NCBI GenBank assembly: GCA_013368325.1
Contig: JAACJK010000220.1
Span: 310,001 to 374,000 of the forward strand
Length of the DNA stretch: 64,000 nt
From: Ephemerocybe angulata
Lineage: Eukaryota > Basidiomycota > Agaricomycetes > Agaricales > Psathyrellaceae
Direction: 5' to 3'
The translations under genes were made by a program, and so were the position numbers. Under the pieces are notes generated by a model. The model searched no databases. It had not been told where the DNA came from and saw only the letters and a program-made list of their open reading frames with translations. Within the stretch, counting starts at the first letter, position 1. The number at the start of each line of letters is the position of its first letter. Below, piece by piece: positions 1 through 64,000 of the stretch.

Positions 1-1026
1 CTTGCATTTCCCTTGGGAATGTTGAGAAAGCGGGGATAGTCGCGAAGCCAACTTGCGATACAATCTTCGGGTCATGGCGGTGGGTGTTGATAAGGAACTG
101 GGCCACATTCAGAGTGACAATTTGGAGGGAGTTCGGGGGACGGGAGGGTCGATGGGATGTAATCTGAAATCTACAGTCTTCGGATACAACCGAGGAAAGC
201 ACTGAGATGCAAAGTGACAAAAGGTGGGGGGTAGCAACTCTATCTGTGTCTCCAACGCCAGGCGAGGGAGAACGTGTGGTTTTGCTACCCGGCTGAAAAC
301 TACGCCGGAAGCGTGACGATCGTTCTTTCTCCTTCGTCGGCTTCTGCGGGTCTGGGGCTTGGGCACTGAAAGGCTCCAAGGTAAGGCTCTGGATTCAAAG
401 CGGAAGGAGGTGGACCTGAAGGAGTGAACGTACTCGTCGTCAAAAAGTTGCCATTTGAGAGAGACTGACATGGCCAGCAGATCTTGTAGCTGCGTCATGA
501 GTTCGAAAGTGGTCTCCGTCGAGAATGCACCGTCTTCCTCGTCATCCGAGCCTTCGCGGTCATCGGTATCTGTGACTCTCGAAGGATCCTTCGACATAGA
601 CCTCCCCATGCTCGCCACTCCACGTAGGATGTCAGAGATAGCGCCTGCGCCTCCTTCCGCCGCTTCACGCCCGAGTTCTGCAATGGCCTGCGATACCGGT
701 GGGGGTCTCCTGCGATTGAGTAATTGATATAGCACATGCGTCAAGAGCTTGCGCGATTCATTCTTGGCACGAGAAGACGGGTTGGGCGCTTGAACGGTTA
801 TATCGCTCCTGGTAGAGGTCGACTGTCTTGGGTCAGTAGAAGATGTCGATATCCGAACAGAGGGGATGCCTGCCGCAGAGACACTTGTCGAGCTAGGATC
901 ATAGAGGGTATAGGCATTTTGGGAGATGTGTCCGCCAGTGCTGATTGAAGGCGCGAAGATGAAATCTTGGGACACAGAGGTATCGATCCTTGGAGGGGCT
1001 GCGCGGTTGGAAGAGCTGGATTCCAT
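1..1026 (-). CDS. Unidentified protein, 5' part only, runs off left edge
   Basis: The start is the ATG at 1026 (MESSSSNRAAPPRIDTS). The first exon encodes a low-complexity Ser/Pro-rich N-terminus. A helical stretch follows with the motif HVLYQLLNRRRPPP, then a Gly/Ala turn, an acidic DDREGSDDEEDG patch and LMTQLQDLLAM. After about position 430 the best coding frame changes. A run down to base 1 containing NSLQIVTLNVAQFLINTHRH reads as convincing protein, so at least one short intron lies near 390-430, although I cannot fix its sites. The open frame has no stop before the window edge, so the C-terminus is missing. I do not recognise the family. Acidic and basic low-complexity stretches suggest a scaffold or regulatory protein rather than an enzyme. 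Confidence 0.6.
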
Positions 1027-1391
1027 TACATTATCTGAACTGGCGACGGCAACAGGTGTGCGTTCAAGAGGACATCACAGTCCCCATCAAATCCGGCTTT
1101 AATGCAAGCTTATGTCAGAACGGCCCGGAATCTCAGTCAATTAACTTGGCAAGGATTCTTGTAACTTTAGACGTTAACTGCGTCCTGGTTCCTCTTATAT
1201 ATTCTGCGCAATGTCCTGTAGATATGAACTGGCTGCGTTCAGACAGGGGCAGCATCCCAGCTGGGCGAAGGCGCGTGACGACATCTATTGGAATAGATTG
1301 ATCGAATCAATATAGAGTGCATTGAGCAACGTGAGCCTGAAGGCTGACAGTCCTCCGAGTCAACAAGCTTGACATCCTACCACTACGAACT
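1027..1391. promoter_or_regulatory. Divergent intergenic region
   Basis: This 365-bp gap lies between two genes transcribed away from each other, so it must hold both promoters. I see no TATA box or repeat that I would call. The small open frames across it look like noise. Confidence 0.5.
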
Positions 1392-3358
1392 ATGACTGGG
1401 AAACTATCCTCGACGCCTAGGCGGAAACTCAAACAATCAACCCTTCTCGACTTCTCCTCACCGACAAAGCAACCGACCGACTCTCCAGAACCCGTGCCGA
1501 GTAGTTCCAAATCTCGCAAGCGCAAGAAGCCCAAGATTAAGCCTTCCGGCAGTGTTTCCCCTCGAAAGTCACTCCAGCTGAAGATCCCCGTCAACACCCC
1601 ACAATCATCTAGGAAGAAGAAAAGGAAATCTCCGACGCTCTCTGTCACGGACTCTGAGGGTTCCTCTGAAGACATCAGCCGGATAAAGCTAGAGAGCAAA
1701 GAGCCGATAAACGTTTCATCGGACAGTAGCAGTTCATCAGAGGACGAGTCAGAGGAAGAAGACGTGCCTCGCCCGACTCAAGCTAAGCGGATACAGCGGT
1801 TGAAAGAGCTCGTGGAGAGTGAACCTGAGGAAGAGCAGCAGGAGGAGGAAGCCCCGCCGCGAAGGTCAACTAGAGCTGCTACTAAACGACGGCGGAAGCA
1901 GGTTGAAGTATCTGAGGAGGGCTCGGAAAAAGAAGCAGCTACTCCCAAGAGGCGTCGCTTGACAAGAGTCCGCAAGGCAACGGCAGTTGCAAACTCTGGC
2001 TCGGAAGAAGAAGACGAGGAGGAAGAATTAGATCAGAAGTGTACGTCTTATATGTTGGTCTGTATAGGCTATCCTGCGAATACAATTATACAGATGTCCT
2101 CAAGTCGCGCCTTCGCGAAAGGGGGAAGAAGACGGCATTTCAAAAGAATCTAGAGAAACTAAAGAGTGGGTACTGCACTCGTCTCCACAGAATGAGATTC
2201 TGAACCTTCTCTACGTCTAGAGTTGAAACAGAAGCAGCCTCTTTCAAGTTCAAGCAGTGAAGAAGAGGGGGAATCAGAGGAAAGTAAAGTGGCCAAACCC
2301 TTTAAAGGTGCTAAGCGCGGTGGAAGCCTATTTGGTACTAGTGAAGTTGACGAGGATGAAGACATGAACGAACCCACCTCCGATTCCGATTTCATTGTTG
2401 AAGACGAAGGTCTTGGGGCACCACTTCTTCCTGCCGAGTACAGCATGGAAACACACCAAGACCTCTCTCACCAATTCAAGAAAATCTTTCAGTTCTTTGT
2501 TCACATCGCCGTGCAGCCGCCGAAGAAACGAAAGAAATTTATGCAGACGAACATGGAAGGCAAGTCAACCATACTTTGATACAGTGGCTTGCTAACGCGC
2601 CGAATTGACAGAGGAAGAGTACTTCTATGTGCCACTTTCTATCACCAGGAGGAAGTTGGCGGGCTTAAGAGATTCCTTGGTCGCTTCCTCTGTATGGAGA
2701 CCACAATTCAAGAAAGCGCTGGAAAGGTTTCCCCAGTTCTCCTTGACATCACTCGCCTTCACCGTTCCCGAGTGTGATGCTTGTCACTTGGGTCGGAGGG
2801 TGTCCACGCTATGCGGGAGATTGGATGGAGAACCTTATGATAGAGTGGGCTTTCAGCTTCTCGTGAGTCAATATCACCAACTCCTTCAAGTACTATTCTG
2901 ACTTTGACCTTTACCATTATCTTATAGAAGGGAGAGGACGAAAGCTCCGACACAGATTCTGACGAGAAATCGCTGAAGAAGGAGTTCAACCTGGGACGGT
3001 TCTGTGGTCGAAGGACACATGTCTACCATCAGTTCTCGCACTGGGAGGTCAGTTGTTCAAAGCAAATATAATCTTCAACGACTCAACCCCTCACGCATAG
3101 TACGGACTCTTTAAGAGTATAGACTCTGAAATCGAAGACCTACGAGCGATGCAAACCAAGAAAAAGGGCAAGAAACAATTCTACCGCGTGGCATATGCCG
3201 GGGGCAAGCAACCGCCAGAAGACTTGACCGATGCAGACGAACTCGTGGAATGGATGGACGAAAGGAAGATCATCGAAAGGGAGTGGCAGATTGTCAAGAC
3301 TATGATGGAAAGTGCGCGCCATTTGGAGATGGAGGGGAAGCGGGACAACCTAGATTAA
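1392..3358 (+). CDS. DUF4211-domain nuclear protein
   Basis: Six exons join in frame (1392-2040, 2094-2165, 2221-2559, 2612-2862, 2928-3047, 3101-3358) to give 562 residues. The N-terminal 350 residues are highly charged, with alternating Lys/Arg-rich and Ser/Glu-rich blocks typical of disordered chromatin proteins. The start (MTGKLSSTPRRKLKQSTLLD) includes KQSTLLDF, which resembles a PCNA-interacting QxxLxxFF box. The conserved C-terminal half has the DUF4211 pattern: EEYFYVPLSITRRKLAGLRD, an ECDACHLGRR Cys pair, a CGRRTHVYHQFSHWE block and a Lys-rich helical end. Intron 3 uses a GC donor at 2560 and an AG acceptor at 2611. The family has no established biochemical role; nuclear location is inferred from composition. 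Confidence 0.85.
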
Positions 3359-3442
3359 TGATACCTTGTTTACGCGTTATTTGTACCAGTTGCCAATCTA
3401 GGACACCGGTGCCGCTCTGTGACCTTTGCTCTTGCGACGACC

Positions 3443-4303
3443 ATGTCTTACACACCGTATACACCGCCTGCATCGGCAGGGGCTCCTCCTCCACCAACTT
3501 CAACAACGTATCCTTATGGTGCATATCAGGGTGCATATGCCGGCGCTTACTCGTACCAAAACCCATACCATACCGGAGTGACCAGTTATGGTTGGCCGTA
3601 TCCTTATGCCAGTTATGTGACCCCACAGCACCCGCAGACCCCTCAGGTCCAGAGAACACCCGCACAAACCCCAGCCCCAGCGGCCCCGGCGACTGCGCCT
3701 GCTCCTGTGACGGCGGCAGTAGCCCCAACCACGACTGCAACCCCCGCTCCTCCTCAACGATCAACGACGTTTACCACCTACACGCCTACGTATGTGCGGG
3801 ACAGTGCACCCATCCAGTCCTCGACAACACATCATGGCGGTGGTAAAGGGAAGAGACAGTCGAATATGAAAGGGCTCTTTACCAAAGAATGTCAGGGCTT
3901 TCTCCGATGTGTTTTTACACCTTCCTCGTGTGCTAAACTTGTGGTGCAATTCCAATCTAGTGAAGAGCCTGATGTACGGCTTTGGGGACGACCGAAACCC
4001 CTCAAACGACACTGTGAGCGTAATGGAAGAAATATTAATCGAGTATATCACCGACGTTGTGAGTAGCAGTACAATTTCGAGATCTGCTGACATGTGTCTC
4101 AATGCCATGAACAGTGCCAAGTTGCGGGTGGAGGCTCAAAGAAGTCTCGGCTTTCAATTGAAGACCTTCGTAGAGCACTTTCGCGCCCCGCAGATGCGAA
4201 GAAGTTAGCCCGATTGGAGGAGTTGTTGTTCATGCAAGAAGACATCAAACGAGCCAGGGCTCAATTTGAGGAGAATGACATTCAGAATCCGAAGGACCTG
4301 TAG
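3443..4303 (+). CDS. TAF13: TFIID subunit TAF13
   Basis: Three exons (3443-3890, 3961-4058, 4115-4303) give 244 residues. The C-terminal 95 residues match the TAF13 histone-fold protein: LFTKELKSLMYGFGDD, then VMEEILIEYITDV, then RLSIEDLRRALSRP and the terminal helix KRARAQFEEND. TAF13 pairs with TAF11 through its histone fold inside TFIID and contacts TBP in RNA polymerase II initiation. The odd part is a 145-residue N-terminal extension rich in Tyr, Pro, Ala and Thr that the short animal and yeast proteins lack. The ATG at 3443 starts that extension; an upstream in-frame non-ATG codon was not used. The gene begins 85 bp after the DUF4211 stop on the same strand. Confidence 0.93.
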
Positions 4304-4575
4304 GTATAGTGTACAGAGGGTCGTGTGGTAAGTCCTAGGTCTCGTGGTGCTCTCTCTGTCTGACGGTTAATAGGTACACCCCCTTCCTTATACCACTGGA
4401 CGCCTTCCCATCCGGCTCTCACAATATCAAGAATCGGAGACAGAAGCAAGAGCCTCTTCGTCCTATTGGCAGGCCATTCATCAGTACACCGTGTGGTTTC
4501 CCAGAGAGATGCGCTGTGCTCATTTTCTTGGGATGCGATGGGATCTGGATTGCAGCGCAATTAGAAGGCTGGCAG

Positions 4576-5261
4576 TTACTCCTCCATGGCATCATCGTCG
4601 TTGGCGTCTGGTTCGCCGTCTGGTTCGGTACCCCGTCCCTGAACGCCTGTGAAGCGGAGCCATTTAGTTTCGTGGGTCACGAAGCACGGATAGTGTAGAC
4701 CTACCGCCACTTTGTGCCAGCGGTTTAACGTGCTCCTGTAGCCATTCTTCCGATTCCCAAACTGTAGATTATAATTAGCTTTGATTGTTGTATAGTATGT
4801 GTTTTGTTGGACGTACTGGCTCGGTTCTGCACGGGACCACTGAGAAGACCCTTCATAGGTTTGGCAAGGTTAACCTTGATAACCCTTCCTTTCAACTCGT
4901 TCAGGTCCATGTTGTCAATCGCATCTTGAGCGTCAGCAGTCGAGCCATAGGTTACGAACGCGAACCCCCGATGTTTCGCCTCTGGAAGAACATATCAGAG
5001 TCGCGTTTTGGGGCTTCGGCGAAATGACAGTACGTGTTGTTTGCTGTTGAAATGCATTCGGATTCGCGGGGCCTGGCAGCACGACTTCGATGATATCCCC
5101 TGTGGTATGATGAATATGGAATGAATATAGAGCTAGGCGCCCGAGAGGGAGAGGACGACGGTACCGAATGTTGAGAAGGTCTCGTAGATGAAGGCCTCAT
5201 CTACGTCTTCACCCAGACCCCCGATATACACGGTACGCTTCGATTTGGTGCCCTCCTCCAT
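4576..5261 (-). CDS. PPIE-like RNA-recognition-motif protein
   Basis: Five exons (5261-5165, 5099-5034, 4981-4817, 4761-4705, 4646-4576) join in frame to 151 residues. A single RRM fills the N-terminal 90 residues. RNP2 is VYIGGL and RNP1 is [10 protein letters not shown], followed by [20 protein letters not shown]. That last segment is characteristic of the RRM of cyclophilin E (PPIE), a spliceosome-associated prolyl isomerase. The protein ends in [10 protein letters not shown] and an acidic tail ending DDDAMEE, with no cyclophilin domain. It is therefore an RRM-only relative in which the isomerase half is absent or encoded elsewhere. A nuclear, pre-mRNA-linked role is inferred from the family. 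Confidence 0.88.
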
Positions 5262-5894
5262 TGAGACGCGTGCTAGAGTGTGACGGGAGATAAAGAGCAA
5301 TAGAGTACCTGATGGTATGGATGCAGGAAACGGTGTTCAAGTTCGCACGGAGGCCATGGCCATCGCACTCACGTGGAGGGAATCACAATCGGAAATTCCC
5401 AAAAGCAGGGCTCGAGTACACACCCTCCTGCTCGTTCTCTCACCACCAACTGCTTATTTGCTGTCTTATCCTCGGGTATTCCACCTTTCGTGCATAATTT
5501 CTTGAGCAAGAGAACCTCGGATGACTGCCATCTCCATCTCGGAGGGATTTATAAACCCCAGACGAGAATGGCTGCTTTGCATGGGACCTGGCCGCCCCAC
5601 CTACGACGTCGGCCTTTCTGTATCGGGAAGATCTTTCAGAACTTAGCTCGTGGCGATTCCTCCGAATCTCGAAAGGGGCGATATAACACTTGTTCCTCCC
5701 TTGTATGGACATCCTTTCCTGACAGCAAGCCGTCACTGCCGACTGTGGTGGTGTGCGTGTCGAGTTCATTATAACTATTATAACACACCTCCTGCTCTGG
5801 ATCCCCTTTTGTAGCGGACGCAGACACACCCATCGTCAGCACCTCTTGTCAACCCCCTCTTTTGCCCCCTATATCATCTATACTCCATCACAGC
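5262..5894. promoter_or_regulatory. Divergent intergenic region
   Basis: These 633 bp separate the RRM gene (-) from the kinase-like gene (+). Several short open frames cross it on both strands, but none shows conserved motifs or convincing splice partners. It contains a CACGTG-type E-box near 5371. I call no gene here. Confidence 0.4.
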
Positions 5895-7184
5895 ATGGCC
5901 CCCGTCATTCGCCTTTCCTCGTCTCTCCCAACTCTATCAGGCTCCTTCTCAAATATGGCTGTATCTTGGGACTCTGAAACAGAGAGCTACGACGAATGCT
6001 CTTCTACATGCTCCGACTCTTCATTCGACGAGGAAGACGTGAATCGCCGCATCAAGCCCTACTGGCCCAAGTACCGTTCCCTGTTTGAAGGACGAGGGTT
6101 CCAGCTTGACACCGTCCGAGATGCAAGGGAATACTACCGCCGCGTCGAGGAAAAGTCAGCGGCCCAGTTCTTATTCCACGACTCAATCTCCTCGGTACTT
6201 TGCAGTGAGGAGGGTTCCTCCAACGACGACGAGTTGTGTCCGGATGCCGGACTGGTGAATTATGCTCATCGCGTCAATCGAGGGAAGCGTATGCTTATTA
6301 CGGTCTACTAGCCAGATAATCTCTTTCGTGGCGTCGCATCGGCGTCCGGCAAGAAATTCGTTGTAAAGGCGGTACACTACTTAAGCAGAGAGTACCAGGT
6401 AGTCAAAATGCTGTCGTCACCGCCGCTGCGTGACAATCCCATGAACCATACGATCCGTACGTTTTAATTATCGCTTCTCTTCTCTGATCCCGGAGTTTCT
6501 GACAACTCCTTCAGCTATCCTCGACTTATTCGAATGCCCATGTCCACTGGACCCCACCGCCTTCATCGTGATGGAAGAGTGGTCTTCTCAACTCATACCG
6601 GAGTCAGGGGGGCCATGCTGCTTGAAGGTGTTCTTTGAAGCCATCAGGCAATGTATCGAGGTCTTAACTCCGTTTCACGCCTTGCATCCCTATACTTATG
6701 AAACAAATTTAGCACGCGGCTTTCATGCACCAAAATCGAATCGTCCATCTGGACATATCTCTACGCAACCTCGTAACAGATTTCAAAGGGCATTATGCTT
6801 ATATAGATTTCGAATTAAGTCGCTACTATCAAGACGTACCTAATCCGCGAATATTTGGGCACGAAGCCACGGAAGTCCCCCCGGAATGCGACTCTGGAAA
6901 GTGCTGCGATCCTTTCAAGGTAGACGTGTGGGCGTTGGGTGTCCTACTCTTACGAACCTGTAAGGTATGTCGGCCCATTCTCTGAACCGTGATCATGTTC
7001 GTGTGCTGAGATGCGTCAGGTAATGGAATTTGACATCCCCGAACTCGTGGAATTCACAGCCCCAATGCTGAATCTGGTCCCCGAGAAACGGCCACTGCTT
7101 CAAGATGTACTGGGTTCGTTTGACGCCATGGTTTCGAAGGTGTATCAGAGGATACCAAGCCGTTGTGGACAGGACACCAATTGA
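5895..7184 (+). CDS. Protein-kinase-like protein of agaric orphan family
   Basis: Five exons (5895-6254, 6312-6456, 6515-6660, 6713-6964, 7020-7184) join in frame to 355 residues. An acidic Ser-rich start precedes LFEGRGFQLDTVRDAREYYR and CPDAGLPDNLFRG, the entry motif of a kinase family expanded in mushroom fungi. The probable ATP-binding lysine is in KKFVVKAVHYL. The catalytic loop reads IVHLDISLRNLV, so HRD is HLD with Asp and Asn retained. The metal motif is DFE instead of [14 protein letters not shown] and a PEKRP ending complete the fold. The altered HRD Arg and DFG Gly leave activity uncertain. The TAG at 6309-6311 is the acceptor of intron 1, not a stop. Confidence 0.8.
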
Positions 7185-7303
7185 TCACGCCGTGTACCAA
7201 TACACCACTGCATCGGCATTATGGACTATTATACAATACAGGGATTAGAATACACACAGCCAGAACCACATAACAGGGATGACTGTCGGAAAGCCGAAGA
7301 TAC

Positions 7304-8533
7304 TTATTGCGTTTCCCCAGACGACACGGCGGCCTGCTCTAATCTGGCCCGTTTGCGCTGAAGATACCTCTCCTTCGCACTCATTACGTCGTCTGTAGTA
7401 TTTCGTTTCTGCACTGTCCGTCGCAAGGATTCAGCTTCTTCTTCCCGTTTCTTTTCCTCTACTCTGCGTTCCTCCTCCTCCATCTGTTTCCGTACTTCGC
7501 GTGCCCTCCTTTCGTTGATCTCTTTCCGACTGGCAGCTGCACCCACCGCCCGATGAGCCTGTACCTCCTCTGTCTGTGCCCCACCTTTGGCCTCCAGGGC
7601 TTTCTTTAGAGCGAGATTCCGTGTATTGGGTAATGCCAAATTCAGACCAGCGGTCAGGAGCTCCCGCTTGTCGACGATCTGGTTATCGTCATTCAGTTCC
7701 ACCTCCTTCCCTTGCTCCCTCGCTAGTTTCGCCAGCTCTAAGTCCGATTGCGGTGTGAAGTCTGGCGGCTTGGTGATGGTGAGGTTGGATGGGTCCTCTG
7801 CCTGAGGACCGAAAACTCGCTTCTCAGCAGCGGCAACGGTCGCTTCGTGCTGTTGCTCGGACTCTTCAAGCAGCTTCTTGTAGAAATGCGTCATGCCTGA
7901 AGTTGCACCTCGCTGTTTCTTCTCCTGTTCTGCGAGCGGGGATAAGTAAGGCCAGGGAGGTCAGAATGGCGGTAAAGAGGGACGGACCTTCACGTTGCTT
8001 CTCCTCCTCCTCGGCTTTGCGCATGGCCACCAACTGTTCAGCATATCCCTGTGTTACGAACGACTCCTTGTCCTTGAATTCATCGCCCTCGAGCTCCCTT
8101 TCTCGTTGCATCATCTTTTCTTCCGCTCTTTGGTGGTCCAATTTCCTCGTTGCTGCAGCATTGAGCAGGCTGTTGATATATTTCGGCTGTAGATCCATCG
8201 AGTCAGTATACCGAGGCACATTGACCGAACAAGGGCGGACTCACGTACCTTGCGCTCCAAGGACTCGACCTCCTTCGCCTCCTTTGCCTTCTGCTTTGCA
8301 ACCTGCATCCTATCCCACACCTCATCGTACTCGTACACCGTGGAGTCGACCTGCTTCTCAGCCTCGATCCGCTTCCTCATGGCTTTAGATGCCTGGACAT
8401 TGTAAGCGCCCGGTGTGGGTGCTACGACTTCCTCTGTATCCGCATCATTGAAGAGTGAGGGTTTAGGTTTCGCGACGACGGAAGGTAGCAAGGGGTTTTC
8501 GGGTTTCTTCTTGAGAGAGATTGAGAGTTTCAT
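7304..8533 (-). CDS. NSRP1: Nuclear speckle splicing regulatory protein 1
   Basis: Three exons encode about 380 residues. The start MKLSISLKKKPENPLLPS is at 8533. The central block has the NSRP1 (DUF2040) signature: KYINSLLNAAATRKLDHQRA, then REGDEF-like RELEGDEFKDKESFVTQGY. A long Glu/Arg-rich coiled coil follows, ending in a basic segment (AKERYLQRKRAR) before VSSGETQ and the stop. NSRP1 homologues are nuclear speckle proteins that influence splice-site choice. The gene ends 119 bp from the kinase-like gene (tail to tail) and starts 154 bp from RCC1 (head to head). Confidence 0.92.
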
Positions 8534-8687
8534 TGAAGGAGGCGCTTGGCGCGTGGCTGAACCGCTGCCGGGGAAACGGCCTGGCCGGCGCCGGGGCTCC
8601 GGTGAGCACCACGTGGTTGTCGGATGGTCAAGACAGGGGCCGCACTTGGGCGCCAAAACCTTTGTTGACCTTCTACCGCCCAACTAG
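8534..8687. promoter_or_regulatory. Short bidirectional promoter NSRP1/RCC1
   Basis: Only 154 bp separate the two divergent start codons, so both promoters must overlap. The segment is GC-rich, with no TATA box visible. Confidence 0.5.
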
Positions 8688-10256
8688 ATGCCCAGCACTC
8701 GAAGTAAAACCTCAAATCCAGCGAAAGCACCCTATAGACCAAGGAAAAAGCCAGCAGTTGCTCGGAGTAACCTCCGTACGACTGTACAAACCTACCTTCC
8801 TCTCCCGAGCCTCGCTCCCTCGACTCGTCCAAGCCCTGACCTCTTCGTATGGGGTTCATCGGGAGAGGGGCAACTAGGGCTTGGGAGAAATCAACATACC
8901 CTTCATAGACCGAGGAAGCATCCGTGGGTTGAGCAAGGAATAGCCAGAGGGGCGTTCGGGAAGCGACCGGGCGCAGGGATCCTATCTGTAGCATCTGGCG
9001 GTCTTCACACCTACCTTCTTGACGAGAATGGGACAGTGAGTATCCCTGCAGCTTCTATGTTCTACCTAGCATACATTTGGTGAACCTTGTCCCATAGATA
9101 TGGTCATGTGGTGTAAACGACGATGGTGCACTTGGGAGAACAATCAAGCCACCCTCTGAACCAGCGACCTCCTTGGATCCAATATCTCTGCAAGAAGCTA
9201 TGCAATTTGGTGCTTTAAGCACTCTTGTCGAGGAAGACTTCTCTACTGTACAGCTGGCTGCTGGGGATAGCTCAGGAGCAGCTCTCAACGAAAATGGAGA
9301 GCTCCGGGTGTGGGGTACTTTCATCGTAAGTGCGTCTCACCAACTTCTATAGCTGACTCCACCCAACGTTGACTCATGCAGGACGGGAGTGGGGGAAAAA
9401 GCTTCTCGGGTGATTCTGACGAGGAGCCCCTGCCCGTCCTCATACCTGAGATAAGGAATGAGAAGATAGCCTCTGTATCCTCAGGAGATAATCACTTCCT
9501 CGCTTTGACCGTCAACGGCGAGGTATATTCTTGGGGGGTAGACACTTTTGGTCGACTGGGAAGGACTGCTCTCTCCCGCCGAGAGATGAATCCTCTATCG
9601 CCCGACAAAGTTGTCTATGGGCCAAGGCGAACCAGGACCGTCCTCATCGGCACGGGCTCAAATAGGAGCTTTGCCGTGGACAGCGCGGGGGATGTGTGGG
9701 CCTGGGGACCAAACGGCAGAGGCCAGCTGGGCCTTGGCGATGCGTTGGTTGGTGAGATAGTCGCTCACCCGACAAGGATTGATGCCCTCACACCCGCTGA
9801 GCTCGAGCGCTCCAGTGGTGTGGCCAACAATCGTGTCGTTCAAATCTGTGGTGGTGAATTTCACACGGTTTTTCTGACATCGTCTGGCGTGGTGACTGTG
9901 AGGACTCTCAAGTTGGCCTTCCAGCAGATCACCCCGTTCTTACCGGCCACAGCACCTCCAAAGTCAAAGCTACATCTGGAAAAGTAGGAACCCCAGTTCT
10001 CATCCCCTTCCCAACCGCTGCCAAGGATGATCTTGTTGTCTCTATATCTTGTGGGCTGCGCTTCAGCATGGCAGTTACCCGCCAAGGCTCTCTCCTCTCA
10101 TGGGGATTCGGCGCACAGTCAGAATTGGGCCTCGGTGAGGATATCGAGATGGCGAAAACGCCTACTGTGGTAGTCAGAACTACTGGGTCTCGGTTTGTGA
10201 CAAGCATTTCGTGTGGCGGTCAGCATGCTGTAGGGCTATTCGCGGCGAGGGCCTGA
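8688..10256 (+). CDS. RCC1: Ran guanine-nucleotide exchange factor RCC1 (Pim1/Srm1 type)
   Basis: The start is the ATG at 8688, followed by a basic tail (KAPYRPRKKPAVARS) suited to chromatin binding. RCC1 repeats follow: DLFVWGSSGEGQLGLGR, GELRVWGTF, VYSWGVDTFGRLG, VWAWGPNGRGQLGLGD, CGGEFHTVFLTSSG and LLSWGFGAQSELGLGED. The protein closes with SISCGGQHAVGLF. This is the seven-bladed propeller that charges Ran with GTP on chromatin and drives nucleocytoplasmic transport and spindle assembly. Near 9895 the left-hand frame (ending GVVT) and the right-hand frame (starting EDSQVGLPADHPVL) differ by one base. Either a 41-bp intron at 9912-9952 or a small indel must join them. Otherwise the gene looks complete. 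Confidence 0.9.
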
Positions 10257-10638
10257 TTTGTAGAGGTACTTCAATCCAATATACTCTTGCATGGCACTTA
10301 CTTCCCGCCCTTTTGTCTGCAGTATCTAATCACGATATCCGTACAGGCAAAGTCGATGTAGAAGCATATATTTTCATTCAAATATGCAGACAATCCGAAT
10401 CCGAGGTATCGAGGAATCCTATTATAGATATAATTCTAATGAGTGGCAGATGGTTATGTGAGTAAAGAGCAGCGCGGTGGAAGGGATTAACATCTAGTAA
10501 TCGATCTTCACGGTTATTTTATAGGCATGAAGGAGAGGTCCGTCGTAAATCATCAATCGTATAACCCAAAAGATACGCCAAGTGTCCGAAATGTAAGAAT
10601 TAGAAGGTTCGTATGTAGACGCAGCAGCAGCGCAGAAA
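10257..10638. other. Convergent 3' intergenic region
   Basis: These 382 bp lie between the RCC1 stop and the glucan synthase stop on the opposite strand. They are AT-richer than the flanks and probably hold both 3' UTRs and poly(A) sites. No gene is supported. Confidence 0.5.
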
Positions 10639-13600
10639 TTATGGTCGAGCTGCATTGGAAATGTGATGAGCAATACGACACGTGGAAGATGGAGATGAAG
10701 GACGTACAAAGTTGCTCCTTCCGGTAGAACCAGAAGTATCCAGCCACAATGATAAGTTGGCAGATGAGGGCAACCCAGAATAAGGGATAACCAATGATGC
10801 TTTCGCGGATACCATCAGAGTAGTCCCACTTCGCGGCATCGGGGAAGACGAGGGATTGTCCCAACTTATTAGGTGCAGTGGCTCGGGCGACAATGACGAC
10901 GATAGAGCCGAGTAGTTGGGAGAATGCCAGTGTTGCACAAACGTGGAGACGAGAGAGAGTCTAGATTACCGTAAGCCTCATGGTTATATAAAAATGGAAG
11001 CAAGCGTAAACGTACCTGGAGCAAAATCATACCCAATCCTACACCCTGAACAGCATCGAGCACTCCGAGCCATAGCCAGAGAGAGACGCTAAGGTAAGGT
11101 CCACTGGCTCCTCCCCACGGGACGTATAGTCCGAGCGAAGAGGTACCCCAAAGCATCTGTGCCCATCGAGGAGCTCCCAGCCCAACTGCGAACACAGGCA
11201 AGAGCCATGTGTGCGTTTTACTGAAATGAGTCAAGATGAAAAGGAGCGCAGCCCAAACGAAGATGAAGAAGACGATGACGAGGATGAGAATCTGCCACTT
11301 GGGGATGGGGACGTTCCACAGGAAACTCCAGTTACGACCATAGGGCTGCACATATGTCAGTCAAGAGCGTTGGGTCCGATCTCAAGAAAGTCACATACCG
11401 AGCTCAGCCAGTAGTCACGCAAGACTTCAGAGATCAAGAACCAGATGACAAGCTTCCTGCGGAACAGGGTCTTGAGGAAGTGGGGGACTTTGGGAGGTGT
11501 CTGGCGGTAGTACTCGGGGAGACCGTACAACATGAGGAATGCGAAGATGAAACTCATGACGGCAAGGGGCCACGTAGCGAGGACGATATACCAGGGTGGC
11601 ACATAGCCGTCTGGGCGTCCGTTGAGAGAGTTACCCCAGTACCACAAGGCGGCGACCCAGATCTGCTGAGATCCCTGGACGACGCAGGCTCGTAGCGTCC
11701 AAACTTCCGTTGCAGCTCCCTAAGAACAAATGGTCAGCGAACGAAAGGCATTGGAACAAAAGAGACGCACAGCTTCTTCACCGAAATTCAAACCGAAAAA
11801 CAGGAATCCAGCAGCTGACGCAACGGCGTAGCACCATGTCGCGACGTTGGAAAGGACCTTGTGCGCAGGATGCAATGCCTCGTGAATGGTAGGCAAGCCA
11901 ATTAGGAAGAAGGCGAGGCCGAAGAAGATCCATGGCGCAGCGAGGACGTAAACCGAGGGCTTGAGCCTGAAGAGGGGGTACCATACGGCTGATGCAGCGA
12001 AGAAGACGGCTCCGAGAATGTAGAGCTGAACGTCGTCTGCCCAGTTACGACCTGAAAGGAGAGTGATCTGGAAACTAGTGGCGCTCAACATCTGACCCAA
12101 TGCAATCACGATTGTGTACAGAGGCCATCCTCCCAGTTCGCGAGACATGGCGATTTGAAGGCGAGTCATAGGCACGGAGTCTGGTGGTCCACCCTCGTGG
12201 AATGATTGTCCATCGAACTCGCCTTGCATGTTGGGCGCTAACAAAAACCTTAGCATCGAAAGAAAACAATGGTCAAGCACAACTCACAATCTGGGCGAGA
12301 ATAGAGAGAACCGCTCGGGGTACCCCAAACAGAGTCGCGATGTCCTGAACGGATGCTGGCAGCGCTGGAAGTGAGCTTGTCCTTCTTCACTTTGCCGAAG
12401 AAAGTCTCCTCGCTCTTGACCAAGAACTTCTCGATAGACAGTTCTTGTTCGGAGTTCTTCGAGTTAAGGGCTTGCAGTTTCTGGACGAACTCTGCCGCAA
12501 CACCACCGTCGGAATCCGTGAACTAAGACATGGTCAGCATGAGCACATAACGCCACATGGAAAAGATACTTACAGAAGCGATGGCCTTGTTGAGGGGAGA
12601 GTTGGACTTTTCCTCGACGATGGAAGTGATGGACTCGACCGATGAAACCCTCGAGTGTGCTCCGAAGGGCCTGTTTGGCATCAGCCCACCCTCCAGGAAA
12701 GGATCAGGTGCATGGCGTTGATCGCGTCCAATGGTCTTGTTTGCCCTCTCCAAGAAGTTGTTGAAGCCTTCTCCGTTGTTTGTCGCGACGCTCCCTCGTT
12801 GGCTCTTGCTGAAGTAATCGTTTCCTGCACCGAATTCTTGGGCGCTTCCGGGTGTTGACAGGTTATCCGCGCTCCACATGGCTGGCGTTCCAGGAGTGTG
12901 TGGTCCATCGTTGAAGCTGCGAAGACTGGCATTGTCCCATTCAGGTTGTGTAGGCTGGGGCATGTGGACAGGGTCCCAATCATCAGTCTCTGCGACCGGG
13001 CGGTGGTTAGAGAAATCGCAGTCGCTTTCTCTCCACGCATTGGCACCTGCGAGTTTGCGACTCTGGCCGATACTGCGTTTGTGGAAGTCTTCCATGCGTT
13101 GACGCCATTCGACGACGGGGAAACGCTGGAGAGCAGACCGAGCACGAAGGACAGCGCGCTCTTCCTCTGTCGATTTGAGGGCCAATTTGATCGTCTTAGT
13201 CAGCTGCGAAAGCATGTGGTTCGTTGCGCTGGATTCGACGGGGAACCACTGGGGAAAAATCAGAAATTAGCTGAAACAAAGGGAAGATGCGACTTACCCA
13301 ACCGGGCATGAGACCCAAACCACCGAGACGTGAACCAACACCAAGAGCACCCTTACGACCGAACTCGACGGCGACAAGACCGAAAGGCTCATCACGGGAT
13401 GGAATCAGAGCGAAGTCAGCTCCACTGAAGAGGTAGGGCGGGAGAGCAGTGAACTCGGGCTTGGAGTAGACGCGGTCAGGGTACATTTCCATGAGACGAG
13501 CAAGCTTTTCAGCGGCGAAACGACCGTAGAGATCGATAACGGGGCCGACAGCAATGACCTGAATGCTAGGCCTCTTATCCAAGCTATAGAAAATGTTCAG

Positions 13601-16600
13601 TCAATATTTATCCGACGGCGCTGAGAAAAACACTACTCACAGCGACGGCAAAACATCAGCAATGAGATCGACACCCTTCTGCTTGGACCATCGACCAACG
13701 AACACGAACAGATCCGAATTGGGGTCTTGCTTGATGCCAGCCCACTCCTGCGCCTGACGCTTGTGCTCCGGACGAGCAGCTTCCGCGACTTGGTCAATCT
13801 GGACATTCTTCGCCTTAACCGGGGTCTCATCCAACGCAGCGATATCAGTAGGATCGGGATTTGGAAGAGAGTCGACATGCTTCAAGGTCCAGAGTGCAGG
13901 ATAACGAGCCCAAGAACGCTTTCCGTACTTGTCGGACACACCAGCAACACCGACGCTCTTCTGATGTGTACTGATGAAGGAGGCCGCGGCGTGCAGCAAG
14001 TTGAACGTGTTACCAAACTGAACGTACTTGGTGCAGTGTTCCTTGCTGATGTTGAACGCGGAGCAGACCTCCTTCATTTCCTCCTTGGTTCGGAGTGGCC
14101 AGAGACCCTGGAACTCGGCGTTGTGAAGCGACAGACAGACAGGAAGAACCTTGGGGAGCAGGTAGATGGGAGCGAGAGCACCGTGGTAATCGTTGATGTG
14201 GTAGATATCGATGGTAGGGTTGCGGCGAACTGTGGCGGCAATGGCCTGATTCCAAGTCGAGTAGAAGATGGCAGAGCTAAGATCGTCCATGCGAGCGGGA
14301 TAGGGATCGGACTTGGTTTGTGCGCGGAAGACAGGACTGTCGAGGATGACATAGGTGATGTTGTCCAGTTGATGCGTCTCGACTTCGATGAGGTAGGGTT
14401 CTCCGAAGATAATGACCTCAATGGGATCGGCCGGGTCTCCAGCGGGGTATTCTAAATCCTTGACCTTGGGGATGACCCAGATAAGGTCGACATCCGACAT
14501 GGCCTTGCCCATAAGACTTGACATGACACCCAATCCACCGATCTTGACCTTGAGCTTCCAATCGATGATTTCATACTCGAGGGTGGCAATGAGAACCTTG
14601 CGACGCTTGTTCTTGTCTTCAGGCCAGCCGATGATTTCTGCCGGACCCTTGCTTCCAAAGAGCTTCTCCTTCACTGGCGTCGAGTCCTTCAGATCGTTCG
14701 TCGATTTGCCGAAAGCACCGAGAATAGGGAAGTAGTTCGTGCTCGACTTGGCCTTGACACCGTAGCGATTGTACTTGATGCCGTAGAACGTCCACATGAA
14801 GATCAAGACTGCGAGAGTACCGGTGATAAGAGGGATGGAGAGGAGGAGAGCATACATGATCGCGCCTACAAGAGCGTGGCCGCGAGGCTGCAAACTCCAA
14901 GACATGTCCACATCGTCGACCATGAGACGCCACGAGAGATGAGGGTATGGCGGCGCGGTGATGTTGAGGTAATTCGGTGCGACAGTGTTCGGGGGAAGAC
15001 GGTCGAGTACACCGTCGCCATCCGTGTCTCCGTAGAAGTAATCATCGCTGAAGTCGAAGATGTTCAACTGCATGTAAGTGGGCCAGGCAGCCATGATATC
15101 CAACTCCCAGACGTCTTGATCGTTGACCTCCATCAAAAAGTTAATCCCCTTATCGAAGCCCCAGTTGTTGAACGGTCCGCGAACTAAGAACTGGGGGACG
15201 CGACGAGGAGCGCCAGTATACATGCCATCGGCATGAACGACAGTAGCAGAGGAGGTGGCAAGTTTGCTCCAGTCTGCGGATACGAAGTTAGAGAGGCATT
15301 GAAGAAAGTTGCAAGAAAACGTACACTGAACAATGATGTGGGCACCCTTCCAGACGTTGTCCTTGCCCTGGAAGATGTTGCCGTCGATGGTGGTCTTGTC
15401 TTCATAGGCCGCCCAGTTTGACCAGGTCTTGCCATAATCTCCACTGTATCTGAACATGTCCGCGCCAACAGCCTTGTGCACAAAGGTGTAGACGTTGCTT
15501 GCTTCTGTCAAGGCGGTCTTATCGTAATCAGCATTGTTGAAGACCATGACATTGTCGGCAGCGCCCTTCCTGAGCAAAAAGTGGTCGACAGCCTGTGCAA
15601 TCGATCAGAATATAGCAAGTGAGGACAAGGCAATTACTTACTCCAGTATCTCCTCCGCCCGTTGCTTCAGCGGATGGCTTCGTCACTGTCATGCGAATGA
15701 TGCCGTCGGGGACGTTGTTCAATGTTGCAGACCAGGACCACGCCGAAACATCCCCGCCAGTAATGATGTTGGGATCGGGATTGTTGACCGGACCACAAGT
15801 TGGCTTGCCAGAGATAGTTGGAGCGCTCACTTTAGTGTTAGACGACACGTCAAAAGTGATGCTGTTGGTAACACTGTCGCAATTCATTTCGACATTGAAT
15901 TCCAAGACGACGTTTACCGAGGACCCGGCGTCCGAGGAGATGCGGTGGTCGTGCCCAGGGGAGAACTTGGTTATCGCTGGAAGGGGGGCAACCCATTGCG
16001 CGACAGGCACGAATGCCTTGAAGGCGAACGGCTCGAGCGTGATGGACGGGATGCAACCGAATACGGCGTTCTCTCCAGCACCCGGATTGGCCACGCCCGA
16101 ATCTTCAGTAGTTATGGTTTCATAAGGGGCGAAGAGGTTACGCATTCTACCTGGTGGGAAGGGAGTGACGTTGCTCTGGTCGCCGGTGCAGGAAAAGGTG
16201 AACGTGGTAGTGGTGTTTTCGTTACTGAACAGCAAGAAAACGGGATCATTGAATTCCCCTGTGACGTTTTGGAGCCCGTTGGAGAGTTCTTCGCGGACGA
16301 AGGTCCATAGACCCTGATCGGTAGGGGCAGTGGAATAAGGACGCTGGATTGTGTGGATGACTTTTCGCAATTGACGAAGACCGTAGCCATCTTGCAACAC
16401 GCCGTAGACATCGCGAAGTTGGAACATTCGGCGCCAGAGACGACGCGTGTTGGCAGTCGGATCGAAGTGATCGAGGGTATTCCAGTCGTCGAGACATCCA
16501 AGCAACGACTTGCTCAGAGGGATGTTGAAGTATTGATCTGAGCCCAATTTGTAGCACCCATGTCTCTTCCAGGCGGTGTTGCTGAACATGGCTTGGCGTC

Positions 16601-18457
16601 TACATATGTGTGTCAGCAACGAAGTGCAAGAGTCTATCGTCAACCTTACCCATAAAGATAATTGGATGCGCCATTGTCGTAGGTATAAATGTTTTGCTCT
16701 TCACCGTAGTACATCTGCAACACAGGTCAGAGATGGTGTTTTAGCCCTTGGGAGGAGGAAACGGACCAAAGGTATACCAGGCATCACCAACGACGAGATG
16801 AAGGTCCCAAGAGCCGCTCTCTGTGTCCCGTTCTCCATGCTCTGCCAGCGGAAGATATCGAAATTACTTGTTCCATACATGTGTCGTGGGTCGACTTTTC
16901 CAGCCATGGAACCTCCACCAGGGTTGATCAGATCGTTTGTCACGAAAATCTGGTTCCAGGCTTCGACCAAGTCTCCACCGGTGTCGAAACCGACTTCGAG
17001 ATTTCCCTCCATGCCTAGGAGGCGAGCCATAGCACGATAAATTGAGTAGTGGAAGGCTGTTGCATCCAAGCCATTAAGGCCCTTCTCTCTCAGGAAGTAT
17101 TGGTCGTCCGATTCGCTGAGATTAGCTGCCTGAAGGAAACCCCCTGGTCGCTGAGTAGGAGTACGGCCGCGACCCCTAAAGCGCAATCAGTATACACCGA
17201 TTAGGAAGGTGAAAAGGCTCAACATACAAGTAGAGTGATGCAAAGGTATCACCACCCGTCACTTCGCCAGGAATGAAGAAGTTGTTCTTGCCGAGGTCTG
17301 CAGCACACTTGCGAGTATGGGTCGCCCAGTTGGTCAGTCCATCCACTGTTACCTGGAGGGCTTTGTCGACACGGATGGCATCAATATCCAGTGCTTTGAT
17401 CACCAAGCATGAAAAGACTTGAATCCTCTCCATGACATCAGGTCGCCATTCACGGAGACGATCTTGCACGGACGCGAACTTGGAAAGCTGACGTTGCCAA
17501 TCCGGGTGAACACCGAAAGCTTCCATGTCACCGTACTGGTCGAAGTCGGACAAGAAGCAGCCGTTTGTCTCGACCGTCACGATCGTGCCATCCTCCATCC
17601 AGAATTTTGGCATCTGGCATGAATCATTGCGAGAGTTGATGATCTGTGCCGTTGGTGGGCGATGAGTGATCGAAGCGGGAAGGCTATCACGAGAACCGTA
17701 CCTTGAAGTCAGCGTACTCGTTGAATCCCCAAGGTGCATATTTGGGATACTTGTACACTGCTTTATACTCGTTCAGTTGGAAGGCGGCGCTCGAGTTGAG
17801 ATGTCTGATAAGAGGCGTCAGTGATATACGTGACTGCGGAACCGGTTGCCGTACCCATCGAAACCAATCAAATCGTTCATCGTGCCGACAGTGAAATCGG
17901 CCATGAAGTACATGCCCCGGGCATGGATTGCATCGATGACACTGCGCCAATCATCGATGTTCCCCCAGTGAGGGTCGAGGACGCTGAAGTCCAGTGGCGA
18001 GTAACCTATGCCAGCAGTGAGTAAAGTGAAGAGGGTCGAGTAATAGCTACGTACTGTCAGCCTGCCAAATCATATTGAGGAAGGGGGTACCGGACATGAA
18101 GATGAGTTTGATGCCCATGCCCTGCAGATAGTCCAGCTTGGACTCCAGGCCCTTCAGATCACCTCCAAAACGCAATTGGGTTTCCCGCCAGTCCCACTCG
18201 TGGTGGGACTTGAAAAAGTCGTTGTTCGAGGGGTCGCCATCGGCAAACTTGTCCATGAGAATGGTGTATGTGGGGAGGGCACGCCAGTTCTGGGGCGAGG
18301 GGGTATATTTGCCGCTTGGCCGGTCGGTGTCGTACTGGAGGGGCGACTGGGCATCCTTCTTGGTGTTGAGGTTGTAGCCGACGAGGTCGTCACGATACGG
18401 GGATGCATTGGCCACGGAGGCAAGCAGGAGCAGCGACGAGAACCATGGCAGCTTCAT
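10639..18457 (-). CDS. ags1: Cell-wall alpha-1,3-glucan synthase (Ags/Mok1)
   Basis: A gene spanning 7.8 kb with many introns fits the roughly 2,400-residue family. It starts with a signal peptide ([18 protein letters not shown]). The extracellular GH13 amylase-like domain follows, with AIRVDKALQ near 17,375 (nucleophile Asp) and FIPGEVTGG near 17,275 (acid Glu). The cytosolic GT5 glycogen-synthase-like domain has [16 protein letters not shown] near 14,540, HINDYHGA near 14,190 and [15 protein letters not shown] near 13,390. The C-terminus is multi-spanning. The likely end is YRKEQLSRP after a last intron with donor GTACGT; without that intron the stop would be at 10553. The enzyme makes and exports cell-wall alpha-1,3-glucan. 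Confidence 0.95.
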
Positions 18458-18919
18458 GGGCGCGGATGCGCTGAGATAGATGGTTCAAGATAACGGCCTG
18501 GCTGGGCCCCGGGAGGAACGAACAGGGGAAAGGAATGTGGAAACGGCGTGGCAGTTGGGAGAATATATTGGACGCGCAGGACTCTTTCCGGCACAGCGCC
18601 CAAAACTTTGTTTACCCCAGTTTGGCACTGCCCAGCCCCTGAACGGCAGTGCCACACGCTGTTCCCAAGCCCCGGAATCAGCACAGCTTGCCCGCACCCA
18701 ACCCGACTTGAAACCGGCACACTTCTCCGCCGCGGGCGGCACGGCCAAAGCTCACTCCGCCCCGAGCGCTTACTGGCCCCGGCTGACCGTGGGAGGCAAA
18801 CTTTAGGGGCGGCGGCTGGGACAATAACGCGCAGCAGCGACTTAGTGCAGAATTCTTTGTGGTCTGGTCGTTGTGCGCCTTCATGTCCTTCTAGCCGGGT
18901 CCGTCTGCCACCCTCGTAT
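18458..18919. promoter_or_regulatory. Divergent promoter ags1/STE11
   Basis: This GC-rich stretch of 462 bp lies between the glucan synthase (-) and STE11 (+) start codons. An A/T patch with GAATATATT near 18560 could act as a TATA-like element. The STE11 frame stays open upstream of its first ATG, but only with non-ATG codons, so I do not extend the gene. Confidence 0.45.
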
Positions 18920-21900
18920 ATGGCCGCTCTGGCAGCAACCACCCCCTTTCTGCCGATAGACTCGTTCCCCCTCACCCCTGCAAAATCGTCTTCACCCACA
19001 ACTTATCACCCATACCCCCAGTCACGCCCCTTCATGAATCACAATAACGACCACAGGACGAACCGCTCGCCCTCAAACAGCCCCCAGAGCGCAGGCCACA
19101 GTATACTCGACCCCCCGGAAGGCGTCGCATTCTCCGAGTTTCTAAGAACATGGACCCATGCCCACATCGCCCAATGGTTGGTCGACATGAGGTGTGGTGC
19201 CCACGCAGAAGCCTTCAGAGTGCATGAAATCCACGGAGATCTGCTCCTGGAGCTGGAGGCGCCGGTGCTGAAGGAGATGAACATCGCGAGCATTGGAGAT
19301 CGCATTAGGATTCTGAAAGGAGTCCAGCTTCTCCGCCAGCGCTGTGCATCGAGAACAGCAGCTCCTAGCTCGCCTTTGCGCCCCTCAGATGCCCACAACC
19401 GGACGCCGTCAGAAAGCAGATCCGCAGGGCTGCTACGAAAAGAGCACGGCAGGCCTCCTCCACTCCAGCTCCAGCCCAATGCCAATAAAGGAGACTTGCC
19501 CGACATCATTCGAGAACCAGCGCCCGACTCTGCAACAACACGGGCGACCACCACTCTACCCCCCGTCAGGCCACTTCCTCAGCCGCAGCAAGCAGTACTG
19601 AATGGATCCCTGTCAACCCCAGGTGGACGCGCCAACCTGCCCCCTCTTCCTCCACCACCCAGAGGCCAGCCCCCTCCCCCGCCATCCCACGTCAGTCTCA
19701 GTCGTCCAGGAGGTACCCCACGCTCCTGGGCTTCTGATGCACCATCGTACACTTCTCAACCACTCCCACCAACTCCGCAGAACCAGAACCAGTTGTCGAC
19801 CCCGACCGGCAACTGGTCAAACCATCATCATTCCTTGTCTGGTTCGGGACTGCCGAAAGGCCCTGCCAGATCAACCTCTCCCCTACCCCCGACACCACGA
19901 GTGCGTGGACCTGTCGCCAATAAGAACGGCCATAGTGTCACTTCTCCCAACAATAGCCCCGCGGGTAAGCTGGGAGGAACGCGCTTGGGTAACCACCCCT
20001 ACGCAAGTGCCCAATCTACGCTCCAGCCTCCTAATCTCCAAGGGCACAACTTGTCGCCCATAGAAGAGGCATTCAATTCACACCAGGGGTCTTCGACGCC
20101 CTCCCCTCCCTCACAAGGATACGGCCGTGGACAATACCCTCCACCCAGTCTCGACGATATAAAAAAGAAGATTGTCAAGTTCGTCATCCCAGACGAAGGG
20201 ACTTCCATTACAATCGATGTCACGAACTGTTCCAGGGGCCAGGAAGTCATCGAAAAGGTTCTGAAGAAGATTGGCAAAGGCGGATTGAGAAGCTCTGACC
20301 CAGATGCAGGCCGCGACTTTGGATACTTCAATGTTGACGGCTGGGCGGTCTATCATGATACGGATGACGGTATAGGTATGCCACTTCCATTTAATCCACT
20401 GTATAGATTTAACTGTGTTTAGGCGAGCCTCTGAACGAGTCGCAGCTCCTGGCGATCTGCAACGACCCCGACCACCCTGCCCGGCAATATGGCCTGACTG
20501 TGCGCAAACCAAGTCGAGAACAATACCAAAGAAGCACAAGCCCCTTGTCCTTTGCAGGTGGCAAATACCTTGCTCCTGGACAGAGTAGCAAAGCCACGAA
20601 ACGCGCCAGTGCTATCAGCATCCTCAGTGGCCTTGGCGTACCGAACCCTGAAAGTGCACTCTCAGAACCTACATCTCCCACCTCCTCCGTTCCTTTCCCC
20701 AATGCCAAACGCCCTTCGAAACTGCGCCATTTCTTCGGACAACGTCCACCGAGCGAGCTCATTACAGACCATCTCCCGGAGTACTTCCCTACCGCAGAGA
20801 AGAAGATACTGCGTACCGCTCGCCACAGCATGCTTATGCGCCACAATACTGTGAAACGGCAGAGTGTTGCGTCGTCTATCCAACCGGGAACCTTGAACTC
20901 ACGGTTCAGCACAAGTACGCAAGGTTCCCATGGACGGAAATCAATCTCTCCATCTCGGGCATCGTTCTCTTCCTTACCTCCCCCTCCCCTTCCCGACAAG
21001 TACGATAATGAAGGCATCCCCAGGATGTCGGTTTCGACCGAAGATGGCCACTCTGTTGAACTTCAATCGGACAGTGCTGGGCCCTCGCCAAGTGGTCCTC
21101 CTCCTCAACTTCTTCCTCCCATTCCAACTGGTAACTTCTCAGACTCGGTGCACCACGAAATATCTGGTACACGGCCTCTTTCGCGTGCCATGTCCACGAC
21201 TTCGAATAACCGCCTCAGTTATCTGTCAGAACTTCGGAGTCATCGCGACTACTCAGACTCTGCGAGCATGATGACGGTGGACGAGATCACTGCCGAGGTG
21301 GAGAGTCGGAGAGTTAGCAAGGTCCCAGACATATCGAATCCTGACTTGGACGACTGGACAAAGGTGGAAAACGATGAAGACACGCTGAAGGAGGAAGAAG
21401 AGGATGTGGAAGGCTCGACTTTGAACAATGAGGAGGACGTGGTCGATGACGACGATGAACTCGACGACGAGGAAGACAGCGACGATGATTTCGATATTGC
21501 TATTCCCGCGCGAACGAGTGAGAACTGTGCTCTCTGCACTGCATATTCAACCCATAACTAAACTTCTTTCTTACAGCGAACAAATGGATCAAGGGCGCTC
21601 TGATTGGCGCCGGCTCCTTCGGCAAAGTGTATCTTGGAATGGATGCAAACAACGGGCTTCTCATGGCTGTGAAACAGGTCGAGCTTCCCGTTGGCTCCGG
21701 GCCCAACCAAGAGAGGAAGAAGAGCATGCTGAGTGCCTTGGAGACTGAGATCGAACTCCTCAAGAACTTGCAGCATGAGAACATTGTGCAATATCTTTGT
21801 AAGTATAGCTTTCTCGTCGGGCAATGCTTCGGTACTTATCTTTATCGCAGACTCCTCCCTTGACGACGAGCACCTTAACATTTTCCTCGAATATGTACCT

Positions 21901-22644
21901 GGTGGATCTGTCGCTACCCTCCTGTCGAATTACGGCGCTTTCGAGGAGCAGCTCGTCCGTAATTTCGTTCACCAGATTCTGCAGGGTCTGCACTATCTGC
22001 ACGATCGAGACATCATCCATCGCGATATTAAGGGTGCTAACATCCTCGTCGATAACAAGGGCGGTGTGAAGATCTCTGACTTCGGTATCTCGAAGAAAGT
22101 GGACGACAGTATGTGGATCTATCGTGACTTATTTATCTTGCTCACGCCCGTCATTTACTCCCTATGATAGATCTTCTTGGTGGAAACCGTCTCCATCGGC
22201 CTTCGCTGCAAGGCTCGGTCTTCTGGATGGCCCCAGAAGTGGTGAAACAGACCGGGCATACCAAGAAGGCCGATATCTGGAGCGTTGGGTGTCTTGTTGT
22301 TGAGATGTTGACCGGCGAACACCCATGGGCGCAACTCACCCAGATGCAAGCCATTTTCAAGGTGCGCCATCTGCTCTAGTACATGCTTTACCTATTTTCT
22401 GACTAACGACCGCGCGTTCGGTTAGATTGGCTCCTCCGCCAAACCCGCCATCCCGACTGACATTTCGAGCGAGGCACAGGAATTCTTGAAATGCACCTTT
22501 GAGATCAATCACGAACTGCGCCCCCCTGCCCACGAGCTTCTGCAGAACCCGTGGATTGCGAAGAAATCAAAGAAGTCCAGTCAAAAGGAGAGCGCCAAAG
22601 ACCGGGACAAAGAAAGCAAAGACACTTCACCCGGCCTCGAGTAG
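18920..22644 (+). CDS. STE11: MAP kinase kinase kinase Ste11/Byr2
   Basis: Six exons (18920-20375, 20423-21517, 21577-21798, 21851-22108, 22171-22361, 22426-22644) join in frame to 1,146 residues. A second possible start at 19034 would give 1,108. Order of domains: a SAM domain (about 70-140; [20 protein letters not shown]), a long Pro-rich linker, the Ste11 Ras-binding-like domain (about 412-480; [13 protein letters not shown]), an acidic region, then the kinase (about 852-1125). The kinase has [13 protein letters not shown], catalytic Lys in [24 protein letters not shown] and MAPEVV. Fungal Ste11 relays mating and filamentous-growth signals from Ste20/Ste50 to the MAPKK Ste7. All catalytic residues are present. 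Confidence 0.95.
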
Positions 22645-23092
22645 TCCCCGGTCGCCGAAACGACCGACCACGTTTATTTTCTTCTTCTGCATTTCTTGTT
22701 CTGTATCGGCCTTTTTGCTCTACCGCTGTGTAATAATCTTCCATCACCTCATTTCAACTTGTTTCGTATACCCCACACCCCACTTCGCCTTCCTCATCTC
22801 CGGCCTTCATCGTAAATTATCTCTTTCTCCGATTCTGGCATGGTTTCGCGGACATGTTCTCGTGTCACAGTCGTCTGAACTACTCACGCACGCTTTCCTA
22901 CCATCGCTATCCTCCTATACCTACATGCGTCTACTACTTTCTACCCATTGCTATATTGTCACCCTATATTATACTTTCATCCCTCTCAAACGTCTTCATG
23001 CCGCACATTTTGGTTTCACCAACCAACGTTCCGAACAACCCTCATCCTTTTAGCACTGTATGTATGTTGGGACTATAGATGTATCAGGAATA
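22645..23092. other. Convergent 3' intergenic region
   Basis: A pyrimidine-rich 448-bp stretch between the STE11 stop and the TRM1 stop. It probably carries both 3' UTRs. The open frames through it have no family resemblance. Confidence 0.45.
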
Positions 23093-25503
23093 CTACTCTG
23101 GCTTTTTGCTATCGTCAGCAGGAGCCCCGTCCACAGCCATCCCCTCAGCGTCTTCCTCTCGCTTGCGCTTGAGCTTGGGGTTCGTCTTCCCCGTCGCCCT
23201 GGCTCCAGGGCCCCAGTGCGGGGTGGGGTTCTCCTGGTACCTCACCAACCTGACCTTAGACAGCACTGCAGAGTCAGGATGTCTGGTGAAGTCCGCGATG
23301 AGTTTGGGCTCCTTGGCGAGGAGCCTCAGCGCTGGGGAGCTGGGCGGGATTTTGTCAGTCTTGACCGGGTTAAGCTTGATGAACCCGCGGATAACATCGT
23401 GGATGTCGCGGTTGCTGGCTGTCGTTTTGAGTGAGCCCGCGCACGCGTGTGAACGCGAAATTTTGAAGCCAGCGTTGAGCAGCGCGGAGGCTACCTCTTC
23501 GAGGGCGGGTGTTTGGCAGTGGAAGTGGCCTGACACCTTTCCGGGGACGAAGTAGAAGAGGGTGTCGAGCTCCTGGATGATTCGTGAGATGCTGCTAAGA
23601 GAAAGGATGTGCGTGGAAACTTGCCTCCTTTGCGACTGTGAGCATGCCCTTCATGCGGGTTGCCGTACCGTAGTGGTCGACATTACTTTCGAGGTGTTCA
23701 AGCACCTTTCCGATATATTCAGGATCGTGCAGTGGTCCGTTCCACATAGGCCCGGCCACCTAAAGACGAAATAATTGGCGACATCGAAATCGTTTGACGA
23801 CGGAAGAGCTTACATGCAGGTTTCCTTCGCACTCTTCACATTTTTCTGGGATGACATTGGTCTGCGTCTTATAGAGATAGTTGGTATGTCCTGACTTTTC
23901 GTGTTTCTTCTCGACTACCCGTCCAAGAGGTTGGTTATAGAACGATTGACACGAAGAGCAGACATGGACAAGGGAGGTCTTCCTAGATACAAAGTTAACC
24001 CAAAGTACAGTCGAGGGGTGCAGATGGAAATGCTTACGCCTGAACCTTCTTCACCTCGGCAGGGCCAGTGTCTACACGCACGAAGACTCGGATGTAGAAA
24101 TCGATTGAAAGAGACACCAAAGGAGTAATGTATCTTCCGTATCGAGCAGCTGACGTCGCGAGGGTGTGCAAAAGGAGGCGCAGAGCCTAAGGAGTGTCAA
24201 ACCCAGCTCGATTTGGATCAATGAAACGCAGACCAACCACTTCATGTGCGAACTCTGCCTTGACTGGAACACCGCCGTAGTTTGAGAAACTGGAACCCGT
24301 CAGACCACCTCGCCTCTCAAGGCTTGGGTTAAACACGTTACCATTTCTCCGGATAGTTGTTCGTCGCAAGCACAGCGAGGTCTGTGCAAGTAACACAGAG
24401 TAAACCTGAAACGGTCAGTCAGCCAATTTGCTTGATTCGATGCAGGACGCTCAGGCTTACCACCGTCCTTGATACTTTGGATGGCAGGGTCGATAAAGGG
24501 TGCAGCAGTCCCATAAGGATCGAGATCAACGACGTCAACGCGGTCCTTCTCCTCACGATGACTATACATCAAGGAGCTGGAGTCCCATGAGCATATGGTT
24601 GGAGAAGCATAGCAGATCGTTGTGCGTACCATGCATCGCCTTCGTTGACTCTGACCTTGGCCGGAATGACTTTCGTTTGTCCGTCATGCCCCTCCAACCT
24701 TTTCTCCCCGAGATCGTTCCATTCCACATTACGGTGCATTGCCTCCACTGCAGCGGGCGACAGGTCGTTGGCGATGACATGTCTACAATACCGTTAGTTC
24801 AAATGTACCTCCAATCAACCGCTGCGTGTACGCACTTGAGAAGGGGGATTTCCTTAGCGTAGCGTATCGATCGGAGTCCTGTCGCGGATAGGGCTTCGAG
24901 AATAGTAAATCTGTATGGTTGGTGCTGTGGTTGAGAATTCGTGACGGGCGCTTCATGACATAAAGTCGTGAGGACTGACGCTTGCCGTATCTGAAGAGGC
25001 TTGCTCAGAAGTGGAAGCCCCTGCGTCCCCGTGAGTGGGATCTGGGTGGTTCGCTATCGATTTTCAGCACTGGCGAAGACGCCGTCGTAAACGAACGCAC
25101 CCTTGGCTCTTTTGGTCGCGGGCGCAAAATCTTTCCCAGAGACTTTTGCCTTCTGCTTTCGCTCTTGCTTCTGTCTCCACTTCGCTTCTTTCGTCCTGTT
25201 CGATTCTTCACTCCAGACGCGGATGCACGCGACACTCAAATCACGATTAAACTCTTGGACCGGGTTCAGGAATGCGGCGTTTGCGTCTAGCAGAATGGAC
25301 GACGAGTTTTCCGTGTGCAGAACGTATCCTTCAGGCACCTCCTTCGTGCTCGGTGCGGTGTTGACCATTCTGAAGCGCGAAAATGAAGTAAGCTTAATAG
25401 CTCTGGCCCTGGCACAGGAGACTGCGAATTGAAGGGTTGAAGCCACCTTGGTCAGCCTTGGTCGAGCTGGAGAACCAGAAAAAGTGCGTGAACTGTTTGC
25501 CAT
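23093..25503 (-). CDS. TRM1: tRNA (guanine26-N2)-dimethyltransferase Trm1
   Basis: Multi-exon gene. The N-terminal catalytic part contains [52 protein letters not shown] and [17 protein letters not shown], the SAM-binding and catalytic blocks of Trm1. The C-terminal part contains CSSCQSFY, a Zn-finger-like Cys pair, and [19 protein letters not shown]. The basic tail ends at 23093. Trm1 makes m2,2G26 in nuclear and mitochondrial tRNAs. The first ATG (25503) opens an Arg/Ser-rich, acid-poor 45-residue leader that looks like a mitochondrial presequence. A second in-frame ATG at 25368 ([10 protein letters not shown]) precedes the conserved core, as in yeast TRM1. Confidence 0.92.
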
Positions 25504-25671
25504 CAACGGACTTTGACGCGTCCGCCAATCAAAAATCTCGTTTTAGCCCCTATCTGAGATTCTTCGTAGTAGTCTCCTGTGCTTTGAGTTCGGGTTGGTC
25601 AATTCTAATGGACGCAATGCAAGTAATGTTCCCTATAACGCCAACACAGCTCATAGCGCAAGCCTAACTCC

Positions 25672-28187
25672 TCAATAATCAAACTCCTCGGAATAATATG
25701 ATACTGCCTTCTGCTCTCGTTTTCCAGCCTCCGCAACTTGGTCCGACGCGATGCATTGCCTGACCAGAACATCGAGAGACACTGGACCACAACCTGCGAG
25801 ATACTCTTTAGATATGTGAATTTTAGCCAAATGGTCGACTTACACGCTACCAGCAACGAGCTACTCGTCTCCTCCAGCTCGCACTGCACGATGCGAACCA
25901 TTTGGGGCTTCCCCGGCCTAGCATACCTCGCAATAGCGGAAACATCCTTCAGTTCCTCCCTGTCCAGGCACACTTTGGCAGAATCATAGACTTCTTCACC
26001 AGGTAGGGCACTGAGATTTGTATGGATGGGCTTATGCCACGCTTGCCGCCTGATTATTTGGGAAAGAGAAAGCTCTCCAGGCGGCAGCATAACCTTTCTA
26101 TCTCCTTCAAATTCCGTCAAATCTCGGCTTCGGAACTGCGTGGCGGGCTCATCAGGGTTGGGGAAAAGGGAGTTCCACCAGCTTTCCATCCGGTCACGGT
26201 CGATATTCACGTCTTGCATCTCGCTGCTGCTGCTTTCTTCCGGTATACCTGTCCCTGCGTTAAAGTCTCTTGTGTGTAGGACGGTAGTCTTCAGTGGGGG
26301 TACTTTCTCCGTTGCGACATCCAAGGAAGCCGTCCCCATCGACTCCGAGATAGGCCTTCCAATAGAAACTTTCGTGACAAATATATCTATCCGAAGCCTA
26401 TCATCTGGCAAACGAAGCTTGCATCGTCGAATGGTGGATGCGCACCACTGAAGGTGACCTGTCAACCACGCAATCGTCAATATTGAATAATGATAATTGC
26501 TCAAGGTAGCCATACCGAAGTCTCGAATCAACCAGATGAAGCGGACCCGCCGTAGGCCCAAGCCACCCTCTGGCTCTGGGCTGATATCCTGCTCCGCGAT
26601 CAATCGAGAGACGTGCTCGAGAATCGACAACCCAAAAGTGACACCAGAACCTCCGACCACAAGTAATACAGACGAATAATGCTCCCATGGAATCCTAATA
26701 GAGCTCCCAAATGGCCCGTCGACATTCATCCTCATTACCAGTCCGAATGCTGGGAGAGGGAAAGTTGTAGGTGTGTGGCATGTGTTCGGGTCCTGATCAG
26801 ACCATACCGTCCCCTTTGTACTCTGCGACGCCACTGTATCCCATAAGTCCTTCGTCCAGCCGGTTTTTGCGCGAATGAGGAAAACGAGCTGTGACTGATC
26901 TTCACCGGGTGTGATATCCTGGGGATCGGAAACGCACGTAAAGGGGTGAGAAGTGAATCTGGATATCGCGGGGACATTGATGAGGAAGTGCTGCCCAGGA
27001 GCCCATCGGATTCTACGGCTTGAGGTATAAGTTAACCGGATTGTCGCCCCGGTCAAGAGCTCTGCGTGCACGTAACCGGGAGGAGGTTGATATCTTGCTG
27101 TCGGCTTGATTGGCGAATACACCAAGTCCGTTTTCAGAGATGTTGAGGACATATGTCTCTGGGAACTGGAGCGGTTCAGTAGCGGAATGGCATGACCGTA
27201 GTTGAGGTAGAGGATCCAGGAAGAACGCCAGACTCGTTCAAACAACCAGAGGGACAATGCCAGCCACGCCCACCATGCAGTCTCAGGGTGATGGAAGCCA
27301 ACCATGACCAAGGTGAGGGGGAACAGGAAGACATGCAATGCATAGAATGCGTCGTAGTGGACCTTTCGGAATGCAGGAATGGAGGTTGTCACCAGTATCG
27401 TAAGCAACCCAAACGCCTGCAGCATTTGGTCATATATTAGTATAGTAATTGCTGGGCCCAATGGAGGAGCACGTACCACCCAACCACAGATGAACCTATC
27501 TTTCGTGAAAGCTACCTTGATAGCCAGGTCTTCTTTCTGTCCAACGCGATCTCTGCACAACTTGATCGTCCACATGACGACGTGCACTACGGTGAAGAAA
27601 TAAAGAAACCAGGCCGCCCATCGATGAAACAGTGCGAGTTTGTCGAAGTAGAGGCGTGTCGTAAACTTCCAGCTGAAGATGGCAGCAGGGGATGATTTGA
27701 GGGCGAGTAGGACGACGAGAGGGAGAAGGAAAGAAGCAACAAGGCCAGCTCTTGCGGCCGATGTCCAGAGAGATTTCTGAACGGTGCTTCCAAGTGATGG
27801 TACGCCCGTAGTGTAAGTGGGTCCAGGGATGTAATCCGGGCCAATGAGAGATAGGCAAGCCAGAATGGCGAAGAGCACGAATAACAGAAGGATGGCACCA
27901 TTGCTCGGAAGAAATTTGGGTGATGACGGCTCAGATGAGGCCCTAAAGCTCACTCTCCCTCGCCTCCTTGTCGCCCATCTCTTGACTAGTAAGGACACCG
28001 AATTTCTCCAGGGAGCAGCCTGCCAAGGGGTCTTGGTCAATAAGAGAAAGAGGAAAAGTAGCGCCCAGAATATATAGGCGTAGATTTGTGATTGTTGGTT
28101 AAGATAGTGTGAGGGGAGGTAAAGGTCTGTTTCCTGAGTGGCGACGCTCCCGGGGATTCCCTCCACAGCGAGGGTCATGGAAGTCAT
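25672..28187 (-). CDS. Ferric reductase transmembrane component (FRE family)
   Basis: The start at 28187 begins a protein of about 800 residues with an N-terminal membrane helix (IYAYIFWALLFLFLLL). The six-helix ferric-reductase domain has its haem histidines in FHRWAAWFLYFFTVVHVV and FYALHVFLF. The cytosolic FAD domain includes RFTSHPFTCVSD, and the NADPH site is LLVVGGSGVTFGLSIL. A 57-bp intron near 27,420-27,476 is in frame. A last intron before CGPVSLDVLVRQC restores the family ending and terminates in YYSEEFDY. The enzyme passes electrons from NADPH across the plasma membrane to reduce extracellular Fe3+ or Cu2+. Its neighbour ATX1 belongs to the same copper-iron economy. Confidence 0.93.
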
Positions 28188-28680
28188 AGTGGTACGGACT
28201 TCATGGGCGAGAACGAAACGAGATCTACTAGCAGGTCAGCCACATTGGGACTGTCGAGTAATGACGAGTTGACCTCCCCCCTTCAGTCTGAGTCACCCGC
28301 AGACGTCCGGTTCGCCGGGTTGAGTCTCAGTTATTGGGCAAGCCATAAGTATGGGAATGGGAGTACTGATGCAAGAGGGAGGCGGGCGCCAAGCGGGCGC
28401 TCCGCTTAAAGCCACATCAATCTTTCCTTTAGCACGTATACTGTACATGTACTACTGCATACCGCAAGTATCTGTGGTCTCTGATGCTACTAGTGAAAAG
28501 GCCCTCAAAAGGTAGCGTGCAGTCGAGGCAAGTTTCAGACGCCGCAGTGACTCGTAAACCTAAGTGTTCAAGGGAGTGCTTTAGAGTGACTTGAATTGAT
28601 ATAGTACATACACATCCACTGTTTATTATTCAAAGAACATTCGAGCCGAAATGGGGGAACCAAGCCTACTAGCCTTCTCG
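28188..28680. promoter_or_regulatory. Ferric reductase upstream region
   Basis: These 493 bp hold the ferric reductase promoter and the 3' flank of ATX1. I see no iron-regulator site I would defend, and no gene. Confidence 0.4.
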
Positions 28681-29156
28681 TTACTCGACGACAACACCAG
28701 AGCGAACCTGCAGCGCAACCGATGTCTCGGTATGTGTACGATTGACTTGGTGTACAGCGACGTACCTCCTTGCCCGTCTTCTTGATCTTCTCCAGAACCT
28801 CATCGTAGCCAATTGTGCCCTTCACGACGACCTCTTGCGTATCGAGGTTGACAGTGTAATCGGTGACCCCTAACCGAAGATTCGCAAAGTCAGTACCACG
28901 CCGGGCAACATGATAACCACCAGAAGTGTCACCACTTACCGCTACCAGTGGTCTTTGCCTTCTCCAATACGCGAGTGACAGCACCAGAGCAGCCTCCGCA
29001 AGTCATCTATAGGGAGGATTGTGCTGTTCATGAACGTATCGTCGATATCGGAGATCTGTTACGAACCTTGACGTCGAATTTGTATGTATGTTCGTCAGAC
29101 TAAGAGATCGGTCAAGCGTCTCTACAGGGTATGAGCCAATAGGCGCTACGCACCAT
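28681..29156 (-). CDS. ATX1: Copper metallochaperone Atx1
   Basis: A compact protein of about 77 residues spread over five coding exons. The metal site MTCGGCSGAV is the MxCxxC copper loop of Atx1/HMA proteins. The rest follows the beta-alpha-beta-beta-alpha-beta fold: TVNLDTQEVVVKG, then GYDEVLEKIKKTGKE, ending RSGVVVE. Atx1 carries cytosolic Cu(I) to the Golgi Cu-ATPase Ccc2 for loading multicopper oxidases such as Fet3. The first coding exon appears to be the ATG alone (29154-29156), followed by a GTGCGT donor and an acceptor before SDEHTYKFDVK. The ferric reductase lies downstream on the same strand. Confidence 0.93.
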
Positions 29157-29640
29157 GTTAGAAAACCGTGGTATATCAGTCGGACCTGCAGACTTGGTTA
29201 TTTAGTGAACTAGGATCTAAGCGGGAGACCAGAGAACTTCGCCTGCGGCGCCGGGGTCGGGCTGCGATTATTCCACCACGTGTACCCCTGATCCGGCCGG
29301 CTAATGCCACCGCCGCCAACCTGAAGTTCTACTGAGATTCGGAAGACTCACAAGGATAAAGGGAGGATTTGGAGGGATGTACAGTTGTGAGGGAGGGAGA
29401 GAGATAATGTGAGGCCGCTGTTATAAACCTTCGGCGGTGCCTTACCAAGCAAGATGGCGTCAACCATGTGTTTGCCGATATCATTCCGGTTGGAATGGTC
29501 TTGGAAACGCATTCCATGGAGACATAGCTTGCTTACGCAGCCTATTGTAAGTCAACAACTAGACCAGTCTGACTGCGGTGGTAAGAGTACCGTGCAAATC
29601 CTCACAGTCAATTCTATATGATAAGGTGTAACAGTAAAGG
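29157..29640. promoter_or_regulatory. ATX1 upstream region
   Basis: These 484 bp carry the ATX1 promoter and the 3' flank of the amino-acid transporter. A 62-codon open frame on the minus strand at 29329-29517 has no recognisable features. I see nothing else. Confidence 0.4.
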
Positions 29641-32148
29641 TTATCGCCGAGACCTGGGTTCACTCTGTGTCATTTCTAGAGCATCATCGCCGTCTGTCGC
29701 AACGGCTTCCCATCCATCCCCTGCAGAAGGTCGTCCTCGTATTCGAGCAAACAGATCTTCGAAGAAAGCTAAATGGGCCTCGGGTTGAGTGCCATTAAGT
29801 CAGAGCTAACACGCATGTACTCACAGATAATCCGGGGTTTCGCGTCCTCGTCGGCTTGGGTGAGGTAATATACAGGCACACCGGCGCCAATAAAACCTAG
29901 GGTAGGGGTTAGCATTCAGAAATGAGATGACTGCCAACAAGAAAAGGCCAACATACCAAGAACTGCAATCGCCTCCATCGGTGCTGCAATTATAGGCATA
30001 CATAACAGGAATAGAGCCACCTGCAGAATGGTATTCTCTTGTTAGCGAACCCAGAATGCATGTGCGGAAGGGTGACGCACTGCGCAAAATATTAGGGGTG
30101 TAATGATCCAGGTTCTGTACGGCCTAAACATCGGGATTTAGCTCAGAGGTTCCGGTCAAGGGTGGAAAAAACATTTTCCCAACCTCTCTAACAGCGGTTC
30201 CTTGAAACGTAGGATTACAAGACCAAGAACCTTTGCGGGGCCAGTCAGGAGGGACCCTTTGCTGGCAACCGGAGAGACTCACTGTCAAGAAATAGAAGGC
30301 CCATGACGCAACCACAGAGAAGTTGATGAGCGACCTGAAGCCTCCGCCAATAACTATGAATGCAGTAGTGATGCTGGCCTGCAGGAGGGTAGCATTTAGA
30401 GGCGTCTTCCGCGTTGAGTGGAGACGTCCGAACATTGCAGGAAGGAAACGTTCCCGCCCAGCCGCATAGACAAGTCGCGAGGATGTATAAAATGAGCCTA
30501 TCCCATCATGAGCCACGGAGTCGAATACAGCATTCGAACACTCACCATTCAACGCTCCAAAACACGATACAGCAACCATGACAGCAAACAACGTGGCACC
30601 CGCTTTCCCCCAGATAGCCTTTCCGAAATCAAGGGCTACAGTATTGCTGAGGGCTACCGTTTTGTGGTCCAAAACAGCAAAGTAGGACAAGTTGGCCAGC
30701 AAGAAGAGCAACTAAAAAGTGTCTTGGAAACGTATAAGGGGAAAAGAGTGAGCAGTAAGCTTACTGTAACAATCGCCATGCTGGAGTGGATAGCGCGAGG
30801 AATGTTCTTTTCTGGATGGTGAATTTCACCTCCCACGTAGTTTGCTTGATCCCAGCCGTCAAAAGCCCATAGACCGGAGTACAAGGCAAGCGAATATTGA
30901 GATGGGCTATGGCTTGAACCCGTAAAGAGGTTGCCTCGCAATGAGTTTGACGCCTTGCCCCGCGCAATCGTTACGATTCCAAGTGTTGTAACCAAAACCT
31001 AATGGGAGCGTCTCAAGGGGCGGGGATAGCTCTACATGTGAGAAGAACGTACCAGTGCAACAATCTTCAATGTTGTGAAGACCACAGCTACCCGAGTTCC
31101 TAATTTACGAGCCGCAATGCACAGAATCGTAACTACTGCTACGGCTGCGACCGCGGTGAGCTTGATCGCCCACTGAGGGATTTCGTCGGGCGATACTTCT
31201 TCGCTACTAGCATGGCTGTAGAATAGCCGATTGATGTATTCCGCGAAAATAAGGGCAATGACAGCGTTTCCACCTGCAACCGGAGAATCATGTTAATGCA
31301 ATAGGCGCCCGACGGACCACAGTCATAACTGACCAGGTTTCAATGCAATGATAGCTGTCCATGCAAATAGGTATGATGTGAGGGGCCCATAAGCATAGGC
31401 CAAGTACGCTTGCGCGCCTCCATTTTGAGGTATGGCAGAGCCCAGCTCTGCGAAGCTACTCGCCCCTGTCCATGCCAGGACACCTGAAGCCAGCCAAACC
31501 AGCAGACTAGCTCCAACACTCTGGGTATTCGCAACTACAACACCGGGGGACGAGCTGACGACATGTAAGTCGGAGGCCTATGGACTGAGATGTTCAAGGA
31601 GCTCACAAAATACCGGACCCAATCTAGAAGAAATAGTCAGATGGCAGACTTCAATTCGAGAGATGCTGTGGTTGCTCACCTGCAGGCCCACAATCAATGC
31701 AATTCCTACCATGGGCTTCAATGTGGGTTAAACTTCAGAAGAATGACACGACATCGCGTACCGTTGATGAGACCAACGTTCTTCTCACTTGACTCTACAG
31801 GATCTATCCCAGGATCCGTAACACTAGCACTCAAAGGTATCTAACTCAGCAAAGTCAGTTTGACGAGTCTTTATAGCAGACATATAATACCCACCAAATC
31901 TCTCTCAAAGTCGAATCCAGTCAACGAGTATGAGCGATTGCTAATGGTGCGGTTCGGTAAGCACCAGGTAGAAACGCAGGCTCATGAGCATCCTACCGTC
32001 CTGAGGGTCGAATAGCAGGCCCATCCGATATCTCAAGGGCTCTCAAAGAGTCGTCCGAGTCTTGAGAGCCTCGAGGCGACGAGGGATATTGCTGGGCTTT
32101 GGGGGAACGAAGGACAACATATTCGGCGTCTCGTGAATTATTGGACAT
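29641..32148 (-). CDS. LAT-family amino-acid transporter (Mup1-like)
   Basis: The start at 32148 (MSNNSRDAEYVVLRSPKAQQ) opens a disordered cytosolic N-terminus. Hydrophobic segments over many short exons then give an APC-superfamily fold. Signature pieces include WTGASSFAELGSAIPQNGGA near 31,440-31,490, LWAFDGWDQANYVGGEI near 30,840, and SFYTSSRLVYAAGRERFLPA near 30,450. The last exon encodes a hydrophilic tail ending SEPRSRR. The order and motifs fit the L-type amino-acid transporter branch that includes the yeast methionine permease Mup1. The substrate is probably a neutral amino acid, but this is not fixed by the sequence. Plasma-membrane location is inferred from the family. Confidence 0.87.
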
Positions 32149-32511
32149 GAAGCTTGAGCTTGAAGCCTCGGGTATAACGTTTAAGTGTGCGTGTAGTCGT
32201 CAAATGTCGTTGGAAAGGAGTTCGGAAGGTAGATTCGATCTACACGCTCGTCGAGAAGACAAGTCGCGGTCGTAGGAAACAGCAGGAGGCAGCGTTCGCA
32301 ACTTCGTCATGTCGCTTCTCCAGCCCTATTTGCCTTTGCTTGGCGCTACTTTGATCCCAAATATAGAACCCAGAACCGATCAGGGCCTTCGGATGCTTTT
32401 GCCATTTAGTAGCCGCCGAGGTACAAAGATCCATACTGAGGTTCTCGAGATTTACTCGAAGACGGGAGAAACGGTAGGTATAGTACAGGAGAGAAATTCC
32501 TAGTGTGATAA
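32149..32511. promoter_or_regulatory. Transporter upstream region
   Basis: The 363 bp between the transporter start and the MTR3 stop, both on the minus strand. This is the transporter promoter plus MTR3 3' flank. No gene or repeat is seen. Confidence 0.4.
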
Positions 32512-33557
32512 CTATGAAACCGTAACAGTTTCTCGCAGGGTCTGAGCGACAACGGCGTGCATTTCTGCACATTGTTTCTCGCAGGTGTCCATGCACTAGC
32601 TCGGGATAAGATTGAAGCACGAAAGTTGGATGTAGGTTGGCCACTCACCGTTATCAGCTCAGTCGGAGTAATGACCCCATTCTGCCAGAGACTGGTGAGT
32701 GTCCCCAGAGCAGGCATGCAAGATAGCACGAAGGTTCCTTTGGAGTTCGACGCCTCCTCGTGCGTAGGGTCAAGCCAGACATCGTCTCCAACAATAGCCT
32801 ACTCATACGTCGGGTTAGCGTATGAACGCGGGGAATAAATGTACCAAACTCACAGCAGAAGTCGACGCTACAAGTCCGAACACCTCAATGCCAGCGTCGA
32901 TGAGCGCGGCGCTTGCGGCTATTGAACCAGACGCGATGCAACCTTCAATCCCATCCGCCTCAATAACCGTGATAAAGATGTCGATAGTGGCTTTGGGAAG
33001 AGTTTCCAGACGAACGGAGGGCAGAATAGCTTGGTGGATGGCCATGGCAATTGACCTATCCTCTGCATCCTGATGGTGAGTTAGTGCAAGTTCTGAGGGA
33101 TAGTTGGAAGCGAGCATACGCGTATCGGAGCTCGCCTTTTTGGACATGAGAAGGGAGTGAACTTGAGCTCCACGTTCAGGCGTCCTTTATCGTGGAATGC
33201 AACGTTTTTCGACTGGCGGGGTCCGTAGCTTCCGGGAACACTCAGACGCGAGGTGGGTATTAAGGCAAACTATCGAACCTACATTGCGCACGCGATCTTG
33301 GTATTTCCAGTTTCTATATAGGCAGAGCCATTGGCCTGGTCAATCAATCCTGGTTGAAGGACTAAAGGTTCCTATTCATTGTAATCTATCGTCCGGGGAG
33401 GCAAGGACTCACAAATGGGCCGGATGTTGTCTGGGTTCCTCCCTAGCCTCAGTCTTCCCACTTTCCATTGGTCCTGCGCTTCTTCATCTTCGTATAGAGG
33501 CGCGAAACTCTCTTCAGGCCCATTGATACGTCGTCTGTCGAATCCCGACTGCGCCAT
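32512..33557 (-). CDS. MTR3: Exosome RNase PH-like subunit Mtr3 (EXOSC6)
   Basis: The start at 33557 gives MAQSGFDRRRINGPEESF, then DNIRPI, LQPGLIDQANGSAYIETGNT, and after further introns RSIAMAIHQAILPSVRLETL and ATIDIFITVIEADG. ASAALIDAGIEVFGLVAST follows, and the protein ends in a helix finishing LRETVTVS. This is the RNase PH fold of the six-membered exosome ring. The DNIRP and DAGI motifs point to Mtr3 rather than Rrp41 or Rrp46. In eukaryotes the subunit is structural and has lost phosphorolytic activity. It shares a 109-bp divergent promoter with PRCC. Confidence 0.87.
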
Positions 33558-33666
33558 GGTGTGTGGTAGAGGAAAGAAAGTTTTAGAACTCCGCGGCGCG
33601 TCAGATGCCCGCATGGCGGTGACGCAGTTCAGCACTTCTTTCCAACTTCCACTGTCCACACACATT

Positions 33667-34977
33667 ATGGGTCTACTTGTTGACTACGGCAGCGACAGCG
33701 ACAGTGAGCAAGAAGCGGCGCCGGTCGCTGTGGTGAAACCCTCCCAAGCATCTTCCTCTCAGCCCAAGAAACCAGCGCCAAAGAAGAAGATCGGCATTGC
33801 ACTCCCTGCCCTCTCTAAACGGAATGACGACGAAGATGCGCCTGAAGATTCAATAGACGATAGGCCAGCCAAGAAACCACGCCTTGGGTCAGGAAAATCG
33901 TCCTTGCTAGGAATGCTTCCAGCCCCGAAGTCGAACAAGCCAATAGCTGTTCCACAACAGAGAATACTCGGCGGCGGGTCGGGGCCTGGACTTGTTTTCA
34001 GTTCAAGCCGCCCCACAGACGATATCCCTTCTCAAGAAGCGAGCGAAGCACCTTCCAATCCCTATGCTGCGACTATGTCAGAGGAAGTGGATGAAGACGC
34101 GCCAAAGCCTTCTACCTCTTCTAAACCTTTCAACCTGCTTCCGCCTTCATTACAGAAGAAGAGGGCAAACGTCTCATTAGAAGAGACTTCTGCCAACACT
34201 CCGAGACCCATTCAACCACCAACCAAACCAGCAGTGCCAACAGTTGACTTCTTCGGTCTCAGTGAGTACACCACTTTGCTAAACCCCTTTCGCAAGTTAA
34301 TGTCTTTCAGGCGGTGCAACCTCCTCCGCTCACAAATTCCCTCAACTTTCTTTGAGTAAACCTTCAACACCCTCCCTATCCTCTGCGCCAGCATTACCAG
34401 ACTTCGAGGTTCCGGAACCAACACCATACGACCCGTATCCCGGCTACTATCAATTGCCTTCAGGACAATGGGCACAGCACGATGCCGAATACTACGCCAA
34501 ATTCACGAAGAAGTGGAAACACGATTATGATGCTCATGTCAGAGCTCTCGAGAAGGGTACCGTCAAAGGTTTCGAGGGTTACGATGCTTCCAATGCTCAG
34601 CAAATCGACCCCGTGGAAGAGATGGAACGTGCAAAGAAGGAGGTCAAAGAACGAGAGGAATACAAGGCGCTTACAGCTGGTGCTGGTGCTGGACCGTCTG
34701 AACCTAAGATGAAGATTAGCGTGCGTACCCCTCGGAAAACATCTCTGCTGGTCTGACTTTATGACCTTCTTTACAGGCTGCCAAGATGAGCGGAGTCGCA
34801 AGATCCCGACATCAACTTTCGACGCTACTCAAGGAAGCATATGAGAACAGGGAAGCACTGGAAGAAAGGATTGCCCAAGGGAAGAGGAATCGGAAGGAAG
34901 CGGGCAACAAATACGGTGCGTTCTCTTGGGACCCATTTAGTGTGTAGTGAAACTGACGATACATTGCAGGTTTTTAA
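33667..34977 (+). CDS. PRCC: PRCC-family nuclear protein
   Basis: The start is the ATG at 33667: MGLLVDYGSDSDSEQEA, the usual PRCC N-terminal LxxYGSDSES-type motif. A long Pro/Ser-rich low-complexity middle follows. The conserved C-terminal region includes PGYYQLPSGQWAQHDAEYY, and the last exons end with SRHQLSTLLKEAYENREALE and the signature RNRKEAGNKYGF before the stop. The final exon supplies only the last two codons. PRCC homologues are splicing-associated nuclear proteins. The gene ends 7 bp from the stop codon of HTD2 on the other strand. Confidence 0.93.
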
Positions 34978-34984
34978 GTCGTTC

Positions 34985-36088
34985 CTATGCTGCTGTTGTG
35001 ATAGTACCCCGCATCCCAACAACTCCGTGGTCGTCGATACACCACACCTTCGCAGTGGCTTCATCAACCCAAGAGCCGTTGATGGTCAACTCCCTGTTGA
35101 CATACATGGGATTGGTCGCCCTGTATTCGAACTCTTTGAGGTGCGCCAGGGGATAATTGAATGTCAGAGCTTCGAGAAGCATCATGGCAGTCAATGGACC
35201 GTGCACCAAACGTTCTGCGAACGGTGTTCAGTATTTTGTATTTGTAGTACGGAGAAATATGGCCCACCAGGGTATCCTTCCACCTTGGTAGTGTATTCTT
35301 TGTCGAGATGGATATGGTGGGCATTAAACATGAGCGACGAGAACCGGAACAAAGTCACTGGGGTAGGCGTGTAGACGAAGGAGAAATCCACTGTGTCAGG
35401 TAGATCGGGTACTAGCAAATGTCCGTAAGACCTGTGAATTTTGAATCATGGAGGGTGCGATGGTACCTTGACGGGGTTCCTTCCTCACAACCCTGTCCGT
35501 CGGCAGATAAACGTGCTGCCTTTCCTCCACCACACTCGGCGTCGTCTTGCCCTCCATCGTATACTTGATCTCCTGTGTGACAAAGACCATCGGCCTGCCC
35601 TTCTCGAACCCCTTCTTCAGAGCCTCCAACACATTGCTCTCGCTCTTGGTCTTTACCCCGCTTATAAGGGGGTTATCAACATCCCACTTGATCCGTCCCC
35701 CGGCCCACATCCTCTGGAGGAACGGTGCGGGGGGCGAGACCTCCTCGTCCGTGCCATCCTCACGCAGATGTGTCTCGGCCTTTCGCGCATGGAAGAATGC
35801 AAGGTGGTGCCCGTACCCCAGAGGCACGCCAGGCTTGGGCTCCTCGTAGGGTTTGCGGCTCCCATCCCGCGAGGGGAGCGTGATGTACGTGTCTGCCAGG
35901 TGTTCGTAGTGCAGAGAGTCGGTACCCGAGGCCGTTGGGGGGTTGGCGATCCATTCCTCGAGGGTGACCTTGGGTTTGGACCCAACGATGGTCGAGTTGA
36001 ACCGTTGCAAGTGGGCGGCCGCTTGCAGTCGAATTAGGGGGGTGCGCCTCGCCCAGTGACGATAGACGCAGCGAGTTCCTCCAATCAT
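34985..36088 (-). CDS. HTD2: Mitochondrial 3-hydroxyacyl-thioester dehydratase Htd2
   Basis: The ATG at 36088 gives an Arg-rich, acid-poor leader (MIGGTRCVYRHWARRTP) typical of mitochondrial import. The frame stays open upstream, but the extra sequence is less convincing. The body has PGVPLGYGHHLAFFHAR, then FLQRMWAGGRIKWDVDNPL. The hot-dog/MaoC block FNAHHIHLDKEYTTKVEGYP follows and, after an intron, LVHGPLTAMMLLEALTFNYP with catalytic-type His. It ends GVVGMRGTITTAA. This is the dehydratase of type II mitochondrial fatty-acid synthesis, which supplies the octanoyl chain for lipoate. It is convergent with PRCC. Confidence 0.9.
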
Positions 36089-36482
36089 TGTCACGGCGAA
36101 GGATGGAGCACTAGATTGCTCAGGCCTGAGTAGGAGGTTAAAGGGAAAGCTAAAGAGTGGGCCTGGAATGAGAGTCGCAGCTCCGACTCCTGCCTGGCAT
36201 ACAATGTTCCATATCCATCCTTGGGAAGATAGTGCTTGAAATACTTGTAAATTGTGATCGAAGTCGCGAATGTCGGCACGAGTCTTCCCTTTGCTGACAA
36301 CGTGGACGACTTCTGACATATAAGGCAGAGCTGTAAGCCTGTACTACCGCCCTATCACGACTACCCAGCCCAGAAAACAGAATATTATCTGAGCAATATC
36401 AGGCACGGTGGAACTAGGCGCATTGGAACATGTATAGTATGTAAAGATCAGAATTAGGGTATAATTGAAGGCGTCGGTACGC
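36089..36482. promoter_or_regulatory. HTD2 upstream region
   Basis: The 394 bp between the HTD2 start and the LCB4 stop. The HTD2 reading frame stays open to 36319 with another ATG, so a longer HTD2 N-terminus is possible but unlikely. No other gene is seen. Confidence 0.4.
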
Positions 36483-38481
36483 TCATTTCTTAGCGGTGCG
36501 AGGACTAAAGTCGGCCACATATCGACCGTAACAACTGAGGAAAGTCCCAAGACGTGGATGAACCTCTACCTGGAACTCCTCGAACGGGAAGCGCTCCCCA
36601 TCAATAGAAAGGTTCCCCTTTGTACTCAACGGTTTGACACGGTATGCCTGGGCTTTGTAGTATTGCAACTGCGCCATAGCAATATGAGCTAACAGTAAAG
36701 GGGAGACTATCGGCGAAACGCGTACCTTCGGGAACCAAAAGTTTTCCCCTGTCTCGGCGCCAGATATGGCGGAGACAATTTCTCCTCGCGACGTCTATTG
36801 GAGGGTCAATTTGCGCTCGTCGCATGAGAGCAGAAAGCAACTTGCCAGGGGCATGACTGCAATATCTATCATACCATCGTCGGGTAGTGAGACTGGGAAA
36901 GCCATGTAGTCGCTGAGGAATGTCAGCCTCAATTACAAGACAAGAATCAAAATCAACACACCGTCCGACATAAGGACCTTGTCCAGCATATACGAAGAGA
37001 ATGGGATCCTCTATAACCGTCCAGTCTTCATTGTCATCCGGTAGGTACTTGAGGGTTGGCAGTGCACCGCTTTCCCTGACACTAGACTCCTCCGCTGCCT
37101 CTTTGCCAGACGAAAGCTTTTCTTGGACTCTCGTGAAGAGTGTTTCAGCCATCACATCCTTGTTGTCCTCTGCAACCTTTATGGAGAGCTGTATAGGAGC
37201 CGGGTTGAAGGTGACAACTACGCAGTTAGTTAGCGTAATGTCTCTTTGTAAATGTGAGTAATTGAAACCCACTGCCTCGAAGCATCCCATAAATGAAGCG
37301 CGTGTCTCCCATCCACCGGAGATGCTCTGTGTCAAGGTCCAAGTCGGCCATTAAGCCCAAAGACTGCGACATGAAGGAGAAACTTCGTTTGCCTCCTTGA
37401 GTAATGGAGAACAGGTCTGTCTTCATTGGGCGACCTTGCGAGAGGTCAGTCCATATCTTGACGCCTTGATTCAACAGACGGCACCTTTTACGATGTTCAG
37501 CGCAGCACTGGCAGAATCAAAACCATGCTATAGTCCGGGTCAGGAATGTGCAAGTCAGGATAACACTTTACAGACACTCACTTTGATGCCAATCAGGTTC
37601 AAAGCGAGCCCGTTCCCAGAGCCAGCAGGGATGGGTGCTACGGGAATGCGAAGCGCTGACATTGGGTCGGCATGCTGGGCAAGTCCATTGAGGACCTCGT
37701 GAATGAGCCCGTCACCAGACACAGTAGCTATTGCATCGACTTTGTCGAGCTCCAGGTCCTTCACATAGTCAAATGCGTGCCCGTGATGTGTAGTCCCTTC
37801 ATCCACTTTCAGCTTGGTTCATGCCCTAGTTATAGCAGCGTGCTCACGGACAACAGTCAAGTCACATCCTGCCGCCAGAAGGACTGGCTCGACGACTTTC
37901 TCAAAGATCTTCTCGCCCTTACCCTAGAATAAATTGTTCAGCTGTGGGGCCCGCAGATGGAAGCCAAACCATTACTCACCACACCGCCGTGGGGGTTGAC
38001 GAACACAAGAAGCCTTCGGCACCGCAGGACCCCATGGTCTGAGTCAATTATTAGATACAGCTGGACAGTGATAACCTCCGATAATGACTCTAACCTTCAT
38101 ACAGTGACTTCATTACACCTTCTGCCCATGTTGAGACGACCTCGTTTGAGACGTTTCCCTGCACAACTCCGGTGAGGACCACGAGCGAAGCATGGGGCTT
38201 GTTCTTCTTCTTCGGCTTGAGGTATGATACAGTTAATGAGCGGGTGGTGCTATCGAAAGCAACTCTAAGCAGGTTATGGTGCAAGATGTCATGCGTCCGT
38301 GTGTGCCGAGGACCTTGAAATAGAGGGCCCGTCAGAGGATTCTCAGAAATTGGATAGCCGCCTTACCTCCGGCTTTGCGAAGGTCGTGAAGGATGTAGAA
38401 GGCCTTTTCGGTATAGTGTAATGTGAGGTTGTGGTGGGAAGAGTCGAGGCGGACCGCGACACGGGTATCACTGAGGATCAT
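36483..38481 (-). CDS. LCB4: Sphingoid long-chain base kinase (Lcb4/5)
   Basis: The start at 38481 opens a multi-exon gene. The N-terminal region is PH-like beta-rich (TRSLTVSYLKPKKKNKPHAS). The diacylglycerol-kinase-type catalytic domain follows, with LLVFVNPHGGVGKGEKIFEK, ATVSGDGLIHEVLNGLAQ carrying the SGDG nucleotide motif, and PAGSGNGLALNLIG. SQSLGLMADLDLDTEHLRWM and LPDDGMIDIAVMP are also typical of sphingosine kinases. The C-terminus reads GRYVADFSPRTAKK. The enzyme phosphorylates dihydrosphingosine and phytosphingosine, controlling sphingolipid signalling and turnover. It is head to head with a methyltransferase, 168 bp apart. Confidence 0.93.
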
Positions 38482-38649
38482 TGAGGTTGTGGTCGGAGGT
38501 GCTTCCGTCGGTTACACTGCGGAGAAGGCGCAACCTGTCCTTAGCTAATCGGCTGACGGCTGGGGCATATATAGATCGCAATCGTATGAGGCTCAAAATC
38601 CCATTCTATCACATCGCGGAGCACTAGAAGTCTAGAACCCCTCTACATA

Positions 38650-39672
38650 ATGGCTACGGTACACAGCGTTGCTCAGGTTGGGTTCGGCACTGGGACCAAC
38701 GAGCTCTACGATCGGTACGACGCCTCTGTCAGGAACGGATTGGTCTAATGCTATCTTATCTATAGCATACGTCCTCGCTACCAACCTTGGGCACTTGAGC
38801 ACATCAAGAATTCTCTGCCGTCGTCGGGGCCATACAACATCGTTGAGTGCGTTTGGTGTCCAGGTTGCGCTTAGAATGAGCCTGAAGAGCAATTAGACTC
38901 GGCTCGGGAACCGGAATATTCACTCGTGCCATCCTGGCCGACCCTGCATGGTCGTCCAGTATCAAGGAGCTCAAAGCCGTGGAACCGAGCGAGGGTATGC
39001 GGAGCGTTTTTGAGAAGACCGTGCACGACGAGAGGGCGAAGACATTTGATGGGACGTTCGACGCGACTGGGGTTGAAGACGGTTGGGCAGACTTGATCGT
39101 CGTTGCGCAGGTATGGTCTCCGTGGTGCTTTGCCTCTTATTATCTTTCTGAACCGGCATAGGCGTTCCACTGGTGCCCAGACCATGTCCTTGCAGTCAGA
39201 GAGTTCAGTCGCATCCTGAAGCCTAACGGCGTCGTTGCGCTTATCTGGAATCTTGAAGACAGGCAAGGATTTTCAATTTGACACTGAAATTGAAGATAAC
39301 CTGTTATCCAGGGATGGGGCACGATGGGCTGCACAAGTCAGAGATCTCATCGAGCAGCACGAAAAAGGCACACCGCAGTTCCGCTTGGGTCTCTGGAGGA
39401 AGTTCTTCACGACGCCGGAATATGACGCCGCATTCGCCAAGCAGGAGGAGAAAGAGTGGTCGTATAATCTCGAGGCAACCGAGCAAATCGTGGTGGACCG
39501 AGCGTCGAGCAAGAGTTATATCACTGTTCTTCCGCCAAAGGAAAAGGCAGAGGTGCAAGCTGGGATCCGGGAAATTGTGGAGAGGGGGGACGACTTGGAG
39601 TGGGTTGACAAGGAGAAGGGTCTTTTCAAATATCCGTACAAGACCTTGGTTGTCATTGCAAAGCAGAAGTAG
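38650..39672 (+). CDS. Class I SAM-dependent methyltransferase (type 11)
   Basis: Exon 1 (ATG at 38650) ends at NELYDR. The next exon continues IRPRYQPWALEHI, giving the YDR-x-RPxYP motif of small-molecule methyltransferases. After another intron comes motif I, VELGSGTGIFTRAILA. WADLIVVAQAFHWC and SRILKPNGVVALIWN follow. A C-terminal part of about 130 residues (FRLGLWRKFFTTPEYD, LFKYPYKTLVVIAKQK) completes it. The fold and motifs fit the UbiE/Crg1-type family, but the substrate cannot be read from the sequence. It shares a short divergent promoter with LCB4. Confidence 0.88.
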
Positions 39673-39801
39673 ATACAAAGAAATTTAAAGAACGGCGCTG
39701 GCAGACATTGACAAATACAAATAGACCGCACGCGTGACCCGATCTCGTTTCCTGGCGGCAGCTTTCTCGAAACAACGCGTTCAACGGGCGCGCGACGCAC
39801 A

Positions 39802-42800
39802 ATGGCCACCTTTTCCCCCTCACCAGCTCCCCGACGCTCAAGTCGTTTTCAGCAAAGGGCAGGATCACCGACCAGGCCCCGCCAGAGGCAACATGGTTCA
39901 CGCCTTGTATCGCCCGCCAACGTACCCAACAGATCCCTATTTCCTCATGCCACGATCTCCAACATAATGGACGTCGACGAGACATCTTCGGTTATGACAG
40001 ACTCACCCATGTTTCCTGAAGTGACGACATATGCGAAGACAGATGAATTGTCGGTGACCTTCTATGCGAGCCTCCCTGTTGAAGTGAAACGAGAGCTGAG
40101 AAATGCGGGTAAGTTGTGGCACACTTCTGCACTCAAAGCCTATTTAAATGCTTGTCTAGATTTCTTCAAAACCGCGTATATGGGAGGCATCGACACAACA
40201 ACTGGCTTTGCAGTGGTAGCATCGGCGGACAGATGCTTTGTTTGGCAACACGCACAGGTATGAACGGTCACATATCCCTCACGAAACTGCTAATGCACTT
40301 GCAGGCCATCAAAGGAACGCCAACATGCTATATCTTCGTATGCCCCACCGACCCAGACGCCGTCCTACCCCCTCCATTTCAAGCTCTCGTGCCGCACGGT
40401 TTGACTCAAGAACCCGGTCTAATCCTCCTCTCCCACTCTGGACACATTCGATTCTGGCAAAGTATAGGCATTGGCCTGGCTGGAGGAGATAACTTCGCGA
40501 CTTTCGACCTGAACTTGGCGGAAGGGGACACAGTAACAAATCTCCTCCGAGTCGACGTATGTCATTCATTCGCCCCCACTCTTTACAACTAGCTGACCGT
40601 ATCCACAGTCCCAATTGTTTGTTGCTTCCACATCACAAGGACTCCTCTACCGCCTTAACTTGACCTCGACAGGAGGGAAATACCACCTTGCCACCCGCGT
40701 CTTCTCTCGCCCACCTCCTGCCCGCAGCCTGTCATCCTTATTCCCTTCCTTCCTTGGGTCATCCTCATCCACACTGGTCGATAAATCTGGTGCTCCACAG
40801 TATATTCGCTCTATTGCCCTTGGCCGCGCCTCTCCAACAGGTGAAAGGGACATCTGGGCACTGGGAGAGGAGCGGATCCAGAAATGGGTTATGAAGCCAG
40901 AAGGATGGGAAGAAAAGGTCATTGACGACAACCTCGCAGAGACCATTAAGATGGTGGTTCAAGATTCACCTTCTGCGGAAGGTGATAAACTGGACTTGGA
41001 GCTGCTTGACCTGGCCATCAATGAGTGAGTTTATATCTGAATGCGTAGCCAGCCGTACTGACCAGTATATAGAGCTGGGACGTTCATTGTTCTTGTGTCC
41101 TACGCCGGAAAAGAAGAAAGCGGAAACCTTCGACGGCTTTATTCCCTTATTCAGCTTGAACAAGTCGAGCCATTCTTCAGCGTCGCGAAACTCAAGACGG
41201 TTCCATACCAGAACGTAGGTCCCAGTGGTCTACTCAACACAGCGGTAACTAACATTGCTGTCCAGACCTCTGCACCTACTGCTCCAGTTGTGCCGAGGAT
41301 TCAGCTCCTACTCTCTGGCGCTATTGTTAGCGTTGAGTTTGGCGACACCGTCGCATTCTGCTCGCAGGGTGAGTGCGGTGCCATTGACCTAAAATGCGGG
41401 TTCTCTTAAACGATTATCCAGACTCCGATTACCAAGACCGAATTCAACTCAAGTCTGTAGCAGACAGAACCCTCGGCGTCGGCGTGCTCCAGGACAGCAA
41501 CTCCCTTCTTGTCTTGACTGCTTCCAGCATGATGCAAGTCCACCTTTCTCTCGACAAAATCCGCAACTTCAGTGCTCAGACCGGAAAAACGAATTTGATC
41601 AAGTCCATAATGATGCAAGCTATCTTGTATGGATCCTTCCCTGAGAACCCTCTTCATTTCAGCTTCCCTCCCGAAGTTGACGAAGATAGTCTGATGCGCG
41701 GGGCGGAGCAGCTTAGCCAAGCCGTGTTGAAGTCAGGTATGTGTGCTGCCTGCTCACGGAGAACCTTGGCTCAAGAGATGACATTCGATAGAACCGGAAG
41801 TTGTGCGGCGAAATCACGATCTCACTGCCCAATTGAAGAGCCGCAAGGACAGGCTGAACTGGCTGATCGGTTTTATCAACGAGAACCTTGTGCGCGGAAA
41901 GGTAAATGGCTCTGCGTTAAACCCAGCGTGTCGCTCATACGTATTGCGGTCAGATGTCGCAACGGTCAAGACAGAAGTTAGCAGTCGACGCAGAAAAGCT
42001 CCACGCCTCCTACGCACTCTGGTTGCAATACAACGAACTCCTGGAGTATGTCTTCTCGACTCAATGTGCTCCTTGCTTCTTGGCTCACCTAGCCCCAGGA
42101 CCTCCCCCAAGTTCAGCGTGCTGAACGACTGTGTTCACGCATACATGGCCGAGATTGGTGAAAGGAGCCACGAGGACGTTATGCGGGCGTTCTTCCGCTC
42201 AAAGGTCTCTGACATCGGCCGGTTAATTCGGAAACTCGTAGATGTCATCAACCTATCGGCGAAGCAAACTGGAAGGGACTTGTCTCTGTTGCTCCCAGAG
42301 GCCAACCAAATTGTCATCGTGAGTGTGACGGAACCTATGTCCCTGTCTCCCAAACCAACTGAATACATCGCTCGCAGACTGCCCTTCTCTCAGCTACAGA
42401 GTTCCGGGAAGCCAATAAGCAAGTGTACGGAATCGAAGGTCCAATGATCTCTTCGTGGACAAGTCGCCCAGGGACTATCGACGTCGTCCTATCGTTGTTT
42501 GATGCCACGACCAAGGTGGTGGAGGGCGCTAATGGAGACCGCAGCGCTCCAACCAAAGAACCGAGCAGTCAACTGCCAAAGCTTGCCTGGTTGCTCTTTT
42601 TGTGTGTGGAAGAGAGGCTCCAGTGGCTTTCAAGGTGCGTGCCCAACAGTAAGCTAGGAAGCCGATGTCTGAAAGAATATCCCATAGCCCGGCAGCAGCG
42701 GAGGAACTCAACGTAAGCCAGGACAAAGATGAACTGGAAACGCGGTTCGCTTCACTTCGCCCTGAAGTCCTGGACACTCTGAGAAGGACAGGGCACCACC

Positions 42801-44264
42801 AGGAGGCATTCCTTTTGGCTGAGAAGTACGACGACTTTGCCAGCTTGGTTGCTCTGTGCCATAGAGACACAATTTACCCTCCGGAAGCCAACCCGCACTT
42901 CGAGCGGATCCAGACATACATCAAGACGTACAAGGAAAACTTTACAAATGAGCTGTATCAGTGGTATATCCAACACGGTTAGTGCACTCCTCGCCATATC
43001 AATGTGAGGAAGCTGACGAGATGTCCGAAGGTGAACTACGGATCATGTTCAGCCAGGAGGTCGCTCAAAGCGCCTTTATTGATCGTTTCTTCGAGAAGAA
43101 ACCGAACCCGGGCATCTCATGGCTGCACGACATTAGCAAGGAACGATTCGCGGACGCATCTTCGGCCCTGCTGGCCGAGTCAAAGGGCGCAAATAACTTG
43201 GATGTGAAGCACGTACGTAGATCACTCCTTCCAATATCCACGTTCGCTGATCGACCATGGATGTGTTTATTCTAGTTAATGCTGAGCATCGGCAAGTTGG
43301 CCACTCTTGCTGACGAGAACTGTGACGAGACTATGCTGGATGGTACGTACTGGTTTGCATGCTGTCCCCGCTGAGCCTTCTAAGCAATGGTGTACTTTTA
43401 GCCTTCCACGCGGGACTCAACTTCGTCAGCGTCCACGATGCTCTTATTGAGGAGTTCAGGGCTGCTTTGGAGACTGTCCGCGGTCGCCACTCTCTTGAAA
43501 GCCAGGTGGATATCATTGTCAAAGCAAAGGCCCCCAGCCTGAAGGAAACAAGAGGTTTCGCCATGGTATGTCGTATTCATATTACGAATCAAATTGTTGT
43601 TGATTCTCTTCCACCCTCAGTGCTTCAAGGATCTCTTGAAGCATCTGCTCCAAGGCAAGGCACTCTCAATCGAGGATGCTGTCGACCTGTTGACTCTGAA
43701 GGACAACGACATCACGACATTCACCGACTTCGCGGTTGCCTTGCAACTGTTGAAATCTGCCACTGTATGTCACTTGTTCAGCCGCGTACATAGCGTACTA
43801 ATTGTGTCGCTCTAGGATATTCCGGAAGGGAGAAGAGCATCAGCCTTCCGAACTGTCTGGAGACGGGTGTACCTCAATGACGAGTATGTGTCTCTTCCAT
43901 CCTGGGGCGAATCACAAGCTCACACCCCGGTAACAGCTGGAATGCTCTCGAGAAAACAGCAAACGTATCTGACAGCGAGATCATGGAGAGATTGTCGAAG
44001 ACGGCGCTCTACAATACCTTGACCGCACTGTTGAAGAGTGGGGCAGACCTCGACAAGGAGTACAATGCTTCGCCCGACGTCGCTTTGATTGTTCCCACTC
44101 AGGCGGAGATCACCTCGCGATGGCCAGGAACATCTGCAGAGTTGATTGAGGCGATTGTGGAGGACTATAACTATGAGCGGGACAGCTTGGGAGAGTTGGA
44201 CTTGCAGGATGTGTACCTTCGAGTCAAGGAGATGGCTATCCAGGATGTATGGTTGAGTAACTAA
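39802..44264 (+). CDS. NUP133: Nucleoporin Nup133
   Basis: The start is the ATG at 39802, with a basic disordered N-terminus (APRRSSRFQQRAG). The Nup133 beta-propeller follows: GGIDTTTGFAVVASADRCFV, ALVPHGLTQEPGLILLSHSG and RIQLLLSGAIVSVEFGDTVA. A long alpha-helical C-terminal half is split into many exons: TGHHQEAFLLAEKYDDFASL, ERFADASSALLAESKGANNL, SSFRTVWRR-like text near 43,850, and a final exon ending VKEMAIQDVWLSN. Nup133 tethers the Nup84/Nup107 Y-complex in the nuclear pore scaffold. About 15 introns were not all delimited. The gene ends 88 bp from COA8 (tail to tail). Confidence 0.9.
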
Positions 44265-44352
44265 AGTACCTGCCTTAATTTCAACCCGTAGACTATCCAT
44301 TTCTCGTTCCCGCCTCGTTTTTTCTAGTTCTGGATGCAATAAGCACTGTGTA

Positions 44353-44960
44353 TTATGATGATGAGGATGACGACGACGAAGATGTGCTCTGAAAGGTCTG
44401 CGATAGACGAAATCCGAGCTTCTGCAGCTCGACCTTGGTGCCCAGCCGGATGAGAGCGAAATTTCTCCTCCGCCATTCAGCGGTGTACTGGTCCGTCCGT
44501 CCTTTCTCCTGAATGTACCATTGTGAAAGGAATTCAGAGAGAGCGTTTTCCTTGTCGAGGGCCGTCGCAGTCTCTGGTAGATGGGAGAGGGCGGTTTCCT
44601 TGGCTGCGTAGTACCGAATGTTGTTCTGTTGGTTTGAACTTTAGCGCTCGGGCAGCGAGGAACAGGATGAGCACACACGTCAAGCCAGAAGTTCTCATGG
44701 AAAGTGTCAAGCTGCTGCCTCTGCAGCTTGAACTGCAGCTCCAGATCCACTGGCCTGCTGCGGGCGTCCTGGAATTCGGTGAGCGAGTATGGGTGGCGGA
44801 GGAGGGTGGGTGGGGAAGCCGCCGGGGCGTCGTCGTAGATGATAGGGCGCATATGCGATATAGGGTGGGGAGGGGCGACACGGTCACATCGCACTGCCGA
44901 CGTATGCAGTCTCTGGACTTGTCTGGGGCTGGCTACCCGTGTTCGTAGGAGCGAGCTCAT
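44353..44960 (-). CDS. COA8: Mitochondrial COA8/APOPT1-domain protein
   Basis: The ATG at 44960 starts MSSLLRTRVASPRQVQRLHT, an Arg-rich presequence with a likely cleavage near LHTSAVR. The core has HMRPIIYDDAP, HPYSLTEF and LELQFKLQRQQLDTFHENFW. After an intron come NNIRYYAAKETALSHLP, WYIQEKGRTDQYTAEW and RRRNFALIRLGTKVELQKLG. This matches the DUF2315 family, which includes human COA8, needed for cytochrome c oxidase assembly. The coding end is a poly-Ser run followed by the stop at 44353. The family assignment is firm; function in fungi is inferred. Confidence 0.87.
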
Positions 44961-45085
44961 CGTGGTCGCGTTCAAGCCTTGGCCAGCTCAATGGGGACGG
45001 CCCGTGGTACAACTTCCGCCATCAAATTTTGTGCAGGGGTCCATGAAATTGTAGGGGCAAATGAGGTATTTACATAGGTCTACTA

Positions 45086-45863
45086 TCACGAAAAGAGCTC
45101 CCAGCATGTCTTCTTCGCAGGCTTGGGGGCAGGGAGGTCCTTGAGGAAGCCAAGGTCTGAAGCAATGTCGTAAAAGAGACCACCGACTCTCCCGGCGGCG
45201 TCGGTCGCGACGGCTTCTGCCTTCTCCACAGCTTGTTGAGCCTCTTCGAGAGCGGCTTCAGGGAGGAGCTCGCTTCCGGCGTGGTGAGCATCAGACCCAG
45301 CTACGACGATGATTTTGGGGATAGTGCCCTCGATTTTAGGCTCGACGGTATTGTGCGCTGAGTCCCAGAAGTCCGGAACGAAAGGCTTTAGGGTTATCAG
45401 CGAGGCGTTCCGCGTTGGACAAGTTGAAGTGGACATACTACTTGCACTGGGATCTCTGGCGCCGGCTGCGAAAGGTCGGGGATCTTGATGTTGAAGACGT
45501 TCGGGTCGACGGCGGCACGGACGCTTGGTTTTGTCGGTGCGGCAGCGGCGGTGGATGCGGAACGCCTTGCAGCTGGGGCAACAGTGGTGGGAGCTGCTGC
45601 TTCCTGAGCCTTCTTCTCCTCAAAGCTTTTTAGGCGCTCGACGAGAGCAGCCTTGGTTCCGGTGCTGCAAAGTCCGAAATTAGCCCTGCAGCAGAACCAG
45701 GCAAACCGGATACTCACGAAGACAGGCCCCGGGATTTGGTTTCCTGGCGGAGCTGGGCGACGGACTTGGTCTCCCATGAGCGGGAGAGAAGGACGGTCGA
45801 GGCCAGAGACCGCTTGAAGACGGCACCGTTGGCGGCGACGGCGTGGTGGGCGACGCGCAGCAT
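45086..45863 (-). CDS. AIM34: Mitochondrial SAP-domain protein, AIM34-like
   Basis: The start at 45863 gives MLRVAHHAVAANGAVFKRSL, a mitochondrial-type leader. A SAP motif follows, split by an intron: VAQLRQETKSRGLSS joined to TGTKAALVERLKSFE. An Ala/Thr/Pro linker leads to FNIKIPDLSQPAPEIPV, VPDFWDS, and a C-terminal Ala/Glu helix ending KKTCWELFS. The layout (leader, SAP, linker) matches the fungal altered-inheritance-of-mitochondria protein 34 family, whose SAP domain suggests nucleic-acid contact in mitochondria. No biochemical role is established. The exact family name is my inference. Confidence 0.7.
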
Positions 45864-46185
45864 CGTTGAGAGCAGTGAGCACGACGTCAGGAACCGCCCC
45901 AGAATCCTGTCGACCCCGCGATCATGTGACTCAGATCGCTGACAGGGGCTATGTTCTGTGGGCGTCTGTGGGCGGCGTATCTTGGGCAGATCCTCTGCGT
46001 GCAGCTCATAACTTTCTGTTCCTCCAGCTCCCACGTGTATACTAGTAGGCAGTTCTCGCGACGAACTGCTTCCTCTCACAGGCCGCGCAAGAACTAAGTA
46101 GGTCGTCTACATCCCGATTCTCGTTGCATAATCAGTCCAGGGAACGTCTTGCTCATAACAGCGAGCCCAATTCTCATCGGGTGAT
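45864..46185. promoter_or_regulatory. Divergent promoter AIM34/kinase
   Basis: A 322-bp gap between divergent starts. The stretch at about 45900-45955, centred on GATCATGTGACT and ending GACAGGGGCT, reappears at 49680-49735 in front of the broken kinase copy. It therefore marks the left limit of the duplicated block. Confidence 0.5.
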
Positions 46186-48650
46186 ATGCAAAATTCTGTA
46201 GTGTGGATATTCTTCTCTATCGCCCTCTTCGCCCTCTCGTCTACTTATCTGTTCGGGTGTCCAATGGATCTCTCAAGGCTTACCTCGAGCACAGGTATAT
46301 GACCTTCGGGATTAGCAGCACCAGTAGACCACACCACAGCTGCCCCTTTCGTCTGATAATATGCTGCTCTCTCCAGCGTAAGCCTCTTCTTCCACCTTTA
46401 TCTGCGCAATCTCATCCGTCAATCTGTTTGGGTATCTTCATAGCGGCGGCAACCCGGGCAACCTTCCCCCCAGCAATCAGGCTCGTTCTGGGGCAAGTTC
46501 AAACCAACGAACAAGGAGCCAGAACATGCTCCGAGTCCAGGAGGACCAATGGCCGTTGCACGACAGAAACTATTGAGCCTCGCCTTCGAGGATATGGAGA
46601 CAATCCGAGTGGTACGCACCTATTAGGCTTTCATGAATGCATCCCTATCCTAGGCCTGACCTCGATCGGATAGCTCCCTGGCACCTTTGTGGTACGTACG
46701 TGTTTTGATTCCCGAATCGGCGCCTGATCCACCACTTTGCAGGAACTAGAGGCTCTCGCTCGAGATTGGACCAAGCTTCCACCAGGATTTCCCTTCAGCC
46801 TCCGTGTCCCTGTCGAATATGCGTCCTTTCAAGTGGCTGTGAGCCTCTCATGTTCCTGCACATGCTACATGCGGTTAATATGCGTGTCTTTTAGCGTCTG
46901 GTCTCTGGTCCGTATATATATGTACGTCGTTGCGAAAAATAGCCCCATAACTCTGCTCACAATGCTCAACAGCTTACGGGAGAGGATTCTTTCCAAATTG
47001 CAATAATTGGAGTGCAAGGCTTCCGCGTTGAAATCGTCCCCGACCTTCCACCTCCTCCAGATGAGCCCTTCTTTTCTGCGGATGACTTTGTCATGACTAT
47101 ACCACTTCCCGAGGACCAGGACAAACTGCTGGAAGTTGCTTTGGATAGTATATACAGTTCGAGTCCTACTTTGCATAGGCCAGAGCATCTGAAAGGGCTG
47201 GAGTATCTTGGCATGCAGAGTATATTTCTTCGAATATCGCACGACCAGGTGGCCTCGAAAGCTCTGTCGCGACTTCAAGGCGGAGAGGGACAGGTGGTAC
47301 TCGACGCCCTTCAATTGGTCGGTCACCCCCTGGTTCTTCCTCATGCGAAAGCTCACGAGCACGTACCCCTAGGTTCTGGATCACGAGTCGACGTCCTCTT
47401 CAAGAGCTCTTTCGAGCCATGATTTTAAGCGGGTCTTGCACCTCCTTCTCCGGCTTGCTAAACACTCAGCTTGCTATCCCGGTAGTCTTATTTTGCCAGG
47501 AATACGTCGTGAGGGGGATGAACCCGCCACAGCGGGTCACTTCGGCGAGATATGGAAAGGCCAATACCGCGGAAAATTTGTATGTGTTAAGGTGATTAAA
47601 GCGTACCAGAAGTCTGACATCAAGAAATTGTTAAAGGCGAGCACGAGTTTACTTTCAGTTCGCTTAAGCGGGGGGTACTTATCGTGACAGGCCTTCTGTA
47701 CAGAAGCAATCCTCTGGAGTCATCTTGCGCATGATAATGTACTGCCATTCTACGGCATCCATCGGCTGGAGGGTGAGGCAGGGAGGATATGTCTTATCTC
47801 CCCGTGGATGGAGAATGGGAGCATCGGAGAGTATCTCCTGCGGGTTCCCACAGCAGACAGGTATTCGCTGGTGAGTCTGTTTTATTTATATTTCTCGACT
47901 CAGCGACTTAAATTCTATAGGCAGGAGGTGTTTCACGAGGAATTTTGTATTTACATGCTCAGGGAATCATTCACGGCGACCTGAAAGGCGTGAGTTGTGT
48001 CAGTGACCACACTTGCCGCCCGCTTGCTTAATTGATGCGTCTGGACAGGCGAACATCCTAGTCACCCAAACAGGGCGGGCACTTGTTGGGGACTTTGGAC
48101 TGTCTTTTGTTGCAGAGAATGAATACATCCAGGCCAGCAGTACTGTTGCTCCGAGGGGCACAGTGCGTTGGCAGGCTCCAGAATTGTTCGACCCTGACAC
48201 GGAAGAGGCCAAGCCCACGAAGCTGTCTGACGTATATTCCCTGGGCTGTGTGTTCTACGAGGTCAGCAGCGCCATTGCACGGAGCAGCTCAACACGCTGA
48301 CACAGTCCCAGATCTTTACAGGTCGAATACCCTTTTACGAAGTTTTGAGAGAGTCGACTGTCATCGCTTTCATAATGTCAGGAAGACAACCATCCAAGCC
48401 CGCACCGGATAGCGAACCTTTCTCACAATGGGGCTTATCGGAATCACTGTGGAAGCTCTGTATCCAACAAAGCTGGGCGCGGAACCCGGAGGAAAGACCC
48501 AAGGTATCCCAATTCTTAGCGCCCGGTCTGCTAGGCCTAGGGGATGCATCACATTCCACGAGTGAAGCGCCGACAGCCCAGGTTTACGCGCAGGACGAGT
48601 TCTTCGCTCCCGCTCAGGTTCGAGAATTATCACGGACACCCGACCCTTGA
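46186..48650 (+). CDS. TKL-like protein kinase with membrane-proximal N-terminus
   Basis: Multi-exon kinase gene. The possible first exon (ATG 46186, MQNSVVWIFFSIALFALSST) would give a signal anchor, but its splice to the next exon is unresolved. Later coding pieces: SGSFWGKFKPTNKEPEHA, MAVARQKLLSLAFEDMETI, VEIVPDLPPPPDEPFFSADD, then the kinase. The kinase has GHFGEIWKGQYRGKFVCVKV (Gly loop and Lys), ISPWMENGSIGEYL, IIHGDLKGANILV (HRD reads HGD), VGDFGLSF, RWQAPELFD and DVYSLGCVFYEIFTGR. The stop is at 48648-48650. Such kinases are expanded in agarics, and the substrate is unknown. Catalytic Asp, Asn, Lys and DFG are intact. A wrecked copy follows downstream. Confidence 0.82.
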
Positions 48651-48856
48651 GGTAGCCTCACCCCTAGGCGTCGTCCCAGATTTATCGTGGGTATCAACGA
48701 TCGATGCTTGAGTTGGACACCACCGGCGCGTTGAGCTCTAGGAAACGACATTGCTATTCTTCTCCAACGCTCCTTTCGAGGCTCGTACGAAGTCTCAATA
48801 CAAAGCTATCTCTCGTAGCTGTCGATGTCTTGTGCTTTCTATTTATCTGTGTACTA

Positions 48857-49524
48857 CAGTCGTGGACAAGCAAAGTCTACAAATTTGATGACTAACCTTG
48901 ATTCTCTCCCAAAAGTGCGGGAATCGACGTATCTCATTTAGGTGAGTCTCCTGGCAAGATTTGAGCGCGCTCTGAGCAAAACTGGGGGAGAAAATGATGA
49001 ATTACTCATGGGGGGTCCAAAAATCTTGTCCACCCCCCAAATCTGCATGTAAAATCACGAAAAAGTGTGCAATCGACTCCTTTTGAAAATGCCTGTCTGG
49101 TCCCAAAGTTTTGGGAGGATTCAACGAGCCGTTTCGGCACAATTAAATGATTAAAATCGACCAAAAAGGGAATTTCGGGCTTGGCAACCCCGAAGTCGGG
49201 TGCATTTCACGAGGCGCAGATGGTCGAAAAGGTGATTCTTGGGAATTCAGGTCAATATGGGTCAACTCTGCAACTTTTTCTGTCTCCACCCTGTTCGGGT
49301 CCACTTTCGGTCCTCCCATGACCGAAATTTGGGGGGCCTCAGCGCCCAAAAATGCCGAAAAATTGGGCCAAAATGTTGTCCACCCCCCAAAAAGCTATGG
49401 AAAAACTTCGGAGATGTGTTTTTTGAACGCTTTCGCAAATCTGAGTTTGTTCCCAAAAAATCTTAGCATTCCAACGAGCGGTCCGTGAGAAACCCAACTT
49501 GTAGACTTTGCTTGTCCACGACTG
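48857..49524. mobile_element. Tc1/mariner-like MITE, 668 bp, TA target duplication
   Basis: The ends are perfect 26-bp terminal inverted repeats (48857-48882 and 49499-49524) beginning CAGTCGTGGACAAGC. Each end abuts a TA dinucleotide (48855-48856 and 49525-49526), the target-site duplication of Tc1/mariner elements. No transposase frame lies inside, so the element is non-autonomous. The interior has two diverged direct copies of a segment containing TTGTCCACCCCCCAAA (about 49,026 and 49,377), showing an old internal duplication. It sits just behind the intact kinase gene. Confidence 0.85.
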
Positions 49525-49679
49525 TATATACATTCGGACGGGGATTCTGCTCTCAGAAGGTCAGTTGTAAATATCGACAATCCGTAGGATTTCATATGAC
49601 AGACCAGTCACCAGATACGGGTCTAGTTTGGGTCTAGTCTAAGTCACTGTCAGGACTCAGTACTCAGCGCCTGCCTGGG

Positions 49680-51843
49680 CCCCGACCTGTCGCCCGTGGT
49701 CATGTGACTCTGGTAGTGGCCCGCGACAGGGGCTTTCAAGTTTCCACTCTTTCTGTTTCCCTCACCGAAGATACAGGCCCTCTACCGTTACGCACAGACG
49801 ACACATCATTGCATAGCGACCAGTGGTCGTCCTTCTGGTTAGAAACCAGATCCAGGCAGTATGCCTGCGCTTCCACAAAGCTCGACGGTATAGGGGCGAC
49901 AGAAGTTGTTTACCCTTCAAGTTGCCTTTGCCGATATGGAGACGATGCGAGTGGTAAATAAGGGCCTACTTAGCATCATTCATATCCTAACCTCCTTCCA
50001 ATAGCTTCCAGGCACATAGCTTCCACAGTGATTCCAACAAGCCCCACTGCGAGAAAGGGGCTTGGATGGTTGTCTTCCTGAAAGTTGAAGCCCGAACACC
50101 ACCTTTGAGCGCTTGGACTTCCTTCATTCCCCCAAGACCCCAACTCATACCGTCAGTTCGAGGCGGGTGTATGTAAGCTGCAACACTGAGGCCTTTTTGT
50201 TGCGAAATTTGAACCTCCTGAATCAACACGAGCGTCGAGCTTTCAGATTCCTCGATGGCCATAAGATAGCATAAGATCCGGCTCTATCTTCGGCTCCACC
50301 ACCCATCGGATTGGAGAATGGAAGACGACACAAACCATGGCGAGGTCGTGCGGGAGCAATCGCAACGCTTCGAAAAGATATAAAGCAGCGACGCGAACGA
50401 GCGCGAACGTCAGGGTTCTCCAGAACGTTTGATACGTCTCCTCCCACCCACCAAAATCGCTGGTCGATTAAGAAACGCTCACAACACCATGAAGACCGTC
50501 ATCAATACCCTCCTCGTTCTCGCGCTGAGCGCCCTGGTTCTGGCTTCCCCGATCCCGTATGGATCTGAGGAGATTGAGGCTCGGTCGGACGTGCGTATCT
50601 CTATTCCTACGATTCTGTAGTAGGCGTATAGTTGACGTCCTTGCTCATTCGCAGACCGAACTGTTCACTCGCAGTGGTGGCAGGATTGCGAAGGCCGCTA
50701 AAACGCTTCTGGAAAACGGCGACAGTTTATGGGGCCTGGCGGACCAGGTGTACACCGGCTACACAGCGGACCATTCAAATACTTCGATCAGCCCTGTGTG
50801 CGTATAGTCGCCATATCCCGACCTCTGATATCCCCCGCTAACGACTGTTACATCCCACTCTTTCCTCAACTCAGCGTCCTAGCAGCTATGCGTAAGCAAA
50901 AGGAAGAAAAGGCCGCACAGGAAGCCGCACAGAAGGCTGCACAGGCTGCACAGGCGTAAGTCGATGTTCTTCCCCTTGTCGAGAGTTTATCTAACTATCT
51001 CATTCATCTCAAAGCAGAGAAGCAAGTAAGATGAAACAGATGGTGAACGAGGCCAAGGAAGAGTCTCTAGCTGACATGAAGAAGATGCGAGAGAGAAGAC
51101 CCATTACCGAAGCGTGCGTCTAAAAGACGATTTTAGGATCCTTAGCTCGAGAACTAACTTTTAAGTTTTCAGCGTAAAAAAGCTGAACCATAATTTGAAA
51201 GCTGCTGCCCCTCAGCCCACCCCGCCATCGGCACCTAACCTGTGCTCGCGGGGACCGGGCGGATCGTGCTCCATCGGCTCGAGGCCAGCTCAGAAGAGCG
51301 TTCCCGGGGCCAAGGCTACGACCCCGAAACCCGTTACTCCCAAGCGCGCTGCCACTCCGAAGAAGGTTGCCACCGCCAAGAAGGCCGTCGCCCAAACCCC
51401 CCGCCGTCCCCAAGAAGGTCGCTACGCCCAAGCCCGCCGCCGCCCTCAAGCCCGCCGCCGCCCCTAAGCGCGCTGCTGCTCCCGAGAAGGCTCCTGCTCC
51501 GAAATCCGCTGCTCCCAAGGCTGCTGCTGCTGCTAAGCCCAAGGGAAGGAAGTAGGTGTTCTATCGTGACGTACCCTAGTTGTATCTAGATCTTCATAAT
51601 CAAATTTCGATGTTGTCTTGTTTCAACCTGGGCTAGCTGAGTAGCGAGAGCGAGTGAGGGATCGTAGGTACGACTCGGAGTATCGATGACAGTCGACTCT
51701 CTCGAAACTTCGTAGAAGGGAGTTCGACCTGCAAAAATCTGGGATTGTGTCAGCGTGTTCTGTATCCAACAAAGCTGGGCGCGGAAGTCGGAAGAAAGAC
51801 CCAAGATATCCCAATTCTTAGCGCCCGATGTGCTAGGCCGAAG
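49680..51843 (+). pseudogene. Broken tandem copy of the upstream kinase gene
   Basis: Four blocks match the intact kinase locus. Block 49680-49735 matches 45900-45955 (promoter). Block 49894-49990 matches about 46556-46670 (exon piece, LQVAFADMETMRVV against LLSLAFEDMETIRVV). Blocks 50018-50084 and 51684-51757 together are the reverse complement of about 48293-48456. Block 51758-51843 matches 48456-48541 directly. The copy has therefore lost its middle, had about 164 bp inverted in place, and received an insertion at 50085-51683. No kinase domain remains, and it cannot encode a protein kinase. Confidence 0.75.
50489..51555 (+). CDS. Small secreted Ala/Lys/Pro-rich protein, frameshifted tail
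   Basis: The ATG at 50489 starts a classic signal peptide (MKTVINTLLVLALSALVLAS). Exons 50489-50590 and 50655 onward, then three more, encode an acidic-to-basic helical body: KAAKTLLENGDSLWGLADQV, MRKQKEEKAAQEAAQKAAQ and MVNEAKEESLADMKKMRER. The last exon is a histone-H1-like tail of Pro, Ala and Lys (KPVTPKRAATPKKVATAKKA). At the six-C run 51397-51402 the frame breaks: as written the protein stops at 51467. The same Ala/Pro/Lys repeat continues in another frame to the stop at 51555. The cause may be a base-calling error or a true mutation. There is no family match; an effector-like secreted protein is possible. The gene lies inside a disrupted kinase copy. Confidence 0.65.
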
Positions 51844-51923
51844 GACTCCCACATCAATACATTATACGATACCTACTCGCTGCGCGCGTGACCTCATCTG
51901 ACCTGCTCTCGTGCCAAACGTCA

Positions 51924-52139
51924 ATGGTCTACCGGGTCTTTGCTTCCGGATTGCGAACCCGCGCTTCTTGCTCTAATCTCTTTAGATCCTACAACCATCT
52001 ATCGTCTCGACCATCCAATTTAATACTGCGCAGGACAATGGCTTCCTCTAAAGCGCTCAGTGCTGAACGTTTCCTCGCCGATCGCGCAGCGCCTATTTGT
52101 GGGCTCGACGCTGCGAAGTCCTTCGCATTGCTAAGGTAG
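51924..52139 (+). pseudogene. 5' fragment resembling dipeptidyl peptidase III
   Basis: The frame begins with an Arg/Ser-rich leader (MVYRVFASGLRTRASCSNLF), then an internal Met (MASSKALSAERFLADRAAPI) and CGLDAAKSFALL. The FLADRxxPICxLD pattern is how fungal dipeptidyl peptidase III proteins begin just before their conserved EKLYAHH region. That region and the HELLGH zinc motif are absent: coding similarity ends abruptly at about 52135. It looks like a duplicated or transposed first exon without the enzyme body. The identification rests on about 25 residues. Confidence 0.55.
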
Positions 52140-52928
52140 CTCTAACAGCATCCGATGATCCTCGCTCAGCAACTCAAGGACTCTCTGTACAGCTCGAAGG
52201 AAAAGAAATACGCTCATTTCCTTCAGGGCGTTCAGCATGGGTGAGCCAAGTACATGGGTCACCAGAGATTGGATCTGGCTCAACTGTGATGCTATAGCCG
52301 AGCCAATTGACATTGACTAATGGCAAAAGTGGCATGAGTCAAGTGGCCCTGTGTCAATCGAGATAGAGTCAAGTGATAGCCCAGGTTGTCAGAGGGGAGG
52401 TAGATCAATAAGACCGGCTATTAGTCTGTAACTCGGCTGAGCCCCTATCGTTCCCGAAGAGTAATGTAGAGCACCGGGCAACAATGAGTAGCCTCGGTAA
52501 CATATATCATCGGAGCCCCCTTGTAAAAGAAACGGTTCAGATCGGGTGTCGGCGCCTACCTAAGCGCCCGCCCGTGACCCTCGGGAAAGGGCCTACCCTC
52601 CTGTCCCTCTCTGTTAGGACTACCTAGGTAAGCTCTCTCAATAATTTAAAATGGCATTGTACTCAAAGTTGGTGGAAACTCCTCGTCGGACACCCTCTCC
52701 ATCGTATGTGCCAGGATCTGTCGGCCACCTTACGCCCTATCCCAAATTCGGCCAGCCGAATTTGGACTGGCGATCCCAAATTCGGCTGGCCGAATTTGGC
52801 CACCGACTGTCATGGCCACCAACCTTCCCGATTCCCTCATTGGCTGGCCGACTATCCGGGATTCCACAAGGTAATTTTCGGGGGGCATGCAAATGAGTGA
52901 GAACTAGATAAAGAAGATGTAGATAAGC
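52140..52928. other. Gene-poor junction before the KDZ region
   Basis: These 789 bp have no supported gene. They include the twin palindromes at 52742-52799 listed separately. Composition shifts towards CCGA/TCGG-rich sequence from about 52500, which may mark the approach to the transposon. Confidence 0.4.
52742..52799. repeat. Twin palindromes (10-bp arms, 4-bp loops)
   Basis: Two hairpins share the arms CCAAATTCGG and CCGAATTTGG: 52742-52765 with loop CCAG, and 52776-52799 with loop CTGG. The loops are reverse complements, so the two hairpins are also inverted copies of each other. They could be recombinase or transposase binding sites, or leftovers of a nested insertion. Confidence 0.75.
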
Positions 52929-53669
52929 CTATTTAGATACATATGTAGGCACATGGAAGCCATTTGGACCATATTTATCCTCATCTCCGGGTGTCCTTCC
53001 GATGATCTGGAGAGTATGCAGGGCGTCGTCCCACAGTTGAAAAGCCTCCCATAAATCCTCAGTCTCGATGCACCCCTTCTTGTAATGATCCAAGCCACCT
53101 TGAAGGTGCTTCACCCAGTCGCTAAAAATTCGTAAGTCGGGACACCAGCCCAAGCAATCGGGGGTAACTTACCCGTCGGAGTATATCCCTGGAACCCGGC
53201 CTTTGGTGACAACATAAAAAATGGGGCTGGTGGGAATAAACGGTGGTACAATCGCCGGGGTCGGGCCTTCAAGCAGCTTGAACTCCCCAGACCGCCGCCA
53301 GCCCGGGGGGAGCAGGCCGTACAGTTCTCGCGGCCTATGGATCCTCCGCCGCTCAGCTATCTCCTCCCTGATATCCTCCATGTGTCCTTCTATACCCAGT
53401 TCATCATCGTTCACACGATTGCTGACCCGCTCGATGTCCAATCGGGTTTCAAACACCTGATCCAGTAGGTTCTCGTTTGAGGTACGGAGCACGATGGCGT
53501 GATTGTGGACCTGGTTGACCATGGTGCAAAGGTACTGAATCTTGTTGCTGAGGCGGGCTATGGTAGCGTTGACGGCGGCTAGTGAAACATCGGGTGCTAG
53601 ACTGCCCGACATGGAGTTGTCAGAGATAGCGGGGATTGCGATGGGAGGAGGTTGAATGGGATCAGACAT
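52929..53669 (-). CDS. Protein with C-terminal RNase H1 N-domain-like (viroplasmin) fold
   Basis: Two exons encode about 228 residues. The start at 53669 gives MSDPIQPPPIAIPAISDNSM, then a coiled-coil region (NATIARLSNKIQYLCTMVNQ; RLDIERVSNRVNDDELGIEG). After RRRIHRPRELYGLLPPGWRR comes FYVVTKGRVPGIYSD, joined across an intron (GTAAGT donor) to WVKHLQGGLDHYKKGCIET. The FYVVxKGRxPGIYxxW pattern is that of the RNase H1 N-terminal domain, which binds RNA-DNA hybrids and duplexes. No RNase H catalytic domain is present. Such stand-alone domains are numerous in agarics. Its role beside the transposon is unknown. Confidence 0.75.
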
Positions 53670-54197
53670 CGGGTAAGAACAGAGGGGGATAGGTACAAGT
53701 GTGGGGTCCCTTGGAATCGAAATACCATGCAGACTTCGAGACTTATAGGGTGTTTTTATAGGGCATAGGGCATACCTTCAGGCCAATGAGGAGATTCTTT
53801 GATGCTTGCTGTATTCGGCTAGCCCGAAAGTCGGCCGAAATGTCGGCGCATGCGTAATCCAATTGTGGTGGGGGGCTACCGAGCCCGAGGCGGTTGACCT
53901 TGGTCGTGACGTTGAAATCCCGATGGCATTTTGTCGGTGACCTGGAGTAAATAAAATGACCAAAGAGGTCTATCTCGGCCTTACACCGTATACGTACTTG
54001 AATGCGATGTGTGAGCGTGGAAGCAGGGGTGGGTGCCAGCATGAAAGCAATATGGTAAGGTCGGACTCCGGGCGCCTAAATGCACGGTGGTTATATACAT
54101 ACTGTGATCCGTTTATTTGATCATCGGAAAAGCAGGAATCGGCACAATTAGCAATGCTCTTCCTGAGTCCTCCCTTGATTCACCTTGAGGCAGCCGC
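53670..54197. promoter_or_regulatory. Divergent region with CCGA/TCGG motifs
   Basis: The 528-bp gap between the RNase H1-N-like gene (-) and the TET/JBP gene (+). A 99-codon minus-strand open frame lies here, but it has no family features and I do not call it. Near 53815-53850 the sequence is dense in CCGA and TCGG. Confidence 0.4.
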
Positions 54198-55598
54198 ATG
54201 GCGAGAACGAATAATGAAATCATAAAAACCGGAAAAATCATGGCTTTAGCAGACACCATGAAGACCGACGATTCTGCCCTTCCTAACAGTCTCATATTAC
54301 TGACAACCTGCGTTGAATATGCTCGGAGCCTTATGAAGGAGCGAGCTGGGACAGGCTCGCCCGTTGTCTCAAAGACAGGCATCACATTGGAGCTCCGGGG
54401 TGAACTGGAGAAAATGGTAGACAGAGTCAATACAGCGTGGGATGCACAAGGTCAGTTCCTATTCCTACTGATATTATCGTCCTGGATATTCTATGTATTT
54501 TCTCATCGGCCGCAGTACACCTCAACTACAAGCTTGAAGACATCATTGCAGAGTTGCAGCGGAGTACCTCGTACACGAAGTCGCAGCAACTCTTGCGCAA
54601 GTTTGGGGGCCCCTTCCAACCGAAGCCGGACGGATCGGGGATGTTACAGCTGCAGTATGAGCCAATGGTCTTCATCGACAGTGCCTCGAAGGTGGTTTCA
54701 TGGTATTTACCAGGAATATTTACCTCCCATCGATGTGTGAGTACATGTTTCATTTTGGTATCATCCGACTATCTAATATACCAAAAGGACATTGTAAACG
54801 GGGCGGTTCAGGCTCTCTCTGACCACCCGAAATCCATCCTCCGAATCAAGAAGGCCGGCACAAATTGGCGAGATGATCGGACAACGTATGCCGATTCTGG
54901 GATTTGCAAGTTGAGGCCCGGCCACGTCAATATGAGTGTTGCGTGGTATGAGCAAGGGCACACAGTAAGCCATATTACCATCCAGCTTGCACAACATCAT
55001 TCATGTTTCTGGCTAGCATAAGACCAGGCTTCCCCGTCCAAGCGCTTCTTTAAATGCAGGCTCGGACAATGGGGCCTTGGAATTTCTAGAGGCTCTCAGC
55101 GAGACGAACGCGCTTATCGGAACGGTCCTCGCCCTCGTTCACCCGGATCTCTTCGAAATGCAACTATCCGTCCTCCAAGCACTTTACCAAGGCCGCGCGG
55201 GGGCCACGACACGAGTCCGAATGCTCGAGATATTTGAATATTGGGCCACTCCATTCACTGGGTTTGCCCTGATTTCAAACCGCGAGACACCCTTCCATCG
55301 GGATATCAATGGTGGAAAAATGATGTTTGATGCATTGGCTGTCTTTGGGGATCATCGGGACGGGCGACTGGAAGTGCCTATTCTAGGCGGCCGATTTATG
55401 TATAACCCAGGAACTGTCTTCATACTTCCTGGGTATTTATTTGAGCATGGGGCAAGCACTACACAGGGCGATAGGGTATGTATAGCCTGCTTTATTCGGC
55501 CCGCGGTTGGATACGGAGCCCTACCAACCTATAGTGAGGCAGTCCCACCTACCCGGGCACGACTGAGCTCATTCTACGGGTGGAATGGTAGTAACTAG
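54198..55598 (+). CDS. TET/JBP-family 2-oxoglutarate/Fe(II) dioxygenase
   Basis: Four exons (54198-54450, 54516-54736, 54788-54964, 55017-55598) join in frame to 410 residues. The catalytic double-stranded beta-helix lies in the last exon. NRETPFHRDINGGKMMFD supplies the HxD iron ligands (H311, D313). GRFMYNPGTVFILPGYLFEH supplies the distal His (H361), and TQGDRVCIACFIR the 2OG-binding Arg (about 370). TET/JBP enzymes oxidise 5-methylcytosine (or thymine in JBP); basidiomycete members act on 5mC. The N-terminal helical part (ITLELRGELEKMVDRVNTAW) has no named domain. All ligands are intact, so activity is plausible. The gene lies in the KDZ transposon neighbourhood. Confidence 0.82.
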
Positions 55599-55658
55599 TT
55601 GGGCTTAGACTGTAGTATGATATACATCGGGCATTGGCAGGTCTATCCAGTCGGAATG

Positions 55659-55668
55659 CCGATATCGG
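55659..55668. repeat. CCGATATCGG palindrome; start of inverted 12-mer pair
   Basis: Behind the TET/JBP stop, TCGGAATGCCGA (55651-55662) runs into the perfect palindrome CCGATATCGG. The reverse complement of the 12-mer, TCGGCATTCCGA, occurs at 56668-56679. The pair brackets the orphan gene at 55727-56419. Confidence 0.6.
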
Positions 55669-55726
55669 AACCTCACCCAAGTGACTGGTGAATCGGGTCA
55701 GAATTCACAAACTTGGATCAATAATT

Positions 55727-56419
55727 CTACTTGTACAGGATAGCTCTCAGCTTCTCGTGGACTAAAGTAATGCTCTCCATAGACTTTTTGGCATCTCTGA
55801 GATACTCACGAGACACCACCAAGTCCTCGTCCATCTGATCGCATGTCCGAAGTAGTATGGACAGGAGCCGATCCACCTGTCCCCCCGTGCTACCTTCCTT
55901 GAAGATAAAATCTTCCTCGGCCCAGTGCTTCAGAGATACCTGGAACTCTGCGACTACGGTCTGAACTGAGTGCTTTTGGAATTGAGGGAGCCACCAGTTG
56001 AGTGTGGTGTATTTCGCCTTGGTTTGCATGTTCCGATCGTCGAGGAAACACCCGACCTTCAGTGCGGCCCAAAGATCGGCATCCTTTTTGTATAGGTGCA
56101 GCCGACGTGTGATTTTCGCGAGGGGTATGCTCAGGCATGTGATCAGAGGAGCGACGGTCCTTTGGAGGCCTTGGATAGTGTATGCGATATCCTGTTCGGC
56201 TGGTTATACACTGATATCCGGAGCCGCGAATCGGAGACTTACAAGTTCGTTGTAGAATAGCTCAATGTACCGATCATCAAACTCAATAGTTGCCCGATTG
56301 TCGTATATATGGGTGTAGAATGCATCGCGGCGCATGTCTACGTACACGGTGAGTGCCCCCCAGAAGTCAGGAGAAGACCAGGTGGGGAAAGTAGGCTGTT
56401 CCGTGGGTGGATCCTGCAT
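55727..56419 (-). CDS. Orphan gene A beside the KDZ element
   Basis: Two exons encode about 225 residues. Exon 1 (start 56419) reads MQDPPTEQPTFPTWSSPDFW, then YIELFYNEL before a GTAAGT donor. Exon 2 begins DIAYTIQGLQRTVAPLITCL and continues as an all-alpha protein with AKYTTLNWWLPQFQKHSVQT and LLSILLRTCDQMDEDLVVSR. No membrane segment or known motif is visible. I do not recognise a family. Open frame, clean splice sites and codon use like its neighbours support a real gene; its place between TET/JBP and the transposase suggests it belongs to the same element. Confidence 0.6.
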
Positions 56420-56586
56420 ATGTTCATCTAGGACAGCAGCGGCCAGCTACTTTATATTCAGTATTCTCCCTTTCCCTGTGCTTCTTCATGTGGAGAAGAA
56501 CCTTTATAAAGAGCCGGCCCTGGCTTCTCAGTCTCCTTTTGTCCAACTTAAAGGTGTCGGGGCATTGAAAAATACAAGACAATAAA

Positions 56587-56690
56587 ACGACCGATATATT
56601 ATGTAATATTCCCGACGATCGGGTTGCGAGCACAGAATCTACAGAATCCGATGTCGGTGTTCCTATGTCGGCATTCCGATGTCGGCCCAG
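56587..56690. repeat. CCGA/TCGG-rich palindromic cluster
   Basis: Within about 100 bp there are the perfect palindrome CCCGACGATCGGG, two copies of CCGATGTCGG and the inverted 12-mer TCGGCATTCCGA. The cluster lies between the two orphan genes. The density suggests a protein-binding region, or remnants of element ends. Confidence 0.6.
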
Positions 56691-56695
56691 CATAT

Positions 56696-57455
56696 CTACT
56701 TCGGGGTTTCCTCCACTTCCTCCTTCACCATCTTCTCCTGCAGGGCTTCGATATCAGCATAGAGGGCTCGCTTCTTGATCAGATTCTCGGAGATGGAGAC
56801 TAGGTGGTCGAAGTTGGCATCCAGCGCGGCATCAATGAATGCGAGGGCGTCGGCGGCAACAACGCGGGCGTCGTTGAGTTCCTTCACCGAGAACTTGCTC
56901 AGGTTGACCTCGGTCTGCAATCTCTGAGGTGGGGGAATCCGATGTGCCCGATCCGCCTTCCACCATTCTGTGACTTGGTAGAACCTGACAGATTCGCCCG
57001 GTGGGCCTGTGGGATCACCACTCCACCTCAGCCACCAGTCCCCACTATACTTTGGGAGTATGGGATCGCGTTCATCCCTCGTGTCGCCCGCGGCTGCCAT
57101 GAGAGCGTCAAACTTCGGGACCGCATTGTCGAGCATAAGTCGGGTCAAGCCTCGGATGGCACAGGGTGGGCTAATCTGCTCAGGGTGGATGGTGACCAAA
57201 ATCCCTGTAATATAATTGGTGGATAACTAGAGGGAATTTATGAGGCCTGGAGAAGACATGGTCAGGAAGAGCACGTACAATCTCGGATTGAAGATTATTG
57301 TAGAACTGGAAGCGATTTGGCTCGTCGAAAGACTCCATCCTGGAAGCAAAGGTATACGCTGCTGCCCGAACTCGGCTAGACGCGTAGTTCAGGAGGTCTT
57401 GTCCCTCTCCCGGGTCAAGGTCTCTGATCAGATGATAGGTCTCTCTGATAGTCAT
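56696..57455 (-). CDS. Orphan gene B beside the KDZ element
   Basis: Two exons. Exon 1 (start 57455) gives MTIRETYHLIRDLDPGEGQD and ends FQFYNNLQSEI at a GTACGT donor. Exon 2 resumes ISPPCAIRGLTRLMLDNAVP and continues KYSGDWWLRWSGDPTGPPGE and FYQVTEWWKADRAHRIPPPQ. A C-terminal coiled coil ends EEVEETPK. About 225 residues, soluble and acidic at the end. The Trp-rich GDWWLRWSGDP stretch is distinctive, but I cannot link it to a named domain. It starts 197 bp from the transposase stop on the same strand. Confidence 0.6.
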
Positions 57456-57652
57456 GAGTAGTGTAAAGGTGTGGGAGGGAGGGGGAGGAGAACAGGAGCT
57501 CTGGGGCCCGTCTCAAATGTGAATATCTAGTTAATAACATGTTTCAAATATCTGTTCCTCTCGATGGGTGATTTGTAGCACGAGGTACATTGTTCAACTT
57601 CTACGATTCCATCAAAGTATATTCTAAACCCCCTTCTATCTTTTCCATGCTT

Positions 57653-60600
57653 CTAATGTCCTTTGCTTTCTACATCGGACTCGCTATCATCCGAGTCGGA
57701 ACTCGTATCCGTTGAATCCGTATCGGGCTCGCTTCCTTCCGGATCTGGATGTTCCAAGTTGACAACCCCTTTAGGGTTGGTATCGGTATCGGCACTCTTG
57801 GCTTTGGTGAGCTTGCCCTGTCCGAATCGGGCGATGGCATCGGCGCGAACCCGACCCCACATGTCGGCTTGGCGATGGGCGTATGACTTTGGCCCATCAC
57901 CGAGGTCAAGTGTGGTCCATCCCAGAGCTCCATCCCGCTGATAAGACATCCATCGGGAAAACCAGTCCATCTCTGACTCAATCATCACCACTTCCTCGTC
58001 CCACCTGTCACGCCGGGACTTCGCGCGGATCCAGTTAACGCGATACACTATATACAGTCAGTCCAAGTGACTGCCAGAAAATAGTAGCCATTTACTTACA
58101 TTCTTCAATGTGATCCCCATTATCCACAGCAACACCCTCGGGCGTTGCCGTCCATATCCAAGTCAATGGTTCCTTTGTAGGCTTGTCCAAGTTTGGGTTG
58201 TATATGCTCGTGACCGCCTTGGTGTGACCTCGGGTGAGTGGCTGGAACATCGGGTAGTCCTTCAAAGCCCCGAGCTTATCCAAAGCCCATCGGGCAATGT
58301 GATATCGCTTCATATGGAAGCGGAGGGACTTGTCGACTTCCTTGATCGCATCATAGCCTCGGGTCTTGGCCCGTTTGCCGATTGCGAGAGCCCGATTTGC
58401 CCGATAGTGCCAAGACTTCTGGGCCACAGAGTCCCGAATACCTTCAAGAGCCTCGTTTGCCTGGGCCACCCGCAATGCCTTCTCAAACTCGGCAACCCGT
58501 TTCCAGCCTTTGGGCAGCTTGGACAAAGCAGATGGAAGAGGAAAGGGGGTCAATTCTTCAGCCGCCTCAACGCGAAGTGCCGCATCCTCCCCCACGACTT
58601 CACAGAAGCACTCGTCGTCATCGTCCCCTTCACAAACACATTCCTCCTTTGAATCATTCCACTTCCCACCCAGCAGAGTACGAACATCTATGGCAAATAG
58701 CTCATCAGCCGACTCATATAAGCTGTTCATAGATTTAATAATGGCTTGACTGGCCCTGAGAAGACCGATATCCATCTTGTTTTGCTTTTTTCGGGCTTCC
58801 TTCCTCTTCTTTGAACTTGACTCAGTGACATCAGCCGGTGGCTGAGAACGAAGCTGGGATAAGAAACGGATTCTGGGAATTTCAGAGAAAGTAATATCAA
58901 ATGCAGGGCCTGGGACTCACTGTGCTTCTTGAAGGTCAATGGCCGATGATACCCAATCGGCAATTCCGAGATGCTCATTCTCCGAAATTTCCAACTCCAT
59001 GAGATTGGCATGAACATCGCCCTTGGGAGTCACTAAACACTGATGAATACGAGGCAGTAATTTAAGTATCGTAGACGCACCTTTGGTTGTCCGAACATTG
59101 TATACGTCCATTGAGTTATTGTTTGTATCGGCCCGGCCCGAATTTGCCTCGTCCATGTCGGCCTGCCATTCCTTTCGCTGGTCCTCTGATGCCGTTTTAT
59201 TGAGTGCTTGAAAACTTTCATTTGCTTTGCTCTGGGATTTCTTCGCCTTTTTCAGCTGTTTGATCAAGTAAGGAACTGTTATTTAAGAATCATGAGTTTC
59301 TACAAAGGAAAAATTAAGATATATGTCTGACCCATCCCCTGTAACTTTCTCCAATTACTATCAGCCATACATGCATCCAACATTTCGGACCGGTGAGCAA
59401 GAGTCATAGATCGGGTCATATTCGCAGCACCATTCAGAGTAGACCAGAGAGATTCCAGAATCTCTCCACTGGTAACACCAGCACCAGGGAGGTAGGTGGC
59501 GGCAAATCGGGCAAGACAATCCTCCTTGTGGCCATGCACGTGGAACAGCCCGACGACGAAGGACATGGGGAGGGTAATCGGGCAGAGAGAGAGTAGATGC
59601 TTGGCTCGGTTGACCCGTTTACGGAAATTGACCGAGTACTGGCAGTTGATGTCGTATGCTAGAGTCACCCCCGACGTACTCTGCCCACCAGTATTGGCGA
59701 TTGCGTGGCAAAGTGCGTAATCTACGTTGATCTGCCTTACAGTGCAAGCTGTCAGCTAAGCTCAAGGGGAGTAGAGAATAGAGAACCACTGTACCTCTCT
59801 CCCTTTTGCATGTCGACAACTCCACCTGGTGCGAAGCAGCCGTGGCGAGCGCATGCAATGGCCACAAGACCCGTAGAGTCATAACCTTTCTTGGCCTTGT
59901 TCTTGTCTGCAACGGCGCGGTGCTCGTAACAGGTTGGCGGCTAGATAAATAAATATCGGGCGGTTTGGGTATCGGGATGTAAGTTCATAAAATTGGGACT
60001 TGCCTCTTGGTACTCTTTTCCACCTTCCAGATGCTCCTGGTAAGCGGTCCTCTCAACCATATACGAAGCTCCATCAGTTAACCAGATGGGATCCTGGCTT
60101 TTTTTCTTGATGGAATGGTTCAATACAAAATTGCCGTCTGCCACAAGATATCGTCTGAATTTCCACCTGGCAGGTTTTGGAGGTTGGGATTTAGTAAAGA
60201 TATTAAACCTTTTGATAGAATGTGACTCACTGGTCTTCGTCGTCTTCCCAATTCTCTGGTAGATTGACGTTCGGCTGAGGGCAAATCGGGCAGTAAAGTG
60301 CCAGTTCCCCGACATCGGGTCGGGTACCAGGCCGAACATGGCCGAAGCCCTTGCGCTTCAAGCCGACAAGATGGTTCCACTGCTGCCAAACCCTTGCGAG
60401 CTCCCGCTTACGGTTCTATATATCGATTCCATCAAAATTTGACCATGATAGAAAGAGGGTAAGACATACCGGAGCCATTGAGGGGAAAATATAGTTGGTG
60501 TAACGTTTGAGAATCTCGGTAAATGTTTCATTGGAAATATGGGCGTGGACCCGATGGATGTGTGCAGCCTTTAGAACCTCGAATGTGAACACGGTTGAGA

Positions 60601-61495
60601 TCTTCTTCCAGGATGAGGGGTAGAGTGACATGTCAAGATACTGAAGGTCCTCAGAGTCCGCATTGACACAGAAACAGGGGAAAACTGGGAGATGGTGAAA
60701 ACCGTTGGTGTGGACAATGGTGATGACCGAGCCCGAGCCCACAGCAGACCTTTGGGGGGTGGCACCATAGGTCGGGTCATCGGTGAAGTTGTCGACGTTG
60801 TTGATACTGATGCAGCGGGCCTCTAGTTGCTCTCGGGTCCCTTTGTACATAGGACAGGGCTGACCATTGTGACCGAGAAAGATGGCGGTACCAACGTGCC
60901 AGAGCCAGGCTGGGACCCAGTGCGTCCCAACCCACCGCTCTATCCGATGCAGGGGGTTTTGCCTATGAACCTCCCGACAGCAGTTGGTGCAGAGCCGAGA
61001 GGTGCTGTAACATTCCAAGCAACGCCATAGGGTTGAATGATCCATACAGCGCTCACAGGTACTGGACCTAAGAGCCTCGGCATGGATGATACGGTCGAGA
61101 TAGGCTGTGCACTTTGTCCGACCCCATTCATCCATGTACTCGTGGGTTGTCTGGTTAAAATATAGGTCAATGTGGTATTGGATAAGCTTAAACATATAAC
61201 GGACCTTCCCCTGACTGGTCTTTCCTGTGTGTTTCTGGAAGATTCCTTCATTGATCGAGGCAGGAGCAGGCAATTCATGGCTTGGTGGGGCAGCATGACT
61301 GAAGCTATCGGGATCGGGCTCATAGCCATCCAATCGGGCGCGTTTTCCCGGGGTCTTCTTGGCTTTGGGAATCCGAGAGGAGATGTGTGCGGTAGTGGGG
61401 ATAAGACGGGATTTCTCCCCCCGGGTAGTCTTCGTTGTGATGACCTTGTGAATGGTAAAGCCAGTGGAGGAGGGGTGGTAGACTTTTTTGGGCAT
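57653..61495 (-). CDS. Kyakuja-Dileera-Zisupton (KDZ) transposase with CxC2-like cluster
   Basis: The start at 61495 (MPKKVYHPSSTGFTIHKVIT) opens a multi-exon gene of well over 1,000 residues without visible breaks. A basic N-terminus precedes a cysteine cluster, CERCMDHSTLWRCLEC then CTNCCREVH, matching the CxC2-like domain attached to fungal KDZ transposases. The core has VADGNFVLNHS (60,110-60,140), LAYDINCQYSVNF (59,640), FHVHGHKEDCLARF (59,530) and EILESLWSTLNGA (59,455). These supply the acidic residues and GH motif expected for the RNase H-like KDZ fold. The C-terminal part contains WHYRANRALAIGKRA and an acidic Ser/Asp tail ending ESDVESKGH. It likely cuts and moves this DNA element. 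Confidence 0.9.
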
Positions 61496-61570
61496 GGCAG
61501 AAGATGGATGTATGACAGGAGATGGCTGTTTGATAGGAGATGACTGCAGATAAACGTGTTGGTCTCCCTC

Positions 61571-61580
61571 ATATATATAC
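61571..61580 (-). promoter_or_regulatory. TATA box of the KDZ transposase gene
   Basis: On the minus strand GTATATATAT lies 76 bp upstream of the chosen ATG at 61495. This spacing supports that start over the open frame that continues upstream through the minisatellite, which begins only with non-ATG codons. Confidence 0.6.
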
Positions 61581-61624
61581 TGTGAAGAAAATCGGCCACA
61601 TGCCTCAAAGTTCATAGTACCCAT

Positions 61625-61815
61625 CAATCTCCTACTTTGCTCCCTCAATCTCCTACTTTGCTCCCTCAATCTCCTACTTTGCTCCCTCAATCTCCTACTT
61701 TGCTCCCTCAATCTCCTACTTTGCTCCCTCAATCTCCTACTTTGCTCCCTCAATCTCCTACCTTGCCAACCTCCATCTCCTACTTTTCTCCCCCAATCTC
61801 CTACCTTGCCAACCT
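61625..61815. repeat. 21-bp minisatellite in the divergent promoter
   Basis: Six perfect tandem copies of a 21-mer beginning CAATCTCCTACTTTGCTCCC run from 61625 to 61750. Three diverged copies follow up to 61815, immediately before the next ATG. On the minus strand the array would read as a 7-residue REQSRRL repeat, but this lies upstream of the TATA box. The array therefore sits in the shared promoter of the transposase and the HMG-like gene. Confidence 0.9.
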
Positions 61816-64000
61816 ATGTCCTCAGCTGCAGAGGAGTCAGACTCTTCTTCCCAGAGCAATACCGATGATGTCCCCAAAGAGGAGAAGAAGACACTAGATA
61901 GTCGGTTTACCGAATCTCAGCTGGACTATCTCCGAGATAACAAAGAGGCGTACCGATATTCAAGCGCAACTCAAAGGAAGGAGTTGGCACAGGAGACCTA
62001 TGAGAAATTTATGCAGGAGATGCAAGCAGCAGGGCGAGATTGTAGCAAGGATGATGCATCGGCTGTGAATGAAGTGAGTGGTCCTTGGCCCGAAACCCGA
62101 CCCGATTCAGATATAACATTTCCATATATAGAACGTTCGGCTTTGGTATCAGCAGAGAGCCCGATCCCGAAAGGATGAACCCCGATGGGGGATTGCTTGG
62201 GATCCAAGGCAGGTTTTTTACAAAGAGAACATGGCTATGGTGCTAGAGACCCAGAGGAAGCTCTATGCCGAGGCTGTGGGCGTACAGCCATCAGAGGTGT
62301 CAATTGAACCCGCCGAGGTTGAAGCCGCAGGTGAGGAGGATGAGGCCGAATCCGAGATCAACTCTGCCAAGTCAGCAAAGCCTCCCCGTCCATTCAATTT
62401 CTTTCAAAGGGCCCTTACAGCTGAATGGACGAAACTAAATGAGAAGGAGCAAAAGAAGTACAAAAAGATGGCTACTCTGTGGAGGGAACAAGGCCCTAAC
62501 GAGGAAGAGAAGCGAAGGTATGTAGGATTGGTCCCAACTCCTATCTATTTCTGAAGCTTATCTCGGCACTACTTATCTCGGCGTTTGTCCATAATTACAG
62601 GCTAGCGGAGACTCGTTTGGTCGAGATTATGACCCAAATATCCCGAGATCTGTATGCCCAAGCTGGAGTTCGGCTTGTTTCTTTGGCGAGTTATACAAAC
62701 ACTCAGGGTGCCCTATGTGTCAGTAAGTACACTTTACTTCCTCAATACTACAGCCTTTGACGTGGCTGGACATATAGCCACCCTTGATTTCAACCACAAG
62801 ATTGACGGAGGTCAAACTTTTAAATCGGGTGCAAGGCAGTGGTGGCACAAGTCAAATCCTGAAGCTGCGTATGGTGATTTCCTTGTTGCATCGGGCAAGG
62901 ACGGCCAAGATCATCGGAAACAGCCCCGTTCCGATCTCGTTCTCAAAAAGAATGAATATGGAGAACCCATCCTCCCCGACCCGAGAATTATCCCACTGGG
63001 AATGAAGAAGCATAAGTACTTTGTTGCCCTTATCCGAGCATTTGTTCGCGGGACATACGGTATGACTTGTTCCCTTACAACCGCACTGTACTTACAATAT
63101 GTATAGCTACTTCTAAGGGTGTCAAGGAAAAGAGCCGAGAAGCAGCACCCCCTTGGAGCGCACTGGCCCGAGACCTCGGGTCCTTGGTTTCCCGAGACTA
63201 CTTTCCAAGCAAGTACGAGCCTCTCTGTGACCCAAATGTCATTCGCGTGGACAGGGCAGAGAAAATCCTGAAATTCTGGTTCCGGAGGCAAGAGAATGGA
63301 GAGATTCCCCTCTCATTTCATCACTATCTTGGAACTGATGACGAATACCATGAACGTGTACCCCGAGAGGTACAGGTCCTATCGGACTCCGAAGCATCCG
63401 AAGACGAAGGACAGCCCAAAGCACCAACTCGGAAGACGCGTGCCCGACGTGACCCTGGTGGATCTCGGGCAACTGGTCTCCCCGATCATAGTGGATCAGC
63501 CCCTAGCTCTGATGCTAGCTCCGAAAGTGAAGTCGAATCCCGATCCCGTACAAAGAAGAAGAAGAAGGCTAGTGTCAGAGGACCCCAGAAGTCAGCGGCA
63601 AGGTTGAGCGCTAAAATAGGCGCCAAGTCACGGGGGAAATTGGCCGGTGTGCAGAAAGGGGGTCGGCGTATTGGGGATGACTCCGATGGTGAAAGGGAGG
63701 ATTCCGGTGTTGGTGCTGTCCCATCGGATAAAGAGGTGATTTCGGAGGCGAATCTTGGTCTTCAACGGGACATCAAAGGGAAGTCTCGAGAGGTGACCGT
63801 GGATATGGATGTTGACATTCATATCAATCAAGGTATTAATTTCCATAAGACAAATGGATTGGGCTAACCTTTGGCTATAGAACCTGCCGTTGGCTCCTAT
63901 GGTATTGAAACTCCCGATATCGGCACCCCGATGATTGTAAATTCGGAAATCGGCAGCCCGACGGTGATCAATTCCCGGCATGGCACCCCGACTTTGGACT
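61816..64000 (+). CDS. HMG-box-like nuclear protein, runs off right edge
   Basis: The ATG at 61816 gives MSSAAEESDSSSQSNTDDVP, then an LDSRFTESQLDYLRDNKEAY helix. After an intron, KPPRPFNFFQRALTAEWTKL joined to NEKEQKKYKKMATLWREQ has the spacing of an HMG box. Later exons carry FKSGARQWWHKSNPEAAYG, PDPRIIPLGMKKHKYFVAL and PLCDPNVIRVDRAEKILKFW. A long Ser/Lys/Arg-rich disordered region with SRTKKKKKASVRG follows. The last exon in view (entered after donor GTATTA) encodes a 10-residue IGTP repeat and is still open at the window edge. It is divergent from the KDZ transposase and probably a partner DNA-binding protein of the element; that role is inferred. Confidence 0.7.
63919..64000 (+). repeat. 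30-bp coding tandem repeat (IGTP repeat)
   Basis: Units at 63919-63948 and 63949-63978, and a third cut by the edge, encode IGTPMIVNSE, IGSPTVINSR and HGTPTLD. Each unit carries CCGA or TCGG tetramers. The array probably continues beyond the window. Confidence 0.7.

Follow-up and report, generated by a model that had tools for sequence, protein, structure and literature searches.

We describe a complete 18.9-kb transposable element of the TET+ Kyakuja kind in the genome of Ephemerocybe angulata (Agaricales, Psathyrellaceae), the left part of which lies in the window, the whole stretch of 64,000 nucleotides analysed here (C120:310001-374000). As read from the sequence, the element is one unit with defined ends, a target duplication, an empty site, a gene plan and a TET dioxygenase whose ligand residues are kept, and together with the recurrence of this gene plan and the mechanism proposed below this is very probably the right account of the locus. 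A loose linkage of KDZ beside TET is thereby resolved into an element whose ends are exact, with an empty site and a plan of seven genes that recurs in one genome, near-identical copies with different flanks included.

The limits of the element were located by comparison within the genome (58.7 Mb in 232 contigs). A paralogous stretch at C120:231000-232900 aligns with C120:361908-362223 and with C120:381169-382398, the two alignments overlapping by exactly 7 bases and the flanks showing 95% and 99% identity to the paralogue. At the left side window positions 52000-52223 match C120:232223-232446 in reverse at 99% identity, and from 52224 onward the window aligns with another KDZ-TET copy at C47:87283. 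In the left junction TTTCCTT is followed by CAGGGC and in the right junction TTGTGTG is followed by TTTCCTTGCC; the element starts with CA, stops with TG (CAGGGC..TGTG) and has TTTCCTT on each side. The 7-base overlap with the paralogue and the reading of both junctions thus give an element of 18,945 bp at window positions 52224-71168 (C120:362224-381168), reaching 7.2 kb beyond the end of the window, and identify the element-free gene copy as the empty site. The right flank codes for a peptidase M49 (E=6.5e-44 and 9.9e-9 in two frames) and, on the evidence of the flanks and the paralogue, it is the gene of this peptidase into which the element is inserted. The element-free paralogue sits about 130 kb from the element on the same contig. 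The first-pass annotation had placed a mobile unit at 52929-64000; these limits proved too narrow on both sides, and two more core genes lie beyond the window. Neither do the ends fall around the transposase frame at 57653-61495, and the KDZ gene alone as the element was rejected since the empty site puts the ends at 52224 and 71168.

Both end regions were compared in four copies of the element, and 7-bp target duplications were found in three of them, namely the window copy, the copy at C47:87283-106098 (18,816 bp, with ACCCTGA on both sides) and the copy at C215:291485-311575 (20,091 bp, with CTATTCC on both sides), all three with CAGGGC..TGTG or ..GGTG termini; in the fourth copy, C219, no recognisable ends were found in the stretches compared. 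On the TET side, the copies at C66 and C214 show no difference over 2775 bp and diverge at the CAGGGC terminus; on the non-TET side their likeness continues to the limit of the stretch compared. A genome search with CAGGGCRTTCAGC gave 9 matches, 5 of which are left ends of element copies, against 3 for the reversed control; the exact left terminus was located in only these 5 copies. Long terminal inverted repeats (TIRs) are absent from the window copy, the only inverted match being a sub-terminal one of 59 bp and 78% between 52254-52312 and 71079-71137. Of the TCAA(G/T)TG-type sites, a motif chosen after the ends had been inspected, 4 of 6 in the window copy and 7 of 10 in the C47 copy fall within 250 bp of one end or the other once palindromic double counts are merged, and unmerged counts of 4 of 7 and 9 of 13 compare with 0.18 and 0.35 expected. 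The first-pass proposal of one mobile multi-gene unit is borne out by the exact ends, the empty site, the duplications and the gene order that recurs in the near KDZ clade, and the element is almost certainly a composite of many genes.

Since automated gene models fused neighbouring genes, gene limits were set by hand (Table 1). The seven core genes, TET, X2, X1, KDZ, HMG-like, zinc/coiled-coil and T, are laid out from left to right as TET> <X2 <X1 <KDZ HMG> <zinc/coiled-coil T>.

Table 1. Features of the element and its surroundings, in window numbering
Feature	Position	Strand	Remarks
TET+ Kyakuja element, left 62%	52224..64000	+	Limits from empty-site paralogue, both ends read; continues to 71168
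Left copy of 7-bp target duplication TTTCCTT	52217..52223	.	Right copy at C120:381169-381175, outside window
Left terminal 250 bp, clustered TCAA(G/T)TG-type motifs	52224..52473	.	Motif picked after ends seen
RNase H1-N-like passenger module	52616..53958	-	Frame 53172-53777 and likely second exon; not core
TET/JBP dioxygenase	54198..55598	+	Exons 54198-54450, 54516-54964, 55017-55598; start codon by hand
X2, orphan, predicted helical protein, 213 aa	55730..56419	-	
X1, orphan, predicted helical protein, 235 aa, probable X2 relative	56699..57457	-	Start approximate
KDZ transposase with CxC2 cluster	57653..61615	-	5' start uncertain
HMG-like protein, 864 aa (P0004)	61842..64000	+	Gene reaches about 64677; 5' end uncertain
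Zinc-cluster/coiled-coil gene	65802-69304	-	Beyond window
Terminal gene T	coding to 70529	+	Beyond window

In the exon-joined model of the transposase the KDZ domain covers profile positions 1-212 of 217 (E=6.3e-50) and is accompanied by a CxC2 cluster (E=1.5e-16), and the three introns inspected have GT..AG ends and lengths of 54-73 bases. The TET gene, located inside the element between its two ends, matches the Pfam family Tet_JBP with E=9.5e-20, and its nearest solved structure is CcTet (E=1.6e-33), the enzyme of Coprinopsis cinerea (7vpn, 8jkk; PMC11040006, as far as that source was accessible), with which it shares an oxygenase fold as judged by sequence. The ligand positions H, D, H and R are kept in 23 of 25 aligned copies, the window copy included; L040 has Q for R and the L044 match ends early. 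This alignment comprises 25 of the 30 listed matches, the five left out being short pieces, four of them with internal stops. By its ligand residues and its similarity to CcTet the enzyme is an AG-type TET/JBP dioxygenase. Equivalents of CcTet Gly331 and Asp337, which according to the accessible part of the CcTet study admit 6mA (PMC11040006), are found in 25/25 and 24/25 copies respectively, and dN/dS of the TET gene lies at 0.05-0.14 (Nei-Gojobori) in 8 of 45 pairs, the other pairs being saturated. The presence of a TET/JBP oxygenase with its ligands, a KDZ transposase with CxC2 and two orphan genes had already been recognised in the first-pass annotation, and all of these assignments stand.

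The two orphans, both of which are core genes, are letter-identical in our models to listed E. angulata proteins, X1 to DFP72DRAFT_850110 (235 aa) and X2 to DFP72DRAFT_850111 (213 aa). No Pfam match was obtained for X1 or X2, the X1 profile gave no match in the PDB (best E=0.13) and Foldseek with the two models gave no fold match (best E 5.2 and 0.93). An invariant WW pair occurs in the X1 alignment and in the X2 alignment, and comparison of the two profiles with hhalign gave a probability of 70% (E=4e-5 over 194 columns). The predicted AlphaFold structures are helical with a similar helix order, at low mean pLDDT values of 62.0 and 60.7. X1 and X2 are probably related helical families, a relationship that profiles and models suggest only. 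A search requiring shared 5-residue words (for the third query the best 7985 candidates were scored) found no homologues of X1, X2 and the HMG-like protein outside the species, every one of the 1, 2 and 4 proteins retrieved being named E. angulata or belonging to the window itself. The values of dN/dS (Nei-Gojobori) range between 0.13 and 0.51 for X2 (10 of 21 pairs) and between 0.11 and 0.51 for X1 (8 of 10 pairs), the remaining pairs being saturated; these values, like those of the TET gene, are rough because many of the scored pairs have dS >1.

The reading of the next gene as HMG-like holds in part: the gene is core, and on a single exon the HMG box reaches 26.0 bits (E=1.5e-5) against the HMG_box_2 curated cut-off of 22.4, whereas in the whole protein it stays just below, at 21.4 bits. 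A relative of this protein is listed under the label D9611. The zinc/coiled-coil protein is long and has two CxxC..C groups and a coiled coil. Its gene is present in all five other copies compared (C47, C64, C66, C210 and C214, the last four near-identical); a fragment of it searched against the genome matches itself only, yet other parts of the protein are conserved.

The genes of the element recur throughout the genome. Including the query's own place, there are at least 63 listed matches for the N-part of KDZ with CxC2, 30 for TET, 22 for X1, 25 for the HMG exon, 22 for T and 13 for X2, each figure being a minimum. We took the best 25 of the at least 63 KDZ matches as near loci, and within 30 kb, on the expected side and strand, TET was found at 20 of them, X1 at 20, HMG at 22 and T at 19, with all four partners at 15. 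Tighter limits of 8, 6, 3 and 12 kb bring these figures to 19, 19, 19 and 14, and the number of loci with all four to 10. Pairs of KDZ and partner near the 30-kb bound may stem from an adjoining copy. Seven of the 19 partner misses are attributable to contig ends (C64, C214, C210, C231 and the left side of C58), and the other 12 are not (C197, C117:33945, the right side of C58, C97, C207 and C37). The 25 loci are not independent witnesses, because some are near-identical duplicates (C64, C66, C210 and C214; C117, C22 and C125). X2 follows the same pattern: a TET match lies no more than 8 kb from 12 of its 13 listed matches, and the thirteenth (C210) sits at a contig end. Among the matches listed, those without a near-clade KDZ within 30 kb amount to 6/30 for TET, 3/22 for X1, 0/25 for HMG and 3/22 for T; two of these six TET matches are close to a contig end. 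The remaining 38 KDZ matches reduce to 28 remote loci after removal of pieces near the 25 and of near-duplicates, and a partner of any kind within 30 kb was found at just one of the 28 (C209:35412). KDZ copies that lack all the neighbours are therefore found among remote loci and not among the near copies, so that the gene bundle is a property of a single clade of KDZ. The recurrence of the gene set anticipated by the first-pass annotation is accordingly found for TET, X1, X2 and HMG, and for T in addition, and it does not extend to the RNase H1-N-like gene.

Elements of this type have antecedents. Iyer et al. 2014 (PNAS) reportedly linked TET/JBP genes to KDZ transposases in basidiomycetes, and their abstract is said to list a divergent HMG domain with the other proteins that are encoded. 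To that KDZ-TET linkage the ends, the target duplication and the empty site are added here. TET+ Kyakuja with 7-bp duplications, CA..TG ends and no TIRs are described from Agaricomycetes in the accessible part of Kojima 2025 (PMC12730594), and the window element resembles them in combining KDZ with an AG-type TET and in these same terminal features, differing in its sub-terminal inverted match of 59 bp and 78%. The window element is assigned to Kyakuja by its ends, its duplication length and its host group. In the main text of that paper neither HMG nor RNase H was found, and its accessible portions were not seen to describe genes like X1, X2, zinc or T. KDZ1 of Cryptococcus neoformans, according to the accessible part of its report (PMC12810828), is an element of about 11 kb with 241-bp TIRs, 8-bp duplications and CxC1; it is alike in being a large KDZ element with a zinc-chelating cluster and has been seen to move, while the window element has no long TIRs and carries a 7-bp duplication and CxC2. 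In a literature search outside whose scope most subscription papers lay, no paper on Kyakuja and HMG was found, and for KDZ, HMG and JBP together a brown-alga paper was the only one, with HMG just in a reference title. The TET+ Kyakuja is a kind already described, and the gene plan reported here is fuller than any found in the literature covered.

In order to account for this gene plan we propose that the KDZ transposase would bind the clustered sub-terminal motifs and move the element by cut and paste, while TET would oxidise 5mC, and perhaps 6mA too, on the element, which would keep the element's genes expressed or its ends accessible. Bending of DNA for synapsis might fall to the HMG-like protein, and X1, X2, the zinc/coiled-coil protein and T may serve as assembly or targeting partners. 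Escape from methylation-based silencing has been proposed for TET+ Kyakuja (Kojima 2025, PMC12730594, in its accessible part), and an anti-silencing role of the present TET is plausible and somewhat favoured. The role of transposon-borne TET enzymes becomes directly testable, and the genes that travel with TET can now be said to include two orphan families, probably related to each other, and another two genes.

An alternative that we consider rather unlikely is that KDZ and TET, or KDZ alone, suffice for movement, and that the HMG-like, X1, X2, zinc/coiled-coil and T genes are passive cargo of a founder, copied by descent. The fast evolution of X1 and X2, which have no recognised domain, the absence of partners from some copies and the occurrence of nested passengers are consistent with such cargo; however, in most near copies X1, X2, HMG and T can still be recognised, with side and strand unchanged, despite a 35-60% difference in TET protein, and the scorable dN/dS pairs of X1 and X2 lie below 1, on the rough values given above. 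About equally doubtful is the idea that TET works for the host or on DNA as a whole, with oxidised bases marking transposons and centromeres generally. The accessible part of Kojima 2025 (PMC12730594) reports that retrotransposons are oxidised too in C. cinerea and L. bicolor and suggests a non-targeted action, and the six TET matches away from near-clade KDZ would agree with it; against this, the gene is part of an element whose ends are exact and travels along in it, and many intact copies per genome fit a benefit to the element better than one to the host (Kojima 2025, PMC12730594, same part).

Beyond the mechanism that we prefer, in which TET protects the element that carries it, a bolder and improbable extension is that a single co-adapted machine is made up of TET, HMG-like, X1, X2, zinc/coiled-coil and T, in which fast-evolving accessories would recognise the sub-terminal motifs of their own subfamily and bring oxidase and transposase to them as a targeted self-demethylating complex; X1 and X2 would then be new protein families of that machine. 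Chance neighbourhood in a repeat-rich region, where different repeats do adjoin, is vanishingly improbable and in effect refuted by the empty site, the exact ends with duplications and the recurrence, with 0.006-0.007 partners expected by chance per KDZ locus per gene family against 19-22 of 25 seen.

The RNase H1-N-like gene, which the first-pass annotation had counted as part of the unit, is best regarded as a passenger that would spread separately. Its match to RNase H1-N (PF01693) covers 15 residues with E=0.0095 and 16.6 bits, below the curated cut-off of 21, in a test weakened by an intron that probably interrupts the domain; the family model itself matches the E. angulata genome only at C223. 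The module DNA (1.34 kb) recurs at C11 with 95% identity and, in part, at C189 and C97 with 89%. Compared with the TET of the window, those of C97 and C189 show 48% and 46% identity, and on the C11 contig there is no TET match, its sole KDZ match being a remote one some 100 kb off. An identity of the module so far above that of the TETs, or found where TET is absent, led us to reject it as a core gene and indicates that the module moved among elements after their divergence. No ends or duplication of the module were recognised in the sequence comparison, and a hybrid- or duplex-binding step, suggested along with it, found no support. The protein has eight listed matches, in the window, C11, C97 (two), C189 (two), C215 and C47, and seven of the eight, the window's own counted, lie in or beside TET-KDZ elements. 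Two of these, C215:298025 and C47:382294, are weakly similar and lie within other element copies; the gene may have a loose but lasting association with the elements.

The element splits a peptidase M49 gene of the dipeptidyl-peptidase III-like type, and the two interrupted flanks are 95-99% identical to an uninterrupted paralogue lying on the same contig at ~130 kb from the element and in the orientation opposite to that of the interrupted gene. The genes found elsewhere in the window, between 13640 and 28235 and outside the element, are ordinary host genes.

Features of the element and its surroundings (window numbering, or contig C120 or C11 where given)
Feature	Position	Remarks
M49 gene flanks	51908-52223; C120:381169-382398	
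M49 paralogue	C120:231000-232900	uninterrupted
RNase H1-N-like gene module	52616-53958	1.34 kb; counterpart at C11:108001-110100
21-bp tandem repeat	61618-61831	~9 copies; separates the divergently oriented KDZ and HMG-like genes
Inverted stretch	64861-65236	~380 bp; between the HMG-like and zinc genes
Starch-synthase-type glycosyltransferase	within 13640-28235	host gene
SAM/Ras-binding domain protein	within 13640-28235	host gene
Ferric reductase	within 13640-28235	host gene

The RNase H1-N-like module spreads independently of the elements. Besides the C11 counterpart, further matches were found in contigs C97 and C189 and weak ones within the C215 and C47 element copies; no termini of the module were recognised.

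The 21-bp tandem repeat occurs at the window's own locus only (one of 20 KDZ loci scanned), different repeats being present in other copies, and the inverted stretch shows 70% identity to the C47 copy in the reverse orientation. Downstream of TET the C179 copy carries a 390-aa open frame resembling, on visual inspection, a retroelement integrase, consistent with the unusually wide gene spacing of that copy. Four copies (C66, C214, C64 and C210) are ~98-99.7% identical, all of them close to contig ends, and perhaps represent chromosome-end duplications; the TET-side flanks of C66 and C214 differ.
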